IMG/VR virus record: IMGVR_UViG_3300022198_002714
Coordinates: 25,753 to 89,752 of that record
Direction: 5' to 3' (one strand)
DNA: 64,000 nucleotides
Origin: a virus
The notes beneath the pieces are model-generated. The model had not been told where the DNA came from, did no database searches, and worked only from the letters and a program-made list of their open reading frames with translations. Shown here one piece after another: positions 1-64,000 of this stretch (its first letter is position 1; every line of letters starts with the position of its first letter). Both the position numbers and the translations under genes were made by a program.

Positions 1-665
1 TTCCATTTTTTGAACTTCGGGTATTTGGTGTTATTACCGTTTGCAGTACGAGTGATGCTCACTACGGCGTTTGCCTGTCCGGTGTAGGGTGAAGTGCCCG
101 TTGAAGTAGTGTAAGGGGCACCCATAGCAGCAATACGATTTGCAATTCCTTGAGCAATAGATGCTGCTGATTTGGCGGTCGAGGTTGACGCATCGTACGT
201 GCTTACCCAATGAACTGAGTTTGGAGCGAAGAAACCATCCGATGCTGAGTCTTCCACAAAGTAAATTACATTCGTATCATCGAGAGCAAGTCTTGGTGTA
301 TTGAGATTGGAAATAGTAGTAGGTTCCCAATATCCTAAAGCACTTACCTTGACCACTTCCTCTTTTTCAGCATCAGTAATTTCATCTCCAATTTTTCGTA
401 CTCCGTCTATCCTGTACGAAAAATCAATTGAAGCACTCGCTTGCGTGCTTGACGACACAAACACCGCATCATCATCGGTCATGACACCTTCCAATTGAAT
501 GACGGCACGGGTCAGGTTGGAGTCGGTAGCGACACGGTGAGAACCTGAGTACACAAGTGGCTTGGGGTTGAACTTGCGGTCCACGTCCATTGTGACCGTC
601 GTGACGTTCAACTCAATGATGCCGCCGTTGCGCTGAATCAGACGAATCGGTGTACCGTTCGCCAT
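1..665 (-). CDS. Probable tail protein, 3' end cut by the window edge
   Basis: The reading frame starts with ATG at 665 in an ATGA overlap with the stop of the tape-measure gene and stays open to base 1, so only the N-terminal ~221 residues are visible. The protein begins MANGTPIRLI and is rich in beta-strand-like Ser/Thr/Val segments. I do not recognise a domain. Its place directly after the tape measure suggests a distal tail or baseplate component, because in tailed viruses these genes usually follow the tape measure. That role is inferred from position only. Confidence 0.6.
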   Translation of the reverse strand, partial: MANGTPIRLIQRNGGIIELNVTTVTMDVDRKFNPKPLVYSGSHRVATDSNLTRAVIQLEGVMTDDDAVFVSSSTQASASIDFSYRIDGVRKIGDEITDAEKEEVVKVSALGYWEPTTISNLNTPRLALDDTNVIYFVEDSASDGFFAPNSVHWVSTYDASTSTAKSAASIAQGIANRIAAMGAPYTTSTGTSPYTGQANAVVSITRTANGNNTKYPKFKKW

Positions 666-1723
666 CAGAACCGCCCCCTCATGGTGGTGCCGCCAAGGTT
701 GCGGGCCAACTCCTGCTGAATCATGTTGCCAATCTCACGGGCCAATTGCCGCTTGTCGGTACGGTCGGTGATGCCTCCCGCGTTGACTGTGATGTTGTAG
801 GTTTGATTGCCGCCCGGAGCGTTGTCGCCCGTAAGCGGCACAACCGCTTCGGGGCCTGCCTCACCGATAAGTGCAAGCGTAGGGGAGTTGACGATACCAC
901 CCTTAGCGAGTGCAGGAATCGTCCAACTGCTGAGGTCCATGCCTACCGTTTGTTCACCGAATGGCCCAAGGTCGAATGTCTTTGAGAAGTTCAAAGCACC
1001 AACAACTGCATTCCATCCCTCAATGATGATGTTGAGTGGTGCTTTCATCAAGTCACCAAATTGAGTAGCAAGGTTGCTGAAGAAGGTCGTAATTGACTCA
1101 CCCGTAGCCGCAAGCGTACCGCTTGGGTCGGCAATGAAATCCATGAGCCATCCAATGACAGTACCACCGACGTTCATAGCGAAGTCAAAGAAGTCCCCGA
1201 CCTTCGTAATGCCAAAGTTTGCCACACCACTCAGCAGGTTGACGATGGTGCTGAGCGGTTCGGGTAGCGCACCAATGGCAAGGTCAATCCGGTCCTTGAT
1301 GGAGAACGATGCAAACGCACCGCTGCCCGTAATGAAGTCGAAGACGAGTTGAAGCGGCTCAGGAATTACAAGAGCGAAAATACCCGCCCAATCAATTGAG
1401 AATCCGTCAAAGAGTCCTGTCCAATACTCTTTGGTGAAGACTTCAGGTAATTCAAATCCGGTGAACAGGGCAAAGATACCTTCGACTTTTTCCATCACCC
1501 CGTCCTTGATTTCCTGCCAACGAGCCATCACATTTGTCTTGAACTCGTCCCACCAAAGTTTGAGGTTCTCCCACTTTTCCAAGATGGGGGTCACCACGTT
1601 GTCGTTCACGAAGGTCTTGATGGACTCAAATGCCTTGATTGCCGTCTTACCAATGTCCTCAAACGCAGGGGCGATGCCTTGTACGAGGTTCGACAAGGAC
1701 GCCATGGTTGAGAGCAGCGTCAT
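665..1723 (-). CDS. Tail tape-measure-like protein
   Basis: 352 residues with long amphipathic and hydrophobic helical stretches (residues ~80-230). Near the C-terminus is the LAKGGIVNSP...LIGEAGPEAVVPL block typical of phage tape measures, followed by a helix-rich end containing IGNMIQQELARNL. Tape measures set tail length and fill the tail tube before DNA ejection. At about 1.5 angstrom per residue this short protein would match a tail of roughly 50 nm, unless other proteins contribute. It follows the two tail-assembly-chaperone-like genes, as in most tailed viruses. Confidence 0.85.
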   Translation of the reverse strand: MTLLSTMASLSNLVQGIAPAFEDIGKTAIKAFESIKTFVNDNVVTPILEKWENLKLWWDEFKTNVMARWQEIKDGVMEKVEGIFALFTGFELPEVFTKEYWTGLFDGFSIDWAGIFALVIPEPLQLVFDFITGSGAFASFSIKDRIDLAIGALPEPLSTIVNLLSGVANFGITKVGDFFDFAMNVGGTVIGWLMDFIADPSGTLAATGESITTFFSNLATQFGDLMKAPLNIIIEGWNAVVGALNFSKTFDLGPFGEQTVGMDLSSWTIPALAKGGIVNSPTLALIGEAGPEAVVPLTGDNAPGGNQTYNITVNAGGITDRTDKRQLAREIGNMIQQELARNLGGTTMRGRF

Positions 1724-1727
1724 ATCT

Positions 1728-2003
1728 TCACTCCCAATTCAAGAACGAGTAATCGAGGCTTACGGTTTCGCGGTCGCCGCCCTTCGCCTGTTGTCTCCTA
1801 CGTTCGCTCTCCTTTGTCTTCTCTTCGGTCGCCACCATTGCCCAAACGAGGGACTGCTTGAAGAGCCGAGGACTGAGGGCGTACACTTCTGCAAGGGACA
1901 TACCGTAGTGCTGCGAGATGATGTAGGCCCACAGTTCAATCTGTGTCGCTAAATCCTCTCCGCTATCGTACGTTGTCTTCTTGAGAAAGCGTTCGACCCT
2001 CAC
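1728..2003 (-). CDS. Tail assembly chaperone, second ORF
   Basis: 91 residues starting at a GTG inside the end of the preceding gene. It is small, charged and helical, with an LATQIELWAYIISQHYGMSL segment, and sits just before the tape measure, the standard place for the second tail chaperone ORF (lambda GT type). The ribosome-binding site is weak, and the frame is open further upstream in the -1 register. It may therefore be made by frameshifting from 2000-2368 rather than as a free-standing protein. Confidence 0.55.
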   Translation of the reverse strand: MRVERFLKKTTYDSGEDLATQIELWAYIISQHYGMSLAEVYALSPRLFKQSLVWAMVATEEKTKESERRRQQAKGGDRETVSLDYSFLNWE

Positions 2004-2368
2004 TCGCTCGGCGTCATAAACCCCCCTTGCATGGCCTCCGCAATCTCATTTGGCTGCGGAAGCACACGCGACACGGCTTCACCGATAGGTCCCTTCAGGG
2101 ACAGGAGTTCAGCACCCGTCAGGGCGGGGTTGGTGCGCACAATCCAATTGGAGAAGGCATGCTCCCAATACGCCTTGAGCGAGAGAGAGATTTCACCGTT
2201 TTGAATAAAGACCATTTTTTGTGCGGCGTCCTGAATATCGAGGAACGAAATGTCGCGCACCCAAACCTCAATGACCTGCGAGGGGTCATTGGGATTCACG
2301 GGTACAACGTGCATCGTTTCATCATTCGTCTTCAACAACAGGCTCTTGTCCGTCACTACTTGTGTCAT
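2000..2368 (-). CDS. Tail assembly chaperone, first ORF
   Basis: 122 residues. The ATG at 2368 is preceded by GGAGATG about ten bases upstream. It overlaps the 3' end of the SAP-domain gene by 47 bases. The sequence (MTQVVTDKSL, then VWVRDISFLDIQDAAQKM) has no firm family match by eye, but its size, its position between tail tube and tape measure, and the overlapping second ORF fit the tail assembly chaperone (gpG-like) that coats the tape measure during tail assembly. Confidence 0.5.
   Translation of the reverse strand: MTQVVTDKSLLLKTNDETMHVVPVNPNDPSQVIEVWVRDISFLDIQDAAQKMVFIQNGEISLSLKAYWEHAFSNWIVRTNPALTGAELLSLKGPIGEAVSRVLPQPNEIAEAMQGGFMTPSE
2018..2026 (-). other. Candidate -1 ribosomal frameshift site
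   Basis: Reading the minus strand, a G6-T3 run occurs near the end of the first chaperone ORF, with zero-frame codons GGG GGG TTT. The -1 frame is open from here through the GTG of the second ORF. It is not a canonical X-XXY-YYZ heptamer, but its position matches lambda G/GT-type frameshifting. Confidence 0.35.
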
Positions 2369-2837
2369 TCAATTCATCTCCAATGGGTGCAGCCGCCTCT
2401 TCTTCGACGGGGGCATCCGACTCGACTTCAGGGGCCGCTTCTTCAGCGGGGCCTTCCGTCTCATCTTCTTCGATTTCGATGCCGTTGTCGTGCTGACGCA
2501 GGCGCAGTACAATCTCGGCCTTAGTGCCGTACACCGGCAAGCCGCGCTCCTTGCACAAATCACGCAGTTCGGCAACGGTCATGGCGTCATACGCCAAAGT
2601 GGAGGGAAATGGGGTGTCCTCTTCAGTCACGACCTCTTCAGCAGGTTGTTCCACCACTTCAACCTCTTCGACCACCGACTCTTCCGGTACGGCAAGACGC
2701 TCTCGTACCCAAGTAAGGATGGCCGAGTGGCTTGAGACAGGGCATTCCGCTGCATGCTCGACGCCATTCTGTTCACACACCCAAAGAGCGTACTGCTCAA
2801 GCCCAAGCCGTCGGCACATAGCGGTGGATATAATCAT
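2322..2837 (-). CDS. SAP-domain acidic protein in the tail cluster
   Basis: 171 residues, ATG at 2837 with GAGGTGAGAG just upstream. Residues ~85-120 (MTVAELRDLCKERGLPVYG, then KAEIVLRL) match the SAP helix-extension-helix nucleic-acid-binding motif. The motif is flanked by long Glu/Val/Pro/Ala-rich acidic linkers. SAP-like motifs occur in some phage structural proteins. Between tail tube and chaperone it could be a structural or DNA-contacting accessory; the exact job is unknown. Confidence 0.6.
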   Translation of the reverse strand: MIISTAMCRRLGLEQYALWVCEQNGVEHAAECPVSSHSAILTWVRERLAVPEESVVEEVEVVEQPAEEVVTEEDTPFPSTLAYDAMTVAELRDLCKERGLPVYGTKAEIVLRLRQHDNGIEIEEDETEGPAEEAAPEVESDAPVEEEAAAPIGDELNDTSSDGQEPVVEDE

Positions 2838-2846
2838 TCTCTCACC

Positions 2847-4700
2847 TCAGTATTTCAGCAGGGTATCACGTGACAGGACGCGCATGGACTTGGGCATGAC
2901 CTTGAGTTGGCTCTTGACAACACCCTTGTCTTCGGGGATTTGGAGGGGTGCCTCAACGATGTAGTACTCGTCAATGAGGATGACCATGCGTTCGCTATTT
3001 CCAGCAGCCGTGTTACCGAGTGGCTTCTCAAACTCAATGACGATTTGCCCGTTTGTGGCACCGGTTTTGTGAACGCTGAACTCGGTGGCCGAGCGCATCT
3101 TGTTGAAGAACAACGGGTCGTCCACCATGACTTCAAGCGACAACTCGTAGGAGGTCTTGCCTTCAACCATCAGGGCGGTGTTGCGGCTACCACCGAAGGG
3201 TACGGCTTCATCAGCGGTACCTGAGTTCTGCGTTGAGCCGTTGATGGTGTGGAATGCCTGTATGCCGGTCTGCCCACTCAGGGTGAAGTTCAGCACCTTC
3301 CCTGCTTGCACACCGGCAATGTTGATGCTACCGTCATAGAACATGAAGGGCTTCTGCGTACCCAAACCGATGCCCGAGTTGAGGCGGTTGACATGGTTGT
3401 TGGCCGTGTCGTCAAACAGGCGGTGTGGGTCGTACCGGTCCGTGGACGTACCGGGGTTTTCCAAGCGACCCGCATCCGTGTAGCAAAGGGCCGAGTTGAA
3501 GTTGACCGCAAGACGCAGGGCAGCGTCGTTGTCGGTGGAGAGGGTAAAGTCCGTCACCTTGCAGCCACGAAACACACGGGTCAGCGTCTTGGCATCGGTC
3601 ACACCACCGTCATTCACAGTATCGGCGTCCTTGTCAAGACGGCGGTGGGACACCTCAAGGCTGAACGAAGGGGTGTGCGAGCGAGCGAAAAGCAGGTGCG
3701 TCACAGGATTCGTAATCGCACACGTCGAAGCAGCAATGGAAGGTGCGTTACCCGCGTTGTACACGTGGTGACTGACTGTACGCCCCGTAGTGTGGTCGTA
3801 GGCCAACGGCTCGTCAAGGAAAATGACATTGCCTCTCTTTCCAACAATACGACGGATTTCATGGGGGTATGCGTTATCAAAAAGTCGGGCATCAACCGAT
3901 TTGTCCCATACCGAGGTAATTGGCTCATGGTCAAGAACAACAGGCAAAGCGGTAACATCATCTTTGATATGAATGAAATTGCCAACCGCGAATGAACTTG
4001 CGTCAGCGAGCGTCACAGACGTAGCACCAACTTTCGTTTCGCCGTTCAAAGTGGACGTAGTACCGGAGTCAGGCAGCGTTGAAATCTCGTTGCCAAGGCA
4101 ATACTTGAGCCATCGAGCGGTGTGCATCGCCACCTCAAAAGAACCACCTTCGGTGATGAACTTGCCCGGAACCTGCACGGCGGTATCTCGACCAAGACCG
4201 ACAACGTGGTACCGCTTGAGGTCCACCTTGGTTTCAGGCAGCGTGAGTGCGGTAGCAATACCGAGGAATTGGTCGGTAAGAACATTCTCCGTAGGTCCAC
4301 TACTTGCATACGCATTGTTTAGAGCGTCCACAGGCGGTGTCTTGTACGGCAGGACGTGCAATGAATGCGAGGTACCGGTACCGGCCAAAAGAGCAGGCGA
4401 AAAGTTCAGCGTATTACCGTCGTTTCCGGTGATGGTGAACACGCGACCATCAGCAGCGTTATCCCCACTACCCACAGGTGTTTGACCGGTCAACACAAAC
4501 TGAGAGCCAACAAGTATGTCTTTGGGAAACATCAATCGGTTGCTACCGTCAAAGAAAGGAGCAACACCGGACGTGAAGGTGAACGACGTATCACCTAACG
4601 CTCCCTCAAAAGAAGCATCCGTTCCATGTACGAGCGTAAAACCCGTCTCCGTTGCGAAGGAAACCTCCGCCAAATCACCCTTGTACACAGTACCCGGCAT
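2847..4700 (-). CDS. Major tail tube protein (probable), enlarged
   Basis: 617 residues; ATG at 4700 with GAGGTGAG seven bases upstream. The protein is beta-rich throughout. It starts MPGTVYKGDL and ends in a segment resembling tail-tube domains (SYELSLEVMVDDPLFFNKM, then VILIDEYYIVEAPLQIPEDKG). Standard tube proteins are 150-300 residues, so this one appears to carry large inserted or added beta domains, perhaps exposed on the tail surface. It is placed between the tail terminator candidate and the chaperones. A sheath protein is the main alternative, but I see no sheath signature. Confidence 0.6.
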   Translation of the reverse strand: MPGTVYKGDLAEVSFATETGFTLVHGTDASFEGALGDTSFTFTSGVAPFFDGSNRLMFPKDILVGSQFVLTGQTPVGSGDNAADGRVFTITGNDGNTLNFSPALLAGTGTSHSLHVLPYKTPPVDALNNAYASSGPTENVLTDQFLGIATALTLPETKVDLKRYHVVGLGRDTAVQVPGKFITEGGSFEVAMHTARWLKYCLGNEISTLPDSGTTSTLNGETKVGATSVTLADASSFAVGNFIHIKDDVTALPVVLDHEPITSVWDKSVDARLFDNAYPHEIRRIVGKRGNVIFLDEPLAYDHTTGRTVSHHVYNAGNAPSIAASTCAITNPVTHLLFARSHTPSFSLEVSHRRLDKDADTVNDGGVTDAKTLTRVFRGCKVTDFTLSTDNDAALRLAVNFNSALCYTDAGRLENPGTSTDRYDPHRLFDDTANNHVNRLNSGIGLGTQKPFMFYDGSINIAGVQAGKVLNFTLSGQTGIQAFHTINGSTQNSGTADEAVPFGGSRNTALMVEGKTSYELSLEVMVDDPLFFNKMRSATEFSVHKTGATNGQIVIEFEKPLGNTAAGNSERMVILIDEYYIVEAPLQIPEDKGVVKSQLKVMPKSMRVLSRDTLLKY

Positions 4701-4709
4701 CTTCTCACC

Positions 4710-5159
4710 TCAAGGAATCAGTTCTGCAAGTGTTACAACTTCAATCTGAAATGTCATCCGGTGCATGTGTTTGCTACGGTCTGACAGGTCGGTGCGCGTC
4801 TTGAACACCATACGGTCGAAGTTGATACCATCCCCCTTGCGCTTTGAATGGACGAGCCGTCGTATCTCGTTCTCAAGTTTTTGCAAGTGCTTCCGTCCTT
4901 TAACCGTTCGGGCATCAACGGTGATGTTGATTCGCGTTGTCACAAAGTCGTAAAACAACTCAGGAGCCTCTTCGTTATGCGCCGTTTCGTACAGGAGAAT
5001 GAAGTCGTGCTTCTGCAAGTCAAGACGCTTACCATGTTCAGGGTCCGTGGTCGTAATGTCAATCACAACAGGGCGGTAGTTGCCCGTGTTGGCGCGGTTC
5101 CAATTATCCTGAAACAACCCAACCATAACGTCGAGGCCTTCAGTCCACGTTGCAACCAT
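4710..5159 (-). CDS. Tail terminator / neck protein (probable)
   Basis: 149 residues, ATG at 5159 overlapping the previous stop. The alternating beta-strand and helix pattern (FYDFVTTRINITVDARTVKG, a helix LQKLENEIRRLV, then a closing strand MTFQIEVVTLAEL) resembles tail terminator or tail-completion proteins that cap the tail and join it to the neck. The gene order connector-terminator-tube supports this. There is no definitive motif, so the call is by pattern and position. Confidence 0.5.
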   Translation of the reverse strand: MVATWTEGLDVMVGLFQDNWNRANTGNYRPVVIDITTTDPEHGKRLDLQKHDFILLYETAHNEEAPELFYDFVTTRINITVDARTVKGRKHLQKLENEIRRLVHSKRKGDGINFDRMVFKTRTDLSDRSKHMHRMTFQIEVVTLAELIP

Positions 5160-5527
5160 TACCGAATCCCCTCCGTACGCTTCATCTCTTTCAGGTCACG
5201 GTAGTCAAGGGGTACAAAAAAACCATCCTTGTACTGCAATTGCTGCTCACGAATCTGAAAGTTGGCAGCAAGCATTTGCCGGTCCACCGAATCGTTAATT
5301 GATTCAACCACCATTTCATTTGCAGGCTCACCCTCTTCGTTGATGATTTGACCCTCGATGAACTCGCAATCAGCCGCGCCTGCTTCGATGCGAAGGAACA
5401 TTTCACGCATGCTCGCAGGCTCTTGGGTGAAGTATTCACGCAAGTCGGCCTGCAACTTCTTGTCTTTCATGTACATCTCGGTAAGCCCATCAACAAGAGC
5501 CATGCCTTGCTTCGTGAACTCCCTCAC
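5159..5527 (-). CDS. Small neck-region protein of unknown function
   Basis: 122 residues; GTG start at 5527 in a GTGA overlap with the previous gene. It is helical and acidic (MREFTKQGMALVDGLTEMYM), with a C-terminal region rich in Asp/Arg. It lies between the head-tail adaptor candidate and the tail terminator candidate, where a stopper or adaptor protein is expected, but the sequence shows no recognisable fold. Confidence 0.5.
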   Translation of the reverse strand: MREFTKQGMALVDGLTEMYMKDKKLQADLREYFTQEPASMREMFLRIEAGAADCEFIEGQIINEEGEPANEMVVESINDSVDRQMLAANFQIREQQLQYKDGFFVPLDYRDLKEMKRTEGIR

Positions 5528-7110
5528 TCAAACACCACCAACTCAACATAGCGGGGCAGGGTTCGGTCAATTTCAGCCTGATACAGTTGCACCTTGCTTG
5601 CAAGGTCAATGTTCTGCGTACCTTCAGGAATCAGTACGCTGCGGTCGTCAGCCATCAGCAACTCGATGGCAACCATCTTTGTGCAAACGTCTTCAATTGC
5701 TTTTTCGATGTACCGCTCGCCATAGATGTAAGCGACCTTAATTGCGTTCCATTCAAAGAAAGGATAGGAGTTGTTGAAGTAAATGATACCCTGCTCCGGG
5801 TCAAGCCACCAATCGCGCAGACGGCCCACGTCACCGCTGCTGCTGCCGCCTTGCAGGTCCACTTGGAAGGTCTGCTGCGAGATGGTACCCGTCACGGCAG
5901 TATGGTCACCGGCCACGTCAGCGCAACCCGTGAATGTGGTTGCTGTCTTGCCCGTGTAGCGGAAGACAATGGCTCCGTTGATGGCAACACCGGCATTCAC
6001 GAACCCCTCAGTCGAGTTCACCGTGATAGTCCCCGACACGGCAGAAACCACCGTAGCCGTCCGTCCCGCCGTCTGCTCAATCACAATGTCAGACGAGGTG
6101 GACACGATGCTGCACGTTTCACCGCTCTTAACGGGGCGCATACTTGTGATTTTGACGACTCCCGTACCAAGGTCAGCGTTCGCGCTTGCGAGGAACTCGT
6201 TGTGTACGGCGACATTGGTAGTGGAGCCTTCAAGCGTAAAAGCAGGACTAAACGTCACCGCAGCCTTGTTCACCCTGTCTTCCTTGTTGATGAGGTCAGC
6301 AAGATTTTGAGCCGCCGTGGTCGCGTCAAAATCTCCACGCCAATTAGTACTGCCGCTACCAACAGAAAGAGTGCCAACACTCCCGTTACCACTACTAACG
6401 TACAGACTCTTCCCACCCAAGCCCGAAACATCTGCCAATTTGATGCGGGCTTCGGCTGCTCCGATTTCACGGTAGTCGTCTCCTTGCCACAACTCAATTC
6501 GCAACACTTGTTGTACGTTACGGAACATAAGTGGGGCTGTACCTACATAATCGGTGTAGTAGCGGCGGCGGTAGGGCTTGTACGTGTCGAAGTTGATGTA
6601 CTCAGCCGTGACAAGGTAGGGTCGCCAAGCGTTGTGCGTGATGTTGTCAATCCGGTCTTGCATGCGCTGAATCACATGCTCGACCTTGGCCTTGGTCACA
6701 CCACGGGTCTTGCCGTTGGTGAATGAGGCTTGGTTCTGAATGTAGCCGTTGTCAGCGACTTGGTAGTCAGCAGCCGTCAACGGGGAAGTCGTGAAGGTGA
6801 TTTTGACGTGTCCCTTGCCTGCTGAGTCCCCTGCGGTACTCGCAGCGATGGTACTGATTACCAAATCTTCGTGACCAAACGGGTCAGCATCGCTATACAC
6901 CCGAACAAGGTCACCAACCTCAAAACCGTGGCTGCGGAACTCGGTCCCTGTGATGTACACGGCATCTGTGTCTGCATCAGCACTCATCAGCACCGCGTCT
7001 GCGGGTCCAATGTCGAGCAGGTCAGCGACTTTCTGAACGGTTGTGTACACGATTGCCGATGGGTCCAAGGGCCGAGTTTCCGGCTCACCGGGACTGAAGA
7101 CAACGGGCAT
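5524..7110 (-). CDS. Head-tail adaptor-like protein with beta-sandwich insert
   Basis: 528 residues; ATG at 7110 with GAGGTGAG upstream. The N-terminal (VQKVADLLDI) and C-terminal (YIEKAIEDVCTKMVAIELLM, then IDRTLPRYVELVVFE) helices resemble the helical core of gp6/gp15-type head-tail adaptors. About 200 residues of Gly/Ser/Thr/Val-rich beta sequence (residues ~240-430) interrupt them, suggesting an Ig-like decoration domain. Adaptors form the ring under the portal. The position, after small head genes and before tail genes, agrees. Confidence 0.55.
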   Translation of the reverse strand: MPVVFSPGEPETRPLDPSAIVYTTVQKVADLLDIGPADAVLMSADADTDAVYITGTEFRSHGFEVGDLVRVYSDADPFGHEDLVISTIAASTAGDSAGKGHVKITFTTSPLTAADYQVADNGYIQNQASFTNGKTRGVTKAKVEHVIQRMQDRIDNITHNAWRPYLVTAEYINFDTYKPYRRRYYTDYVGTAPLMFRNVQQVLRIELWQGDDYREIGAAEARIKLADVSGLGGKSLYVSSGNGSVGTLSVGSGSTNWRGDFDATTAAQNLADLINKEDRVNKAAVTFSPAFTLEGSTTNVAVHNEFLASANADLGTGVVKITSMRPVKSGETCSIVSTSSDIVIEQTAGRTATVVSAVSGTITVNSTEGFVNAGVAINGAIVFRYTGKTATTFTGCADVAGDHTAVTGTISQQTFQVDLQGGSSSGDVGRLRDWWLDPEQGIIYFNNSYPFFEWNAIKVAYIYGERYIEKAIEDVCTKMVAIELLMADDRSVLIPEGTQNIDLASKVQLYQAEIDRTLPRYVELVVFE

Positions 7111-7134
7111 TCAACAACTCACCTCACGACTTCA

Positions 7135-8478
7135 TCAATAATAATCGCTACCGTCGAAATCAGGGTCTTTTAATGCGGCCCTGCAATTTTCGCAGAACTT
7201 CCATGCAGGTTCAGCCGATGAGTGAATGCTAAAGATGTGACCGCATTTTTCGCACTCTTTTTGGACGATAGGGTCAATGCCCCCAAGGTAAGGATTCCAA
7301 GATTGCTTCATCAGGCTCCAAGCGTCATTGAACGGTGTGCTACGGGTGAAGGCCTTGCCGTACATGTCATCATCACCGCCCTCGCCGGGGTCACGCATTT
7401 CAGGTATAGAGGTTTGAGATGGCATAACGTCTTCTTCCAAAAGACACTCAAGACATTTTTTTGCGTATTGTAAAGTGTACAAATCATCCTCTTGCTCAAC
7501 GTAAATACCGCTTTTGCAAACCGGACAATGCGCAAAATACTCCTGACCCTGCCAATCGTAAGGTCCGAGAGGGGTTACGTTTCCATCTGCGTCGTAAGAT
7601 TGTTGCCAATCTCGCTTGACAATTCTCCAAGCGTCATTGAACGGTGTGCTACGTGCGAAGGCCTTGCCGTACATGTCATCATCACCGCCCTCACCGGGGT
7701 CACGAATAGGTGGCTTCACGGTGCTACTCAAGCCAATTCTCATGTACTCAAGCACCTTTGCTTGGTCTTCAGGACTGAGTGAAGCCATCTGCGACAGGAA
7801 AGCATCGCTGCCGGTGACGGGGGGTGTCTCAGGCTCAACCTCAACAGGCTTTGGCGCACGTGCAGATGCCGACATGTCCGGCGCGGCAGGCAATTTTTCA
7901 GACAAGTTTCCTTCTTCGTCAAACAATTCCTTTGCCCCTTCAGGCATGGGGAAGCCATACGACTCAGCGTTCTTGGCCTGCGCACTATCCTGCATGGCTT
8001 GCAACTTCTTTGACTGACCTGCCTTGCCTGCGAGGGTTTGCACTTGCTTTGTGCCACTACGCATGGCGTTTTCTCGCTCAGCAGCACGCTGCTGCTTTGG
8101 CGTCATAAATGACTTGTGGTCGTCACCGGGACGATTAAACTCAGCAAAAACGTCCTCAAGGCTCTTACCCTTCATTTCTGCCTGTCTTTCAGGGTCAATG
8201 TCCATAGGGTCATTTACAAACTCAAGGTCGTGCATTTTAGGATTGGCAAGCATCTGCAACATGATGAGTTCACGAAGACGGTCAGCAGCGGGGCCGTAAT
8301 TCGGGTCAGCCTGATTCGTCCAACCCATCTCACGCAACTGAGGATAGGCAATCTTGTTAGCAACACGCGACAAAGGGTGTGGCCCAAGACCTGCCTTCTT
8401 ACCTCCGGTGAGGGGATAGTACACCTTTTGTCGCTGAGGTGTCATTTCACGTCGGGCTTTGACAAGTACGTATGCCAT
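7135..8478 (-). CDS. Virion-associated protein with duplicated PFNDAW module and zinc ribbons
   Basis: About 447 residues from ATG 8478; a GTG at 8487 overlapping the upstream stop is an alternative start. The C-terminal half holds two copies of a module of about 27 residues (DPGEGGDDDMYGKAF followed by STPFNDAW), each followed by two CxxC pairs (CPVC...CLEC; CEKC...CENC), so two zinc-ribbon units are likely. The STPFNDAW[R/S]-x-[V/M]-K segment is the recurrent motif shared with other late proteins. The middle is Pro/Glu-rich and probably disordered. No enzymatic family was recognised. Confidence 0.6.
   Translation of the reverse strand: MAYVLVKARREMTPQRQKVYYPLTGGKKAGLGPHPLSRVANKIAYPQLREMGWTNQADPNYGPAADRLRELIMLQMLANPKMHDLEFVNDPMDIDPERQAEMKGKSLEDVFAEFNRPGDDHKSFMTPKQQRAAERENAMRSGTKQVQTLAGKAGQSKKLQAMQDSAQAKNAESYGFPMPEGAKELFDEEGNLSEKLPAAPDMSASARAPKPVEVEPETPPVTGSDAFLSQMASLSPEDQAKVLEYMRIGLSSTVKPPIRDPGEGGDDDMYGKAFARSTPFNDAWRIVKRDWQQSYDADGNVTPLGPYDWQGQEYFAHCPVCKSGIYVEQEDDLYTLQYAKKCLECLLEEDVMPSQTSIPEMRDPGEGGDDDMYGKAFTRSTPFNDAWSLMKQSWNPYLGGIDPIVQKECEKCGHIFSIHSSAEPAWKFCENCRAALKDPDFDGSDYY
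7316..7395. repeat. 80-bp direct repeat, copy 1
   Basis: Almost identical to 7625-7704 (309 bp, or 103 codons, apart). It encodes the repeated DMYGKAF-x-RSTPFNDAW module of the gene at 7135-8478. Only a few bases differ, which suggests a recent internal duplication or gene conversion. Confidence 0.85.
7625..7704. repeat. 80-bp direct repeat, copy 2
   Basis: Second copy of the repeat at 7316-7395, in the same reading frame and the same gene. Confidence 0.85.
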
Positions 8479-8483
8479 TTTAT

Positions 8484-8777
8484 TCACAACCTGTTCTTTT
8501 CGTCTCGGTGTCCGAGGTTGTACTCCATAGGACGCTCACACGCACCACAGGTTGCCCGCCACAGGAAGTGGAGGAACCCGCAATGCACGCACCGCGTACC
8601 TGAGCCGATGTTCAGCACATCACCGATATTTGCATTCCGGTTGCGCTGAGCCGCCGTGACGCCCGCGAGGGGGCGGTCGGTGTTGGTGACGACCGCGTTC
8701 TCAAGGTCGTACTTGACGCCCTGCTTGCCTGCGCGAACGAGGTCTTCAAGTTCGATTGAACGTGCATCAAACCCCAT
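8484..8777 (-). CDS. Small zinc-ribbon protein of the head cluster
   Basis: 97 residues from the ATG at 8777, chosen because GAGGTGGGG precedes it; an ATG at 8792 overlaps the upstream stop and is possible. It contains CVHCG followed by CGACE, a four-cysteine zinc-ribbon pattern around residues 66-82. The N-terminal MGFDARSIELEDLV is helical. It belongs to the run of small genes between capsid and neck. The function is unknown. Confidence 0.6.
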   Translation of the reverse strand: MGFDARSIELEDLVRAGKQGVKYDLENAVVTNTDRPLAGVTAAQRNRNANIGDVLNIGSGTRCVHCGFLHFLWRATCGACERPMEYNLGHRDEKNRL

Positions 8778-8788
8778 CGTACCCCACC

Positions 8789-8965
8789 TCATGTGAAGGA
8801 CACGACAAGATAGATGTTTCCAAGCACCGTGATTGGTTCTGCGCTAACGATAGAGTTGGCACCGATGGCCGCAGCAACGTCAGTAGCAACCGCTGAGTTC
8901 AACGCCGTAAGGTCGCTGAAGTCCTTGGGCGAGTATGGCCCAATCACCTTCGCTCCTTCCGCCAA
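8789..8965 (-). CDS. Small protein with TTG start
   Basis: 58 residues, beginning (M)AEGAKVIGPYSPKDFSDL and ending VLGNIYLVVSFT. The start is a TTG at 8965 with GAGGTGA five bases upstream, and its TGA overlaps a downstream ATG, so both ends fit the operon. Without this gene the cluster would have a 185-base hole. It looks like a short beta-rich structural peptide; no family was recognised. Confidence 0.6.
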   Translation of the reverse strand: MAEGAKVIGPYSPKDFSDLTALNSAVATDVAAAIGANSIVSAEPITVLGNIYLVVSFT

Positions 8966-8976
8966 GAGGAATCACC

Positions 8977-9318
8977 TCAAGCGCGGCGACCGATGGCGAA
9001 GAAGGTCCCTGCAACGGTTGAGCCGGGAGTAGCGGGGGCAGCGCCACCACCGTCAGGGTCAAGTTCCTTCTGAGCAGGGTACACCGTAATGGTGGTTCCG
9101 CTCACCGTAGCCACGTCGAGAAGGTTCAGGGTACCGGTACCCGTACCATCATCTTGCGTAAAGCCCTGCTCCACCACAGACGCGGGGTTAATTGTGAACG
9201 TGTCAATGCTGCTGAAAAACGCGCTCAGGTTAATGGTCGTTTCACCGGCATCATACGAACCGGTCACAATGAAGCGGTCACCAAAAACGGTCGGTCGGGG
9301 GTCAATAGTTACTGCCAT
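8977..9318 (-). CDS. Small beta-rich head protein
   Basis: 113 residues; ATG at 9318 with GGAGTGATGA upstream. It starts MAVTIDPRPTVFGDRFIVTG and continues as alternating Val/Thr strands with a Gly/Pro/Ala loop. This composition is typical of capsid decoration or accessory proteins. It sits among the small genes after the capsid protein. No specific family was recognised. Confidence 0.5.
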   Translation of the reverse strand: MAVTIDPRPTVFGDRFIVTGSYDAGETTINLSAFFSSIDTFTINPASVVEQGFTQDDGTGTGTLNLLDVATVSGTTITVYPAQKELDPDGGGAAPATPGSTVAGTFFAIGRRA

Positions 9319-9324
9319 TTATCA

Positions 9325-9666
9325 TCACTCCTGTGTTTCTTCGGTTGGTGCCGTCGGATTTAGGTGTTCCTCAACCAAGGCAAGTCCTGCCGCCTTGGTC
9401 ACGTAGCCGGAATACTCCACGCCCTGTTCGTCAAGCCAATCGAGAATGTCTTTGCGGGACCATCCGGCGTCAGGCAGGCCATCGCCGCCTTCATCCACCG
9501 TGATGCCTGCATCACCCTCGATGACAAACTGACTTTCAGGGAGGTGAGTACGCCACGTGTCGAGCCACTCCTGACTGACCTCCACGGACTTATGCCGCCT
9601 GAACACGCTTGGGCCATCAGGCCTTCGCCGCTCAAACGAGCGTCCCACGTAGGTCACGACGGGCAC
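9325..9666 (-). CDS. Small protein with C-terminal HeH/SAP-like motif
   Basis: 113 residues, GTG start at 9666 following GAGGTGGTTGA. The C-terminal part (WSRKDILDWLDEQGVEYSGY, then TKAAGLALVEEHL) has the helix-extended loop-helix pattern of HeH/LEM-like domains found in small phage head proteins. The N-terminal half is basic. It lies directly downstream of the probable decoration protein. The role is unknown; such domains are often linked to head completion. Confidence 0.5.
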   Translation of the reverse strand: MPVVTYVGRSFERRRPDGPSVFRRHKSVEVSQEWLDTWRTHLPESQFVIEGDAGITVDEGGDGLPDAGWSRKDILDWLDEQGVEYSGYVTKAAGLALVEEHLNPTAPTEETQE

Positions 9667-9675
9667 TCAACCACC

Positions 9676-10122
9676 TCACAGTACGAGGAAGGTCACGGTA
9701 CCGGCGTTGCCGACTGCGACAGTCAACTCAAGGTCACCCGTGAGGGTCACGGAAGAGCCACCGGTTTCGCCCGTAAGAGCAACAATCTTGGTGACGGGGG
9801 TACCATCATCCGTGTCATCACCGCTGCCTGAAGCACCGGAAGACAAGGTGATGGTCACCGCCGCCGTCGTGACTGCACCGAGGTTCAGCGAAATCATTCG
9901 CAGCGAACCCGCAGCGTTACCGTCCGTGTTGCTCGCGGTAAAAGCCGCGAGGCCCGCCGCGCCACCGGGGTACGTACCCCCGGAGTTACCGCTGAGCCAA
10001 CCCGTCTCACCGAGCAGCGTGCCGGTGCGCATGTCGAGGTCGAGGGCGACCGACAACGATGCAAGGTTTGCATCAGTTGCAACCGTGTACTTGATTCCTT
10101 TGTTGTAGTATGGTCCTGCCAT
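9676..10122 (-). CDS. Capsid decoration / minor capsid protein (probable)
   Basis: 148 residues from the ATG at 10122 (MAGPYYNKGI), preceded by AAGGAGTGAATGAA, the same leader that precedes the major capsid gene. The protein is Gly/Ala/Thr/Ser-rich and beta-like with low charge, as in capsid decoration proteins. Its place immediately after the capsid gene and the shared strong ribosome-binding site suggest high expression. No family motif can be named. Confidence 0.5.
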   Translation of the reverse strand: MAGPYYNKGIKYTVATDANLASLSVALDLDMRTGTLLGETGWLSGNSGGTYPGGAAGLAAFTASNTDGNAAGSLRMISLNLGAVTTAAVTITLSSGASGSGDDTDDGTPVTKIVALTGETGGSSVTLTGDLELTVAVGNAGTVTFLVL

Positions 10123-10161
10123 TTCATTCACTCCTTGTTTTCAGTTTGTCTCCAATGGACC

Positions 10162-11328
10162 TCACTTCAGGTCACGGATGGAAGCGTGACCACCAAAGAA
10201 AGTGGTCCACAACTCACCCATGGTGCGGTACATGCCTTCCTGACCCAGCCTGTTGATGGCGAAGGGGTCGCCCGTCTCGATGCCGGACTCGAAGTACTGA
10301 GTCGGGATGGCGGTGGAGAAGTACAGGTAGTCCGTGTCGAGGAAGTACATGCGGGACAGGGTGTCCTTTGCAACGTCCTTGGAGGGGATGATGGGAATAC
10401 CGTTGTAGGTCGCCACGATGAAACCGGCCTCGATACCGGGCACACCCTTCACACCGTTGTAGGTGGGGGTGACACGCTTTTCCTCAAGGAACCGCTGCTG
10501 CGACTGCAAGAGTTGCTGCAAGCGCATGAGGGTGTCGTAGCCCGTCAGGATGACCTTGGGGTTGCCACCGCGCTCCCACGTCAGGCGGAAGATTTCATCG
10601 AGGTGGTCGAGGGACAGAACACGGTCCGTACCCTTGGTACCGGAGGTGCTGACTTCGGCGTGGGACCAAGCGTTTGCGTCACGGTTAATCGAGTACATGT
10701 CTTCGTCACCGGCTTCTCCGTAGTCACCGGCTGCCCCACCAAAGTCCATGGTGTTCGCCACGTTACCGGATGCCGTGATAGCACCCGCCGTCACACGGTC
10801 GAGCGACTCAAAGTCGTTCCCGGCAACGGTCGTCACGTCCTCGGTGAGCATCTTGTTGATGTGTTCTGCGTGGTGCTTGCCCATCTCTTCCTTCAGCACG
10901 GCGCGAATGTCACCGAGGCCGTCGTCCTTGTCAGCAAGGAACATCGCCGTCTCCGACATGTCGAAGGTGTGCGCGATGGTCTTGGGCTTCGCAGCAATGT
11001 GTTGGAAGGTCGGCTTGGTGGTGTCGGGGAGAGTCGAGTTCTCCGCGAGGCCACCGCCCTTGGCGAAGGAGGGACGCTCCGTGATGACGCGCCACCCGCT
11101 GCGCTCCCAAGGCCGCTTGGGGAGGATGGAGAAGGCGTTGAACTCTTGGTTGAGTTGGCTCCACACCTTGCGGCCATAGATGGCCTGATAGATACCCGCC
11201 GTGGTGGAGAGCATCGGTGCGTCAGCCTTCAAGAGTTCGCTGCCGGAGTAAGAGTACCCCATGGCGTTTCCTGCGCCATAGAAGTACCGCTCCATGTCGG
11301 TAATTGTCCTGATGTAGTCACGTGCCAT
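10162..11328 (-). CDS. HK97-fold major capsid protein
   Basis: 388 residues from the ATG at 11328 (MARDYIRTITDMERYFYG), chosen because AAAGGAGTGAATGAA precedes it. The order of elements fits the HK97 fold: an N-terminal arm, an E-loop region with WRVITERPSFAKGGG, a spine helix region, and a late P-domain strand block GIEAGFIVATYNGIPIIPSK. It follows the protease-scaffold gene directly, as expected. It is the main shell protein of the virion. The family call is by pattern and gene order. Confidence 0.85.
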   Translation of the reverse strand: MARDYIRTITDMERYFYGAGNAMGYSYSGSELLKADAPMLSTTAGIYQAIYGRKVWSQLNQEFNAFSILPKRPWERSGWRVITERPSFAKGGGLAENSTLPDTTKPTFQHIAAKPKTIAHTFDMSETAMFLADKDDGLGDIRAVLKEEMGKHHAEHINKMLTEDVTTVAGNDFESLDRVTAGAITASGNVANTMDFGGAAGDYGEAGDEDMYSINRDANAWSHAEVSTSGTKGTDRVLSLDHLDEIFRLTWERGGNPKVILTGYDTLMRLQQLLQSQQRFLEEKRVTPTYNGVKGVPGIEAGFIVATYNGIPIIPSKDVAKDTLSRMYFLDTDYLYFSTAIPTQYFESGIETGDPFAINRLGQEGMYRTMGELWTTFFGGHASIRDLK

Positions 11329-11354
11329 TTCATTCACTCCTTTGTTTGATTCCT

Positions 11355-12728
11355 TCACTCACCCCGGACCGCTCGGCCCGCGAGGGTGTGAACTTCGTCC
11401 CACGACATGTTCGCAAGGTCGCCCGTGGTGGGGACCTCGACCTTCGTGGAGGACTTTGCAATGGTGGTGCCAACCGCAACGCTGCCGGTGGACAGGTTGT
11501 CGAGGCGGTCACTCAGCGACTCAATGGACTTGAGAACCTGAGCGAGAGGGGCACGCGGGTCAAAGTTGTCGCGCTCGACCTGAGCCTTGGCAATCTGCAT
11601 CTCCTGAGAGAAGCGGGAAGAGAACTGCTGCTCAAGGTTGCCACGGAAGGCCTGCTCAAGAGCAGCGGCCTTGTACACTTCGTAGGCAGCCTCAATGTCG
11701 GAGTCGGAAGCCGAGGTGACGTAGGACTTGCCGAGTTGGACAGGTCCAAGGGCACCGGAGGGTTCTCGACCGCCGCCGGAGGTGAGGGCGGAGATGGCAC
11801 CCGTGGAGGGGCTACCCTTCTCCTGACCGCGACCGCGAACCTGACCGGCAAAGTAGTCGGCACCGTCCACGGAGTCGGGGTTGTCAAAACCGCCCATCTG
11901 AGCCTTCGACATTTGGTCGAAGTGCAGTCGGGCCGCGTGGGTGTCAACACCCGCGCTCTTCAGCGTGTCTTCCATCCATGAGAGGTATTCAGCGGTGATA
12001 ACGTCGCTGTATTCTCCCTTTTCCATATCTTCAGGCATGTCTTCGTCCTCCTTGTTGTCTTTTTGGGACTCTTTTTCTTCGGAGTCCTTGGACTCCTTCT
12101 TTCCTTCCTTCATGCTCTCACGGAGAGCAGGAGGAAGTTCGCCCTTTTCCATCGCATCGAGGCGGGCTTCAAGTCGGCTCATAATGTCGGTCAAATCGTT
12201 GTCTGCACTCATAGTGGTGTCCTCCTTTAAGATGCTGAACTGCGCTTCAGGGTTAATCCCCTTCTCGCAAATCGTAATCTCATGGAGTTCCATTTTGGAG
12301 ATTTCCTGATAATCTCCGTGGATTGAGTCAGACTTGCGAACACGCTTGAACGCCTGACCCCCAATAGAGAAGCCACGCAAGTTGCCCTTGCGGATTTCCG
12401 CAGCAACCTCACGGGCCTTCTCAATGTCGTTGCGGAGTTGCACAACGACGAACATGCCGGTGTCGTCACACTCAGACTTCCACATGCGACCGTTGGAGTC
12501 CACGTAGGAGTCAATGACTTCACCGACTTGAATGTTGGAGTGAGCGAGTTGCACGTTGCGGTACTTGTCGCTCTTCATAAAACCATCAAAGGCATCCTTG
12601 AGGGCACTCCGCGTAATGAGGTCGCCCTGCTTATCCACCAATTCGACGGAAGCATAGCCCGCAACCACAAGGTCAGACCCGCTCTTCAGGAGCGAGAGTC
12701 CGACTTCAGGTCGCTGAACCGTAAGCAT
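11355..12728 (-). CDS. Prohead protease fused to scaffold
   Basis: 457 residues. Residues ~25-165 match the serine prohead protease family (HK97 gp4-like): DKQGDLITRSALKDAF, a catalytic His in NVQLAHSN, the Ser motif LRGFSIGG, and MELHEITICEKGINPEAQF. The rest is a long charged helical region (Lys/Glu-rich, then coiled-coil) ending in NMSWDEVHTLAGRAVRG, typical of a scaffold that is cleaved during maturation. The C-terminal block is shared with the protein at 19225-19563. It lies immediately upstream of the capsid gene. Confidence 0.85.
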   Translation of the reverse strand: MLTVQRPEVGLSLLKSGSDLVVAGYASVELVDKQGDLITRSALKDAFDGFMKSDKYRNVQLAHSNIQVGEVIDSYVDSNGRMWKSECDDTGMFVVVQLRNDIEKAREVAAEIRKGNLRGFSIGGQAFKRVRKSDSIHGDYQEISKMELHEITICEKGINPEAQFSILKEDTTMSADNDLTDIMSRLEARLDAMEKGELPPALRESMKEGKKESKDSEEKESQKDNKEDEDMPEDMEKGEYSDVITAEYLSWMEDTLKSAGVDTHAARLHFDQMSKAQMGGFDNPDSVDGADYFAGQVRGRGQEKGSPSTGAISALTSGGGREPSGALGPVQLGKSYVTSASDSDIEAAYEVYKAAALEQAFRGNLEQQFSSRFSQEMQIAKAQVERDNFDPRAPLAQVLKSIESLSDRLDNLSTGSVAVGTTIAKSSTKVEVPTTGDLANMSWDEVHTLAGRAVRGE

Positions 12729-12746
12729 TGTCTCCCCAATCCCTTG

Positions 12747-12766
12747 TTATAGTACATAAAGTGCTA
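12747..12766 (-). promoter_or_regulatory. Possible promoter before protease-capsid genes
   Basis: In the 38-bp gap between the giant gene and the protease gene the minus strand reads CACTTTATGTACTATAAC, with TATA-like bases about 20-28 bp before the ATG at 12728. A TAGTA...TACTA dyad spans it. It is unlike the early promoter, so a separate late promoter is only a suggestion. Confidence 0.3.
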
Positions 12767-15700
12767 CTATGCGGGCGATATCTTCGCTTGGTCGTTTTCA
12801 TAGTCTAAAACGATAGGCTGCTCGCCATCCACAGGAATAACGACATGTTCCGTACGCTTCTTCTCATCAGTCTTCCGACCTACACCCTTTGGGTCGTAAT
12901 CGGGAAGGTTTTGCTCGTCCGTAACCTTGGTAGGACCCTGTGGTGACTCAATAGGAGTAGCAAGGTCAATGCCCAATCCCTTTGGTCCCGTCCACGTCAT
13001 GCGCTCTTTTGCCAACACATCAAGGGTTCGGGCAATCACGTCCAACGCTTTTTTCGTTCGTGGCTTGAGTAGCCGCTCTTCGTCGTCCTCTTCCAACAGA
13101 CCTGCTGATTCTTCTTCCTGTTGTTCAAGATTCGGAACTTTTCCCTCCATCTTGACCAAGATGTTCTCCATCATGAGCGGCACAAAGGGCGACCAATACG
13201 ATGCAATGGATTCAGCAAGTTGAACAGGATAGTCGCTCTTGTACAAGTCACCAAGGGTGGACTTGGGCGAGTGAACGTACCACGCATGATTGAACTTCTC
13301 CACTTGGTAGGTCACACTATCCATGTCGTTGAACAAGAGATTGATGCCTCCTTCCGTTAGTTCAATGTCAAAAGGCACGAAGGTTGTTCCATACGACTTG
13401 GTAAGCAAATCAAGTGATTCTGCACTTGCGGCACCTTCACCTTCACCGTCACCCTCAATTTGTCGCACGTGAATGTCGTACACATTGCGCCCGCCTCGCA
13501 CCTTCTTGGTCACACCTGAGATAGAAACACGAACAATGTCACCGACTTTGAATGCCTTCTGTTGGTTGCGAGCCGTACCTACGTCCATGTAGTCGCTGCC
13601 CTTGTACTCCACCGCACGGTTTCCAAGCACCGACCCGTCGAGGATTGGCCCTGCGCCAAGTTGGTAGGTGTAGGGACCGGTACCCCTGCGGTCAAGGATG
13701 ATGAAGTTGTAGTCACGGCTTGGGCGAAGCAGTACCCACTTGGGGTGACGACGTTCGCCACGCATGTAGGTGGACTTGCTATCGCGCAGCAAGATGTTCT
13801 CATGCTCACCTTGCAGCCCGTTGACCGCTTCCTCAAGACCTTCTTCGTCGGTCATCTTGGTGTCGTGTGGGCCGGGAATGATGACGCATTCACGGCTATC
13901 GAATTGGCTGCGCAACACCTTCAATCGCTCATGCATCTGCATGTCGGACACGTTGTTGTTGTCGTAGTTCACAATGTCAACGATGTTGAGTTCTTCGTCA
14001 CCCAAGATGCCATCAAGGGTGTAGTTGCGGTCGTTCAACTGTTCTAAGGCCTCACGAAACTTTTTCTTCACGTTGACTTTGCGGTTGTTTTCATCAAGCA
14101 CCGTAATCTCGTCACCGTTCTTGATGATGATGACACGCTTCCCATCGTACCACTTGGACACGGCCCAAGAGTTGCTGAAGCCGCGAAGGTGTTGCAGGTC
14201 AGTCAACTCAAAGATGCGATGCATAGGACGGATGGGAGCAATCCATTCAGGCTCATCTGATTTTGCAATCAAATCATTTCCTTCAAGCAAGTTGTTGATG
14301 AAAGCCGTAGTTTCAGATGCATTGATGATGTACGGGTCATTGCTTACTACGTCCAAACCATCTTCAGTAAGACGGGAGAAGGGGAACGAAGTGTCCATTG
14401 GCGGAGGCAAGTTTGGTTGTACACTCCTTACCCACTCTTTGCCCATCACTTCTTCTTGATTGTTCGTAGGAACAGGAATGGGAAGGAAGGGAACAGGATT
14501 GTTGCCGTACACAGGTGTACCGTCTTCCATAAAGTCAAATCCACCTGAAGAGGTGACGGGCGAACCTGAAAAATGCACATTCATACCTGTGTTAAACGTA
14601 GGCATAATTGGGTATTGAGTGGGATGAGAGCCGCCAACAGGCATACCCGCATGCCACCCACGGGTTGTTGAGGTGTTGCTCATTGTTTCCTCTCGGGGCG
14701 GAGATTGGTCTTGCATTGGGTCATAGACAATCAGGGTATCAGCCTTGTTTCGGGTGTTGATGTTCTGCCACGTGAACGTGTTTTTGCTTCCTTCCGCTTT
14801 TCCATGCGGGTCGCCTTGATGAAGTTGCAAACCCAACAATTCCAATGAATCGCTGAACTGATTTGGTCGCATACGTTGTACAATAGCACCTGCGGCACGA
14901 TGAATCCCGTGGGCTTTCCACGCACTAAGATTTGACTTACCCTGATATTTTGCCTGTTGAAGTTTTTCAACACCCTTAGAATATCCATGCGTGTGAATTG
15001 TATGGTTGATTTCATCTTCTCCATCAAGGTCGTGAATGTTCTGTTGCATGAACTCTTCATCCCTTGGATGAAGGAATGATGTATCGTAGTTGCCAATGTT
15101 CTGTACAACACCACTTGTCAGCAAATTGCCTACGTTGTTCACATGCAACGGATAGCCACGGTTTTGTGCTTCTTGAATCAAAGAAGCGGCGTATTCCTTT
15201 GTGTAGGGTGTAATTTCAATTCCAAGATGCCCAAGCACATCTTCGGGATTTTCATTCCCGTGTACTTCAAGTCCACTTTCTGTGAGGTAATCACGAATGT
15301 CATGTAGCACATCGCTATCCTTGCTCTTCATGTCTTTGACTTCAGTACGGAAACCGTAGGCCTGACGGGTAAGACCTGTTACTTGAGCAGGATGAGAAAG
15401 AATCCATCGTTCAGCATCGTGAAAAAGTCGGAGCATGTTAGCATGAGCCTTTGCAGGGTCCGCAGCATCAAACGCACTTGGGTCTTGTTCTTCCCATAGT
15501 GGCTTCAGCACGTTAGCAGCAACGAATGTCACCAATTTGCGAGACTCGTCCATCTCTTTCATTGCGTGGTCTTCGTGGGCTTTCCACCAATCGCTATTCA
15601 CTTCTCCAAGCGCACCCTTCTGCGCTTCAAGTTGCAGTTCAACCAATCGTTCTTTGACTTCTTGGTAGCGTTGACGAATACTTTCAACGTCCAAGTTTGG

Positions 15701-18643
15701 GTCGCTTTCAATTTGTTCAAGAATGCCCATCATTTCATTTTGCAAGTCTTGTTCTTCTTGCATAGCGGGCAACGCGCCACCCACCTTCATCATGTGAGCA
15801 ATACCGCGACGTGGCGCGTCTTCTTTGATTCCTTGAGCCGTTCCCTTCTTGTTTTTCGCCGCCACCTTGGAATAGTAGGGCACGTCGTTCAAAGCATGAT
15901 TTACCTGATTGATTACCTCTTGTTGACTGTATTCCCTTTGGTATCGTTCGTTGAGGTAATTCATCAGTTGAGTGAAGTCACCGTCATCTCCTTCACGCAA
16001 ATATCGTTCAACATCAGCGGGGTTTGTTGTGTTCAACATTTGTGCAATGTCACGCACAGTACTCAACCCCTGTCGGTCAGCCTTCACATCAAGGAACATG
16101 TCTTTCATGCTCTCAAATGTAGGCTTCTTGGCCGAGCCTTCCCATCCCATCATGGACAGGAAGTCGTTGAGTGTTTCACCTGCGGGGAAGGGAACCAATC
16201 CTCGCATAACATCTGTATATGACGAAACGGACTTGGCTCGCGGCTGAGTGTGGTGGGCATCGAGTCCAAGGTACATGGCGTGTCGCAGGGCGTCAATCAC
16301 CATGCTTATTCCACTACCCGAAGCAGCGTAGTTTTCCTTTCCCCCTGTCTTAGAAAATTGATTGTGAGAAAGAGTTGATGACATGTGTTCAAGGTTCATC
16401 CCTTGAGTCTGAACCTTGTCTTTCATTGCATCTGCTTCTTTTTTGGTAATACGACCTTGAAAGTATTCATATTCCGGTGAAAAGGAGTGAGCAAACAACG
16501 TGTAGTTGTGCTTGAAGTTACCATCGTCATGTCCTTGTGTGTGCAGACGGGTTACATTTGCAGGAGAAAGCATATTGCGAATTGGAAATGATTTGGGTAA
16601 GTACTGAAAGTTTCTTTTTGTCTCGTCATACACCCCTTCGGTGACCGTCTGTGGTGTCATAAAATGATACATCAAGAAGCCGTTTCCCGTCGCTTCTGTT
16701 GAGTCTTGACCGTTTAACGCCACACCCTTGAACATGTGTGAATTACCTTCTTCGTCTGAGTGCGGTGAGTGAATTATGTCGTGGTAGGTGTTGAGTGACA
16801 TGTTTTGTCCACCGTAAGGAGCAAACGGCATGTCCCAAAATCTTCCCGGCCCATAGGTGTATGCACCATCGTCACTTATCTGCCATATGTCAGGTAGGTT
16901 GTCTTCACTTGGATGAGGCCCAACTGCTGCTTTCAAATAAGCCATATCGTTGTTAATGTCCTTGGCCGAGCGTTCAAGCGATTCCAAACCTTGAGCCTCT
17001 TCAGCCATTTCTTCCAAAACTGACAAATTGATAGTTGGCTCATTGGGATTTTGTACACCGTACATGGGGTGGTTTGCCATCACAGTACGAGTACGAGGGT
17101 CATAACCTGCAAGAAAAAGAAGATTGTCAAAGTCAAATCGGGTACGAAGCAATTCCTCTTGCTTACCTTTTTTGAAATGACTGCGAGATGCTTCCTTGAT
17201 ATCATCCCAAGTCATTGTTGAATCAAGCACTTCAGGATTATTTTTGAAGTCAAACTTAGGCAAGAGGCTTAGTTCCCACTTGCTCTTTTTCTTTGCCGCT
17301 GTTGCTTTTGATGAAGTTTCGTCAATTTCATTGAGAATCTCGTCAACGCCGTGTGCCTCGTACAACATACTCAAAACTTTGTCGTGAAACGACATTGGTA
17401 TAGGCGTACCGTCTTCGGTGAAACTTTCAGACAAACTTTCCAATGGCACTCGCGTAGCATTACCAAGTCCGTGTTGCAAAAACTTTCCTTCGTCTCCTTG
17501 GCCGTAGTCCCTATCGTTGTCTTCAAGCATCAGATAGTTGCCTCTTCCACTATGACGCGGCTTTCGCGTGGCCCAATCCATTTCAGGTGTCATACGCAAA
17601 ACGGCATTCCAAGCAATGCGAGAAGTAGGAAACAAAGTTCCATCGGGCAATTGAATAGCATAATGATTTTTTGACCCGTTGATACCTCCGGGTTGGTTTA
17701 GGGCTTCCATTACCACATGTCGTTCTTCAGGCGTAAGCCATTCAAGACCGTACATGTAATCGGTGTGACCCAATTTTGTTGGGTGTTCTTGGTCAACGTC
17801 TTCTTCTAACCAACCTCGCTTTCGGTCATCAAAGTGCTGATGACGCAATGCTTCTTCGACACTTGAATATCCCCTGTCAGCCATTTCAGCCTGATGGGTT
17901 ATCCAATACTGCTCAGCATCGAAGTTGTTTGCCAACCAACGTGTAAAATCACGCTCATAGAGGTCAACAGCGTGTTGAGCATTTGGAGACGTGCCGTGAG
18001 TGAGGTCACCAAGCAATTTGAATTGTTTAGCATATCCGTCATTTTTTTCACGCTTATACGGTATGAAATCGTTCAATAGTGGACTGTTCTTTTCTCTCAA
18101 GTGATTGAGAAACGCTATCTCCATGTCCTTTTCTTTCTGAGCATGTCCTCCTAAGTAAAATCGGCGCAGTACATTCACAAAAGTAGGTTCACCTGTACCC
18201 GGACTAACACGCAGCAAAGGATGGTTAAACTCATGAAAAGGGAAGTTGAAGTGTTGGTATGCATGGCGGGCTGACGGAGGGTGGTACGTAGGCCAATGAG
18301 CGCGACCATGAGCCGGATTTTCAGCGGCCATCAAACCATCAAGCCATGCGTGACGACTCAACGGTGCGCTCGCATCAAAGGCTACCAAGGGTACTTTGCC
18401 CGGATAAATGTACTTGTCCCACGATAACTCAGGGTCTTCAGATGCAACCGTGATATCTTCTTCTTCCTTCAAAATGTATTCCGCAGCACTCTTGAGTAAA
18501 GTGTGAGTAGCGTCACCGTTGGGTGAATTGTCCAATGATTCCCACGCAATGATGTATTCAGCGGCAGAATCACGCAGGTCCTTACCATCACTCAACGACT
18601 TGAGCAGGTTGAGTGTTGCGTAATCGAACTGCTCAAAGGACAC
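12767..18643 (-). CDS. Giant 1958-residue protein with degenerate DNA-ligase-like domain
   Basis: The GTG start at 18643 follows GAGGGGGTGG. The first ~1450 residues are unrecognised: charged, His/Asn/Asp-rich, with helical stretches. Residues ~1470-1720 resemble an ATP-dependent DNA ligase/RNA-capping nucleotidyltransferase core: SKWYDGKRVIIIKNG (motif I region), TLDGILGDEELNIVDIVNYD (motif III), ENILLRDSKSTYMRGERRHP (motif IV) and a following OB-like region. In motif I the Lys is one residue too far from DG (K-W-Y-D-G instead of K-x-D-G), and the final K-x-K is WVLLRP, so adenylation activity is doubtful. It sits between portal accessory genes and the protease, hence probably virion-associated. 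Confidence 0.6.
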   Translation of the reverse strand: MSFEQFDYATLNLLKSLSDGKDLRDSAAEYIIAWESLDNSPNGDATHTLLKSAAEYILKEEEDITVASEDPELSWDKYIYPGKVPLVAFDASAPLSRHAWLDGLMAAENPAHGRAHWPTYHPPSARHAYQHFNFPFHEFNHPLLRVSPGTGEPTFVNVLRRFYLGGHAQKEKDMEIAFLNHLREKNSPLLNDFIPYKREKNDGYAKQFKLLGDLTHGTSPNAQHAVDLYERDFTRWLANNFDAEQYWITHQAEMADRGYSSVEEALRHQHFDDRKRGWLEEDVDQEHPTKLGHTDYMYGLEWLTPEERHVVMEALNQPGGINGSKNHYAIQLPDGTLFPTSRIAWNAVLRMTPEMDWATRKPRHSGRGNYLMLEDNDRDYGQGDEGKFLQHGLGNATRVPLESLSESFTEDGTPIPMSFHDKVLSMLYEAHGVDEILNEIDETSSKATAAKKKSKWELSLLPKFDFKNNPEVLDSTMTWDDIKEASRSHFKKGKQEELLRTRFDFDNLLFLAGYDPRTRTVMANHPMYGVQNPNEPTINLSVLEEMAEEAQGLESLERSAKDINNDMAYLKAAVGPHPSEDNLPDIWQISDDGAYTYGPGRFWDMPFAPYGGQNMSLNTYHDIIHSPHSDEEGNSHMFKGVALNGQDSTEATGNGFLMYHFMTPQTVTEGVYDETKRNFQYLPKSFPIRNMLSPANVTRLHTQGHDDGNFKHNYTLFAHSFSPEYEYFQGRITKKEADAMKDKVQTQGMNLEHMSSTLSHNQFSKTGGKENYAASGSGISMVIDALRHAMYLGLDAHHTQPRAKSVSSYTDVMRGLVPFPAGETLNDFLSMMGWEGSAKKPTFESMKDMFLDVKADRQGLSTVRDIAQMLNTTNPADVERYLREGDDGDFTQLMNYLNERYQREYSQQEVINQVNHALNDVPYYSKVAAKNKKGTAQGIKEDAPRRGIAHMMKVGGALPAMQEEQDLQNEMMGILEQIESDPNLDVESIRQRYQEVKERLVELQLEAQKGALGEVNSDWWKAHEDHAMKEMDESRKLVTFVAANVLKPLWEEQDPSAFDAADPAKAHANMLRLFHDAERWILSHPAQVTGLTRQAYGFRTEVKDMKSKDSDVLHDIRDYLTESGLEVHGNENPEDVLGHLGIEITPYTKEYAASLIQEAQNRGYPLHVNNVGNLLTSGVVQNIGNYDTSFLHPRDEEFMQQNIHDLDGEDEINHTIHTHGYSKGVEKLQQAKYQGKSNLSAWKAHGIHRAAGAIVQRMRPNQFSDSLELLGLQLHQGDPHGKAEGSKNTFTWQNINTRNKADTLIVYDPMQDQSPPREETMSNTSTTRGWHAGMPVGGSHPTQYPIMPTFNTGMNVHFSGSPVTSSGGFDFMEDGTPVYGNNPVPFLPIPVPTNNQEEVMGKEWVRSVQPNLPPPMDTSFPFSRLTEDGLDVVSNDPYIINASETTAFINNLLEGNDLIAKSDEPEWIAPIRPMHRIFELTDLQHLRGFSNSWAVSKWYDGKRVIIIKNGDEITVLDENNRKVNVKKKFREALEQLNDRNYTLDGILGDEELNIVDIVNYDNNNVSDMQMHERLKVLRSQFDSRECVIIPGPHDTKMTDEEGLEEAVNGLQGEHENILLRDSKSTYMRGERRHPKWVLLRPSRDYNFIILDRRGTGPYTYQLGAGPILDGSVLGNRAVEYKGSDYMDVGTARNQQKAFKVGDIVRVSISGVTKKVRGGRNVYDIHVRQIEGDGEGEGAASAESLDLLTKSYGTTFVPFDIELTEGGINLLFNDMDSVTYQVEKFNHAWYVHSPKSTLGDLYKSDYPVQLAESIASYWSPFVPLMMENILVKMEGKVPNLEQQEEESAGLLEEDDEERLLKPRTKKALDVIARTLDVLAKERMTWTGPKGLGIDLATPIESPQGPTKVTDEQNLPDYDPKGVGRKTDEKKRTEHVVIPVDGEQPIVLDYENDQAKISPA

Positions 18644-18655
18644 AAGACCACCCCC

Positions 18656-19228
18656 TCAACGGAGTGGCCTAAACTGCGGGCAAGCGAAAATGTCCATATC
18701 GGGATGAACACCACAACCGGATTGTGTAGTACCTCCACATTTGGCACAGACAACCGGCGCACCGCTTTCAGCAGCAGCACGCAATTCAGGAGCCTTCTTC
18801 ATTGAGCCACCTTCAGCATCTTCGCGGTCCGCACCGGTTCCCTCATGCGGATTCAACCGACTTCCAAGGGATTCAAGACTGACCTTGCTGCTATCCTTAG
18901 CACGCTTAGGCTTGTGGTCTTCCGTCTGAATGGGACGGTCACGGGTGGAGTAGTACGCGGTACGAGTCTGTCCGCCCGTCTCGGTCAGAAAGTGAGGGTT
19001 CACCTCGGTAATCTTCTCATTCGTTTGTTCGTCGGCCTTCTTCATAGGGCCACCGCAACCGGCCTTTAGGCATCCCATCTTTGCCATCTTACCGCCACAC
19101 TTCGGGCAAGACTTGCACTCACAGGGTTCCTTACCACAGTCACACTTAGCCTTCTCCAAGGCATCAATGCGAGCAGCCATGTTGCGGGCCTTTGTCAGTA
19201 TTTCAGATTCAACGGGTCGTGGCTTCAT
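18656..19228 (-). CDS. Cysteine-rich zinc-binding protein of the portal region
   Basis: 190 residues; ATG at 19228 overlapping the previous stop. Residues ~28-62 are dense in cysteine (CDCGKEPCECKSCPKCGGK, then CLKAGCGG) and the C-terminus has CAKCGG...CGVHPDMDIFACPQF, so at least two zinc sites are likely. The centre is basic and polar. It lies between scaffold-like and giant genes in the head cluster. I recognise no family; it may be a structural zinc-ribbon protein. Confidence 0.55.
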   Translation of the reverse strand: MKPRPVESEILTKARNMAARIDALEKAKCDCGKEPCECKSCPKCGGKMAKMGCLKAGCGGPMKKADEQTNEKITEVNPHFLTETGGQTRTAYYSTRDRPIQTEDHKPKRAKDSSKVSLESLGSRLNPHEGTGADREDAEGGSMKKAPELRAAAESGAPVVCAKCGGTTQSGCGVHPDMDIFACPQFRPLR

Positions 19229-19563
19229 TCAAGTACCCCCTTTGCTTGTTGTGCCATTTCGTGAATATCTTCCCATGACATGTTGTGAAACTCTTCGTTT
19301 GTCTGCGGAATGGACGAAACCGGACCGCCTTTGAGAATGGAATTGCCCTCAATATCCATACGGAGGGGGTCAGGCATCAAGTCGTCGGTGAACGGCGTGG
19401 ACACCGGGACAAATCCGGCCTTACGAAACAGACCGGCAGGGGATGAAATCAGGCTCTTGAGTCGCTCATTCTCAGCCTTCAGGAGTGCAAGGTCGTTGTC
19501 CATGCTCTCCATCTTGGTGACAAGGACGGTCATCAGTTGCTCAGCCGATGATGCGTCTCCCAT
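19225..19563 (-). CDS. Small coiled-coil protein with scaffold-type C-terminus
   Basis: 112 residues from the ATG at 19563 (MGDASSAEQLMTVLVTKM); a TTG at 19578 is another possible start. A leucine-rich coiled coil covers residues ~8-40. The last residues, HNMSWEDIHEMAQQAKGVLE, match the C-terminus of the protease-scaffold fusion (NMSWDEVHTLAGRAVRG). This suggests a second scaffold-like or capsid-docking protein. It overlaps the next gene by four bases (stop/start). Confidence 0.55.
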   Translation of the reverse strand: MGDASSAEQLMTVLVTKMESMDNDLALLKAENERLKSLISSPAGLFRKAGFVPVSTPFTDDLMPDPLRMDIEGNSILKGGPVSSIPQTNEEFHNMSWEDIHEMAQQAKGVLE

Positions 19564-19568
19564 TGGAT

Positions 19569-19925
19569 TCAACCCCAACGACCAAAGGTACCCTGAGCGG
19601 GCGAAAGGCGGGAACCACGGTGCCCGCTTGAAATGATACCGGGTAGGCGGGTACCCTCAAGGGTCACCGTCTCCGGCTCGACAACGAACTTGCGCACAGG
19701 TACACCGCCTGCAAACAAGTCGTTTGGTCCCTGAGCGTTTTGCAGAACGTCTTGGGACTTGGCAATCTCGGTGTTGAGGTCTTCAAGGAGGAAGTCGCTC
19801 AACTTGTTGACTTCGGACAAATGCTCCTTAGCAAGACTTCCATCACCGCTCTCAAGAGCGGTAAGGAAAGCCTTCTGAGCCTGTTCCATTTTTCGGGCCA
19901 TTGGGTGCATCTTCAAGAGGTCCAT
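19569..19925 (-). CDS. Small helical head protein
   Basis: 118 residues; ATG at 19925 after a GAGGGA site. The N-terminal two thirds (MDLLKMHPMARKMEQAQKAF, then LTALESGDGSLAKEHLSEV) form amphipathic helices; the C-terminal third is Gly/Arg-rich. It follows the portal gene in transcription order. No family was recognised; position suggests a portal accessory. Confidence 0.5.
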   Translation of the reverse strand: MDLLKMHPMARKMEQAQKAFLTALESGDGSLAKEHLSEVNKLSDFLLEDLNTEIAKSQDVLQNAQGPNDLFAGGVPVRKFVVEPETVTLEGTRLPGIISSGHRGSRLSPAQGTFGRWG

Positions 19926-19968
19926 GAGATTCCCTCGCTTTATGCAGTCGTGGGGCGGTTATCAAGGT

Positions 19969-21738
19969 TTAGGCACCGCGAGGCCTTCGGGCGTTCATCA
20001 GCGCATTGCTGACGTTTTCTTGTAGGTTAGGCTGCGGACCCCGTTGTTGAACGCTACTAAACGGTGCGCCGCTACCAACCACGGTCCTTCGCTCAGGCGC
20101 AGCAGGCCCTCGATTACGCAGACCAACACCTTGACCACCGGGTTGAGGTGGCGGCATTGGCATGCCCGGAGGCATTCCACCAACCATTTGCGGTGGCATA
20201 CCCGGAGGCATACCCGGAGGCATACCCGGAGGCATACCCGGAGGCATACCCGGAGGCATACCCGGAGGCATGCCCGGAGGTGCGCCACCCGGAGGCATAC
20301 CCGGCATGCCTTGTTGTGGCTGCGGTTGTGGCTTGCGGTACACAAAGCGAATGTCGCGGTTAGAGGGGTCCTCAAGCAGTTCCGGTTGGAAGCCCAACTG
20401 AGCCATGCGTTGAGCGACGTTGAGTTCTTGTTCGTCACGACGGAGACGGGTAATTTCGTCTTCTTCCTCGTTGGGGTACAAGGTGAGTTTCCAATCGTTG
20501 ACGTTCATCTGTTTAAGCAGACGAGGAAACAGAACATCTGTGTACACCTTTTGACCGTACTCAACTGCACGGTTGGTGACAAGAATCTGCATACCTTCAT
20601 TGTTCAGTCCACCGGACTTGCCGGTGTCCACCATGAAGATGCTTGAAACGCCATAGAATGCGGCAATTCTGTTGCGAATCTCGTCACGGACCGGAATGTA
20701 TTGCATTTCCTCCAAGGTGTCCATGAACTTGACCCAATTCACGCCACCCTTGCCGGTTTGCGATTCAATACCAACACGGGGAATGTAGTGGGGGTCACGC
20801 TCCATCTTCTCGTCAACGGACTTCCAAAATGACTTCATGGACTCAAGATTGTCCGTAGTCACCGAGATGATACCCTTGGGCATCCGTCGCTTTTGATAGG
20901 CCGTGTACATGTAATTGTCCATAGCCGTGAGCGTCATGGCTTGACGCCACATGGTGTTGACGGGACTGCGACCGTACAACTTTGACGGAGTGTACTTGCT
21001 GACGTGAATTACTTCACCTTCAACGAAGTACTGCGTCTTTCCGCTACCGGCCATGTTGACGTAGTGAACGTCTTCAAGGTCACGACCACAGTTCTCGCAC
21101 ACCTTGTCGTCAGCATGCGTCTTCACTTCGTCACGATGGATGATGCAGACTTTGAATCGGCCACCGCGCACACCACGTTTGTCGGCCACAATCCGCATGA
21201 AGATGGGGTCACCGCGAACCATCTCCTTGACACGATAAAACGCAATCTCCTTGCTTTCAGGGTCAATGAAGTATTCTTTGACCAAGATGAGGAAAGCGTC
21301 ATCCACGATATTGAGGTCATTCTCAACTTCATGAAGCAGATGGACAAAAGATTGTTCCATCGAGTTTTCCTGTTTGAGCAACCATTTTGGGTACGTCAAC
21401 TCATCAGGGTCAGGCTTGCGCACTTCGCCACCGCATTGCTTGCAGGATTCCATTTCCTGTTGGTATTCTTCATCGCACACCGTACATTTGACTGTGAACT
21501 TCTTTTCCCAATAGTAGCCGCGACGAAACATCTCCTGACGCAACTTGGAAAGAACGGTGCGCAAAATTAGCGACTCGTTGCTGACTGCATAAAGCGCAGG
21601 GATGGTGATGCCCTGAGCCATTACGGGTTCCTGAATGCCGCTTGACCACAACGGCATGGTCGGCGTAGGAGACTCACGCGACTTGAACGGGCTACGAAGG
21701 CCTGACAGGAACCGAGAAATGCGTCCTTCTTCTGCCAT
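19969..21738 (-). CDS. Portal protein with zinc-ribbon insertions and PGMP repeat tail
   Basis: 589 residues from ATG 21738 ([14 protein letters not shown]); GGAGGGGC lies six bases upstream, while an ATG three bases earlier is less well spaced. The central region ([20 protein letters not shown], then [15 protein letters not shown], and [18 protein letters not shown]) follows the portal pattern of phage genomes. Two cysteine clusters are unusual: CTVC...CKQC near residue 60 and CIIH...CENC near residue 210. The C-terminus has tandem PGMP repeats, then an Arg-rich end. The portal forms the DNA-entry ring. Confidence 0.85.
20197..20286. repeat. 12-bp tandem repeat encoding PGMP
   Basis: About seven tandem copies of GGCATACCCGGA (plus strand) with few changes. 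On the minus strand they encode repeated Met-Pro-Pro-Gly units in the portal C-terminal region. Such arrays expand and contract by slippage, so length is likely to vary between strains. Confidence 0.9.
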
Positions 21739-23045
21739 CATAGCCCCTCCGCGTATGCACCTATGGTATCGGCATCAATTCCCCACTTATCAAGAAGCCC
21801 GTTGGCTTTCACCGTATGGTCCTTCCAATTTGAAAAGGTGACAAGTCGGTACAATTCCTGCTTTCGCATAAAATCATCTTCATCCACATACGATAGCATG
21901 GCTCTTGCTTGTGTGGTCTTGAGCATCATGTGAGGAAGTGTAGCCTTAAGGACACGGCGAATGTCGTCCTTGCGTGAAAAAATAAGTCGGTGTACACTCT
22001 TCTTGGTGTTGTGAGACACCTTTTGGTCCGTGACAAGACGACCACATCCGGTAGCCTTGTGCAAGTCTTCGCACAGTTGTTTTCCTGAATCGCCACTTGC
22101 TACAAAGGTCACACGGGGGTCACCGCGTTCGCTGATAAAAATACTGCCGTCAGAATCGAGTGAACCCGCCATGTACGCCCAAATGTCCTTGATGATGAAT
22201 CCATCACGACCTAAAAGAACGTAGTCACCACGTGATGTACTTTTGAAGATGTTTAATTCTTCACCGTACATTTTGAGCAGCGCACCCATTCGTTGCGCCG
22301 TCATGTTGCGGTCCAACGTGTCTGCACCACGGCGAAGCAACTCTCGGCTGCTTAAGTGTCCATGAGCCTGCAACTCTTCTGCTGCAAAGTACAGGGCATC
22401 TTGTTCTGCTTTGTTCAGCGTGTCCACTTGATGCAGTACATTTTGCCACATTTTGCGAGCATCTTTCTGCAATTGCATAGCGTCAACCCACGATTGTTGG
22501 TCGTTTTCATCCCAATCCACTTTGTCGTTGAGCATTTGCAACACGGTGTTGGCCTTGAGGAATTGATGACAAGCCTTTTGCAACGACACGCTACGGTTTT
22601 CACCAAACTTTCGCAACGCCTTGAGGCTGCGGTCGGATAGCCCCATCTGTTTAATCACACTCTCCATGCCTTCAGCCCACGACAGATTGTTGATGGTCGC
22701 TTCAACCTCCATGGCCTTCAGTTGTCGAACAAGTCCAATCGTTTCGTCGTATTCGTCACGGTTGTCTTTGTCGTGCCGCCGCATCTTGCGACACTCACGA
22801 ATAATGGTGTCAGCATCCTTGCCCCAATACGTTTCAAGCCATCCGTCACCGTTCTTTGGAAACTCGCGCTTTCGCAGGTCTTCTTTGATAAATACAGTTG
22901 AGGTGGTTTGCAGCGGCAAATCGTTCTCATTGAACATAGGATGCTGAGAAAGCGCGTTGAGTACCATTTTTGTCAAGGGGTCTTCAACGACCATGGGCAC
23001 GTCGTACACGTCACCCACCAATGCACTCCCCCACATAATGACCAC
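21738..23045 (-). CDS. LAGLIDADG-like homing endonuclease domain fused to unknown N-terminal region
   Basis: 435 residues, GTG at 23045 or ATG at 23036. Residues ~280-400 (DIWAYMAGSLDSDGSIFISE, then FVASGD, LHKATGCGRLV and KSVHRLIFSRKDDIRRVL) match a single LAGLIDADG-type domain. The diagnostic helix is AYMAGSLDSDG with its acidic residue, and the region around HMMLKTTQARAML is also typical. The first ~270 residues are helical and unrecognised. It lies between terminase and portal with no sign of an intron or intein, so it is either a free-standing homing endonuclease or a domain reused for packaging. Confidence 0.65.
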   Translation of the reverse strand: MVIMWGSALVGDVYDVPMVVEDPLTKMVLNALSQHPMFNENDLPLQTTSTVFIKEDLRKREFPKNGDGWLETYWGKDADTIIRECRKMRRHDKDNRDEYDETIGLVRQLKAMEVEATINNLSWAEGMESVIKQMGLSDRSLKALRKFGENRSVSLQKACHQFLKANTVLQMLNDKVDWDENDQQSWVDAMQLQKDARKMWQNVLHQVDTLNKAEQDALYFAAEELQAHGHLSSRELLRRGADTLDRNMTAQRMGALLKMYGEELNIFKSTSRGDYVLLGRDGFIIKDIWAYMAGSLDSDGSIFISERGDPRVTFVASGDSGKQLCEDLHKATGCGRLVTDQKVSHNTKKSVHRLIFSRKDDIRRVLKATLPHMMLKTTQARAMLSYVDEDDFMRKQELYRLVTFSNWKDHTVKANGLLDKWGIDADTIGAYAEGL

Positions 23046-23089
23046 TCACTTGACCATTGGTTAAAAACCCCACTCAGGAAACGGGTAAA

Positions 23090-24577
23090 TCAGGGGGTAA
23101 GCCATCCATCAAAGCCTCCTTTTTCTTCCTGATTACCACCACTAAGCCAATCGGCAAATCCGGGCATGTAGTCGTCAAGCATAACAAGCGAGCCACGGAA
23201 CTCCTTGGTACCCCAATTCGCCAAAGCAAGGGCCATTGCCAAGTCGTCGTGCGTACCCACGCTTTCCAACTTCCCGTTTTTCTGCATGCCGAAACGGTTG
23301 AGTTCTTGCTCCAACTTGTGCGTGAACTCACGGCTCCGCTCATCCCCATAGGGTGTGCGAATCTGACCTTGCTCAAACGCCATGAGCAAGGACATGAACA
23401 TGGATTCCTTACGCTGACGGGTGGTCATGAACGTCTTGATGGGAATGTCGTTGCGCATGTCTTGCAGTTCAGCAGCAAACATGCGTTGGAAGTTGTTTCC
23501 TTCAAGTTCAATCAAATCAGGTTGGAAGCGGTTGTTCATCATCAGGATTTGCCGTTTCTGCGCAGCACCGCTCATTCCACGTTCGTGATGCGCACCAATG
23601 ATTTGTTTGGTACCGTCATCGGGTAACGTACGTAACACAAGCATAGCGGTAAAGTCAGCGTTCTTGTCCGAGGCAATAGCCGTGTCCCATCCGATGAAAT
23701 GCTGACCAAAGATGCCTGTTGATTCACCTTCTTCGTCGTATTCCATTTCAGCGCGGTCAAGCAACACAAGTTCCTTGTCCCTTGCTTTTTCAAGAATGTC
23801 GTTGGGAAACATACTCGCAACGTCGTGAATCGGCTCGCACAGGTATTCACGGGAGAATTGAATAGCAGGCATGGAAAGTCGCCGTTGGTCAAGCGATTCC
23901 AAATCCCATCGCTCAGGCCACAGGGCTTTTCCTTCGTTGTTGATGGCAGGGTAGGTTTCAACGGTGAATGCCTCACGTTGCTCAAGTTCTGCGTACAGGT
24001 CGTTGTACGAAAAAGGTGTACCAACAATCATCATGCGACCGGAGTGGTGCAGCACAGGAAGCAGCACACCATAGAACCAATCAGCAGCACGTTGCAATTC
24101 AGTACCGGTCGTACCCCACAGAATGTCGTCGCACACAACCACGTTCGGGTGGAAACCACGGGTACCACCACCCACGGACTTTGCCATCATACGGCTTCCG
24201 TTTGCAAAGTCAAAGTAGGTTTTTCGCCACGGTCGCCCTTCGGGAATAAGGTGTTTCAGACACGGGGTGGTTTCGATGTTGTTGCGAATGAACCGCATGT
24301 GTTCAAGCGTCTGCTCAAGTGAGTGGCTGAAAATCATGATGTGAGTGTTGGGTTGAAACGCCGCAATCCACAGGGCATAGGACATGAAAAACACGGACTT
24401 GCCGTGGTCACGGCTTGCTTTGACACAGTAGTAGCGGTTGTCACTCAACCCTTTGTCCCAACATTCGTGATGGAACGAATAGTCATAGCCAAGAATCTCG
24501 GTGAAGAAGTACCTGAAGGACTTGGCCGACATTTCACGGTCCATCTCAAGGATGAACTGATTCATGTCTTCCTTCAT
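23090..24577 (-). CDS. terL: Terminase large subunit
   Basis: 495 residues. The ATPase domain shows a Walker A-like KASRDHGKS (~residue 54), Walker B VVVCDD, and coupling motif VGTPF. The C-terminal nuclease domain has GWDTAIASDKNADFTAM, LEGNNFQRMFAAEL and the late acidic HDDLAMALA. This enzyme pumps DNA into the prohead and cuts it at headful. The ATG at 24577 overlaps the stop of the preceding gene; an in-frame ATG four codons later is also possible. The order terminase, LAGLIDADG protein, portal is clear. Confidence 0.95.
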   Translation of the reverse strand: MKEDMNQFILEMDREMSAKSFRYFFTEILGYDYSFHHECWDKGLSDNRYYCVKASRDHGKSVFFMSYALWIAAFQPNTHIMIFSHSLEQTLEHMRFIRNNIETTPCLKHLIPEGRPWRKTYFDFANGSRMMAKSVGGGTRGFHPNVVVCDDILWGTTGTELQRAADWFYGVLLPVLHHSGRMMIVGTPFSYNDLYAELEQREAFTVETYPAINNEGKALWPERWDLESLDQRRLSMPAIQFSREYLCEPIHDVASMFPNDILEKARDKELVLLDRAEMEYDEEGESTGIFGQHFIGWDTAIASDKNADFTAMLVLRTLPDDGTKQIIGAHHERGMSGAAQKRQILMMNNRFQPDLIELEGNNFQRMFAAELQDMRNDIPIKTFMTTRQRKESMFMSLLMAFEQGQIRTPYGDERSREFTHKLEQELNRFGMQKNGKLESVGTHDDLAMALALANWGTKEFRGSLVMLDDYMPGFADWLSGGNQEEKGGFDGWLTP

Positions 24578-25326
24578 CGGCTCAACCTCTTGAGCAAGTA
24601 GTCCATCGCATGTTCAAACGGCTCAGCAGAACGATTGAATCGTTGGTCGTACAGGTTGGTTTGTCCTTGGAGTAATCGCGCTGCTTCAGCGGGGTCAACA
24701 GGTGTTCCCTGCTGCTGAGCAGGCTGAGCAGGCTGAGCAGCAGCAGGCTGAGCAGGAGGTTGTCCCGGCATCGTCGGCAAAACCCCCGCTGCATGTGCAG
24801 GGTCAACAGGTGAAGCGGTAGGTGCAGCGGTAGGTGTAGCGGTAGGTGTAGCGGTTTGAGATGGACCCATACCCGGTAGCATCATTTGGTCCGGTCGGAG
24901 TGGGGAACCATCAGGAGCAGTCGCACCCGGTGCAACAGGCTCCATGTGTGGGGGTTGCTGCTGAGTAGGTGAAGATTGAGTTTGAGGTTGAGTTTGAGGT
25001 TGAGTTTCCTTTTGCCTTTCAATGAACTGCCACGGTTGGTTTGCAAGGTACTGTGCGTACGCACCCATAGGAGCAGCGAGGTTGCCCCCTTGCATTTGGT
25101 CTGCAATTTGTTGCGTGGTAGCCGCAGCAGAAAGACCGCGACCTGCCAAATCAGCAATAGCACCAAGTCTTTGCCATCCTTGCCCTTTCTGACCTGTTTT
25201 TCGTCCAAAGGCCACGCCCGCAAGTTCACGAATTGATGGGCCTTTACCACCAACCACCAACTGCAAACCGCCACTTGGTATCTGCTGCAACGCAGTTTCA
25301 GATTTACGAACGAGTACGGGCTTCAT
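24574..25326 (-). CDS. Pro/Gln/Ala-rich protein ending in the docking motif
   Basis: 250 residues; ATG at 25326 with GAGGTGAAATC upstream. Residues 1-95 are basic and may fold; the middle (~95-210) is low-complexity, with TQPQ, PTAT and AAQPAQ repeats. The last residues, SAEPFEHAMDYLLKRLSR, match the recurrent P-[F/M]-x-x-A-x-x-x-LLK motif exactly at the C-terminus, which would suit a tail-end capsid-docking tag on a flexible linker. No enzymatic domain was seen. Confidence 0.55.
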   Translation of the reverse strand: MKPVLVRKSETALQQIPSGGLQLVVGGKGPSIRELAGVAFGRKTGQKGQGWQRLGAIADLAGRGLSAAATTQQIADQMQGGNLAAPMGAYAQYLANQPWQFIERQKETQPQTQPQTQSSPTQQQPPHMEPVAPGATAPDGSPLRPDQMMLPGMGPSQTATPTATPTAAPTASPVDPAHAAGVLPTMPGQPPAQPAAAQPAQPAQQQGTPVDPAEAARLLQGQTNLYDQRFNRSAEPFEHAMDYLLKRLSR

Positions 25327-25330
25327 GATT

Positions 25331-27475
25331 TCACCTCATACTTATTTTAATGACCTTGACGACCTCGGGTTGGACGTTGTACGACTTCGCAATTTTGTGC
25401 CAATCACCCATCGTGTGATGAATGTTGGTTACTTCCTCGGAGGTAAGCCCAACGTATGAAGCCAACTGACGGGAGGACGTGCGGGAAGAACTGAGGTGTT
25501 TCACCACGTTGTTGTCCAATTCAGCCTCGCGGTACTGCATTCGCTCAAGTGCTTTCATCACTTGGTCCATCACAGGCAGATGTATGTCTTCGCTGCGCAT
25601 GAACTGCGACAACAAAGTTTGGCGTGGGTCAGACAGGCCTGCTTGGGCGCGTGCTTCAACGGGAGACAACTCAGGCGAAGCAGCAGGCCGCTGCCGACCA
25701 CGACCTGCGAGGTCGAGCATTTCCCTGAACTGTGCAGGGGTATAGCGGCCAATGTCCGGTCGAATGGCTTGGAAATCAGCCGACAAGGGTTGAGGTGTCC
25801 CTGCGTCTGCGAGCGGCGGAGGTGATGAGCCGCTTGTTGGGAGAGGCACCGTAGCCGACGGATGAGCGGACGCCGGTACGGGTGCAGACGCAGGGACTTC
25901 TTGTGGTAGGTCACCGGGGTTGTAGTCAGCAAAGTCTTCAACCCACGCATAATCGTAATTTTCCATATGTGGCTCAAGCCTAAGTTGTGGCTCAAGCATA
26001 TCACCGTGATAATTCTGAATGTGCATAGGTCGGCCAAGCGGCTTGTTTGGTACCTCACCTACGTCTTTTCGCTCATGACCGCGAGCCACCATTTGATGTT
26101 CAGCAAGCCCTTCAATTAAACGACGATTGAGATTAACTTGCTCTTGTTCATCAGGAGCAATACTTTCTAATTGAACGTCACGCAATTTGGAACTGCCGTC
26201 TTCGTTAGCGCCAAACATGTTTGCAAGAGCCATGACACGTCCTGCCTTAGCATGCATACCTGTCCCTTTACCGCTCCCTCCCGCCGTGTAGTACTCGCTA
26301 TGCTCGTCATGAGAAAGGCCTGAATAATCTTCAAGCCTTCCCATTACGTTGTTGAACAATTTCATGAAATTGCCTCCTTGTTGGTTTGCTCGACCAAACA
26401 AAAACATCATTGCAGGCACCGATGAAATCTCCTTAATGACCGCTTGCTGATATTCAGGAGTGAGCAGGGCTTCTTGCAACGGTCGTTGGATTCTTTGTCC
26501 TTCAAACGTAAAGGTCACAGGAAAATTAGGTATGGCGTCAACATTGCCTCCACTTAGGGCTTGTCGAATATGGTCTGCCGTCCTTCTTTGCAAATCAATG
26601 GCTTCCCTGTTTTGGGGCATTGGTTTGAAAAACACATCAGGAAGATGATGCAGCACTTGCCACGTAAATGCTTCTTGTTGTTCTGCGGGTCTGAACTCAT
26701 CAGGAAACGGAACTTTTGACCCATCAATATACGCGGAGCCGGGGTCACGTTGTTCGGAGCGAATGTACTTCGGGGGTGTGGTGTAGTTCGCATATACAAA
26801 CGGTTTGTCATGCAACAAAAATCTGACATTATGCGCAAGCATGTCAATTACTTCAGGTGAAAAATGCTGCTCAAGCAGTTGTCGCAATTCGACGTTGAAG
26901 GGTAAGTAGTACGATTCAATGAACTTCCCATTTGGGTTTTCAGCGGCGTTGTTGTTTGTCAGCAACGTAATCTTGGTGCCGTCTTGCGAACGAGTTGGTC
27001 GAGTTGTCTTGTCAGGATGCATTTCCACCTGTTTTGGTAGGGGTGCAGAACGCAACTTTCGCCATTGAAGGCTCTCAAACGGTGCCAAATGGTGTTTTTC
27101 GTTTGGGTGCTTTTGGTTGAACAAGTCAATTGCTTGATTGAAAAGATTGACAACATCAGGAGATGAAATAGAAGGAACATGCCCTTGCAATGCACGAAGC
27201 AAGCGGTATGCAGCCGCATCAATACCGTGTTGGAAAAATCGAGGGCCGTTTGGGTGGTCCCTTTCACGGGTGTGGTAGTAGTAAATGCCGCCATCGTCTT
27301 TGGCCCATTCTCCATCATACACGTTGCCTGCACCATCGTGGGCAAAGGCAGGTAAGTCCAAGTTTCCCATTGGCTTGAAGGCCGCAGGTGGAGGGTTTCG
27401 CATGACGAACCTACCGTTAGGTCCTGAGTGAATCAGACCCCACGCCTTCTGAATGATGAACGAATTGTACATCAT
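25331..27475 (-). CDS. Large unrecognised late protein (714 residues)
   Basis: Starts MMYNSFIIQKAWGLIHSGPNG, in which IQKAWGLIHSG is a weak relative of the docking motif. The central region is rich in aromatic and charged residues (YYHTRERDHPNGPRFFQHGI). A Pro/Ala-rich linker follows near residue 540, and the C-terminus holds an RQLASYVGLTSEEVTNIHHT helix pair that could be a small HTH. It overlaps the next gene by four bases. It probably belongs to the group of virion-internal proteins in this block; no family was recognised. Confidence 0.5.
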   Translation of the reverse strand: MMYNSFIIQKAWGLIHSGPNGRFVMRNPPPAAFKPMGNLDLPAFAHDGAGNVYDGEWAKDDGGIYYYHTRERDHPNGPRFFQHGIDAAAYRLLRALQGHVPSISSPDVVNLFNQAIDLFNQKHPNEKHHLAPFESLQWRKLRSAPLPKQVEMHPDKTTRPTRSQDGTKITLLTNNNAAENPNGKFIESYYLPFNVELRQLLEQHFSPEVIDMLAHNVRFLLHDKPFVYANYTTPPKYIRSEQRDPGSAYIDGSKVPFPDEFRPAEQQEAFTWQVLHHLPDVFFKPMPQNREAIDLQRRTADHIRQALSGGNVDAIPNFPVTFTFEGQRIQRPLQEALLTPEYQQAVIKEISSVPAMMFLFGRANQQGGNFMKLFNNVMGRLEDYSGLSHDEHSEYYTAGGSGKGTGMHAKAGRVMALANMFGANEDGSSKLRDVQLESIAPDEQEQVNLNRRLIEGLAEHQMVARGHERKDVGEVPNKPLGRPMHIQNYHGDMLEPQLRLEPHMENYDYAWVEDFADYNPGDLPQEVPASAPVPASAHPSATVPLPTSGSSPPPLADAGTPQPLSADFQAIRPDIGRYTPAQFREMLDLAGRGRQRPAASPELSPVEARAQAGLSDPRQTLLSQFMRSEDIHLPVMDQVMKALERMQYREAELDNNVVKHLSSSRTSSRQLASYVGLTSEEVTNIHHTMGDWHKIAKSYNVQPEVVKVIKISMR

Positions 27476-29472
27476 CCCATATGCCCCCGTTGTGAGACAA
27501 GATAGCCCGCCGGGTCAAGACCAAACTGCTTAGCGTCTGTCTCGTCGTTTTCTGTCGGTCCTTCAGGGTCCGACTCATTTTTGGGACTTACACCGGCAGG
27601 ATGAGCAGGAACGTGACCGTTCTCCATTGCGCTTTGTGTACCTGCTTTTTCCAACTTATTTACTCGCTCCAATGCAGCCATGATGCGGCGCATAATGTTG
27701 AGTCGCTCAGTTGTGCGAGCGGCTCGACCCTTGAGCATCTCACTCTCGGTACGCTCTTCACTCATCATAATGGACGAGGGAGCAGATGGAGCAGATGGAG
27801 CAGATGGGATGCCGGGGACCATGGACGATTGCGGTGAAGGCATCATTGGCGGCATGGGTGGCATCGGTGGGCGTGGCATACGGGGCATACGGGGTTGATG
27901 GACTCTCAATGGACGAAGTGCGGGTTGCCTCATTTGTCCTGCTTGACCGGGCAAGAGTCCGCTGAGTCTTCCTGCTCCGGTGGGTCCGGCATAACTGCCT
28001 CGCTCGGCGTAGCGGGCGTGGGGTGAGAAAGTTGTGCGTACATTGCCGAGAATCTTGCGAGCCTCAGATTGGCCCATGTACTGACGGTACTTTTGCGGGT
28101 CTTTCGACATGGGTTGTTTCGTCGCAATGCCACGGTGACTCATCTCCACAGATAGGTGAGGTAACATCAACCCCGTTTTCTTTCCACCCTTGATACCACG
28201 CATGCGAGCGCGGAAGCGCCGCATGGTAGCACCGCTTGGGTCCATGCCGCCGGGTGGCCGCTTAAATTGTCCTGTGGAGGGACGAAACTCGCGCCGCGCT
28301 TCACGACGGCGACGGGCTTCGATGGTACCGGGTGTTTCACGTTTCAACAACGCAGACCAAGCATCTTCCATTGGTTCAGCACGGTTGAGGTCTTGCCATC
28401 CATAGCCAAACATAGGATTTTTGTTTTCCATGATGCGAGTGTTTGCCTCGTCAAAATACGGTTCACGCTCTTCTGCTGAAAGATTGTCAAAGTCAGGATG
28501 CATCATTATGTCAGCGAGTGCTTGGTGGCTAAGGTTCATGTGCGGTCGTTCTGCCAAACCTTCCATCATCATGCTTTGACGCAGTTTTTCTTGTTGCCGC
28601 TCATGAGCAATAGCATCGTCTTCTTTCAGCAACGTGGACCAAGCATCTTTCATTGGTTCACTTGCCAATTTTTTCCATTGAGAAGGGTGTACCGCATGCG
28701 CTCTTGTTACGTCACGGGCCATGTGGTCAGTTCTTGGCGTTGTTCTCCCTAAATCAAAATCAATTCCACCGGGCATTTCCAATTGACTGTCTTGCCATGC
28801 GTCAAACATCATCTCCCAAATTGAATTGTCAATGTCTTCTTGACTCAATTCAGGAAAATCGCCGTACATTCGTTGCATACCTCTTTGCATGAATGGATTA
28901 CCTTGAAGCCTTAGCCACTCAATTTTTTCATCATTGGACATACCTTCAATGTAATCCCACAAAGAATTGGTGACGCCCATCAAATGCTCATCTGCTTCAT
29001 CATTCCAAATCTGCTCATCAGGATGAATGTAGTCTTCGTCTTCTTTCAGCAACGTGGACCAAGCATCTTTCATTGGCTCGCTCATAAAGAGCGGTACAGG
29101 ACCGGTCATTGCGCTACCGGTACCTGTCTTGGCCCCCGTAGCCATGTCAAGCATATGACCGCGACTGCCCGCAGGACCGCCCTGCAATCCGAGTTCTCGC
29201 TCTAAGTCCTGCTTGTTGCCGTCGTCCTCACCCATTGGTGACTCGGCACCGTCAAGAGGCAACTTTGCGCTGACCTTGATGTGCTTGATTTTGCTGCGCT
29301 TTTCTTTGCGCTCTTGTTCACGCTGCTTCCGCTCTTCGCGGCGGCGTTCCATGTCTTCCGGGGACGTGGGCGAGTACTTGTCCTCGTCCTCGTTAGCCGA
29401 CGAGTACATCTTGTCGGACTCGCTACGCGGCGAGTACATACGAGTGTCCGAGCCGCGTCCCATCATCGGCAT
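27472..29472 (-). CDS. Late protein with three copies of the EPM-x-x-AW docking motif
   Basis: About 666 residues. It contains MSEPMKDAWSTLLKED (~residue 132), ASEPMKDAWSTLLKED (~272) and RAEPMEDAWSALLKRE (~365), each opening an acidic helical segment of ~100-140 residues. The N-terminus is Arg/Glu/Ser-rich. A later Met/Pro-rich stretch (PRPPMPPMPPMM) precedes a coiled-coil end. The arrangement looks like a polyprotein or bead-chain of packaged units. The ATG at 29472 shares a base with the previous stop. Confidence 0.55.
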   Translation of the reverse strand: MPMMGRGSDTRMYSPRSESDKMYSSANEDEDKYSPTSPEDMERRREERKQREQERKEKRSKIKHIKVSAKLPLDGAESPMGEDDGNKQDLERELGLQGGPAGSRGHMLDMATGAKTGTGSAMTGPVPLFMSEPMKDAWSTLLKEDEDYIHPDEQIWNDEADEHLMGVTNSLWDYIEGMSNDEKIEWLRLQGNPFMQRGMQRMYGDFPELSQEDIDNSIWEMMFDAWQDSQLEMPGGIDFDLGRTTPRTDHMARDVTRAHAVHPSQWKKLASEPMKDAWSTLLKEDDAIAHERQQEKLRQSMMMEGLAERPHMNLSHQALADIMMHPDFDNLSAEEREPYFDEANTRIMENKNPMFGYGWQDLNRAEPMEDAWSALLKRETPGTIEARRRREARREFRPSTGQFKRPPGGMDPSGATMRRFRARMRGIKGGKKTGLMLPHLSVEMSHRGIATKQPMSKDPQKYRQYMGQSEARKILGNVRTTFSPHARYAERGSYAGPTGAGRLSGLLPGQAGQMRQPALRPLRVHQPRMPRMPRPPMPPMPPMMPSPQSSMVPGIPSAPSAPSAPSSIMMSEERTESEMLKGRAARTTERLNIMRRIMAALERVNKLEKAGTQSAMENGHVPAHPAGVSPKNESDPEGPTENDETDAKQFGLDPAGYLVSQRGHMG
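28616..28656. repeat. 41-bp exact direct repeat, copy 1
   Basis: Identical to 29036-29076, exactly 420 bp (140 codons) apart, in frame. It encodes the PMKDAWSTLLKED motif of the gene at 27472-29472. The flanking sequence is much less alike, so the motif itself appears conserved or converted. Confidence 0.9.
29036..29076. repeat. 41-bp exact direct repeat, copy 2
   Basis: Second copy of the repeat at 28616-28656, in the same gene and frame. Confidence 0.9.
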
Positions 29473-30209
29473 CACTCCACCCCCATGTTCTCCATCAATT
29501 GCGCCTTAAGTCGCGCCCATACTTCAGGACTCTCCTTGCTCAATTCGACTTGCAAGATGTTGAAGGTCTGATTGACCTGCTGCGTGTCGCTTTGCGCACC
29601 CCATTGGTCTTGGAATCGAAGCAGGTCTTTGACTGTTTCACGAACTTCTTTGTGCAGCGACACCGCATCGCGCACGAAACCGTCTTCGTGAACGCTACCT
29701 TCGTCAAGCAATTCGCTCAACTTGTGGTTGAGCCGCTCAGCGTTGCTTCGCAACAAATCAATCTCGGTCCCTGCACGCAGGGCGACTTCGATGGCAGCCG
29801 TCTTTTGCACAAGCGGCTGAAAATGATTCTTCATGTGTTGATAGACCACGTTTTCGCTGACTTCTAATTCCTGAGCAATAAGGTCGCTATTGCCTGTGTT
29901 AAAGTACATCTCTTCGTAGGCCGCACGCTGATGAGACGTACAGACAGGACAACCGGAGTTGGATGCGAGGTGAAACTCGCCCATGTGGTTGCGGTAGTGC
30001 CGCTCGGTGGTGTTGCTTCGCCACTCCTTGTCTTTGTCCAACTGCTTTGGTGAAATGTGACCGTCGAGTAGGCCTTGTTCAAGCCCATCCCGTTCTTCGT
30101 CCATGCAGAAAGCGCATGACCGTTTGTACACACGGTCGTCGCTCATGTGCATTCTTAAGTGAGTCTGCTTCAAAAGCGTTCTGTCATCGAATGATGCGAG
30201 CATACACAC
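29472..30209 (-). CDS. Double zinc-finger/HTH protein, candidate small terminase
   Basis: 245 residues. Two related units each have a CxxC, a helix pair and a histidine-rich end: CAFC...RHYRNHMGEFH and CPVC...LEVSENVVYQHMKNHF. The second contains a good HTH pattern (SDLIAQELEVSENVVYQHM). A long coiled coil follows (RSNAERLNHKLSELL, then LHKEVRETVKDLL), which is the layout of small terminase subunits: DNA-binding domain then oligomerisation helices. It lies two genes upstream of the large terminase. A start further in, near 30150, is possible because the first 26 bases overlap the previous gene. Confidence 0.5.
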   Translation of the reverse strand: MCMLASFDDRTLLKQTHLRMHMSDDRVYKRSCAFCMDEERDGLEQGLLDGHISPKQLDKDKEWRSNTTERHYRNHMGEFHLASNSGCPVCTSHQRAAYEEMYFNTGNSDLIAQELEVSENVVYQHMKNHFQPLVQKTAAIEVALRAGTEIDLLRSNAERLNHKLSELLDEGSVHEDGFVRDAVSLHKEVRETVKDLLRFQDQWGAQSDTQQVNQTFNILQVELSKESPEVWARLKAQLMENMGVE

Positions 30210-30426
30210 CGGTCAACGCAAGAACGCTACCAAACAAGCCAACTACGTAGTAGGACATGGAAGATGCAGGCAAATTGTTACCCTTGAATAAAATGATAGC
30301 CGTGAGGACAAGAATAGCCGAAATGAACTGAACCATAATCATGTCAACAATGACGCTGCGCTCAGGGTTCAACACGTCAAGAGTGGTCGTGGCAATTCCA
30401 CGTGGCATGTACGATTTATCCTGCAT
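30184..30426 (-). CDS. Small two-helix membrane protein
   Basis: 80 residues with two predicted membrane spans: IVDMIMVQFISAILVLTAII and the C-terminal YYVVGLFGSVLALTGVYA. A short polar N-terminus precedes them. Size and topology are like holins or small virion membrane proteins, but no lysis gene is nearby. It overlaps the zinc-finger/HTH gene. The function is unknown. Confidence 0.55.
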   Translation of the reverse strand: MQDKSYMPRGIATTTLDVLNPERSVIVDMIMVQFISAILVLTAIILFKGNNLPASSMSYYVVGLFGSVLALTGVYARIIR

Positions 30427-30427
30427 A

Positions 30428-31057
30428 TCATCGTCCTCCGGTAATAAAGGAGCGGGCGGTGTTGCCGATGAAGCCGCCCGCCTTCTCCACCATGCCTTGG
30501 TCCATTGCAGCAGCCAATGCTGAGTTCATCATGGACTGACTCGCCATGTTGTTGAGTTGCATTTGCTGCCCTTCAGCGTTCTGAATGTTCTGCTGTGCAG
30601 CGGACTGCAAAGCCGTAAAGTCAGCCTTGACGTTTTCAGCACTCATGGTCTGCAAATGCTGCGGCAAGGAGGTAATCTCCATTTTGAGACTACCATCGTC
30701 GTCGGCCACAAACACCGCATTCTTGAGAATCTCCAAGACCGAGAAAGAGACGATGTTGTTGAACATCTCAACCAAAACCCCCATTTGCGGGCTTGCAATA
30801 AATCGGTCCACCGGTACAATGCCACGAAGCAGCATGATTTGCATTTCAAGTTCACTCGGTGGAGCCATTGGCTGCTGTGGTACACCGGCACCGGTAGCAA
30901 AGGCTCCCATGGCTCCCATCTGTTGAGGTTGTTGTCCCCATGCTTGTTGTTGCGGCCACGGATTCTGTTGTGCGGGAATAGGTTGACCCCAACCGGTCAC
31001 TCCAAGACTCAACGAACCGCCCTGCGGTTGTGGTTGTTGACTGTTCAATCTAAGCAT
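30428..31057 (-). CDS. Gln/Pro-rich N-terminal, helical late protein
   Basis: 209 residues from the ATG at 31057 (MLRLNSQQPQPQ), one base after the preceding stop. The N-terminal ~60 residues are Gln/Pro/Gly-rich; a short acidic/hydrophobic central domain (MQIMLLRGIVPVDRFI) follows; the C-terminus has Gln/Ala/Met-rich helices (MQLNNMASQSMMNSALAAAM) ending in a Gly/Phe segment. No family was recognised. It is co-transcribed with GTPase and membrane-protein genes. Confidence 0.5.
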   Translation of the reverse strand: MLRLNSQQPQPQGGSLSLGVTGWGQPIPAQQNPWPQQQAWGQQPQQMGAMGAFATGAGVPQQPMAPPSELEMQIMLLRGIVPVDRFIASPQMGVLVEMFNNIVSFSVLEILKNAVFVADDDGSLKMEITSLPQHLQTMSAENVKADFTALQSAAQQNIQNAEGQQMQLNNMASQSMMNSALAAAMDQGMVEKAGGFIGNTARSFITGGR

Positions 31058-31058
31058 G

Positions 31059-31991
31059 TCACTCAACCACCGGAAGCATCTGTTGCTCATGAGGTTTTTC
31101 ACCGCTGAGCATGGATTGGAAAGCAGCGGTAGGTTGGTTTGCCATTGCTAACTCTTGTTGGAAAATCCGCAGGTCAAAGGCAATCATTGTCACGTCGTTC
31201 AAACCCGTAGCCGGGTTTTCGTAGTACATAATGGAGATACCCTTTGTCTTCTTGCTATCTTTTTCCAATTCAGCAAAAAACGGCTCGTACTTCTGCAAGA
31301 AGGATGGCGTAGGGTCCTTGACCTTAACCGCCGCTACGGGAACGGTCACCATTGAAACACCCTTCTTCATGCGGTCACGCAAACGTCGAGGGTTGGCCTC
31401 GCTTACCTTGTCTTCTTCAGCCTCCCACTTGCAAAGCAGGTGATAGAGGTGAAGATGCTCAGGGCAATAGGTACCTCGCATCTTGCGACCGCTTGTCACT
31501 TTGTCCTTGGCGACAAAGGCTTCAGCCTGTCCGGTAACGGGGTTTTTCCAATAGTACTCCCACAGGCTTACTCCGGTTTCATCATCCATGATTTTGTTGT
31601 ACAAATTGTCAACTTGAATAAGAGCGGCACAATCGCAGCCGTCAATAACACAGACGTGGGCTTGCTTGTCGTAGCGGTACTTACGACCCAAAAGGGTACG
31701 CACAGGGTTGAGCAGGTGTCGCTTGGTAGGTGTTAGCAAACGGTACGCTTGTCGAATGTCCTTTCTGCGAGCCTTTAGGGGGTCAGGATGGCGGCTTGGA
31801 TAGAAGTTGACTTTGGGGACTTGCAAATTGGCTCCGGCAGCAACTTCCTGCATAGCCGCTTGAGCCGTAGCCTGTGCCATCAACGCTTCGTGGGTTAGCA
31901 TAGAGTTGCCCTGTTGCGAAAGTGCGTACACGCTCGCCACGTTGAGGTCACCAAGGTTTTGCTGCGGTGCTTGACCACGAAACGGAATCAT
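31059..31991 (-). CDS. Late protein with cysteine/histidine cluster
   Basis: 310 residues starting MIPFRGQAPQQNLGDL. A central region holds CVIDGCDCAAL and, ~65 residues later, YCPEHLHLYHLLC, giving a probable metal site around residues 115-190. Basic helices (RRLRDRMKKGV) follow, then a beta-like stretch. The C-terminus is polar. It overlaps the AbrB-like gene by four bases. No known family was identified. Confidence 0.5.
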   Translation of the reverse strand: MIPFRGQAPQQNLGDLNVASVYALSQQGNSMLTHEALMAQATAQAAMQEVAAGANLQVPKVNFYPSRHPDPLKARRKDIRQAYRLLTPTKRHLLNPVRTLLGRKYRYDKQAHVCVIDGCDCAALIQVDNLYNKIMDDETGVSLWEYYWKNPVTGQAEAFVAKDKVTSGRKMRGTYCPEHLHLYHLLCKWEAEEDKVSEANPRRLRDRMKKGVSMVTVPVAAVKVKDPTPSFLQKYEPFFAELEKDSKKTKGISIMYYENPATGLNDVTMIAFDLRIFQQELAMANQPTAAFQSMLSGEKPHEQQMLPVVE

Positions 31992-32161
31992 TCTTCTTCC
32001 ACCACCCGCATGTGTGCCGAATACGTGTTTTCCTCACGAATGACGTTCCATTCAACGATGCTGCCCTTCTTCAATCGCATCAACTTAGCAATCCACAACG
32101 GAATTACAGTCCGAAGGGACTGACTTGCCGAGCCGACTGACGCTACTTTTGTTTTATCCAT
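31988..32161 (-). CDS. AbrB/SpoVT-like small DNA-binding protein
   Basis: 57 residues from the ATG at 32161 (MDKTKVASVGSASQSLRTVI), with GGTGTGAGAAAC upstream. The sequence SQSLRTVIPLWIAKLMRLKK followed by GSIVEWNV closely follows the swapped-hairpin AbrB/SpoVT pattern (R-x-V-x-[I/L]-P, then helix, then G-D/S-x-[V/L]). Such proteins are dimeric regulators, common in archaea. It is directly downstream of the GTPase gene and may regulate this unit. Confidence 0.65.
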   Translation of the reverse strand: MDKTKVASVGSASQSLRTVIPLWIAKLMRLKKGSIVEWNVIREENTYSAHMRVVEEE

Positions 32162-32166
32162 GTTTC

Positions 32167-32883
32167 TCACACCGTCAACAGGTTGACCATTGTTGGTTCC
32201 ACGTTCCATCCAATTCGGGTCGCCATAAACGACCTGCGGGTTGGAATACCCGCTTTTTGCAAGCGAATAAGGTCATCTCGGAAGGGGTCGAAGATAGGAT
32301 GCTCTCCAATTCGCCCTTCAGCGTACAATTTGGCCGCAGTATCGTCAAAATACCGGTCAGCCTTGTTTGCAACAAGCATAATCAGACTTGGAGCGTATGA
32401 TTTACCGTTCCATCGGCTTTTGAGTGTCCGATATCGGTAATTTCGACCCGTAATTGCGTCAACAAGGAAGCGAAAGCCTGCAATTTGCTGAATGGCATCG
32501 TTTCCGCCCTTAATTGCTCGGTCATCAAACAAATAGACGACTGCACGGACTTGCCGGGACACCATATCGTCAATCCACAGGTTCCAAAACCGTTCTTGAC
32601 CACCAACGTCGGCAGAAAACACAACACGCTTCTCGCCTTCCCAACTTACACGCTTGCGAGAAGGTTTTGGCAGCAGGTAACGCCCGAGAATCTTGACATG
32701 TTCGGTCCGTTCCTCTTCAGGAATCTCTTCCATTTCCCCCGGAGTGGTCATGTAGCGGTCAAGGGTGGTTTTGCCGGTCAGTCCTGCACCGTAAATGCCG
32801 ACTTTGCGCGGCCTCCACGAATTGTACAGGCTCTTGCCCCACACCATTGCACCGACCAATGCGGTTCCCGCAGGCTCAACCAT
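32167..32883 (-). CDS. Arf-like small GTPase
   Basis: 238 residues with clear GTPase signatures: G1 GAGLTGKT (residues 32-39), G3 DVGGQE (92-97, the Arf-type form), G4 NKAD (173-176), and a possible G5 FMATRI. The core is preceded by a hydrophobic stretch (GTALVGAMVWGKSLYN). Arf/Ras-like switches bind GTP and change partners; in viruses they are very rare. Here it is flanked by two membrane proteins upstream and an AbrB-like protein downstream, all in one operon, so it may work at a membrane. Confidence 0.8.
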   Translation of the reverse strand: MVEPAGTALVGAMVWGKSLYNSWRPRKVGIYGAGLTGKTTLDRYMTTPGEMEEIPEEERTEHVKILGRYLLPKPSRKRVSWEGEKRVVFSADVGGQERFWNLWIDDMVSRQVRAVVYLFDDRAIKGGNDAIQQIAGFRFLVDAITGRNYRYRTLKSRWNGKSYAPSLIMLVANKADRYFDDTAAKLYAEGRIGEHPIFDPFRDDLIRLQKAGIPTRRSFMATRIGWNVEPTMVNLLTV

Positions 32884-33136
32884 TGACCCACCCCGTTAGC
32901 CAAGAAGCCAAATCGCCCATCTTGAGCCAAAACCACTTTACGGTGCTTTCCCATACGCTGCGGTCAGTTCTTAATTCGTACAGGCTTGTCATTAAGACGG
33001 CTATGCCGCTGAACACAAGTGTACGAATCCAACCAAGTCCTTTTTCGTAGTACGTGTCAAGGGTGTTTTGTGTATGCATTGCCCTCAAGGTGGCTTCCGT
33101 GGAATCATCCACGGGCGTCTTAAAGATTCGACCCAT
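32876..33136 (-). CDS. Small single-span membrane protein
   Basis: 86 residues from the ATG at 33136; a GTG at 33142 overlapping the previous stop is possible. A likely membrane helix lies near residues 35-53 (WIRTLVFSGIAVLMTSLYEL), with a further amphipathic Trp-rich segment (WESTVKWFWLKMGDLASWL) at the C-terminus. It overlaps the GTPase gene by eight bases, so the two are likely coupled in translation. The function is unknown. Confidence 0.55.
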   Translation of the reverse strand: MGRIFKTPVDDSTEATLRAMHTQNTLDTYYEKGLGWIRTLVFSGIAVLMTSLYELRTDRSVWESTVKWFWLKMGDLASWLTGWVNG

Positions 33137-33138
33137 GT

Positions 33139-33702
33139 TCACTCGTCGTTTCTATACCGCTTGTCAGGCGTGCCGTCTTTTTTCAACGGCACTTCTTCCT
33201 TGACGCCAAGATTGACAGGTTGATTGACTTCAGCAGTATGCTTGGGTGCGCCTGTCATTTGTGCCATGTCGTACTGACTCACCAACGACGGTGCGCCTCC
33301 TTGGACACCCCAACTTGGAGGCATCTGACCGGGGTTGGCTTCCATCCACCGCAGTTCACGCTCAAGTTGGGCTTCCTGCATCCGCAGTTCCATCTCAGCG
33401 CGTCGGTTGTCGAAGGTGTTCTGCATGTTGCGGAAACGGTACTGCCGCTCTCGCTCCATGTTGGTTGCCGCAACACGTTCCTGCATGTTCTGCTCAAAGA
33501 ACATCTTGAACACGTAGTAGGCAACGCCCTGCACAAAGAATGCGGCCATGGCGTAGGTGAAACCGTTCACCCACGCATCATCGTTGTTCAGCCACATGCC
33601 TGCATCAAACAGGCCAATGGCAAGTCCGACAAGGGCTGACTGCGAGATAATCAGACCCATCAGACGAATCTCGGCTTCGTTGGACTGAGGCATAGAGGAC
33701 AT
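33139..33702 (-). CDS. Membrane protein with coiled-coil domain
   Basis: 187 residues. Two membrane spans (LIISQSALVGLAIGLFDAGM and FTYAMAAFFVQGVAYYVFKM) are followed by a charged coiled coil (AEMELRMQEAQLERELRWME) and a polar tail. It is the first gene of the unit that includes a second membrane protein and the GTPase. It begins just downstream of the long inverted-repeat element at 33753-33908, which probably holds its control region. Confidence 0.6.
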   Translation of the reverse strand: MSSMPQSNEAEIRLMGLIISQSALVGLAIGLFDAGMWLNNDDAWVNGFTYAMAAFFVQGVAYYVFKMFFEQNMQERVAATNMERERQYRFRNMQNTFDNRRAEMELRMQEAQLERELRWMEANPGQMPPSWGVQGGAPSLVSQYDMAQMTGAPKHTAEVNQPVNLGVKEEVPLKKDGTPDKRYRNDE

Positions 33703-33752
33703 GCTGCTCAGGCTTGGTCACAGGAATGGTCATCTTAAGGCTTGCGAGTCAA

Positions 33753-33908
33753 TAGTCACTTTTGTCACCACTTACTTCACCAAAATGAGTATTCACCATT
33801 GTACTCTTACACTCTCTCTATTTATTGAGAGTAGTACCTATGAAATAATGACAACTCGTTTTGTCATTTACATGAGTAAGGTGGTGACAAAAGTGACAAA
33901 AGTGACTA
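33753..33908. repeat. Long inverted-repeat element, copy 1
   Basis: Noncoding. Left arm from 33753 (TAGTCACTTTTGTCACCACT) pairs with the right arm ending at 33908, which has an extra TTTTGTCAC unit. Inside are two further hairpins: ACTCTC...GAGAGT (33811-33832) and ATGACAA-CTCGTT-TTGTCAT (33848-33867). A related element with the same layout but different arm sequence is at 43139-43308. Confidence 0.8.
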
Positions 33909-35438
33909 CTCCACTTTGTCAATCTGCCTCAACGTACCACGATTCTTGAAATGACGGGCACGGTTGTCGTGTTCACTTTCGAGGGTCAGTTTGTTACCTT
34001 GAGTGTGGCTCACGTCCATGTGGTCGTGGCTTCCCATAATTCCACGGCGACGACGCTCACGGTTGAGTTCTTCACGGTACTTGACGCGCTCAGGAGAAGA
34101 TTCGTACTGTTTGTCGTATTCCAACTTGTGCCGCATGGCTTCGGGACTTACACGCTCTTTGAGCAACCGCATAGCGATGTCCATTGGTTCGCCTGTTTGA
34201 ACTTCTTGTGGTGTATAATATACAGAATAAATAGTAGGGTTTTCTTCCGTACCCCATTTACCTCTATGAATAGGGGTCGCTCCCTGCCTTTTATCAAAGT
34301 CATCCCACACCTCTTGGTGCAATTGTTCGGCTGAGCAATTAGGATTTATTGATAGATTGCACATATCAGTAAATCCTTCAAAATGAACAGTATGGTCACC
34401 TAATCTTTCAACACCTGTATCATCCGGTGTTAATTGATTAAGAAATGCCTCAACATGTTGTAGTGGGTTATCATCTTTAAGCAGACGGAAGGCCAAGTCC
34501 ATTGGACTTGCACTCATCTGAATGTCACCATACTGCGGTTGCGACATGTCAAAGCCCTGTCCAACTTGCTTTGCAGCCATGGCAGGATGCATGCCGCCCT
34601 GCACAAGTTGCGTAAATTGGTCGTAGTGCATAGGGTGAACGTCGTACATGTTTGCCGTGTTGAGTTCAAACTGCTCTCGCGCAGGAGCGGTGGGGTCACG
34701 CGCGTACTGCAAAATCTGCTGAAGTTCGTCCTGTGGTGGGGGACGAGGTTCTTGATATGACATGTTGGTACCGCTTACTCCGGTTTTTCGCCTTAAATTG
34801 AGCAACAATTCTTCCAATTCGTCACTTTTAGGTTGGCTTTCAGTCCTTGTAGGCCCTCCAATCAAAACAGGTAAAGCATCAGCAGCAATTTTTTTCTGTG
34901 CATAAGTACTCAAATGGTCCAAAGGAGTACGATAACCGAAGTTTTCATACGGATTTTTCAAACTACTAAAGGTGGTACCTACACTACTGTCATAGAGTTC
35001 GGCTTTTTCCGGCTCAACATACCTTGACAAAAAATTGGACATTGCTTGCCTCATTGCATCACGGTATTGTTTTGCATTTGCTTCTTGCAATTCTTTTTCC
35101 TTTGCTTCTATGTCCAAAGTGTAATCTGCGTTTTGCAAAGCATCAAGCGTAGCACGCCAATTTTTCATCGCTTTAGACTGTTCACGAAGTGCTTGCTGCG
35201 ATGGAAGCATCCTTTCAGTTTCCGGCGTGGTCACCAAAGGCTCAAACTTGGATGACAAATCTTGGACTGAAACATCTTTCTGATTTATGCGGTCTCTAAA
35301 CACTCCATTAGTTGCTTGCGCCGATAAGTCGTTTTGTGCGTAAATAGCCTGAAGGAGAGCCTTTAGGCGGGCAACGTGTTCGTCAGATGATAGGGGCATC
35401 TGTGCCGCATCAGCAAGTTTCTCGCTAAATGAAGGCAT
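33906..35438 (-). CDS. Late protein with two docking motifs
   Basis: 510 residues from the ATG at 35438 (MPSFSEKLADAAQM). It contains SASPMDLAFRLLKDD (~residue 310) and TGEPMDIAMRLLKERV (~425). Both follow the P-M-D-[L/I]-A-x-R-LLK form of the recurrent motif. The N-terminal third is helical and rich in Gln/Ala/Lys; the middle has a Cys/His-containing stretch (MCNLSINPNCSAEQLHQEVW). The C-terminus has a basic RELNRERRRRG helix. No family was recognised; probably virion-internal. Confidence 0.5.
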   Translation of the reverse strand: MPSFSEKLADAAQMPLSSDEHVARLKALLQAIYAQNDLSAQATNGVFRDRINQKDVSVQDLSSKFEPLVTTPETERMLPSQQALREQSKAMKNWRATLDALQNADYTLDIEAKEKELQEANAKQYRDAMRQAMSNFLSRYVEPEKAELYDSSVGTTFSSLKNPYENFGYRTPLDHLSTYAQKKIAADALPVLIGGPTRTESQPKSDELEELLLNLRRKTGVSGTNMSYQEPRPPPQDELQQILQYARDPTAPAREQFELNTANMYDVHPMHYDQFTQLVQGGMHPAMAAKQVGQGFDMSQPQYGDIQMSASPMDLAFRLLKDDNPLQHVEAFLNQLTPDDTGVERLGDHTVHFEGFTDMCNLSINPNCSAEQLHQEVWDDFDKRQGATPIHRGKWGTEENPTIYSVYYTPQEVQTGEPMDIAMRLLKERVSPEAMRHKLEYDKQYESSPERVKYREELNRERRRRGIMGSHDHMDVSHTQGNKLTLESEHDNRARHFKNRGTLRQIDKVE

Positions 35439-35439
35439 A

Positions 35440-36765
35440 TCAATACGTCCTAAGTTTCTTGTACGCAGCAAGCGCAGATTCTATCATTTCAGGAGACAAT
35501 TTATCCAAACCTTGTGGGAACGAGCCATGCCTCATGATACCAAGTGGTGTGTTACTGTATATTGCTTTTGATGCCAACTGACCCGGAATGAACTCTATAT
35601 TCGATGTAATCTCTTTAACCGATTTATCGTCTGCCTGACGCCTCATAGCATCAATCAACTCAAGTTTTTCTTCGGTCGTCATCTCACGACCTCCGGGTTG
35701 AAGGGGAAAACCTTCCTTGTCGTACGCTCCTTCAAGTGCAGGATGAATGGCGGACATTGGAAATTGCGAAGCGTATTCTCGCCATGCTGCTTGTTGTGGA
35801 CTGACTATTGTTTTGTAAGGATTATCCCTTCTATCAAGCGGATTCAATCTTCGTAGCCTCTCTTCAATTGCTGTTGGCTGCATTCGTTCATATGTCATCC
35901 AATCCGTATCTTCAGACTTAATTCTCCAATTTGTTGCATTAGGCGTATCGCTTTTCCATGAACCACTTGCACGTAAAGGCGTCAAACGACTGTTATCAAT
36001 GGGTGTCATCGCTACGTATTCGGCGGACTCACCCCCCTTGAATCGTGGCCGTTCTTGTACCAAATCTCCGGGGTAAAACCCAAGGCCGCGAACGCCAAAC
36101 AGATTTTCTTTCTTTTCAGAAAGAACCTCATTCATTTCTTTTACATTGGGTGGAACAAGAAACTGCATGGGCATGCCTTCTTCTGTCTTATATCTGTAAG
36201 GTAAAGGGTTGCTCACGTTTTCCTCATAAGAACCAACGTAACTTCGTCCACTCATAGGGATGAGTTGACCACCGGGAGTGGTCATGACACGCGATGCAAT
36301 GTCTCCTGTGAAGCGGTATGCGTTGATGGGTGGGATTGAGCCGGGAATTACCGTGTTGGTCTGCGGGTCAAGCCACCGCTCGGTGGTCAAACCCGGAATC
36401 AGTTGCGGTAGTTTCATCTGCGTGGTAAAACGCACGTTGGGCGGGCTTTCCCTACCGGCTTCCCAAAGCATACTGTTTGGGTCAAAATCAGCCTGAGCAT
36501 TCGCTTCGCCTATGTTGAGAATATCTCTCACGGTATTACCGTAAGTGTAGCCAAAATCCGGACGGCGGGTAAAATCATCAGGGTCAATTGAGTCTTCATA
36601 CACCGTTTCCATGGTCGGAAACTCAAGCGATTCAGTAGGAACGTGAATGGGACCTAAGTACTCACCCCTGTACCTGTTGCGCGGATTTTCAGGAAAACCA
36701 AAGTCGCCGGTAAGGGTCGTTTGCCGCTTCAGCAAACGCCATGCCGACTCCATTGGGTCCAACAC
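35440..36765 (-). CDS. Late protein with N-terminal docking motif
   Basis: About 441 residues; GTG at 36765 or TTG at 36762, after GAGGTGA. The very N-terminus is LDPMESAWRLLKRQTTLTG, an exact motif copy, followed by a Tyr/Pro/Asn-rich domain without recognisable family and a helical C-terminus (PEMIESALAAYKKLRTY). N-terminal placement of the motif resembles capsid-targeting tags. It is one of a row of such genes. Confidence 0.5.
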   Translation of the reverse strand: MLDPMESAWRLLKRQTTLTGDFGFPENPRNRYRGEYLGPIHVPTESLEFPTMETVYEDSIDPDDFTRRPDFGYTYGNTVRDILNIGEANAQADFDPNSMLWEAGRESPPNVRFTTQMKLPQLIPGLTTERWLDPQTNTVIPGSIPPINAYRFTGDIASRVMTTPGGQLIPMSGRSYVGSYEENVSNPLPYRYKTEEGMPMQFLVPPNVKEMNEVLSEKKENLFGVRGLGFYPGDLVQERPRFKGGESAEYVAMTPIDNSRLTPLRASGSWKSDTPNATNWRIKSEDTDWMTYERMQPTAIEERLRRLNPLDRRDNPYKTIVSPQQAAWREYASQFPMSAIHPALEGAYDKEGFPLQPGGREMTTEEKLELIDAMRRQADDKSVKEITSNIEFIPGQLASKAIYSNTPLGIMRHGSFPQGLDKLSPEMIESALAAYKKLRTY

Positions 36766-36766
36766 T

Positions 36767-37714
36767 TCACCTCAGCATTTTGAGCATGCGCCATGCAAGG
36801 TCCATTGGATGCCCGGTTTGCACGGTACCGTTCATCTCGTCCCAAACACGTTGTTCGTACTGACGCTGAAGGACTGAAGGATGGGTCTGAGGGTTTGCAA
36901 TCTGCTTGTTTTCCAAGAAAACTTCACCGGTATCGGGGCACGAAATGGTGTGCATCTGCCCCAAGTAGTCGTGACCGGGCACAAGGGGTTGCGATTCAAT
37001 GGTCAAGTCGCTTGGTCGAGGCTGACCTTGCAGGCTACGCATAGTACGCTGCTTGTCGGCTTCTTCTTGCGCAAGTCGCTTCGCATTGTTAGCCACTTTT
37101 GTTTCATAGGCACGCCTGCCTGCGTCCGAGCGCACCTGTGCAGCCTCTTGAGCAAGCCGCTGCCGCTGCATCTCAATGGCCTCACCCATACCGCGCTGCT
37201 CTTCGTTGGTCAACACGGTTGGACTGTTAACCTTGGTTGTGGCAATGTTTTGCTTGACTTGCTGTTCGGTTTGCCACTCTTCGTCGGTTTGCTCTTTTTC
37301 ACGGAAGTTCTTCTTGCTACTTGAGGGAGCCATCATTTCAAACTCGCGCTCGTAATCCTTTTTGGCCTGTACGGGCTTCTTGATGGTTGAAGCAATGGGC
37401 TTGACTATTCTTTGCTGCTCGAACCGCTTCTCCTTGGCCTTCTGTTGATTGTGCCGTTTGGCTTTTAACATCAACAAAAAATCCCATGCAAGGTCCATTG
37501 GCTCGCCGGTCTGAATCTCAGCACCCTGCTTGGCCTGTTCAGCGGCCTGTTGCGCTTCGGCTACCTGTTGGTCCTTGCGCTTTTCACCGCCCATCATTGC
37601 ACCAAGGCCTGATGTTGCCGCACCAATCGCGGCTTGACCCTGTGGGCTTGCAGCAGCAGTAGCCGCTTTACCGGCAGCAGCGGCAATCGGTGCAGCAACC
37701 GCAGGCAAAGGCAT
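36767..37714 (-). CDS. Ala/Gln-rich protein with internal and C-terminal docking motifs
   Basis: 315 residues beginning MPLPAVAAPIAAAAGKAATA, a low-complexity hydrophobic Ala-rich start resembling phage DNA-ejection proteins. The motif occurs as TGEPMDLAWDFLLMLKAK (~residue 70) and exactly at the end as TGHPMDLAWRMLKMLR. Between them is a very basic/Gln-rich coiled coil and a short CPDTGEVF stretch. An ejection or internal capsid protein is plausible but unproven. Confidence 0.5.
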   Translation of the reverse strand: MPLPAVAAPIAAAAGKAATAAASPQGQAAIGAATSGLGAMMGGEKRKDQQVAEAQQAAEQAKQGAEIQTGEPMDLAWDFLLMLKAKRHNQQKAKEKRFEQQRIVKPIASTIKKPVQAKKDYEREFEMMAPSSSKKNFREKEQTDEEWQTEQQVKQNIATTKVNSPTVLTNEEQRGMGEAIEMQRQRLAQEAAQVRSDAGRRAYETKVANNAKRLAQEEADKQRTMRSLQGQPRPSDLTIESQPLVPGHDYLGQMHTISCPDTGEVFLENKQIANPQTHPSVLQRQYEQRVWDEMNGTVQTGHPMDLAWRMLKMLR

Positions 37715-37739
37715 ACTTGTCGCAGAAGGTCATAGGTTT

Positions 37740-38585
37740 TCAACAATGCGTAGTGCAGACTTCCGGCTGAGGGTTCCGCAATCCGTACGCCAATTCGCTT
37801 GCTGAGCGCAGTAATCCAGTATCTATGCCGGTTTTGAAACCCCATGCGTGCAAATGATTCACAAGCGTTTCAGTTGACAAATTGGCTCCGCTGCCTTTAG
37901 CAAACGGGCAACCGCCGAGTCCGCCGATGCTGCTATCGAACTCAGTCACACCTTCAAGCAACGCTTTGCGCACCAACATGAGCGCACGCTCTTCCTTGTC
38001 ACGGTGGTGCAGGTGCAGCGCGACGTTCAATCCCTCATCGCGGGCCATTTCCACCATCCACGGCAATTCGTGCGGCGCAGCCGCGCCCACGGTGTCAGCA
38101 AAAACCACGGTGTTACCAAACATTTTGGCGTCACGTAAGCATGAGCGCATGGTGTTCTCGCTGACAAGCCCGCTATCAGGGCTACCAAACGCCATCGAGA
38201 GGTACACGCGCACGTTTTCCTTGGGTACATCTTGCATAAACGTGCGGTACCGTAGCACAATTTCATCCCGCGTAGCACGCATGTTGTTGAGGTTGAACGT
38301 CTCGCACGGCGAAAATACCACATTGATTTTTTCCACGCCGCAGGCTTTGGCTCGCTGCATGCCGTGTGCATTCATGACCAACGCCGAGCCACGACCGCTG
38401 AACACTTCTTCGCCGTTTGCCATCTGCGGCAGCAGTTTTGGATTCGGAAAACTAACCTCTTCGATGTTGTCGAATCCGGCCACGTACAGGCGGTGAATCA
38501 ATTCGCGCCGCTGCTCCACCGGCACCACGTGCGGCAGGGCTTGAAGTCCGTCTCTTGGGCCAACTTCGTACACCGTCACACGCAT
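37740..38585 (-). CDS. Hydroxymethylglutaryl-CoA-lyase-like protein (DRE-TIM family)
   Basis: 281 residues aligning over nearly full length with HMG-CoA lyase: YEVGPRDGLQ (residues ~6-15, metal and substrate residues), FADTVGAAAPHEL, a retained H-x-H pair in ALHLHHRD, and the signature GGLGGCPFAKGSGANLSTE with its cysteine. The family cleaves HMG-CoA to acetyl-CoA and acetoacetate, or does related aldol cleavages. Differences from the usual enzyme: the H-x-H-D is H-x-H-H, and a conserved Cys is Ser in MAFGSPDSG. It lacks the docking motif. It sits inside the late virion-gene run in the same direction, so it appears to be an auxiliary metabolic gene. Confidence 0.8.
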   Translation of the reverse strand: MRVTVYEVGPRDGLQALPHVVPVEQRRELIHRLYVAGFDNIEEVSFPNPKLLPQMANGEEVFSGRGSALVMNAHGMQRAKACGVEKINVVFSPCETFNLNNMRATRDEIVLRYRTFMQDVPKENVRVYLSMAFGSPDSGLVSENTMRSCLRDAKMFGNTVVFADTVGAAAPHELPWMVEMARDEGLNVALHLHHRDKEERALMLVRKALLEGVTEFDSSIGGLGGCPFAKGSGANLSTETLVNHLHAWGFKTGIDTGLLRSASELAYGLRNPQPEVCTTHC

Positions 38586-38622
38586 GACGACAGGAGTGTC
38601 GGTGCGGATTTAACACCGCCGG

Positions 38623-39294
38623 TCAGTTACCCCATAAGCGTTGCAAATACGCAATACGGTCATCACCGTCGGGGATTTTGATTTGCCCATCGTTTGAAAA
38701 TATGGTTTGTCGGTAATCGGGGTTAGTCTCAGGTTCCTGAAGAAGAGTATTTTTGGGAATAGATTCAACTTGATTTGTTGACTGTTCTTGTTGTATTGGC
38801 AACGCAATACGATGCGGGCCGCGTAAATCGCCCCATTTCAGTTCGGTACGATTAGGCATGTACGTTACTACATCAGACGGTAGCAACTCTTCCCTATCCG
38901 GTTTTTGCACAGTAACATCGCGTATGTTTTGACTCAAGTTTTGATGGAAAGGATTGGAGTTTTGGTTTCGCGCATCGCTTCTTATTCCATATCCATGATG
39001 AATCAGATTTTCAAGCAAGGCTCGGTAGTGTCCTTGTCTGCGTTGGCGAAGCGGAGTTCCCGCTTCACCAATTTGGTTGAGTTCATCACGTCTCAGTCTT
39101 TCAGGAAATGTGACGCTTGATAGGTGTTGTCCATCTTGACCAATCAATCTTGCTATGGTTTTTTGGTCATTCAATTCAATGTGTGAAGGAATAATTCGCT
39201 TTCTATGGAAGGAGTAAGGTAAAGGTGCATCCATAAAGTCCGACAATTTTTTTTGCCTTTTCAGCAAGAGCCAAGACTGCTCAAAAGGACTCAT
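38623..39294 (-). CDS. Late protein with N-terminal docking motif
   Basis: 223 residues from the ATG at 39294 (MSPFEQSWLLLKRQKKLSDF). This start puts the motif at the very N-terminus, as in the next two genes, and lies next to the previous stop; an upstream in-frame start would overlap that gene heavily. The rest is basic/Asn/Gln-rich with no recognised domain (LIGQDGQHLSSVTFPERLRR). Probably virion-internal. Confidence 0.55.
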   Translation of the reverse strand: MSPFEQSWLLLKRQKKLSDFMDAPLPYSFHRKRIIPSHIELNDQKTIARLIGQDGQHLSSVTFPERLRRDELNQIGEAGTPLRQRRQGHYRALLENLIHHGYGIRSDARNQNSNPFHQNLSQNIRDVTVQKPDREELLPSDVVTYMPNRTELKWGDLRGPHRIALPIQQEQSTNQVESIPKNTLLQEPETNPDYRQTIFSNDGQIKIPDGDDRIAYLQRLWGN

Positions 39295-39301
39295 ACAAAC
39301 A

Positions 39302-39784
39302 TCACCGGTTAGCCAAATAGTTAGCAAGTTCGTCAAAATATAGTTTGGCCTTCTCTTCGGATAGTTTAGGAAGTTTGTAGGTACCATCCAAAAGGCTACC
39401 CATAGCCCCGATTTCTTCTTCAAGTAAATCGGTAGGCGTCCTAAACTCCGCCAAGTCTTGCGCTTGCACAGGCTGAGCCGGTTGTGATTGGTACAGGTCA
39501 AGCCGCTCCCTACCCGCTTGGTCTTCCATCATTTCTTCCATCGTGTTGTACCGCCCTGCCATGGCTGCTTGACCCATTAGGTCTTGGTTTTGGGTGGTGG
39601 TTGGCCCCGTGGTCGGAACAGCAGCGCGGTACGTGTCGGATGGACGCGGGAAGAACTCTTGACCGGGATAATTTCGCACCGAGTATTGCTGACCGCCGAT
39701 TCGCGGCCTGCCATCAAGTCGGAAAATGGTGCGGTCGGTCAGTTGACTCTTGAGCAAGGACCATGCCTGCTCAAACGGCGTCAA
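39302..39784 (-). CDS. Small late protein with N-terminal docking motif
   Basis: 160 residues starting MTPFEQAWSLLKSQLTDRTI. After the motif comes a short Gly/Arg/Tyr-rich part (FRLDGRPRIGGQQYSVRNYP), then an acidic helical half ending AKLYFDELANYLANR. It overlaps the upstream gene by four bases. No family was recognised. It is a compact example of the motif-tagged late proteins. Confidence 0.55.
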   Translation of the reverse strand: MTPFEQAWSLLKSQLTDRTIFRLDGRPRIGGQQYSVRNYPGQEFFPRPSDTYRAAVPTTGPTTTQNQDLMGQAAMAGRYNTMEEMMEDQAGRERLDLYQSQPAQPVQAQDLAEFRTPTDLLEEEIGAMGSLLDGTYKLPKLSEEKAKLYFDELANYLANR

Positions 39785-40875
39785 AATCCTTGCCTCCGGG
39801 CCATTTCACGGTATGCTTGAATCATTGGCTGCGACATGCCGCGACGTGTTGACAGGTCTTGGTCACGAATATCGCGGAGTTTAGCATCAGACGTGTCCAT
39901 GGTTTGTGTACCAAACATGTCAGCAAGGATTTGCGCACGCATTTGCTTGGCGTCAAGTGGTGGAGTGGGCATACTAAACTCATTGCCATCTTCTTCCATT
40001 GGGTCATCCATTTCAGCCATCGGGCCGGAAGGTTCGTCCGGGTATTCAGGCACAAGACCGTACATTGGGTGTTCCTCAGCGGGATATTGGTTGTTCATGT
40101 GGTCGGCACCGCTACTTCGTTGCCGCTCGCCTGAGCCAATGTGTCGAATGTTTCCAATTGCCTTGGCGCGAGCCTTGTGCTTTTCGCCCAACTCTTGCAA
40201 CTGCTGCGTAAGCGAGTGGTGCGCACCTACTTCTCCTTGCAATTGTCTGAGTGCGTCTTGGACCGTTTCTTCGTAAAAGGCGTCTTGACGGCTCATTTCG
40301 GGGTTAAAGAAACCGGATGCAGCAATAGCATCTGCCACATTGTCGTCAACGATTTCAATATCTTGGTCGTGATAAGGGACAAGTTGAGACAATTGGCCTA
40401 TTTGTCGAATACGCCGCATATGCTCAGCATGACGATTGTTGTCTCGATTCATCACACGGTCTGCTTCTTTCAAGGATTTTAGCAAAGACCAAGCGTCAGC
40501 GAATGGGAGAGAGTCAAACGATGCGGTCTTCATGGTGTTTTTCGGGAATGGGTTCTCGGGCTTGCTGAAATCAAGTTGGCGGGGAGGGGAGGGCCTGTTG
40601 CCGCCACCCTGAGCAGTTGACATTAGGTTGCCGTGCATAACGGCCCCGTCGAGGGCGAAGTCGCCCATTTCATCTTTTTGATGTTGCATTGCTTCATCGG
40701 GTTCGTCCGGCATACCCTGCGTAAGAATCGGAGACAGATTCCGCTCAAGTAGTTCAAGTAGTTCGTAATCAGGCTCGTTATCCCATATGGCGCGTTGATG
40801 CTGACGCCGCAATTTTCCAATTTCAGACTGCAAGTTCTTACGTACAAGTGCATAAGCCTGCTGAAACGGTGTCAT
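39781..40875 (-). CDS. First late gene, two docking motifs
   Basis: 364 residues starting MTPFQQAYALVRKNLQSEIG, with a second motif copy DSLPFADAWSLLKSLKEAD near residue 120. The rest is acidic and Met/Gln-rich, with a helical segment QDALRQLQGEVGAHHSLTQQ. It is the first gene of the minus-strand block and is separated from the early side by the AT-tract region, so its promoter probably lies at 40890-40990. No family was recognised. Confidence 0.55.
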   Translation of the reverse strand: MTPFQQAYALVRKNLQSEIGKLRRQHQRAIWDNEPDYELLELLERNLSPILTQGMPDEPDEAMQHQKDEMGDFALDGAVMHGNLMSTAQGGGNRPSPPRQLDFSKPENPFPKNTMKTASFDSLPFADAWSLLKSLKEADRVMNRDNNRHAEHMRRIRQIGQLSQLVPYHDQDIEIVDDNVADAIAASGFFNPEMSRQDAFYEETVQDALRQLQGEVGAHHSLTQQLQELGEKHKARAKAIGNIRHIGSGERQRSSGADHMNNQYPAEEHPMYGLVPEYPDEPSGPMAEMDDPMEEDGNEFSMPTPPLDAKQMRAQILADMFGTQTMDTSDAKLRDIRDQDLSTRRGMSQPMIQAYREMARRQGF

Positions 40876-40939
40876 TGATTCTCGCAGGCGGGCGGTGGTT
40901 ATGAAATCAGCGGCGGTAGTTGTACGGCCACCTGCGGGA

Positions 40940-40987
40940 TTTTTTTTTTCTTGGATTTATTTTTTTTTTGCCCTGTCAATTTTTTTT
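40940..40987. promoter_or_regulatory. Three T-tracts phased at 20 bp (probable bent DNA)
   Basis: Runs of T10 (40940-40949), T10 (40960-40969) and T8 (40980-40987) start exactly 20 bp apart, about two helical turns, which predicts intrinsic curvature. On the minus strand they form A-tracts upstream of the first late gene, with AAATAAAT as a possible TATA box; on the plus strand they could stop transcription. Confidence 0.7.
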
Positions 40988-41013
40988 GGGAACCCTGCGC
41001 GTGACTAAAAGAA

Positions 41014-41310
41014 GCGTTATGGGGGTGCGTTATGCTATGCCTCCTTCTAAGGGGGGCGCGTTATGGGGGGCGTTATGGGGTACTGCGGCGGTGTGCAATC
41101 TGCACCAAGGGCGGCGTTATGCCCCACGTTATACCACACTCATGTGCGCGTAACGTATGCATGCGCTACGCGCGTGCGCGACCGCATAACGCATACACAC
41201 ATGCACACCCCACACACCCACCTGAAAAACGCAAGCCCCCACGAGTGCGCCCTTGACCCCAACCCATATGGGTGCGATAGCACGATTCTTCTTGCGCGTT
41301 ACACGTTATG
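41014..41310. repeat. Iterated GCGTTATG octamers (candidate origin or operator)
   Basis: Direct GCGTTATG copies start at 41014, 41027, 41058, 41070 and 41114; ACGTTATA is at 41126; an inverted copy CATAACGC is at 41185, and ACGTTATG is at 41303. Spacings of 12-13 bp recur. Another inverted copy is at 42776. No gene is seen here. Such iterons usually bind a replication initiator or regulator. Confidence 0.7.
41259..41278. repeat. 20-bp inverted repeat flanking the central gene, copy A
   Basis: CCAACCCATATGGGTGCGAT, containing the palindrome ACCCATATGGGT. Its exact reverse complement is at 42847-42866, so the pair encloses the gene at 41420-42514. Confidence 0.9.
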
Positions 41311-41369
41311 CCTACGCGCGTTAAGGCCCACCGTCCCTCGCGCCTGTACACACATACCCGCGCGTGAAG

Positions 41370-41386
41370 GAGGCTGACTGAGCCTC
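41370..41386. promoter_or_regulatory. Dyad next to the TATA box (possible operator)
   Basis: GAGGCT-GACTG-AGCCTC, a 6-bp perfect dyad that ends five bases before the TATATAA of the first early promoter, over the BRE position, where a bound protein could block TFB/TBP. Confidence 0.4.
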
Positions 41387-41408
41387 GAAGTATATAACCA
41401 ACGGAGGG
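41387..41408 (+). promoter_or_regulatory. Early-type promoter P1
   Basis: GAAGTATATAACCAACGGAGG. The TATATAA (41391-41397) is centred 26 bp before the ATG at 41420, implying a leaderless or nearly leaderless transcript. Confidence 0.75.
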
Positions 41409-41419
41409 ATTCAAGGCCG

Positions 41420-42514
41420 ATGACAACGAAAAGCATCATCAGCACGTACCAACAGCCAACTGCCACCCTCCCCTCCGGTGTGTACGCCCCCTCGGCGGCG
41501 TATGAAATGAGGGAGGTCTTCTCGGACCTTGCCCGCGTCATGGATGGGGCTCCCTCCATCACCATGTACGTCACGCTTGAGGGCGACAAGCCCGCGTGGT
41601 CGGAGCAACCCGTCAAGTACACGCGCAAGGAGGTTCTCGACCGCCTCGCTTACATGGCAGCGGGGGTCGCCTCCGCCCGTGGACGCACGGACCTGCAACT
41701 CACCCGCGCCGCCTTCGATGCCGCCGATGCCGCCATCCCCACGGGCAGCACCGATTATGCGCTCATGGCCGCGCTCCTGCGCAGCACGTACGAGTGCAAG
41801 GCTTGGACCGACCCCAACACGGGCAAGGTGCGTGCGGCTGAAACCCGCCCTGCCTTCGGCCACTTGCTCCTGACCGTCCCCAAGGCCATCCGCGATGCGG
41901 CCAAGCGTGCCACCCGTGCGGCTGACATGGACGACGCCCTCGCCGTGGGCGAGGCGTGGTACTGTGCGGGCATGACGGACAAGGATGGCATTCTCATCGC
42001 CTACCTGAGCGAGAACGACGCTCGGATTGCGTGGGCGCGTAAGAACATCGGCAAGGATTGGCATGCTTCCCTGCCTTCGGGCAAGGGCAGCGGTCGTGCT
42101 GCGCTCAAGCGCGAGTTGCTCGCCCCCGCACCCGTGTACAAGGGCAGCGAGGCCATCCCCGTCCCCACGGTCGTGAGCGAGTACGGCGACATTGACTCCA
42201 TGCACCCGTCCAAGGTGCGCAGCCTCGCCCGTGAAGCGGGTGCTTCAGATGAGGTCGTCATGGGCGCGGGTGCAACCGAGCGATGCCGTGTCTTCCTGAA
42301 GGGCAATGCTCAGGAGCGAGCGCAAGCGGTTGCGGCCAAGGCCAAGACCCTTGCACCCCGCGCCTCGGCTGCGCCCGCAGACGTGACCATCCCTGCCGCC
42401 CCACCCGTGACCGTTGACCCTGCCGTGGTCGCTGCCCTCGTCGCAGGCATGGCCGGTCAGCCGCCCGCCGCCCTCGCAGCGGCGCTCGCTGCGCTCTTGG
42501 GGGCGAGCGAGTGA
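41420..42514 (+). CDS. GC-rich unrecognised protein of the control region
   Basis: 364 residues, MTTKSIISTYQQPTATLPSG onward. The base composition is clearly more GC-rich than its neighbours and the protein is Ala-rich. A helical core (residues ~70-230, with YALMAALLRSTYECKAW) is followed by a small HeH/SAP-like segment (DIDSMHPSKVRSLAREAGAS) and an Ala/Pro-rich tail that ends AALAALLGASE. It lies between iterons and structured noncoding DNA and is enclosed by a 20-bp inverted repeat, so an origin- or operator-binding role is worth testing. There is no family match by eye. Confidence 0.6.
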   Translation: MTTKSIISTYQQPTATLPSGVYAPSAAYEMREVFSDLARVMDGAPSITMYVTLEGDKPAWSEQPVKYTRKEVLDRLAYMAAGVASARGRTDLQLTRAAFDAADAAIPTGSTDYALMAALLRSTYECKAWTDPNTGKVRAAETRPAFGHLLLTVPKAIRDAAKRATRAADMDDALAVGEAWYCAGMTDKDGILIAYLSENDARIAWARKNIGKDWHASLPSGKGSGRAALKRELLAPAPVYKGSEAIPVPTVVSEYGDIDSMHPSKVRSLAREAGASDEVVMGAGATERCRVFLKGNAQERAQAVAAKAKTLAPRASAAPADVTIPAAPPVTVDPAVVAALVAGMAGQPPAALAAALAALLGASE

Positions 42515-42579
42515 AGTTGACGGAAGAAGAAGCGGAGTTGCTTGCGAGCATCCGTGCGTACCCAAAGAAGGAGGTTTGA
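42511..42579 (+). CDS. Tiny ORF after the central gene (doubtful)
   Basis: A GTG overlapping the stop of the preceding gene (GTGA) opens a 22-residue frame, (M)KLTEEEAELLASIRAYPKKE and a final Val. The overlap and an acidic helix-like sequence favour it; the length argues against. Confidence 0.3.
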   Translation: MKLTEEEAELLASIRAYPKKEV

Positions 42580-42594
42580 ATCACATGAAGAGTG

Positions 42595-42765
42595 TTGCAC
42601 AGGGGAGAGGGTAGCCCGTGCGGGAGTGAGTCCCGCAGGGTAGTTGTGTGCCGAAAGGCGCACCGCGAGTGTACGCGAAAACATACACCAGCGTTTTCCG
42701 AGGATGCGCAACCGTCCGTTGGGGGCGGGGAGGCCGAGCCGCCTTCCCGCCCCCTTTTTTTTGCG
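42595..42765 (+). ncRNA. Candidate structured noncoding RNA
   Basis: No convincing gene is here. The plus strand shows successive hairpins: TGCGGGA-GTGAG-TCCCGCA (42619-42637), GTGTGCC-GAAA-GGCGCAC with a GNRA tetraloop (42646-42663), GTGTA...TACAC (42669-42688), and then the terminator hairpin with T8. This dense order suggests a short RNA or a structured 3' untranslated region of the gene at 41420. It does not match tRNA, RNase P or SRP RNA as far as I can see. Confidence 0.5.
42721..42762 (+). terminator. Strong hairpin-T8 terminator
   Basis: A 14-bp stem (GGGGGCGGGGAGGC with GCCTTCCCGCCCCC, one G-T pair), 6-base loop, and then eight T. This is the classic bacterial intrinsic terminator form; in archaea the T-run alone can be enough. 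Confidence 0.9.
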
Positions 42766-42846
42766 TCGGCAAAGCCATAACGCGATGCGGTCGGGGTGCT
42801 GATGCGCCGCTGCGCCCGCGAAACGCGATGGCTTGCGGCTGATTGC

Positions 42847-42866
42847 ATCGCACCCATATGGGTTGG
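42847..42866. repeat. 20-bp inverted repeat, copy B
   Basis: ATCGCACCCATATGGGTTGG, the exact reverse complement of 41259-41278. Confidence 0.9.
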
Positions 42867-43138
42867 CCCCGCTACGCGGGAGGAAGACCTCTCCCATTCG
42901 CGTACGCGGCCTACGTGTAGCCGTGAAGATTTGCTGATGGGGGAGAGGCGCGGCTTCGCAGTAGCCCGCTTTATCATCTCGCCCCTTGGTCAACAGGGGC
43001 GCAGCACTTCACCCACAGTAATCGCCTCTCAGAAAGCCTATCCTGTATGTGACTACTGAGTAGTGGTTATCGCTAACGCCTACCGAGAGGCAACAATCAC
43101 AACACACCAACGGAAACCGTGGTACTGCGTGACCTTGC
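42867..43138. other. Hairpin-rich noncoding stretch
   Basis: No gene is seen. Inverted repeats include CCCGC-TAC-GCGGG (42868-42880), CCTCTCCCAT with ATGGGGGAGAGG (42888-42948) enclosing a CGGCCTAC-GT-GTAGCCG stem, CGCCCCT...AGGGGCG (42980-43001), and GCCTCTC...GAGAGGC (43024-43091) enclosing ACTAC-TGA-GTAGT. It could be RNA structure or protein-binding sites. Confidence 0.5.
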
Positions 43139-43308
43139 CTCACTATTCTCACCACTTGCTTCACTCAAATGAGTAATCCTGCGACGAGAAGACTACTCAT
43201 TTTCTTAGGTGTTACACTCTCTCTTGATTATGAGAGTAATACCTATGGTATAGTGAGTATAGTCCGAGCATTATTCAAACAGGTGAAGTAAGTAATGAGA
43301 ATAGTGAC
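43139..43308. repeat. Long inverted-repeat element, copy 2
   Basis: The left arm (TCACTATTCTCACCACTTGC from 43140) pairs with the right arm ending near 43307 (reverse strand TCACTATTCTCATTACTTAC). The core hairpin ACTCTC...GAGAGT is followed by an ACCTATGG-type block as in copy 1. Both arms carry TATTCTC where both arms of copy 1 carry TTTTGTC. Confidence 0.8.
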
Positions 43309-43356
43309 TACACATTGTCGCAGTACAACGGTTTTGATAGGGCAGAACGTGAGAAA

Positions 43357-43388
43357 CCAATTGGAAGTATTTAACCAACCAAAGGAAT
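43357..43388 (+). promoter_or_regulatory. Early-type promoter P2
   Basis: CCAATTGGAAGTATTTAACC then AACCAAAGG. TATTTAA is centred 26 bp before the ATG at 43397, so leaderless. Confidence 0.75.
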
Positions 43389-43396
43389 CAGGGTTG

Positions 43397-43474
43397 ATGT
43401 TGAACGATAGTACCCCACCACAGGATGAGCATGAACAGATGGATGATGATGATGCATGGGAGGGAGAGGAATGA
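43397..43474 (+). CDS. Tiny acidic protein
   Basis: 25 residues, starting MLNDSTPPQDEHEQMDDDDA and ending WEGEE. The ATG sits exactly at the expected start point of promoter P2 and the stop overlaps the next ATG (ATGA), so it is probably translated as the leader gene of the unit. It is very acidic; the function is unknown. Confidence 0.5.
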   Translation: MLNDSTPPQDEHEQMDDDDAWEGEE

Positions 43475-43569
43475 TTCTCTTTCACGATGGCATACAGCAC
43501 GGACTGTTTTACTACGAGGGCGAGTACTACCTTGTTGCTCTTCCCACCGTGGCGGAGGTGATTGAATGA
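43471..43569 (+). CDS. Tiny early protein
   Basis: 32 residues, MILFHDGIQHGLFYYEGEYY then LVALPTVAEVIE. GGAGAGGA precedes the ATG, which overlaps the previous stop; its own stop overlaps the next start. Compact and possibly a single beta hairpin plus helix. No family was recognised. Confidence 0.5.
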   Translation: MILFHDGIQHGLFYYEGEYYLVALPTVAEVIE

Positions 43570-43988
43570 GCAAGCGGTCATACAATACGTACCCACCCCT
43601 CTCAGACTTGCATGCCTTCAGGGAATACTTCGGCATCCACACAGGCGCACCTTGGGCCTTCGATGAAGAAGGTCGCGTGTTGAAGTTGCGTGGCTTCCCC
43701 GAACAGGCAGAACTCATCGCTATTCCGGTGCTACCAAGTGAACTCGATGAGTGGTTGGATGGACAACCATCCGAGGTCATCGAAGAGTGGCGTCAAGGTA
43801 GGATGATGGACAACGCACGACTGATTGCCGCCGCGCCTCAACTTCTCAATCAACTCATCGTGGCTCTTGAGAAGGAACAGGAATTGGTTGCAGAAATCGA
43901 GCGGCTGCGCACCATCGTGGACTCCATTCCTGATGACGTGTGGGAAGAAATGCGTACATGGGAAGCAATGGAAGGGGTGATTGAATGA
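43566..43988 (+). CDS. Small early protein with LIAAAPQLL motif
   Basis: 140 residues. The central ARLIAAAPQLLNQLIVALEK is the AAAP-x-LL helix common in small phage proteins and found again in the array at 55.8-57.1 kb. A coiled coil (EKEQELVAEIERLRTIV) follows. The N-terminal ~70 residues (MSKRSYNTYPPLSDLHAFRE) contain a short IHTGAPWAF segment. Overlaps on both sides by ATGA. The function is unknown. Confidence 0.55.
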   Translation: MSKRSYNTYPPLSDLHAFREYFGIHTGAPWAFDEEGRVLKLRGFPEQAELIAIPVLPSELDEWLDGQPSEVIEEWRQGRMMDNARLIAAAPQLLNQLIVALEKEQELVAEIERLRTIVDSIPDDVWEEMRTWEAMEGVIE

Positions 43989-44344
43989 GGCAATACTTGA
44001 TTGACAGACTGAAGACGGCACGATGCAAACAGGACGGCAAGCCTACGGGTGAGCGTAGCACTCGCATTCATGGTTACAACATGCACTATGACGAGAGCCA
44101 ATGGGACGTGGCCGTGCGCTATCATAAGACCAACGTGGTCGTGTACCACGCCAACGGAAGCCTCACCCTCAACTCAGGTAAGTGGTACACCCTTACAACC
44201 GCTGCTCGCATGAACAGGTACTTGCCTTACCCCATGTTCGTCCGGCGAAAGAATGGTGAGTTCCACCTGTACAATTCCAATAGCGGAAAGGTGTATTCCT
44301 TCTTCGACTACACCACCATTCCTGCACATGAGGTGGTCGCATGA
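43985..44344 (+). CDS. Conserved small phage-type protein
   Basis: 119 residues, with RSTRIHGYNMHYDESQWDVA then VRYHKTNVVVYHANGSLTLN and GKWYTLTTAARMNRYLP. This H-x-T-x-V followed by [S/G]-G-x-W-x-T-x-T-T-x-x-R-[M/I]-N pattern is a widespread uncharacterised domain in phages and archaeal viruses. Mostly beta; likely cytoplasmic. No function is known. Confidence 0.55.
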   Translation: MRQYLIDRLKTARCKQDGKPTGERSTRIHGYNMHYDESQWDVAVRYHKTNVVVYHANGSLTLNSGKWYTLTTAARMNRYLPYPMFVRRKNGEFHLYNSNSGKVYSFFDYTTIPAHEVVA

Positions 44345-44586
44345 TGCAAGTTACCTGCAAGAACTGTAGCCGCATCCACGAACCGGTCAGCAAGGTGATT
44401 GAAGGGGGACGGGACTCGGTGTACGTTGGGTGGTGGCTTCAACCCACCGGCCCCACCTTCCGATTCATCACCGCTTGCGAATGTGATGAAGGTCTGTGGT
44501 CGTCCAACGGAGTGCGCCGAGTCATCCCAAGCCCACACTTCTATGCAGATGTTGCATTCGATTTCACTTCGGAGGTGTTCGCATGA
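44341..44586 (+). CDS. Small cysteine-containing early protein
   Basis: 81 residues, MMQVTCKNCSRIHEPVSKVI onward, with CKNC near the start and CEC at residue ~48, making one zinc site possible. Start overlaps the previous stop. An aromatic C-terminus (HFYADVAFDFTSEVF) follows. The function is unknown. Confidence 0.5.
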   Translation: MMQVTCKNCSRIHEPVSKVIEGGRDSVYVGWWLQPTGPTFRFITACECDEGLWSSNGVRRVIPSPHFYADVAFDFTSEVFA

Positions 44587-44711
44587 CCCCGACCCTACTC
44601 ATCACCGCATGGCTCACCGGCATCTTCGCTACCGCATTCGTGTACGGCCTTGCGGAATCGTACCTGCTCGCAAAGAACATCGAAGTATATAACCAACCAA
44701 AGGAGGAATGA
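44583..44711 (+). CDS. Small membrane protein whose 3' end contains promoter P3
   Basis: 42 residues starting MTPTLLITAWLTGIFATAFV, a single membrane helix, ending AKNIEVYNQPKEE. The last nine codons are the promoter sequence itself (GAAGTATATAACCAACCAAA), so protein and promoter share bases. Start overlaps the previous stop. Confidence 0.55.
   Translation: MTPTLLITAWLTGIFATAFVYGLAESYLLAKNIEVYNQPKEE
44681..44706 (+). promoter_or_regulatory. Early-type promoter P3
   Basis: CGAAGTATATAACCAACCAA then AGGAGG. TATATAA is centred 26 bp before the ATG at 44715. It lies inside the preceding coding region; AGGAGG would serve transcripts read through from upstream. Confidence 0.8.
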
Positions 44712-44714
44712 TTG

Positions 44715-47123
44715 ATGCAACTGAATGTCAACAACATGCACAGTATTGTCAAGGCTTTCGTCAACCTTGGTGCGCCTGTGTCGTACGACGACCAAGGCCC
44801 GAACAAGTTCGATTGGAACTTCTTTTACGCACACGCTACGCGCAGCCACCTTGAACACCACCACCTGCCGACCATCGCTGCTCGCCTGTGGAAGTACAAG
44901 GGTACGCAGATGCCGAGCATCTTCGCGCAGGTTGGTCTGCCTTCTTCTCAGGTTGAAGAAATGCTGCAAGCCACCAAGGACATGAAGGTGGAGCAACCCA
45001 AACCAACGGTTCGCTTTGAGCGCATCACCGATGTGTCCACGGACAGGTGGGGTAAGGTGTACAAGCAGGAGCGTACTGCTATCCACTATGCTTTCAATAA
45101 CGATATCAAGAACGCTCTCAAGAATGCGCTTGCTTTCCCTGCCCTCAAGTGGAACGGCGACACAAAGACGTGGAGCATAGACAACACCAAGGAAACCTAC
45201 GACGCAGCCGTGGCTGCACTCACTCCATTGGACGTGGACATTGTGCATCTTGAAGACGCTGACTTCGCACGTGCGAAGCCCAAGGTCGAAGCACCTACCG
45301 AAGCAACGGCGACACTCAAGGGTGCATCCCTGCATCTCGCATGGCCGTGGATTGAGAACTCGATGGCTCGCTACGCCGTGATGAATGAAGTCAAGAGTAC
45401 GCAGGGTCGTAAGTGGAACGCTGACCTCAAGACGTGGAGTGTGTCGCTCGCTGAAGCAGGCCCGCTCGTTGACCGCCTCCGCTATCTTGCGGAGCGTGAG
45501 TATCTGACCGACGATGCTGAAGGAGTGGCACTCATCCGTACGTGGGCTACGGCAATCGCTGATGCTATCTCGTCTGTGCCTGAAGTAGCGTCGGTGATGA
45601 AGGACCGCGCCGCTCGCATTGCTATCTCTTCCGCCGTCGCAATTGATGAGGCTGAATCAAAAGACATGGCCGAAGCACTTGCTGAAGTCTTCCCCGAAGG
45701 ACGTGAGTTGTACCCCTTCCAATACGTCGGTGTGCAATTCGCGCAAATGGCGGGTGGCCGTTGCCTTATCGGTGACGACATGGGTGTGGGCAAGACCATC
45801 CAAGCCATCGCTCACATTGCACTCAATGAATCGCTGCTCCCTGCTATCGTGGTCTGCCCTGCATCGGTCAAGTACAATTGGGAGAAGGAAGTCAAGTCGT
45901 GGCTCCCCTTCCATCAGGTCCATGTGGTCGAGGGTCGCACGGGTGAACTGCCTGATGCCAACGTGTACGTGTGCAACTATGACCTTGTGACCTACCGTGA
46001 GAATCAACTGCTTGACCTTGGCGCAAACATCGTTGTCCTTGACGAGTCACATTACATCAAGAACAACAAGGCCAAGCGCACGGAGTCAACCGTTGAAGTA
46101 GCCAAGCATTCACAGTCAGTCATCTGTCTATCAGGTACGGCCATCACCAACAGGCCCAACGAGTTCTTCACCACACTCAACCTACTGCGACCCGAAGACT
46201 TCCCATCCTTCTTCAACTACGGAAAGCGATACTGCAACGGACACCAAACCCGATTCGGTTGGGACTTCACAGGCTCGTCCAACTCAGACGAGTTGCATGC
46301 ACGTACCCGTGACTTCACCATCCGTCGCCTCAAGACTGAAGTGCTGACCGAGTTGCCCGACAAGGTGCGTACCCTGTACGATGTGGACATTGGCAAGAAG
46401 GGTGTTGCTCAATACGAGTCGCTGCTCCGCAGGTGGGAAGAAGAGTACGCTGCGTACGCAGCAAGTGGACGACCACTTCCCGCAGGCTTCGCCCTCAACA
46501 TGCTCACCGACCTGCGCCACGAAGTCGGTCGCCTGAAGGTGGAGTCTGCCGTTGAATACCTGCGAGAGTACCGTGAGCAAACGGGTAAGCCGCTCGTTGT
46601 CTTCGCTCACCACAAGGACGTACTTGGTGGTATCAAGGAAGCATTGCAGCAAGACAAGGACATGGCGTGGCGCATCGGTGCTATCGTCGGTGAAATGCCC
46701 GCACATGCACGGCAGCAAACCGTTGAGTCCTTCCAAGCGGGCAACCTTGATGTTGTGCTGTGTTCCACCGTCGCAGCCAAGGAAGGCATCACCCTCACCG
46801 CCGCAGACACCACCGTGTTTGTTGAGCGTGAGTGGGTTCCCGGATGGGAAGAGCAAGCCGAGGACCGAGTGAACCGGATTGGTCAGGAGTCACAGTCCGT
46901 GTCTGCCGTGTACCTCACGGCACGTGACACGATTGATGAGATGTTCAACACCGTGGTCGAAGCCAAGCGAGCAATCGTCAAGGCCGTGCTTGACGGTGGT
47001 GACGAAGAAGACAGGTCAACCATCATCGCAGACTTGCTCAAGGAGATGGCTGCGAAGGGACAGATTCCTTCGGGCATGGCTGACGCCCTGCTTGGAAAGA
47101 AGGAGAAGAAGGTGAAGGCATGA
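44715..47123 (+). CDS. SNF2-family helicase-like ATPase
   Basis: 802 residues from the ATG at 44715 (AGGAGG eight bases upstream). The helicase core is clear: Walker A GDDMGVGKTIQ (~residue 353), DESH box VLDESHYIKN (~443), motif III LSGTAITNRP (~474) and C-terminal motif VI EDRVNRIGQ (~720). Before it, residues ~90-250 contain two similar units with LKWNGDTKTWSI and RKWNADLKTWSV, like the repeats in front of SMARCAL1/HARP-type annealing helicases. It could remodel DNA during replication or strip host chromatin proteins. Confidence 0.85.
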   Translation: MQLNVNNMHSIVKAFVNLGAPVSYDDQGPNKFDWNFFYAHATRSHLEHHHLPTIAARLWKYKGTQMPSIFAQVGLPSSQVEEMLQATKDMKVEQPKPTVRFERITDVSTDRWGKVYKQERTAIHYAFNNDIKNALKNALAFPALKWNGDTKTWSIDNTKETYDAAVAALTPLDVDIVHLEDADFARAKPKVEAPTEATATLKGASLHLAWPWIENSMARYAVMNEVKSTQGRKWNADLKTWSVSLAEAGPLVDRLRYLAEREYLTDDAEGVALIRTWATAIADAISSVPEVASVMKDRAARIAISSAVAIDEAESKDMAEALAEVFPEGRELYPFQYVGVQFAQMAGGRCLIGDDMGVGKTIQAIAHIALNESLLPAIVVCPASVKYNWEKEVKSWLPFHQVHVVEGRTGELPDANVYVCNYDLVTYRENQLLDLGANIVVLDESHYIKNNKAKRTESTVEVAKHSQSVICLSGTAITNRPNEFFTTLNLLRPEDFPSFFNYGKRYCNGHQTRFGWDFTGSSNSDELHARTRDFTIRRLKTEVLTELPDKVRTLYDVDIGKKGVAQYESLLRRWEEEYAAYAASGRPLPAGFALNMLTDLRHEVGRLKVESAVEYLREYREQTGKPLVVFAHHKDVLGGIKEALQQDKDMAWRIGAIVGEMPAHARQQTVESFQAGNLDVVLCSTVAAKEGITLTAADTTVFVEREWVPGWEEQAEDRVNRIGQESQSVSAVYLTARDTIDEMFNTVVEAKRAIVKAVLDGGDEEDRSTIIADLLKEMAAKGQIPSGMADALLGKKEKKVKA

Positions 47124-47467
47124 ACGTGAAAGAACTGATTGAACAACTGCAAGACTATGACGAGGACTTGGAAATCGTATTGCTCACAAAGCCGTGGCGT
47201 GGCTTGGGTTCAACCCACGACCTTGATGATATCAGCATGGAAGTGGGCATCAGCACAGGTCGAGGACAGATGAAGGACAAGGGTGATGCTTGCTGCGATT
47301 ATCAGGAGTGGGTGTGTCCCTGCGGCAACGAGTCGTGGGTTGAGGCAGACGAAGGAGAAGTGTGCGAAGAGTGCGGCACACACATTGACGACTACATTCC
47401 AAAGGAAGGTTCGTGCAAGATACCAAGTCACAACACCAAGGTACTCGCACTCATTTTGGAGGTGTGA
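47120..47467 (+). CDS. Small phage-type protein with zinc ribbon
   Basis: 115 residues starting MNVKELIEQLQDYDEDLEIV, the opening of a widespread small phage protein in which a helix precedes a strand. CPCG followed by CEEC (residues ~66-86) forms a zinc ribbon inserted before the closing strand VLALILEV. Start overlaps the helicase stop. The function is unknown. Confidence 0.55.
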   Translation: MNVKELIEQLQDYDEDLEIVLLTKPWRGLGSTHDLDDISMEVGISTGRGQMKDKGDACCDYQEWVCPCGNESWVEADEGEVCEECGTHIDDYIPKEGSCKIPSHNTKVLALILEV

Positions 47468-47469
47468 AC

Positions 47470-47940
47470 ATGGGAACATCAAGTGGATATGTGACTGATT
47501 GCATAAACTGCGGCAAGCCGTTTATGAAGCGAAGTACGAAGGCGAAAGCCTTGTGCGTCGAGTGTGTTAACCCAAGGGGTCGCACCAACGCCTACGGTAC
47601 AACCGCTTTCAGGGAGCAAGGCTACAAGAGTGACTCAATCGCAGGTAGTGTAACACAACGTAGTCCTGTTGAGAACAGACTCATCGCTCTTGAAGACCGC
47701 ATGGGTAATGTCGAACAACAACTGTTGAGCATCACACACGTCATTGATGCTGCCGTTGCAGCAGCCATGCTGAACATCGAAGAGGAAGCCAAGCGCATCA
47801 GCGAGCGGGTTATTGCTGCATCAGAACGTGAAGTCGTGTCGCTCATGAAAGAGCGGGTGGACAAGCATGTGCTTGCGCTTCGCACTCACCTGAACCAACG
47901 CATCGCTGCGCTTGAAGAGTACGTAGGATTTGAGAATTGA
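47470..47940 (+). CDS. Zinc-finger plus coiled-coil protein
   Basis: 156 residues from the ATG at 47470 with GGAGGTGTGAAC upstream. CINC...CVEC (residues ~11-32) is a zinc site; a long coiled coil follows from ~70 (ENRLIALEDRMGNVEQQLLS, later ERVDKHVLALRTHLNQRIAA). An oligomeric DNA- or RNA-binding protein is plausible. It ends just before promoter P4. Confidence 0.55.
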   Translation: MGTSSGYVTDCINCGKPFMKRSTKAKALCVECVNPRGRTNAYGTTAFREQGYKSDSIAGSVTQRSPVENRLIALEDRMGNVEQQLLSITHVIDAAVAAAMLNIEEEAKRISERVIAASEREVVSLMKERVDKHVLALRTHLNQRIAALEEYVGFEN

Positions 47941-47968
47941 ATTGGAAGTATATAACCAACCAAAGGGG
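47939..47968 (+). promoter_or_regulatory. Early-type promoter P4
   Basis: GAATTGGAAGTATATAACC then AACCAAAGG. TATATAA is centred 25 bp before the ATG at 47977, so leaderless. Confidence 0.8.
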
Positions 47969-47976
47969 ATGAAACC

Positions 47977-48180
47977 ATGATGAAAGTTACACCAAGAATG
48001 AAGCCCACGGACATGTGGCATGAAGAGGATGATTCATACGTCAAGATTGAATGCACTCACCCCGCATGTGAGCGGAGTGAAGTTCTCATCAACAGCAAGG
48101 CGAGTACATTCATTCGCACCTACATGGACACAGGCCGATGGCCTGCATGTACGGTGTGCAAGCAGGAGGGACGAGCATGA
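47977..48180 (+). CDS. Small zinc-finger protein
   Basis: 67 residues. CTHPAC...CTVC with a helix between (residues ~27-61) indicates one zinc site. The ATG is at the expected transcript start of P4; a second ATG follows at once. First gene of its unit. No family was recognised. Confidence 0.5.
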   Translation: MMKVTPRMKPTDMWHEEDDSYVKIECTHPACERSEVLINSKASTFIRTYMDTGRWPACTVCKQEGRA

Positions 48181-48434
48181 TTGACCGAGAGTTGATTGAC
48201 GAGTACATAGATACGTGGAACGACCACAGGCTCAGGGAGTTCACGGAAGCAGTTCTCAATGAATGCGGGGAGATGCGTCAGCACATAACCTACGCTGCTT
48301 CACTCATTCAATGCCGCATTGAAGGGGACGACATTCCGATTTCAGACATTCGGGACTACCTGCTTCATGCCGTAGGCATGACGATTCAGGAAGCGATGAT
48401 TGCTTCAGGCTTTTGGGAGGATGAGGAAGAATGA
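48177..48434 (+). CDS. Small acidic helical protein
   Basis: 85 residues from the ATG at 48177, which overlaps the previous stop (MIDRELIDEYIDTWNDHRLR). All-helical, with one Cys, and an acidic WEDEEE end like several early neighbours. The function is unknown. Confidence 0.5.
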   Translation: MIDRELIDEYIDTWNDHRLREFTEAVLNECGEMRQHITYAASLIQCRIEGDDIPISDIRDYLLHAVGMTIQEAMIASGFWEDEEE

Positions 48435-48745
48435 ACACCGAACAACACGACAGAAGGCGAGCGAAAGTAGGACTGTGCAGGGGCCGACACTCCATGCCCG
48501 GTATCGAACTGTACGTCTATCCGCAGGTGGTGGAGAACCCGCTTGACTTTGATGACCTTGAACATGAGGCTTACCTTTTCCTCATGGAAGTCATTGCCCG
48601 TGGTTACACCCATGTCGAACTGTACGTCACGGGTCTAACCATGTGCCTCACTTCCTTCCTGAAGATGGCGGCAGGCAACATGCAAGTCACGCTCATGCAT
48701 TGGGACAGGGACACGGAAACGTACGTGCCGCAGGAGTGGAACTGA
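48431..48745 (+). CDS. Small conserved-looking alpha/beta protein
   Basis: 104 residues. GRHSMPGIELYVYPQVVENP and HVELYVTGLTMCLTSFLKMA, then VTLMHWDRDTETYVPQEW, suggest a small Rossmann-like fold known to me only as an uncharacterised protein type in plasmids and phages (partly resembling Csx20-like proteins, unconfirmed). ATGA overlap with the previous gene; promoter P5 follows. Confidence 0.45.
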   Translation: MNTEQHDRRRAKVGLCRGRHSMPGIELYVYPQVVENPLDFDDLEHEAYLFLMEVIARGYTHVELYVTGLTMCLTSFLKMAAGNMQVTLMHWDRDTETYVPQEWN

Positions 48746-48751
48746 GGATTT

Positions 48752-48782
48752 CAATTGGAAGTATATAACCAACCAAAGGAAA
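48752..48782 (+). promoter_or_regulatory. Early-type promoter P5
   Basis: CAATTGGAAGTATATAACC then AACCAAAGG. TATATAA at 48762-48768 is centred 33 bp before the ATG at 48798, so the transcript has a very short leader. Confidence 0.8.
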
Positions 48783-48797
48783 AGGAAGTGAACGAAG

Positions 48798-51206
48798 ATG
48801 ACTGAACAAGAAGGTGAATACATGAACGCAGATGAACAAACGAAACCCGCAGGCTCGCAGAAGGCCGATGCTTTGGAGAAGTACAGTAAAGCGTTGGATT
48901 TGGGTTTGGTGCATGACAATTGGCGTACACTCAAGGTGCATCGCTTCGACCTCATCCCTCCGGGTGAGCCTGTCACGGCGGAAGCGATTTACGATGTGTT
49001 GGAGCGAGCGCGTGAGTTCTCTCCAATGGAAGCGCGAGAGGACCGGCCCTTGTTCATCCGTGCCTGCCCACTCAACCCACGCCCCGGTGTGCTTGAGTCA
49101 TCAGCAGCATACGATGACGATAAGCGTGATGAAATCTTCATGCGTATTGTCAACACGATGCTCTCCAAGGAAAACTCGGCCACACCCATGTACGACCACG
49201 GCTACGTGGACCCGCACGGTAGCATCATCGTGCAGCGGTACGTTGAGGCTAATGCATCTTGCGTTGCAGCCCCCGGCTCGTACATCATCATGGGACCGGA
49301 CAATGATGGGGTCACGGCAGGCAAGGCCGGACTCAAGATTGCTATTCCACACACCCTTAGCGACACTCGCACCACCGCCAACCTACATGCGGTGGGCATC
49401 AAACCTGAGAACATTGAGTTGGAGTTTGTTTCTATGCTCAATCTTCCTAACACCGATAGCCTTGATGAAGCCGTACACTCATCGCATTCGATTTCCCACA
49501 GACACTACCTTGTGCAGTTGCGGGGTTCTTCAGGCCATGCTGCACTCACACCCCCACCTTCGGGCGTGACAATCAATGGCATTATCCCCTCCGGTACAAT
49601 CGAAGTCAAGCACGTTCATTACGTACACAACGAGGGTGACGACGAACTCTCTCGCATGGAAGCAGCACTTCACGCAGGCTTGCCTGATGGAGCGGTGGTC
49701 GTACACCCCACGGGTACTCACCTTTCGCACCACGCAGGACAATGCCGAAAGTACGGTGTGCCGTACATCGTGTCTGACACCGTACAGGTTGGTAGCACGT
49801 GGGTTGAAGTCGCCCCCGGATGGGTGATTGATGACCCCTCGTTTGAACCACAACCATACAACCCGTACGAGTACCTTGACTCATTCGCCGCCGGTCTTTC
49901 AACCGGCATCTTCCGCTACGCTCGACAGTACGGTTGGCTCTCTAACCACTTCCATCAGTTCATTGGTGGCCCACTCATGGCTCCTGATGAAACCGCATAC
50001 TTCGCAGGTGTGTACGTTGGATGGGTACTCAACAGTACCCTCGCAGTTGCCCTCGGTGAGATGCGTCACGCACCCGGTCGCAAGAACAACCTCTTGCCTT
50101 CCACCTATCCCCTGATTGATGCTATGTACGATGGTGCATGGGAGAAGGGACAAGCGACGGGTGAACGGCAGCACTACTACATTGCCGTTGAGAAGAAGCC
50201 TCTCACCATTGGCAGCATCACGGCCATGCTTGACTACCTCGCTGATGCATACAACACAGGTTGGCAGGGTGGTGGCTACGGCGGTAAGGCATACGGCCTA
50301 TCATGTGAGAAGACGGCTACGCTCAGCCGTGCAATTCAGAAGTTCGTTGGCTCCTTCTCGGAGGAAGACTTGCTCGCCGTGATTGATGCAGCCAACGCTG
50401 CTGAACACAACGTCCACAACAACGGCTACTTCTTCAACAAGTTCATGTCGAACTCCGCTCTTGATTGGGGTACTGACCCAAAGAAAATCCGCATGGAGCC
50501 AAGCACCTTTTTCCTTGTGTACTACGCAGCAACTCATGCATGGCAGTACCGTGATGCAGGATTCCCCGGTGCTGAGGACAAGACCGAACTGATTCAGTAC
50601 GTCAGCAAGTTGACGCCGACCATGCTCCGCAAGGAACCACTCTTCATGCGGAGTGACCTACCTGCTGAACTTGATGCGGTGCGTGAACGTACTTTGAACA
50701 AGATGTACTACGTTCACTCAGGTATGTACGGTAGCCCCGACAACGACAAGTTCATTCCGTGTGGACTGAAGGGTTGTGACACCTGTGTTCAAGCCATTGA
50801 AGCGATTGAACAATTGGCTTTCTCAAGCGCAGGCATGTGGCTCGGTGTCGCTGAAGTGGACACAGACATGCTTGACCTGTCTTACCCAACAGCATATGAA
50901 GACGTTGAGGAAGTCACCAACAAGTACCCCCATGAATGGGGTGAGAAGATGGTGCAACTGAAGATGTTCAGCAAGGATATGCATTCCTATGAAACGGTTG
51001 CTGAATTAGAAGAGGCAATTGCCCTTGGCTATTACATCAGCCAAGTAGCAAACGATGATGCCGCGCTACACTCAGCAGCGGTCAAGGCCGTGAGCAACGC
51101 TGAGTATGCCATCAACAATGCGGCGTTCTGCTCGCACATCAAGCCTGTGTACAACAAGCATACCACGCTTGCCTTCTTCCTTGCGATGAAGGAGCATTAC
51201 GCCTGA
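48798..51206 (+). CDS. Large early protein with PEP-utiliser-type phosphohistidine domain
   Basis: 802 residues. Residues ~270-340 (MEAALHAGLPDGAVVVHPTG, then THLSHHAGQCRKYGVPYIV) match the swivelling phosphohistidine domain of PEP synthase/PPDK-type enzymes, in which a His in the T-H-x-S-H-x-A loop is phosphorylated. The usual ATP-grasp and TIM-barrel partners are not visible; the rest is unrecognised, though the early part (RPLFIRACPLNPRPGVLESS) could be a remnant grasp domain. It stands upstream of a Cx5R phosphatase, suggesting phosphotransfer. A cysteine pair (CGLKGCDTC) lies near residue 655. Confidence 0.6.
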   Translation: MTEQEGEYMNADEQTKPAGSQKADALEKYSKALDLGLVHDNWRTLKVHRFDLIPPGEPVTAEAIYDVLERAREFSPMEAREDRPLFIRACPLNPRPGVLESSAAYDDDKRDEIFMRIVNTMLSKENSATPMYDHGYVDPHGSIIVQRYVEANASCVAAPGSYIIMGPDNDGVTAGKAGLKIAIPHTLSDTRTTANLHAVGIKPENIELEFVSMLNLPNTDSLDEAVHSSHSISHRHYLVQLRGSSGHAALTPPPSGVTINGIIPSGTIEVKHVHYVHNEGDDELSRMEAALHAGLPDGAVVVHPTGTHLSHHAGQCRKYGVPYIVSDTVQVGSTWVEVAPGWVIDDPSFEPQPYNPYEYLDSFAAGLSTGIFRYARQYGWLSNHFHQFIGGPLMAPDETAYFAGVYVGWVLNSTLAVALGEMRHAPGRKNNLLPSTYPLIDAMYDGAWEKGQATGERQHYYIAVEKKPLTIGSITAMLDYLADAYNTGWQGGGYGGKAYGLSCEKTATLSRAIQKFVGSFSEEDLLAVIDAANAAEHNVHNNGYFFNKFMSNSALDWGTDPKKIRMEPSTFFLVYYAATHAWQYRDAGFPGAEDKTELIQYVSKLTPTMLRKEPLFMRSDLPAELDAVRERTLNKMYYVHSGMYGSPDNDKFIPCGLKGCDTCVQAIEAIEQLAFSSAGMWLGVAEVDTDMLDLSYPTAYEDVEEVTNKYPHEWGEKMVQLKMFSKDMHSYETVAELEEAIALGYYISQVANDDAALHSAAVKAVSNAEYAINNAAFCSHIKPVYNKHTTLAFFLAMKEHYA

Positions 51207-51241
51207 GCGGGACATGAAAGAAAATAAATGGAGATGATGAT

Positions 51242-52465
51242 ATGGGAAAGAACTACACGAAATACACGTACACAACAAGTGAATGCCACACCGGACAAAA
51301 TGCGGTGTTTGAAATTGGCAAGGCAGGTGACGCCGAGCATTACATTCTGTATGCAGGTGGTCGCAACCGCAGCGGCGGTTGGTGGAAGCAGCCCCTCGCA
51401 GAACTTGCGATGGGACCGAGCGAAACCATGACGCCGACCTTCGGCAAGGCACTCGGTAACGATGCGACAACTGTACCCGATGGCTTCACCTGTGCGCAGC
51501 ACATTCCTGTGTACGAGCCTCCACTCATTGTGTCACTTGACTTCCCCGACTTCGGTGTGCCTACTGTACCCAAGGAGTTTTGGTACGCCCTTGCTGACGA
51601 CATTCGTTCACACAAGATTACCCACATTTCAATGCAATGTGCAGGTGGTCACGGTCGTACCGGAGTGCAACTGTGTATCATGCTTTGCCTCCTTGCACCC
51701 GCAAGTGCAGCCAAGATGGACACGGCAATGGACGTACTCAAGTACGTGCGTGATACCTACTGTGACCATGCTATCGAAACGCTTGCTCAGTTGGAGTATG
51801 TTGCTAATGTGATTGACAAGCCCGTTGGTGAGGGCTTCAGTTCCCACAAGTCAACGGGTGCTTGGAACGGTGGTGGTGCTTCGGGAAAAGCGCATGGTGG
51901 CAGCAGTAAGACCACCTTTGAACCATTGACCGACCCGTGCAAGTGCAAGAAGCCAACGCGAGCGGTGGACCATGCCGGTATCGCTTACTGCAAGAATTGT
52001 CAGCGTGACATTGTGGAACTTACTCCCAAGGACCATTGGGAGAATGAGGACCGCAAGGCAAAGAGGCCAAGTGAAGCGAAGAAGGAGAGCAAGAAGGAAT
52101 GGGTCTGTCCGTGCTGCAAAGTGGTGTGCGCTGAACACGCCATCACCGTTACCAAGCCATGCCCCGTATGTTCCTATGTACCACCGACTTCAGCCCTGCT
52201 CAACAAGACACAGGAGTGTGCCGAGTGTGGCTTGGACGTTCCGCTTATTGAGTTCATTGACGATGATGACGTGTGCATTCAATGCATGGGTCGCTACGAA
52301 CAACACATCAATGTGAAGTGTGTACCCCACGGTGACATTGAGGTTGCTTGTGGAGTCTGCAACGTCATGTACCCAATTGATTGCATCCACGGATATAGCA
52401 TGACGGCTGACAGGTTGAACACGCCTGAGTGCTTTGTGTGTTGGAAAAAGAACGGTGACAACTGA
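51242..52465 (+). CDS. Cx5R phosphatase fused to zinc ribbons
   Basis: 407 residues. The P-loop HISMQCAGGHGRTGVQLCIM (~131-142) has the C-x5-R signature of tyrosine/dual-specificity phosphatases, with the preceding region (ALADDIRSHKITH) fitting the fold. After ~200 a Gly/Ser linker leads to repeated zinc-binding units: CKCKK...CKNC, CPCC...CPVC, CAECG...CIQC and CGVC...CFVC. Zinc ribbons may bring the phosphatase to nucleic acids or to the transcription machinery. It follows the phosphohistidine protein gene after a 35-base gap. Confidence 0.75.
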   Translation: MGKNYTKYTYTTSECHTGQNAVFEIGKAGDAEHYILYAGGRNRSGGWWKQPLAELAMGPSETMTPTFGKALGNDATTVPDGFTCAQHIPVYEPPLIVSLDFPDFGVPTVPKEFWYALADDIRSHKITHISMQCAGGHGRTGVQLCIMLCLLAPASAAKMDTAMDVLKYVRDTYCDHAIETLAQLEYVANVIDKPVGEGFSSHKSTGAWNGGGASGKAHGGSSKTTFEPLTDPCKCKKPTRAVDHAGIAYCKNCQRDIVELTPKDHWENEDRKAKRPSEAKKESKKEWVCPCCKVVCAEHAITVTKPCPVCSYVPPTSALLNKTQECAECGLDVPLIEFIDDDDVCIQCMGRYEQHINVKCVPHGDIEVACGVCNVMYPIDCIHGYSMTADRLNTPECFVCWKKNGDN

Positions 52466-52489
52466 GGAAGTATATAACCAAAGAAAGGA
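52466..52489 (+). promoter_or_regulatory. Early-type promoter P6
   Basis: GAGGAAGTATATAACCAAAG. TATATAA is at 52471-52477; the predicted transcript start is close to an ATG at 52497 that opens a short out-of-frame ORF, ahead of the real gene at 52511 with its own GGTGAG site. Confidence 0.75.
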
Positions 52490-52510
52490 AAAGAGAATGA
52501 AGGTGAGAGA

Positions 52511-53854
52511 ATGGACAACAGACAAGTGTATTACACAGGTTACAGAAGCGCAGCGACGTGGGCAGAACTTGGACTGATTGGTGACAGCCTATCGTTCACA
52601 GACGATGAGGTTATCACGGCAGTTGGCATTGGCTACACGAAAGACCAAGTGGACAACCGTACGGCGATGGAAGCCGCGCTTCAGTTCACGTTGCTGAATG
52701 CAGGACAGGAGAAGTCGCTGTCCCGCGATGACATGCTGAACGACCATACCATCCTTGCATACTACATTGAGCAGGGTATCGTCCACGATGGGTGGATGCC
52801 TAAGTTCGATGAAGAGGGAATGCAAACGGCATCCGAGCGGGCGTGGGTGTACCGAGCCGACATGGAGCCACGGCACACCAACCGCATTTCAAGTTACGGC
52901 GATTACCTTATGCCGCAGGTAAGCAAGACCGGAAAGTACCAAGTCAAGAACACGGACCCCACCAAGACGTACCATTGCTACGACACATGGACGCATAAGA
53001 TGCACAGGTTCCTCACGGCTGACGACAACGCATACGAGGGTACGACAGTCATGGACTTCATGTCCACACGCCGAGACTTGATTCACAATGCCGATGTGAA
53101 GGCCGTACTCTCCTGCATCAGCCGAGTGCTGACCCGTCTTATCCAAGGTGGGCGTGTTGTCAAGGACGGCAACGGTCGAGGACGTACGTTCCGTTGGGAC
53201 AATTGGTCTTGGGTTGACGAGATTCGACAACAGAAAACTGTGAGCAACACCAAGGCTCGTAAGTTGGGCGACGTGGTGAACGGATGGGAGTATGTGGTGA
53301 AGTCCACCAAAGAACATTACGGTGTGAAGATTCACACATACGAATGGTTGGCGGTCAACCGTGATAACCTGAAGTTCTTCGGTGTACACAAGGACGCCTC
53401 ACTAAGTAGGCTCAACCAAGAACAACATTGGAACTATGCTATGGCGGGTTACGATAGTTACAGGAATAGGTTCATTTACGCATACAATTACGAAGACATT
53501 GCCCGTGATGTTGAAGCCTTCAACTCATACTTTGAGTCCATGAGGATTGAAGTCCCTCCTGTCTTTGGGCGTGAATGTAATGTTCGCCTTTCACTCAACG
53601 GTGTGCTTGGCGATAACATTCCTGTTGATACGAGCGAGATTTCCCTCCCCCACCTCACCATTCAATCATGGCCGTGGAACTTCTCCCTCCCACAAGACGC
53701 GGTAGTTGAAGAGATTCCATCGCCCGAAGAAATGATTCAGCGCATCGCTACTCAACGCACGGACATGGTGCGTGATTACACAAAGTCCGTGGGGATGTTC
53801 ATGAACAAGATTCCATCGGTGCGCGTCTTCGCTGAAGGAGGGGACCGGCAATGA
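52511..53854 (+). CDS. Unrecognised early protein (447 residues)
   Basis: MDNRQVYYTGYRSAATWAEL onward. Aromatic-rich and mixed alpha/beta, with a central helix ADVKAVLSCISRVLTRLIQG and a basic GRGRTFRWDNWSW stretch. A DNA-binding role is possible from the basic segment, but nothing specific can be named. Starts 37 bp after the TATA centre of P6; stop overlaps the next start. Confidence 0.5.
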   Translation: MDNRQVYYTGYRSAATWAELGLIGDSLSFTDDEVITAVGIGYTKDQVDNRTAMEAALQFTLLNAGQEKSLSRDDMLNDHTILAYYIEQGIVHDGWMPKFDEEGMQTASERAWVYRADMEPRHTNRISSYGDYLMPQVSKTGKYQVKNTDPTKTYHCYDTWTHKMHRFLTADDNAYEGTTVMDFMSTRRDLIHNADVKAVLSCISRVLTRLIQGGRVVKDGNGRGRTFRWDNWSWVDEIRQQKTVSNTKARKLGDVVNGWEYVVKSTKEHYGVKIHTYEWLAVNRDNLKFFGVHKDASLSRLNQEQHWNYAMAGYDSYRNRFIYAYNYEDIARDVEAFNSYFESMRIEVPPVFGRECNVRLSLNGVLGDNIPVDTSEISLPHLTIQSWPWNFSLPQDAVVEEIPSPEEMIQRIATQRTDMVRDYTKSVGMFMNKIPSVRVFAEGGDRQ

Positions 53855-54096
53855 AGCGGTTGACCGTGGCGCAGAACATGTACGTTGACGTTGAACATGT
53901 TGTGGACAACACATATCAGGTGATGAATGTACACCGTGTAGTTGGCGTCAACGTGGGCGACCTTGTGTACTCCACCACCCGTGGGTGGATAGTAACACGT
54001 GTGGGTCAAGCCGGACCCGTGACCGTGCTACCCTCGCGTACGAAAGAAAGCGATTCCAATTGGAAGTATATAACCAATGAAAGGGAAGAGGAATGA
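53851..54096 (+). CDS. Small early protein overlapping promoter P7
   Basis: 81 residues, mostly beta (VVGVNVGDLVYSTTRGWIVT, then RVGQAGPVTVLPS), like a small SH3-type barrel. Its last ~14 codons (SDSNWKYITNEREEE) are encoded by promoter P7. Overlaps neighbours at both ends by ATGA. The function is unknown. Confidence 0.5.
   Translation: MKRLTVAQNMYVDVEHVVDNTYQVMNVHRVVGVNVGDLVYSTTRGWIVTRVGQAGPVTVLPSRTKESDSNWKYITNEREEE
54056..54085 (+). promoter_or_regulatory. Early-type promoter P7
   Basis: CCAATTGGAAGTATATAACC, then AATGAAAGGG, inside the preceding coding region. TATATAA (54067-54073) lies 23 bp before the ATG at 54093. Confidence 0.8.
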
Positions 54097-54596
54097 AAGG
54101 AAGTGAGCAAATGAATGCAGACATACACATGAAAGAACAGATGGATGAAGACGGATATGCTTCGTGGCTTAGTCATCGCAAGATGAGCGGCGAAGAAGCG
54201 GTAGTGCAACTGCGTATCAACGCAGGTGGTGTACTGCACGTGCAGGTGTACCACCCCGAAACGGTATTCAACCGACCCTACGGTTTTGCTGAGAAGTACG
54301 TCGTGCCATCCCACGTCATTGATTGGCTTGCTACGCATGAGGGTGAGTACCAATCCTTCGCAAGTGGTGAGAAGGTGTACATTCGTCCGAAGGTGCGCCT
54401 GACTTCATACGAAGATGGTGTACAGATTTCGATTGGCGACACCGATGGTGAAGTCAACAAGGCAGGTGCAGCAGGTTTCATTCTTGACGTGGATTCATCC
54501 AAGGAAAAGAACGGCCAACTGATTGACGCGCTTACTATGTCCGGCTTGTGTGATGATGCCGAGGGTAGCCGATGGATGCCGGAGGTGAGCGAGTGA
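54093..54596 (+). CDS. Unrecognised early protein (167 residues)
   Basis: ATG at 54093 at the expected P7 transcript start; an in-frame ATG at 54111 has GGAAGTGAG before it and may be the start on longer transcripts. A beta-rich middle (EEAVVQLRINAGGVLHVQVY) precedes an acidic C-terminal part. No domain was recognised. Confidence 0.5.
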   Translation: MKGSEQMNADIHMKEQMDEDGYASWLSHRKMSGEEAVVQLRINAGGVLHVQVYHPETVFNRPYGFAEKYVVPSHVIDWLATHEGEYQSFASGEKVYIRPKVRLTSYEDGVQISIGDTDGEVNKAGAAGFILDVDSSKEKNGQLIDALTMSGLCDDAEGSRWMPEVSE

Positions 54597-55183
54597 GCGG
54601 ATTCATGGAACAGTTGCAGTTACTTCACGATGAAGTGAAGGGTCGTCATAACCTGACGGACTTGGGTGAGGGAGGGAGCAAACTCGCTTCTATGGCCGTT
54701 GACCTGTACATCGGTCATCGTACTCTCATGCAGCGCATGATGAAGGATGCACACGTACATGCTGCGTTCTCGTTTGCCGCTGCCGTGGAGTACCAACCGT
54801 TGATGGCACACATGATTCTCAGCGAGTTCGCTAACGTGTACAACGTCCCTGTGTCGTGGATGATTGCCTTGCCTCATCGCATTGCCATTGACCCTGCATT
54901 TTCATACGTTGAGTTCCTCGATGAAGACTTGACGAAGGCATGCTTTGAGAAGGATGGCTCCGCTACTGAGATGTTGTACGCAGCCTACCTTGACGGGAAG
55001 GCAGACGGACGGGTTGACACAGACGAAGAGTTCCTGTTCTCACGCAGCGAGGGTGCTGAGATTTTCAGCAAAATGAATGCCGACATGCTCGTCTCTTATG
55101 CGAGCGGTCAGGAGATGACTCCTGAAGAATGGGTGTCGCACACCTTCGGTGATGGGAAAGAGGATTGGTCCTTTCCCGCGTGA
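54593..55183 (+). CDS. Helical early protein
   Basis: 196 residues from the GTG at 54593 (GTGA overlap, GGAGGTGAGC just upstream). All-helical: FMEQLQLLHDEVKGRHNLTD, then TLMQRMMKDAHVHAAFSFAA. It contains a Met/His-rich helix and an acidic C-terminus. No family was recognised. Confidence 0.5.
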   Translation: MSGFMEQLQLLHDEVKGRHNLTDLGEGGSKLASMAVDLYIGHRTLMQRMMKDAHVHAAFSFAAAVEYQPLMAHMILSEFANVYNVPVSWMIALPHRIAIDPAFSYVEFLDEDLTKACFEKDGSATEMLYAAYLDGKADGRVDTDEEFLFSRSEGAEIFSKMNADMLVSYASGQEMTPEEWVSHTFGDGKEDWSFPA

Positions 55184-55222
55184 GTCTGATGAGAAGATGA
55201 TAGTCCCCAAGGAGGAATGAAG

Positions 55223-55816
55223 ATGAGCAAGACGTGGAAGAAATGGAGCCAAGAAGATGTTGAGTACATCGTCGCCGCAACTCAACGCGGCACGAAGTCT
55301 GCAACGATAGCGAAGAAGTTGGGCCGTAGTCAATCTGCGGTCCTTCAACGTGTCTGCACACTACGCAAGCAGGGTCTTATCACACCTGTACAAAAGCCGG
55401 AGCAGGTCAGCACGACTGATGCTCGGCATGGCAAGCGGTGGTCTGATGAGGAACACAACACGATGGTGCGTCTGTACGAATCAGGATGGTCGTACACCGC
55501 CATCGGTGCTGAAATCGGACGTACACCGAAGGCCGTGATGGACCGACTGAGCAACCTGAAGCAGTTCGCTGATGACGTTGCGCCCGCGCAGCAGTTGGAC
55601 TTCGATGATGTGGTCAACGCCGTGGTTGCTGTACTCAAGCCGAAGATGCTTGAGTACATCAACCGAGCCGTGGAACAGGAAGTGCGCCTTGCTACTCATG
55701 TTGAGGAACCGGAGGCCAAGCCTACCCGTGCCGAGCGACGTGACGAGCGACGTGCTGCGAAGAAGCAGGCCAAGATTGACCGCCTTACGCAGCGCATTCA
55801 GGAGATGAGCGAATGA
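55223..55816 (+). CDS. Double Myb/SANT-like DNA-binding protein
   Basis: 197 residues from the ATG at 55223, eight bases after AAGGAGG. Two HTH units of Myb/SANT type: WSQEDVEYIVAATQRGTKSA...GRSQSAVLQRV (~7-50) and RWSDEEHNTMVRLYESGWSY...GRTPKAVMDRLSNL (~75-115). A middle helix (DVVNAVVAVLKPKMLEYINR) may dimerise, and a very basic coiled coil ends the protein. Likely a transcription regulator, possibly of the early/late promoters here. Confidence 0.75.
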   Translation: MSKTWKKWSQEDVEYIVAATQRGTKSATIAKKLGRSQSAVLQRVCTLRKQGLITPVQKPEQVSTTDARHGKRWSDEEHNTMVRLYESGWSYTAIGAEIGRTPKAVMDRLSNLKQFADDVAPAQQLDFDDVVNAVVAVLKPKMLEYINRAVEQEVRLATHVEEPEAKPTRAERRDERRAAKKQAKIDRLTQRIQEMSE

Positions 55817-56172
55817 ACACAGAACAATTCGACGGACACACGCCCGGACCTTGGACACTTGAGGAAATGGAGGACGATGAAGGCCAACAATGGTTTGAAG
55901 TCCCTGCCGTTCACTACACTACGAAGCAAAGCGGAGACGGTAGCCAACAGGAATATGCCGACGCACAACTCATCGCCGCCGCACCTGACCTGCTCGCTGC
56001 GCTCATCAAGGAGCGCGAGGAAGTCAAGCGGTTGCGTAAGACAATTGAACGGGCCGTCAGGCATCTTCATCCTGAGGATTTTAACGTCGCCTCCGCCTCC
56101 GAATCAAACGGATTTTTACTTGAAAAAATGTGGGCAGCCACCTGCGCTTTGGAAGGAAAAGAAGATTGGTGA
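55813..56172 (+). CDS. HTPGPW/AAAPDLL family protein, member 1
   Basis: 119 residues: MNTEQFDGHTPGPWTLEEME, then AQLIAAAPDLLAALIKEREE and VKRLRKTIERAVRHL. The HTPGPW start and LIAAAPDLL helix form a common small phage protein type of unknown function. First of four neighbouring relatives. Overlaps the Myb-like gene stop. Confidence 0.65.
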   Translation: MNTEQFDGHTPGPWTLEEMEDDEGQQWFEVPAVHYTTKQSGDGSQQEYADAQLIAAAPDLLAALIKEREEVKRLRKTIERAVRHLHPEDFNVASASESNGFLLEKMWAATCALEGKEDW

Positions 56173-56176
56173 TTGA

Positions 56177-56542
56177 ATGAACACGAAAATTGTGCAAAAA
56201 TGTGGATGCTACGAGGGCGACTGCGTGGAGATTTTGGGATTGGAAGTCCCGCTCTATGCCTGCTTCACCTGCGGCTATGCGGGTGTTACGCCTTCGGGTG
56301 CTGATAACCCCCACGATGATGAAGTGCATGTGCATGACCTGCTCGCTGAAGTCAAGCGGTTGCGTAAAGCACTTCACATCGAACAACAGATTGTGGAAGC
56401 CTTCTATCAATACAGGATGGAATGCTGCTTCGACCATTGTGAAGCATGGATGGTTGAACAGGGCTACCGAGTCGTCGTCTTGGAGGACGAAGACGACCCC
56501 ACTTCGGGTGTGACCGAATGGGCCTGTGAGGTGGGACAATGA
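56177..56542 (+). CDS. Array member 2, with cysteine cluster
   Basis: 121 residues. It keeps the MNT start and the DLLAEVKRLRKALHIEQQIV helix of the family but has lost HTPGPW; instead it has CGCYEGDC and CFTCGYAG, a likely zinc site. Overlaps the next gene by ATGA. Confidence 0.55.
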   Translation: MNTKIVQKCGCYEGDCVEILGLEVPLYACFTCGYAGVTPSGADNPHDDEVHVHDLLAEVKRLRKALHIEQQIVEAFYQYRMECCFDHCEAWMVEQGYRVVVLEDEDDPTSGVTEWACEVGQ

Positions 56543-56697
56543 ACACAGCCGCACCTGACCTGTTCGATGAAGTGAAGCGGTTGCGACAAATGGTTCGCAA
56601 ACTCTTCGCCAACGTGGACGAGGACTTCGCGTTCAATTGGGCGGTCAAGAACATTAGCGAGCAGGACATGCCGTGGTTCAGGGGTGAGGAAGAATGA
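56539..56697 (+). CDS. Array member 3, reduced to the AAPDL-VKRLR core
   Basis: 52 residues, MNTAAPDLFDEVKRLRQMVR then KLFANVDEDFAFNWAVKN. It has only the family helix joined directly to MNT, as if a deletion removed the N-terminal domain. Overlapping start and stop support translation. Confidence 0.6.
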   Translation: MNTAAPDLFDEVKRLRQMVRKLFANVDEDFAFNWAVKNISEQDMPWFRGEEE

Positions 56698-57131
56698 ACA
56701 CAGAACAATTTGAAGGACACACGCCCGGACCTTGGACGACGAACGACATTGAAGGGCGAGAGATTTGGAAGTGCCTCTTCAATGGGGAGTGTTTCACCGA
56801 CCCCTCCACTTACGGCAGACCGGGCTACGAAGAAGTGCTGATTGCTACGATGGCACCATTACCGCCGGAGGATGACCCCCTCGCAGAAGCAGCGTTCGAG
56901 AGGATGATGGCAGACAAAGAACTGATGGCCGCCGCACCTGACCTGCTCGCTGCATACAAGCGCCTGCTCAAATGCACTATTGATGCTCGCTATGTTTTGA
57001 TGAAGCACTATGGATGGATGAGCATGAACGATTGTACATCAACGGAAGACGACGAAGAGATTGTCGCGGTTGTTCGTGCGATTGAAGAGGCATTGTATGG
57101 TGAGGCTTCGTTTGAAGGTGAAGAAGAATGA
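56694..57131 (+). CDS. HTPGPW/AAAPDLL family protein, member 4
   Basis: 145 residues: MNTEQFEGHTPGPWTTNDIE at the start (first 14 residues nearly identical to member 1) and KELMAAAPDLLAAYKRLLKC later. The body between differs. Ends in FEGEEE; overlaps neighbours by ATGA. Confidence 0.65.
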   Translation: MNTEQFEGHTPGPWTTNDIEGREIWKCLFNGECFTDPSTYGRPGYEEVLIATMAPLPPEDDPLAEAAFERMMADKELMAAAPDLLAAYKRLLKCTIDARYVLMKHYGWMSMNDCTSTEDDEEIVAVVRAIEEALYGEASFEGEEE

Positions 57132-57427
57132 ACAAAGAAGAAGTGACGATTGAACGCATCGCTGAAATGAGGCTTGCTTACATCAAGCACTTGGAGAAGC
57201 AGGTTGCTGACCTGAAGGCACAGGTGGAGAACCTGCTTGAGTTCGGTGAGTACTTCTTGTGCCGTGAGTGTGAACTGCATTCACCGATAGACAAGCCTTG
57301 CGAGTGTTGCCCCCATTGTGGGGAGCATCCGGGCGAGCCTGACCTTGACCGCCTGTGCGGTGAGTGTGGGCGTGAACTCAACGACGCGATTGCCATGCGC
57401 GACGAGATTGCATATGGGAGGCTTTGA
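57128..57427 (+). CDS. Coiled-coil plus zinc-ribbon protein
   Basis: 99 residues. A coiled coil (YIKHLEKQVADLKAQVENLL) is followed by CRECELH, CECCPHCGEH and CGECG, giving probably two zinc sites. Likely a small dimeric nucleic-acid-binding protein. Overlaps the previous gene. Confidence 0.55.
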   Translation: MNKEEVTIERIAEMRLAYIKHLEKQVADLKAQVENLLEFGEYFLCRECELHSPIDKPCECCPHCGEHPGEPDLDRLCGECGRELNDAIAMRDEIAYGRL

Positions 57428-57428
57428 T

Positions 57429-57545
57429 ATGAGATTCACTATGCGGAACTGCGCGAGGCGCAACTGTAACAACTTCACACTACCGGGCTTCCGGCTTTGC
57501 ATGAGGCCCGACTGTGGAAACAAACAGGGGGAAGAAGAAGAATGA
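57429..57545 (+). CDS. Tiny Cys/Arg-rich protein
   Basis: 38 residues, MRFTMRNCARRNCNNFTLPG then FRLCMRPDCGNKQGEEEE. Four cysteines in two pairs suggest a zinc knuckle. ATG one base after the previous stop; stop overlaps the next ATG. Confidence 0.55.
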   Translation: MRFTMRNCARRNCNNFTLPGFRLCMRPDCGNKQGEEEE

Positions 57546-57832
57546 AAGAAACGAATAAGGGAGACGAAGTGTACAGGATTGACTACGCCAAACCAACGTC
57601 GCGGTACAAGCAACGTGGTGCGGTACAGACGGAGTTCTATGATATTCCGACACGCGACGGCAAGACGGTGCGAGCGCAGCGGCTTGTCCCTGTGCGACGT
57701 GTGCCGTTGAAGGAGCGGGCAGCGCAACACAAGGCAAATCACCCGAAGGACGTAGGGGAGAAGGACGTGCGTGAGCGGAAGATGGCTTCTATCAGTCACG
57801 TTAAAATCCCAACGTACCGTGTGGAGGAATGA
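57542..57832 (+). CDS. Small basic early protein
   Basis: 96 residues, MKETNKGDEVYRIDYAKPTS onward. Strongly basic with a central RDGKTVRAQRLVPVRRVPLK, so nucleic-acid binding is plausible. Overlaps the previous gene; the kinase-like gene follows at its stop. Confidence 0.5.
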   Translation: MKETNKGDEVYRIDYAKPTSRYKQRGAVQTEFYDIPTRDGKTVRAQRLVPVRRVPLKERAAQHKANHPKDVGEKDVRERKMASISHVKIPTYRVEE

Positions 57833-58491
57833 TGACGCCGTTTGAGGCTGCGTGGGCTGAGATTCAGTCGCGGCAACCGAGAGGGCAATTCTTGGGTGGC
57901 TCCACCGGAGCGAGGGGGTTCGACTTGGACCCCGGACGATTCGTTGGCAAGCGAGGAAACCATCCCCGTCACGTTTTGAATGAGTTTGATATGAACCGTT
58001 ACCTCTCCATGATGGGTGTCGGTGTACCAAACGCAGCCCTATTCCATGATGATGCAGGACCGATGATGCTGACGCAGTTCCAACAAGGACGACACGTCAA
58101 CCCACGGACGGACAGGCAGAAGGTGGCTGATGATATGCTCGCTCATGCGCTGATTGGTAATTGGGACGTGACGGGGATGGCAAACGACAACGCGCTCATG
58201 CTACCGAGCGGGCAAGTGTCCTACGTGGACGTGGGTGGCTCCGGTCCGTGGCGAGCGCAAGGCGCACCCAAGGGCGACCAATGGGGGCAGTACGTCAACG
58301 AAACGGAAACGCTGCGAAGGCGCAACCCGTGGTACGCAGACGTGAGCGATGAAGACATACAACAACAGTACAACCGCATGGGCGGGCAGTACGGACTACT
58401 CACGGGGCTGAACCAAGTGGATTGGAACGACCCCAACACAAGGGACATGATGCAACGACGAATCATGTCCCTGCAACCGTGGCTTGGTTGA
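57832..58491 (+). CDS. HipA/actin-fragmin-type kinase-like protein with N-terminal docking motif
   Basis: 219 residues, choosing ATG 57832 over 57829 for spacing from GGAGG. Residues 1-14, MTPFEAAWAEIQSRQ, repeat the motif of the late proteins. The rest follows the phage-associated kinase-like fold: GGSTGARG, a Lys in RFVGKRGN, a conserved NEFDMNRYLSMMGVGVP, the catalytic-loop-like LAHALIGNWDVTGMANDN, and the metal-binding-like YVDVGGSG. Such proteins may phosphorylate virion or host proteins. The tag suggests that it is packaged, though it is encoded on the early strand. Confidence 0.65.
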   Translation: MTPFEAAWAEIQSRQPRGQFLGGSTGARGFDLDPGRFVGKRGNHPRHVLNEFDMNRYLSMMGVGVPNAALFHDDAGPMMLTQFQQGRHVNPRTDRQKVADDMLAHALIGNWDVTGMANDNALMLPSGQVSYVDVGGSGPWRAQGAPKGDQWGQYVNETETLRRRNPWYADVSDEDIQQQYNRMGGQYGLLTGLNQVDWNDPNTRDMMQRRIMSLQPWLG

Positions 58492-58494
58492 AAT

Positions 58495-58524
58495 CCAATT
58501 GGAAGTATTTAACCACCGAAAGGG
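58495..58524 (+). promoter_or_regulatory. Early-type promoter P8
   Basis: CCAATTGGAAGTATTTAACC then ACCGAAAGGG. TATTTAA is at 58506-58512. A 10-codon ORF opens at 58528 near the predicted start and ends over the ATG of the gene at 58553. Confidence 0.75.
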
Positions 58525-58552
58525 AAGATGAGCGAAAGCAAGGTGAAGCAAA

Positions 58553-58810
58553 ATGAATGAAAGACAACTGAACAGAAAGAAGAAGGAAGAATTGGTCAAG
58601 ATTATTCTTGACTTGCAGAAGCGGGAATTACCTGAGCCGCAAAGATGCCCGTCATGCAGAAGCAAGGACATTACGTACACCGACACGTTCCTTAGTGGCA
58701 GCATCGAAGTGGCATGCGATGAGTGTAATTCTCTTTGGCACGAACTGTGGCGATTCGTTGACATTGAAATGATTAGTGGAGAGGATAATCGTGTGGCTCA
58801 ACTTGAGTGA
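58553..58810 (+). CDS. Zinc-ribbon protein
   Basis: 85 residues. A basic helix (RQLNRKKKEELVKIILDLQK) precedes a zinc ribbon CPSCRSKDITY...CDECNSLW (~32-62), the form seen in phage and archaeal TFIIS-like/zinc-ribbon proteins. AGGTGAAG stands before the ATG. The ribbon may contact RNA polymerase or DNA, but this is inferred only. Confidence 0.6.
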   Translation: MNERQLNRKKKEELVKIILDLQKRELPEPQRCPSCRSKDITYTDTFLSGSIEVACDECNSLWHELWRFVDIEMISGEDNRVAQLE

Positions 58811-59126
58811 TGGCTTCCTCTCCATCGTAGCGCACACGCACAAGCCGGACCACCTGCTTGTTCGCGCTCGTAAGCGTGAACATCTTGAGTCGGTGTTTCC
58901 GAACGCAACCGTCTATGTTCTGCCTGACGCAGACTACCCGTACAGGGCTGACGTGCTGCGGAGTGACGTAGCGAATCGCTTGTTAGATGAGTGTAATACA
59001 ATTCAGTACAGTAATTTCAAGGGTTCTATTTTGGACGACGAATACCACGATGCATTGATGCAGATTTGGGGTCTGATGTGGAACTACGGGCTGAAGCATC
59101 GTCCTAAGCGGGGGGTGGAGGCATGA
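58791..59126 (+). CDS. Unrecognised early protein
   Basis: 111 residues from the GTG at 58791 with GGAGAGGATAATC upstream (a GTG at 58776 is possible). (M)WLNLSDGFLSIVAHTHKPDH begins with a strand-turn-strand. Overlaps the zinc-ribbon gene by 20 bases and the phosphatase gene by four. No domain was recognised. Confidence 0.5.
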   Translation: MWLNLSDGFLSIVAHTHKPDHLLVRARKREHLESVFPNATVYVLPDADYPYRADVLRSDVANRLLDECNTIQYSNFKGSILDDEYHDALMQIWGLMWNYGLKHRPKRGVEA

Positions 59127-59659
59127 AGAACACACCAATTGAACTGCCCGTTGGCTCGCTGACGATGTGTGACGTGAAGGACTTCCGTGATACGCTGAAG
59201 CGAAACCACACGGTCGTGACCCTATGCAAGTACCCTCCAACGTGGCACTCAAGCGACGACAACGACCGCTACCACTACTACTTCCGCTACTACAACGCTG
59301 ACCCTGAAGTGTGGGCAACCGCTGCCTTGGTGGTCTTCGACCTGATTCAACAGGGGCGTGATGTGCTGTTGCATTGTGTACACGGCAAGGACCGCACGGG
59401 TGGTGTGGCTTACGTTGCGCTTCGCTTGCATGGGTACAACCATGACGATGCGTGTGACGTGATGAAAGAGGCACGGCCTAAGATGCGCAAGCAATGGGAC
59501 GCTATTCTTGAAGAGCGAAAAGACATTCACGAAGCGGCGTACGACTCCGCAGGTGAAATGATTGACTCCTTGCCTGCATGTGCAGACCTACCGTGGTGGA
59601 CCACGTACTTTGCACATGAGGCACGGTCGGAGAAGGGGATTCCAATTGGAAGTATTTAA
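59123..59659 (+). CDS. Tyrosine/dual-specificity phosphatase-like protein
   Basis: 178 residues. The signature DVLLHCVHGKDRTGGVAYVA (~82-98) is a full H-C-x5-R-[S/T] phosphatase P-loop, with DLIQQGRD before it and the DDACDVMKEARPKMRKQWDA helix after, as in dual-specificity phosphatases. An upstream Asp in HSSDDNDRYHYY could be the general acid. Its stop codon is part of the TATA box of promoter P9. Second phosphatase of the window; the partner kinase-like gene is three genes upstream. Confidence 0.85.
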   Translation: MKNTPIELPVGSLTMCDVKDFRDTLKRNHTVVTLCKYPPTWHSSDDNDRYHYYFRYYNADPEVWATAALVVFDLIQQGRDVLLHCVHGKDRTGGVAYVALRLHGYNHDDACDVMKEARPKMRKQWDAILEERKDIHEAAYDSAGEMIDSLPACADLPWWTTYFAHEARSEKGIPIGSI

Positions 59660-59671
59660 CCAACCAAAGGA
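59642..59671 (+). promoter_or_regulatory. Early-type promoter P9
   Basis: CCAATTGGAAGTATTTAACC then AACCAAAGG. TATTTAA (59653-59659) contains the stop of the phosphatase gene. An ATG at 59679 near the predicted start opens another frame; the true gene follows at 59695. Confidence 0.8.
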
Positions 59672-59694
59672 AAAGAGAATGAGAGGTGAACAAA

Positions 59695-60717
59695 ATGGCA
59701 CACAACTTGGCAAGCCTATTTGGGCAAGCAGCAGAACAGACGAACGGAACAGGCCACATGATTGCGTGGTCGGGGAATACCCCTTGGCACGGACTTGGTA
59801 CATCGGTGGAGGGGTTGATGACAACCCACGAAGCCCTGAACCTTGCGGGCTTGAATTGGACTGTGGAGAAGCGACCGCTGACCTACAACCACAACGACGC
59901 ATGGCACGTCGTACCTGAGACGTACGCCGTGGTGCGTGAAGACGGACTACCCCTGACCCGCAACGGCAAGGCCGTGGGTCGTGTCTTCACGTGCTTGCAG
60001 AATGAGGATGCGCTCTCCTTCATGGATGACCTGCTTCAGTCACACGAAGCGAGCATCGAAGTCGCAGGCGCACTTGGTAATGGTGAGCATGTGTGGGTGC
60101 TTGCTCGCCTACCTGATGTGTACAAGGTCGGCGGCAACGACGAGATGCATGCCTATGTACTCATCAGCAACTCACACGATGGAACCGGCTCGGTGAAGTT
60201 CCTTCTCACGCCAATCCGTGTGGTGTGCAACAACACGCTGACCCTTGCGCTTGGTATGAAGACGACGAGGTACAACATGCGTCACACGTCCAAGATGGGC
60301 GAGCGAGTGGACGAGGCTCGCATGGCCCTTGGTTTGGTCCGTGAAGGTATGACGGAGTGGACCGAGATGGCGAGTGGACTCATCAAGGTGGAGATGAGTG
60401 TGGGTGACATGAACGACTACTTCATTGACACACTCGGTCTGTCGTACAAGCAAGATGAGCCTGATGTATTGACAACTCGCTCATCGAACATTCTGACTTC
60501 CGTACATCAGGTGCTTGCTCGTCCGACCAACTCGGTTGGCGGCATGGAAGGTACTGCATGGGCGGCGTACAACGCCGTGACCGAGTACATTGACCACGAA
60601 GCAACGAGCCTCCGCGACGGTGAGAAGAGCCTGAAGCGCATGGAGTCGGCCCTCTTTGGTACGCTCTCCAAGACGAAGCAGCAGGCATGGACAAACGCGA
60701 TGGAGTTGATGGCATGA
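59695..60717 (+). CDS. DUF932 / phage-plasmid-like protein
   Basis: 340 residues from the ATG at 59695 (MAHNLASLFGQAAEQTNGTG), with GAGGTGA seven bases upstream. It follows the DUF932 (TIGR03299-type) pattern: NTPWHGLG near the start, YAVVREDGLPLTRNG, GRVFTCLQNEDALSFMDDLL, GALGNGEHVWVLARLP, and a later CNNTLTLAL. The family is common in phages and plasmids; its exact activity is unknown. First gene after promoter P9. Confidence 0.85.
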   Translation: MAHNLASLFGQAAEQTNGTGHMIAWSGNTPWHGLGTSVEGLMTTHEALNLAGLNWTVEKRPLTYNHNDAWHVVPETYAVVREDGLPLTRNGKAVGRVFTCLQNEDALSFMDDLLQSHEASIEVAGALGNGEHVWVLARLPDVYKVGGNDEMHAYVLISNSHDGTGSVKFLLTPIRVVCNNTLTLALGMKTTRYNMRHTSKMGERVDEARMALGLVREGMTEWTEMASGLIKVEMSVGDMNDYFIDTLGLSYKQDEPDVLTTRSSNILTSVHQVLARPTNSVGGMEGTAWAAYNAVTEYIDHEATSLRDGEKSLKRMESALFGTLSKTKQQAWTNAMELMA

Positions 60718-61046
60718 ATGAGCGATTGAGTTGCATTGGCTGCGACCATGAGTGGTTTGGAATCCCTGAGTATGACGCAAATCTTGACGGTCATGTAAAA
60801 TACGGTGGATGGTTCATCAACGTGGACTATGACTGCCCCGACTGTGGCTTGAACAACGTCGTTCAGTTGTCTGTTGACTTTGAGTTCAGCCGTCGCATGA
60901 CGATGGAGATGAACGAGAAAGAGTTCATTGACATTCCCGTGAAGCAAGAAACCTATGAGTGGCGCATCGTTCGCAAGGACCGCTTGCCCTTCGATTACGA
61001 GGCTGACGGTGATGTGTACGTTGAACGGAAGGAGGCGAGCGAATGA
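60714..61046 (+). CDS. Small zinc-binding early protein
   Basis: 110 residues from the ATG at 60714 (ATGA overlap). CIGC near residue 6 and CPDCG near 41 form a zinc site; a beta-rich section (NVVQLSVDFEFSRRMTMEMN) follows. The function is unknown. Confidence 0.55.
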   Translation: MNERLSCIGCDHEWFGIPEYDANLDGHVKYGGWFINVDYDCPDCGLNNVVQLSVDFEFSRRMTMEMNEKEFIDIPVKQETYEWRIVRKDRLPFDYEADGDVYVERKEASE

Positions 61047-61378
61047 GCATGAGTACGGAAGAGGAACTGCGATTGATGGACGGCGAATTGTTGTGGTTGA
61101 TGTCCTATGTGGATGCCTCCATCATTTGCCAAAGCGTGCTTGACAACGGACTTCGAGTGAACGCGGCGAAGCATCTTGCTATGAAGTTGGAGAAAGAGTT
61201 CGGCGCATACCAAGCCGCAGTTGACTTCTGTTGGGTCTATTACCATCATGGCAAGGCAAAGGCCGAGCAATTCCTGAAGGACTTAACGTGGGAAGGCACG
61301 CTTTACTGCTTCGGTGATGAACAAGAACGTGAGGATTGGCTCAACGGAACCGGCGATTGGGCGGAGGTGGTCGAGTGA
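61043..61378 (+). CDS. Helical early protein
   Basis: 111 residues, MSMSTEEELRLMDGELLWLM onward; all-helical with an acidic C-terminus (EQEREDWLNGTGDWAEVVE). Overlaps neighbours at both ends. No family was recognised. Confidence 0.5.
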   Translation: MSMSTEEELRLMDGELLWLMSYVDASIICQSVLDNGLRVNAAKHLAMKLEKEFGAYQAAVDFCWVYYHHGKAKAEQFLKDLTWEGTLYCFGDEQEREDWLNGTGDWAEVVE

Positions 61379-61683
61379 CACGCATTACCGCCGAGAGCAT
61401 TCGTGCGCAGATGAAAACGCTTCAACGTCATTTGAACTTGTTAGAGGCATTCGCTGAAACGTCCTTCAGCGAAACCGCTTGTGCTGATGAAGAACATGAA
61501 TGGCTTGACAACGGATGGGGGGGACATAGTGACGAAGCCTCGCCTGATGAAGCGGGCTTTTATGCAGAATGGGCTTGTAAAAAGTGCGGCGTTATTCTTG
61601 TGAGAAATTACAATCAGCACACAGATGAGTACACACATGACCCGTGGGCTGAACTGCGACCCGATGGAGGCGAAGAAGAATGA
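61375..61683 (+). CDS. Small zinc-ribbon early protein
   Basis: 102 residues from the GTG at 61375 in a GTGA overlap. A helical start ((M)TRITAESIRAQMKTLQRHL), then CADEEHEW and WACKKCGVIL, so one metal site may form. Ends GGEEE. The function is unknown. Confidence 0.55.
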   Translation: MTRITAESIRAQMKTLQRHLNLLEAFAETSFSETACADEEHEWLDNGWGGHSDEASPDEAGFYAEWACKKCGVILVRNYNQHTDEYTHDPWAELRPDGGEEE

Positions 61684-61850
61684 AAGAACTAACTGAAGCC
61701 AAGAAGCGTATTGCTGAGTTGGAAGAAATGTGTAGGCACTACCACAACACGTTGAATCGTGTGCATACCTACCTTGAAGAGTTCTATGAACACTCTATGG
61801 AGTTTGACTACATGGACTTCCAAGATTACATCGGAGGCGAAGAAGAATGA
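61680..61850 (+). CDS. Small acidic coiled-coil protein
   Basis: 56 residues, MKELTEAKKRIAELEEMCRH then a helix YHNTLNRVHTYLEEFYEHSM, ending IGGEEE. ATGA overlaps at both ends make translation likely. The function is unknown. Confidence 0.6.
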   Translation: MKELTEAKKRIAELEEMCRHYHNTLNRVHTYLEEFYEHSMEFDYMDFQDYIGGEEE

Positions 61851-62203
61851 ATATGAAATTGGAAGAGATGAAAGCATTTGCAGCATTGACTGATGAAGAA
61901 CGAGCAACGGCGATTCGCCGTGAAGAAGCGCGACTGAAAGCGATTGAGGAATGGGCCGATGAACGCTTCCGACCTGACGACGGCTATGGTGAACTGCCTG
62001 ACTGCGGCTGCGGCGACCCCTTTTGGACTTTGAACAAGGAAGGACAACAGGAAGTCAACATTTGCTTCCGCAGCGACGGCACAATCACTTCTGATGTGTG
62101 GGAGATGATTCAAATGTCGCACATGTATTGCCTCAACTGTGGCGGCACACCATTGGTCCCCCAATCTTACATTGACGACTTCATCGCGGAGGCGATTGCA
62201 TGA
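61847..62203 (+). CDS. Small early protein with two cysteine pairs
   Basis: 118 residues. A helical N-terminus (MNMKLEEMKAFAALTDEERA) is followed by CGCGDPFW (~residue 53) and CLNCGG (~97), a split zinc site. Overlaps both neighbours. The function is unknown. Confidence 0.55.
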   Translation: MNMKLEEMKAFAALTDEERATAIRREEARLKAIEEWADERFRPDDGYGELPDCGCGDPFWTLNKEGQQEVNICFRSDGTITSDVWEMIQMSHMYCLNCGGTPLVPQSYIDDFIAEAIA

Positions 62204-62706
62204 ACATCTTTGTTCTTGACCTGAACCCTGAGCAAGCAGCGCGTGACCTTGACTGCGTTCGCCTGCCCAAGATGTGCGTTGAGTCTGCGCAGATGATGGC
62301 CTCAGCCCTGCGCCGACACGGTGCTACTGATGAGCAGATGCCACTAACCAAGGCAGGCAAGCCCTACCGTGGTGGGTACAAGCATCACCCGTGTACTGTG
62401 TGGGCGGGTGATACGCTTGGCAATTTCATTTGGCTCGCCGCTCACGGCATTGCACAATGCAACGAATACCGTATTCGGTTCAACAAGCAGCATGCATGCG
62501 AGGAACCTATCGTGGCTATGGCAAAGTTGTTTCACGTCGTTCCTGTTGGTGCGCGTACACCGTTTGCTCAGGCCATGCCTGATGAGTACAAGCACGACGA
62601 CCCTGTAGTTGCGTACCGCCGGTACTATCAGTCCAAGACAAACAGTCCCGGTGGTGTACACTACCGGCATACAACTCCGCCTGCATGGTGGGAGGTGAGC
62701 GCATGA
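62200..62706 (+). CDS. Conserved phage protein resembling pyrimidine-dimer glycosylase-type family
   Basis: 168 residues with the full pattern of a widely conserved phage protein: MNIFVLDLNPEQAARDLDC, LPKMCVESAQMMASAL, KHHPCTVWAGDTLGNFIWLA, NEYRIRF, FAQAMPDEYKHDDPVVAYRR and a final PPAWWE. Members are often annotated as T4 denV-like (Pyr_excise) DNA-repair proteins; I cannot confirm activity. Overlaps both neighbours by ATGA. Confidence 0.65.
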   Translation: MNIFVLDLNPEQAARDLDCVRLPKMCVESAQMMASALRRHGATDEQMPLTKAGKPYRGGYKHHPCTVWAGDTLGNFIWLAAHGIAQCNEYRIRFNKQHACEEPIVAMAKLFHVVPVGARTPFAQAMPDEYKHDDPVVAYRRYYQSKTNSPGGVHYRHTTPPAWWEVSA

Positions 62707-63089
62707 GCGACGAGATTCCTGAATGCCCCGGAAGATTTCAGCACGCTTGGGGCGACCCTGAACTCACAGAAATCGAATGGGGGGACCGCCATGAAACGGT
62801 GTGGGTTCGCCTCACCTGCGGTTACTGTGAGTGCGTCATAGAGCGGTGCTTAGATTCCCGTAGCGACGGCAAAGTGACTCTTCCCCCGCTCGCCATGTGC
62901 GAGATTGAAGAATGTGGTCGCCCTATTTGGAAAGAGGGGTATGAACACCGTGGCGACTACTACTGCTGCTCGTCATATGAGGTGAACAACTTCTTGTGCG
63001 ACGATTCCCCTGAGTGGCCTGCGTTTGTCGCAGAACGGAATGCACGAAGGAGGGCTGAAGCGAAAGCGAAGAAGGAGGCGAGCGAATGA
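62703..63089 (+). CDS. Small cysteine-rich early protein
   Basis: 128 residues from the ATG at 62703. Cysteines at CGYCECVIERC, CEIEECGR and YYCCSS suggest two zinc sites, one of them resembling a LIM/zinc-ribbon half. A basic C-terminal helix (ERNARRRAEAKAKKEAS) follows. The function is unknown. Confidence 0.55.
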   Translation: MSDEIPECPGRFQHAWGDPELTEIEWGDRHETVWVRLTCGYCECVIERCLDSRSDGKVTLPPLAMCEIEECGRPIWKEGYEHRGDYYCCSSYEVNNFLCDDSPEWPAFVAERNARRRAEAKAKKEASE

Positions 63090-63196
63090 CACACGGACCC
63101 AAGTGTGAGAGCGAGTGGTGTTCGTGCAACCATCCGAACCTGAAGGCGGTCATTGAAACAGACGAGTACATCTATTGGGAGTTCACGGAGGCATAA
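63086..63196 (+). CDS. Tiny cysteine-containing protein
   Basis: 36 residues, MTHGPKCESEWCSCNHPNLK then an acidic end EYIYWEFTEA. Three cysteines with nearby His could bind a metal. ATGA overlap upstream; TAA three bases before the next ATG. Confidence 0.5.
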   Translation: MTHGPKCESEWCSCNHPNLKAVIETDEYIYWEFTEA

Positions 63197-63198
63197 AC

Positions 63199-63459
63199 AT
63201 GAGCGAGTTTTTCTATTACTGTAAGGTCTGCGATGAGTGCATCTTTTACTACGGTGAACTTCAGCAAGTTGAAGTTCAGTATGTGCAAACAGACAGGGGG
63301 AACATGCTCGTCTGCAATTCACACGACCCTGATGATGTGGAGTACATGTGGCGGCGTGGGCCTTGTCAAGCCAAGAACAAAGATGGTACAAACTGCAAGT
63401 ATGAGGCGAACGCCTCAAGCGATTTCATATGCGCTCGACACGGTGGTGGCAAGATATGA
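63199..63459 (+). CDS. Small zinc-binding early protein
   Basis: 86 residues from the ATG at 63199, with GGAGG eleven bases upstream. CKVCDEC near the start, and CQAKNKDGTNCKYEA...CARHGG at the end, a form close to the small C-x-x-x-x-x-G-x-x-C-x-x-x...C-x-x-H metal motif of phage proteins. The function is unknown. Confidence 0.55.
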   Translation: MSEFFYYCKVCDECIFYYGELQQVEVQYVQTDRGNMLVCNSHDPDDVEYMWRRGPCQAKNKDGTNCKYEANASSDFICARHGGGKI

Positions 63460-63620
63460 GCGACGAACAACTATACATTCAGGAATTGGAGAAAACGATG
63501 GAGCAATTGAGCAAGCAGGAATTGATGGACACAATCCTCCTAATCTTCAGTCGGATGGGTGAACACCTTCAAGAACAAGTGACAAGTGGTGAGGACAATG
63601 GAGTGGCAACCGGACAATGA
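63456..63620 (+). CDS. Small helical early protein
   Basis: 54 residues from the ATG at 63456 (MSDEQLYIQELEKTMEQLSK). Leucine-rich coiled coil, likely oligomeric. Overlaps the previous stop and runs 23 bases into the last gene of the window. Confidence 0.5.
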   Translation: MSDEQLYIQELEKTMEQLSKQELMDTILLIFSRMGEHLQEQVTSGEDNGVATGQ

Positions 63621-64000
63621 AACGATGGCGTGGGCGAAGGAACACTTCGCGCAGATTCCCGAAGGTGGCATTTGGGCACCCGAGGGTACGGGTGTACAGT
63701 ACAGGCGCATGGGTGAGAAGACCTACGCGCTCATGCTGATGTACAATCACCCTGAGGCTGAGGACTTCCATCAGAAGTTCAAGATGCTCTTTGAGGCATG
63801 CGGGTACACGATTGAGGAAGGCGACAACTACCAAATCGTTGAAGCCCCGCTCGACCCGAGGGAGCAAGCGAAGCAAGAGCATGAGCGTAAGCGGGCACTC
63901 GCTGAGGCATGGAAGTGTCCCAATTGTGACCGTCTGCTCATGGACAACGACTACACCCATGTAAGACATGAATACATTGACACCGTGGATGCACCCCTGT
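63598..64000 (+). CDS. Early protein, 3' end cut by the window edge
   Basis: The ATG at 63598 follows GGTGAGGACA. At least 134 residues, MEWQPDNETMAWAKEHFAQI onward, with a strand-helix core (MGEKTYALMLMYNHPEAEDF) and a late CPNC pair near residue 105 that may be half a zinc site. Runs off the right end. No family was recognised. Confidence 0.55.
   Translation, partial: MEWQPDNETMAWAKEHFAQIPEGGIWAPEGTGVQYRRMGEKTYALMLMYNHPEAEDFHQKFKMLFEACGYTIEEGDNYQIVEAPLDPREQAKQEHERKRALAEAWKCPNCDRLLMDNDYTHVRHEYIDTVDAPL

What the first reader, a model, noticed from the sequence alone, without database searches (positions are those of the whole stretch)
37740..38585. HMG-CoA-lyase-like gene embedded in the virion gene block
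Near full-length agreement with HMG-CoA lyase (EVGPRDGLQ, DTVG, H-x-H, GLGGCPFAKGSG). Archaea use HMG-CoA for isoprenoid lipids through the mevalonate route, so a viral enzyme acting on it could redirect membrane-lipid or acetyl-CoA metabolism. Two active-site neighbours differ from the usual sequence (H-x-H-D is H-x-H-H; a conserved Cys is Ser), so the substrate may have changed.
Basis: partly seen in the sequence, partly recalled or inferred. Interest (0 to 1): 0.8.

Follow-up and report, generated by a model that had tools for sequence, protein, structure and literature searches.

The report
HMG-CoA-lyase-like enzyme of archaeal viruses
A tailed virus of marine archaea carries an intact gene for an enzyme of the HMG-CoA lyase family; published work already reports such genes in this virus order, but here they prove to be one strongly conserved viral lineage with a changed edge of the active site.

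Summary
Window 37740-38585 (-) is an intact 281-aa gene that matches HMG-CoA lyase far better than any other related enzyme; its AlphaFold2 model (pLDDT 95) lands first on solved HMG-CoA lyases. The record is an incomplete, magrovirus-like archaeal tailed virus. The gene is not confined to one assembly: at least 35 distinct homologues occur in related viral contigs. In 34 of 34 loci where it lies near a conserved GTPase-like gene it is on the same strand, 0.9-7.2 kb upstream; about 20 of 23 loci with enough sequence have it somewhere on the contig. The viral proteins form one clade (100/100) apart from bacterial and human enzymes; archaeal cellular enzymes could not be sampled. Known catalytic residues are kept in every viral copy, whereas the [D/N]-T after the metal-binding H-x-H is lost in all 36 (kept in 79 of 80 bacterial ones). 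dN/dS to the nearest relative is 0.03. So this is a selected, probably active acyl-CoA lyase, most likely splitting HMG-CoA late in infection; substrate and benefit are unproven. HMG-CoA lyase in magroviruses is already published (PMC10768690, PMC10160649), so novelty lies in detail only.

The parts
37740..38585 (-). HMG-CoA-lyase-like gene, 281 aa
   Evidence: NF004283 8.8e-59; AF2 pLDDT 95.4; best folds are HMG-CoA lyases
38550..38555 (-). R11-D12 (human R41-D42), catalytic Arg and metal Asp
   Evidence: kept in 35/35 viral rows that cover it
38004..38015 (-). H191-L-H193-H194: metal-binding H-x-H, then the viral change of D/N to H
   Evidence: H-x-H 36/36 viral; D/N at the next place 0/36 viral against 79/80 bacterial
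37881..37910 (-). C226 (human C266) to N235 (human N275), signature loop GGCPFAKGSGAN
   Evidence: both residues 36/36 viral
38623..39501 (-). upstream neighbour of unknown function, 38 bases before the lyase; homologue ends 4 bases inside the lyase ORF in L007
36767..37714 (-). downstream neighbour of unknown function, same order in L004
33139..33702 (-). conserved block gene, possible membrane protein
   Evidence: downstream of the lyase in most loci; weak DUF350 match
32167..32883 (-). conserved GTPase-like gene used as independent anchor of the block
   Evidence: P-loop, D-x-GGQ and NKAD motifs; 34/34 lyases near it are on its strand
23090..24577 (-). terminase large subunit
   Evidence: phrog_38 9e-66
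19969..21741 (-). portal protein, nearest to haloarchaeal viruses
   Evidence: phrog_18178 1.5e-70; halovirus portals 9e-56
11355..12728 (-). head maturation protease
   Evidence: phrog_23555 1.1e-13
10162..11358 (-). major head protein
   Evidence: phrog_24667 6.8e-58

Best explanation
The gene encodes a catalytically competent acyl-CoA lyase of the HMG-CoA lyase family (DRE-TIM metallolyases), carried as a host-metabolism gene by magrovirus-like tailed viruses of marine archaea. Shown by computation: family, fold, conserved catalytic set, a single viral clade, strong purifying selection, conserved place on the late-gene strand. Inferred: it is made with the virion proteins and cleaves host HMG-CoA to acetyl-CoA and acetoacetate. 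In an archaeon this would drain the precursor of the isoprenoid membrane lipids and return two-carbon units while particles are built. My estimates: active lyase about 0.8; HMG-CoA the main substrate about 0.6; draining the lipid pathway is the benefit about 0.35.
For: HMG-CoA lyase model 8.8e-59 with no close second. Profile of 35 viral proteins against human HMG-CoA lyase 1.7e-71, homocitrate synthase 9e-18. AF2 model pLDDT 95.4, best PDB folds HMG-CoA lyases, TM 0.83-0.89, then a drop to about 0.7 for isopropylmalate synthases. R41, D42, E72, D204, H233, H235, C266, N275 equivalents in every viral sequence that covers them. dN/dS 0.031 against L004. One viral clade 100/100. Same strand and place in 34/34 loci. 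No HMG-CoA synthase or reductase in 20 viral records, so the virus supplies only the draining step.
Against: Score below NF004283's curated cut-off. The [D/N]-T after H-x-H, N46-E47 and A272, near-universal in the bacterial set, are lost in most or all viral copies, which could change substrate or rate. No host enzyme or host genome could be compared; no expression data; some close relatives lack the gene.
Confidence: 0.6

Rival explanations
1. It is an acyl-CoA lyase that has moved to another substrate (another 3-hydroxy-acyl-CoA or a related ester), and the viral clade's shared changes around the active site reflect that.
For: Clade-wide loss of [D/N]-T after H-x-H, of N46-E47 and of A272, with variable loop length after the second His. 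A solved member of the family, 6nds, is bound to CoA and 3-methylmalate, which hints at breadth in the family.
Against: All catalytic residues and the signature loop are kept in every viral copy. K48 is not fixed in bacterial members either (33/80). The lost positions are not known by me to select the acyl group.
Confidence: 0.22
2. It completes host leucine breakdown (HMG-CoA to acetyl-CoA and acetoacetate) to gain energy, as Xu et al. 2023 assigned it; lipid synthesis is not the target.
For: Published assignment. Same chemistry as the main reading.
Against: That assignment is a KEGG pathway label. Whether the hosts have the upstream leucine enzymes was not testable here.
Confidence: 0.25
3. 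The fold has been reused as a virion or assembly protein, with catalysis secondary or lost.
For: It sits among late genes and keeps its place.
Against: The invariant columns across viral and bacterial proteins are mostly the catalytic set. It lacks the short PMxxAWxLLK motif of its neighbours. It is missing from some relatives that keep the rest of the block.
Confidence: 0.07
4. Contamination or assembly artefact: a cellular gene joined to a viral contig.
For: None found; the only lyase hits in the annotated phage collection do look like bacterial chromosome.
Against: Independent contigs with shared viral gene order; single viral clade; presence in about 20 of 23 informative loci.
Confidence: 0.01

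Closest known systems
HMG-CoA lyase reported in Aoguangviridae and other magroviruses (PMC10768690; PMC10160649)
   Same: Same enzyme family, same kind of virus with PolB and chaperonin relatives, described there as modulating host metabolism or as a leucine-degradation AMG.
   Different: Those texts give no residue, position or phylogeny analysis in what I could read; the published records are not held here, so identity to them was not tested.
Bacterial and human HMG-CoA lyase (2cw6, 1ydn, 2ftp, 1ydo)
   Same: Fold, catalytic residues, signature loop.
   Different: About 35-40% identity; viral copies lack [D/N]-T after H-x-H, mostly lack N46-E47, and have S for A272 in most.
Other DRE-TIM enzymes (homocitrate synthase, isopropylmalate synthase, citramalate synthase)
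   Same: Barrel and metal site.
   Different: Far weaker in sequence and fold; they lack the HMG-CoA lyase loop.
HMGL-like protein of Klosneuvirus KNV1
   Same: The only high-scoring fold match among predicted viral structures (TM 0.87, 30% identity).
   Different: Giant virus of eukaryotes; not placed in the tree here.

Membership tests
HMG-CoA lyase (NF004283 / PF00682) | Sequence match to the family above its relatives | tested here: met
   8.8e-59 against 2.4e-6 for the next family
HMG-CoA lyase (NF004283 / PF00682) | Score over the curated cut-off of NF004283 | tested here: not met
   199 bits against 246; of the viral records tested two pass, G005 at 247.9 and G033 at 253.6. PF00682's own cut-off is passed
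HMG-CoA lyase (NF004283 / PF00682) | Catalytic and metal residues R41, D42, E72, D204, H233, H235, C266, N275 | tested here: met
HMG-CoA lyase (NF004283 / PF00682) | H-x-H-[D/N]-T motif | tested here: not met
   0/36 viral, 79/80 bacterial at both positions; not a catalytic residue as far as I know
HMG-CoA lyase (NF004283 / PF00682) | TIM-barrel fold of the family | tested here: met
HMG-CoA lyase (NF004283 / PF00682) | Cleavage of HMG-CoA | not testable with these tools
   needs an assay
Magrovirales virus | Halovirus-related head and packaging genes | tested here: met
   portal matches only haloarchaeal viruses and viruses assigned to methanogen groups
Magrovirales virus | Family B DNA polymerase and chaperonin (as in Aoguangviridae) | tested here: inconclusive
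   chaperonin present but cut by the record's end; PolB not in this incomplete record, present in 11 of 20 lyase-bearing records
Magrovirales virus | Poseidoniales host | not testable with these tools
   no host link computed; taken from the literature on the order

The most novel reading that the evidence does not exclude
Magroviruses hold an old, virus-only branch of the HMG-CoA lyase family with a reworked active-site mouth, tuned to cut the archaeal isoprenoid-lipid supply (or a different acyl-CoA) during particle formation.
Probability: 0.25. Interest if true: 0.65.

Novelty: new member of a known kind. Interest (0 to 1): 0.42.

Why it matters
[quoted passage not shown] A lyase kept under strong selection in most of the related viruses sampled gives a concrete, assayable entry to how these viruses change host metabolism, possibly by cutting membrane-lipid synthesis at HMG-CoA.

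Tried and rejected
Single-assembly artefact or host contamination: rejected. Other aldolase family: rejected. Gapless alignment that would put R195 in place of the second metal His: rejected by the model's strand and the multiple alignments. The three hits in the annotated phage collection (two of them sister records) lie among bacterial-type metabolic genes and are not taken as viral relatives. The first tree held wrong-frame bacterial ORFs and was rebuilt with correct frames. Published magrovirus records OR863078, PP497040 and ON649702 are not held, nor is the main paper on Poseidoniales viruses.

Full report
What is there. The minus strand at 37740-38585 holds a 281-aa ORF with an ATG start. 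Library searches agree on the HMG-CoA lyase family: NCBIfam NF004283 8.8e-59 with the next family at 2.4e-6, Pfam PF00682 1e-21, PDB matches all HMG-CoA lyases. The score is below NF004283's curated cut-off, so the protein is a divergent member.

Where it is. The window is bases 25753-89752 of an 89,752-base virus record. The minus-strand block contains terminase and portal, head protease and major head protein and a weak tail-tube match. The portal's only matches among annotated phages are haloarchaeal viruses and viruses of methanogen-related groups. The record begins inside a chaperonin gene, so it is incomplete; that may be why PolB is not seen, while 11 of 20 lyase-bearing records have it and 22 of 23 records have the chaperonin. 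Halovirus-like structural genes, PolB, chaperonin and HMG-CoA lyase are what the ICTV profile gives for Aoguangviridae in the order Magrovirales (PMC10768690). I therefore call it magrovirus-like; the family within the order was not tested.

Relatives. A scan with the single protein found one near-identical relative, L004, 97% identical with the same downstream gene order. An alignment-based scan gave 31 viral loci, nearly all sharing other genes with this virus. A scan made independently with the neighbouring GTPase-like gene gave 80 loci, of which 34 contain the lyase. In all 34 it is on the same strand, 0.9-7.2 kb upstream of the GTPase-like gene. Of 23 loci with at least 9 kb upstream, 16 have it there. 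Four of the other seven (L142, L146, L151, L192) have it elsewhere on the contig, giving about 20 of 23; some of these contigs may be near-duplicates, so the number is rough. L132, L156 and L161 have none. In L012, L032 and L018 the gene sits between terminase and portal, and the tree still puts L012 and L018 in the viral clade.

Phylogeny. In a careful maximum-likelihood tree of 74 rows, 21 viral rows form one side of a branch at 100/100, against 53 cellular rows, and in all 200 bootstrap trees examined. Apart from the human row the cellular rows are bacterial. Archaeal cellular enzymes could not be sampled, so origin from the host is neither shown nor excluded, and 'virus-only clade' is conditional on that.

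Active site. In human numbering R41, D42, E72, D204, H233, H235, C266 and N275 are kept in every viral sequence that covers them; the roles of these residues are from my knowledge of the human enzyme. The AlphaFold2 model (pLDDT 95.4) matches HMG-CoA lyases first, and its strand 187-194 carries H191 and H193 two residues apart, so both can face the barrel as metal ligands do.

Selection. Between the window and L004, dN/dS is 0.031 for the lyase, 0.18 and 0.35 for the next two genes, 0.085 for 33139-33702 and 0.029 for the GTPase-like gene. Other close viral pairs give 0.06-0.25. The gene is under constraint of the kind expected of a working protein.

Mechanism. Most likely: expression with the virion genes, cleavage of HMG-CoA to acetyl-CoA and acetoacetate, loss of the isoprenoid-lipid precursor and gain of two-carbon units. 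Family and catalytic competence are well supported; substrate, timing and benefit are inferred. None of 20 viral records carries HMG-CoA synthase or reductase, so only the draining step is supplied. Xu et al. 2023 assigned magrovirus HMGCL to leucine degradation (PMC10160649); the chemistry is the same and sequence cannot decide between the two.

Novelty. HMG-CoA lyase in magroviruses is published. Xu et al. describe their AMGs as sporadic; here the gene is in most informative loci of this group. What this work adds is breadth, conserved position, a single viral clade, purifying selection and a clade-wide motif loss. I rate it a new member of a known kind, with moderate interest.

Noticed in passing
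window 7135-8487, 27472-29475, 33906-35471, 35440-36765, 36767-37714, 38623-39501, 39781-40875 (all -): A short motif P-[MF]-x-x-A-[WFY]-x-x-L (as in PMDLAWRMLK, PFEQSWLLLK) recurs 10 times in seven late genes; shuffled proteins give 0.13 on average, at most 2. Similar motifs occur in many related loci. It may be a shared targeting or processing tag of virion proteins.
   Followed up: partly
window 32167-32883 (-): Strongly conserved GTPase-like protein (P-loop GKTTLD, D-x-GGQ, NKAD) with no Pfam match and only faint Arf-like matches in the PDB; dN/dS 0.029.
   Followed up: partly
record G000 bases 21-791 (L002, outside the window): The record starts inside a chaperonin (Cpn60) gene, so the genome is incomplete.
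   Followed up: yes
L002 8688-19988 (-): A single ORF of 3766 aa in the late-gene strand, function not examined.
   Followed up: no
window 51242-52465 (+) and 59123-59659 (+): Two genes with matches to tyrosine phosphatase families, the first one weak and just under the cut-off.
   Followed up: no
phage records CAKLQH020000001.1 (L005), CAKLQF020000001.1 and MT836185.1 (L006): Records filed as phages whose lyase sits among bacterial-type acyl-CoA genes (carboxylases, CoA-transferase-like ORFs in L006); the stretches look like bacterial chromosome.
   Followed up: partly
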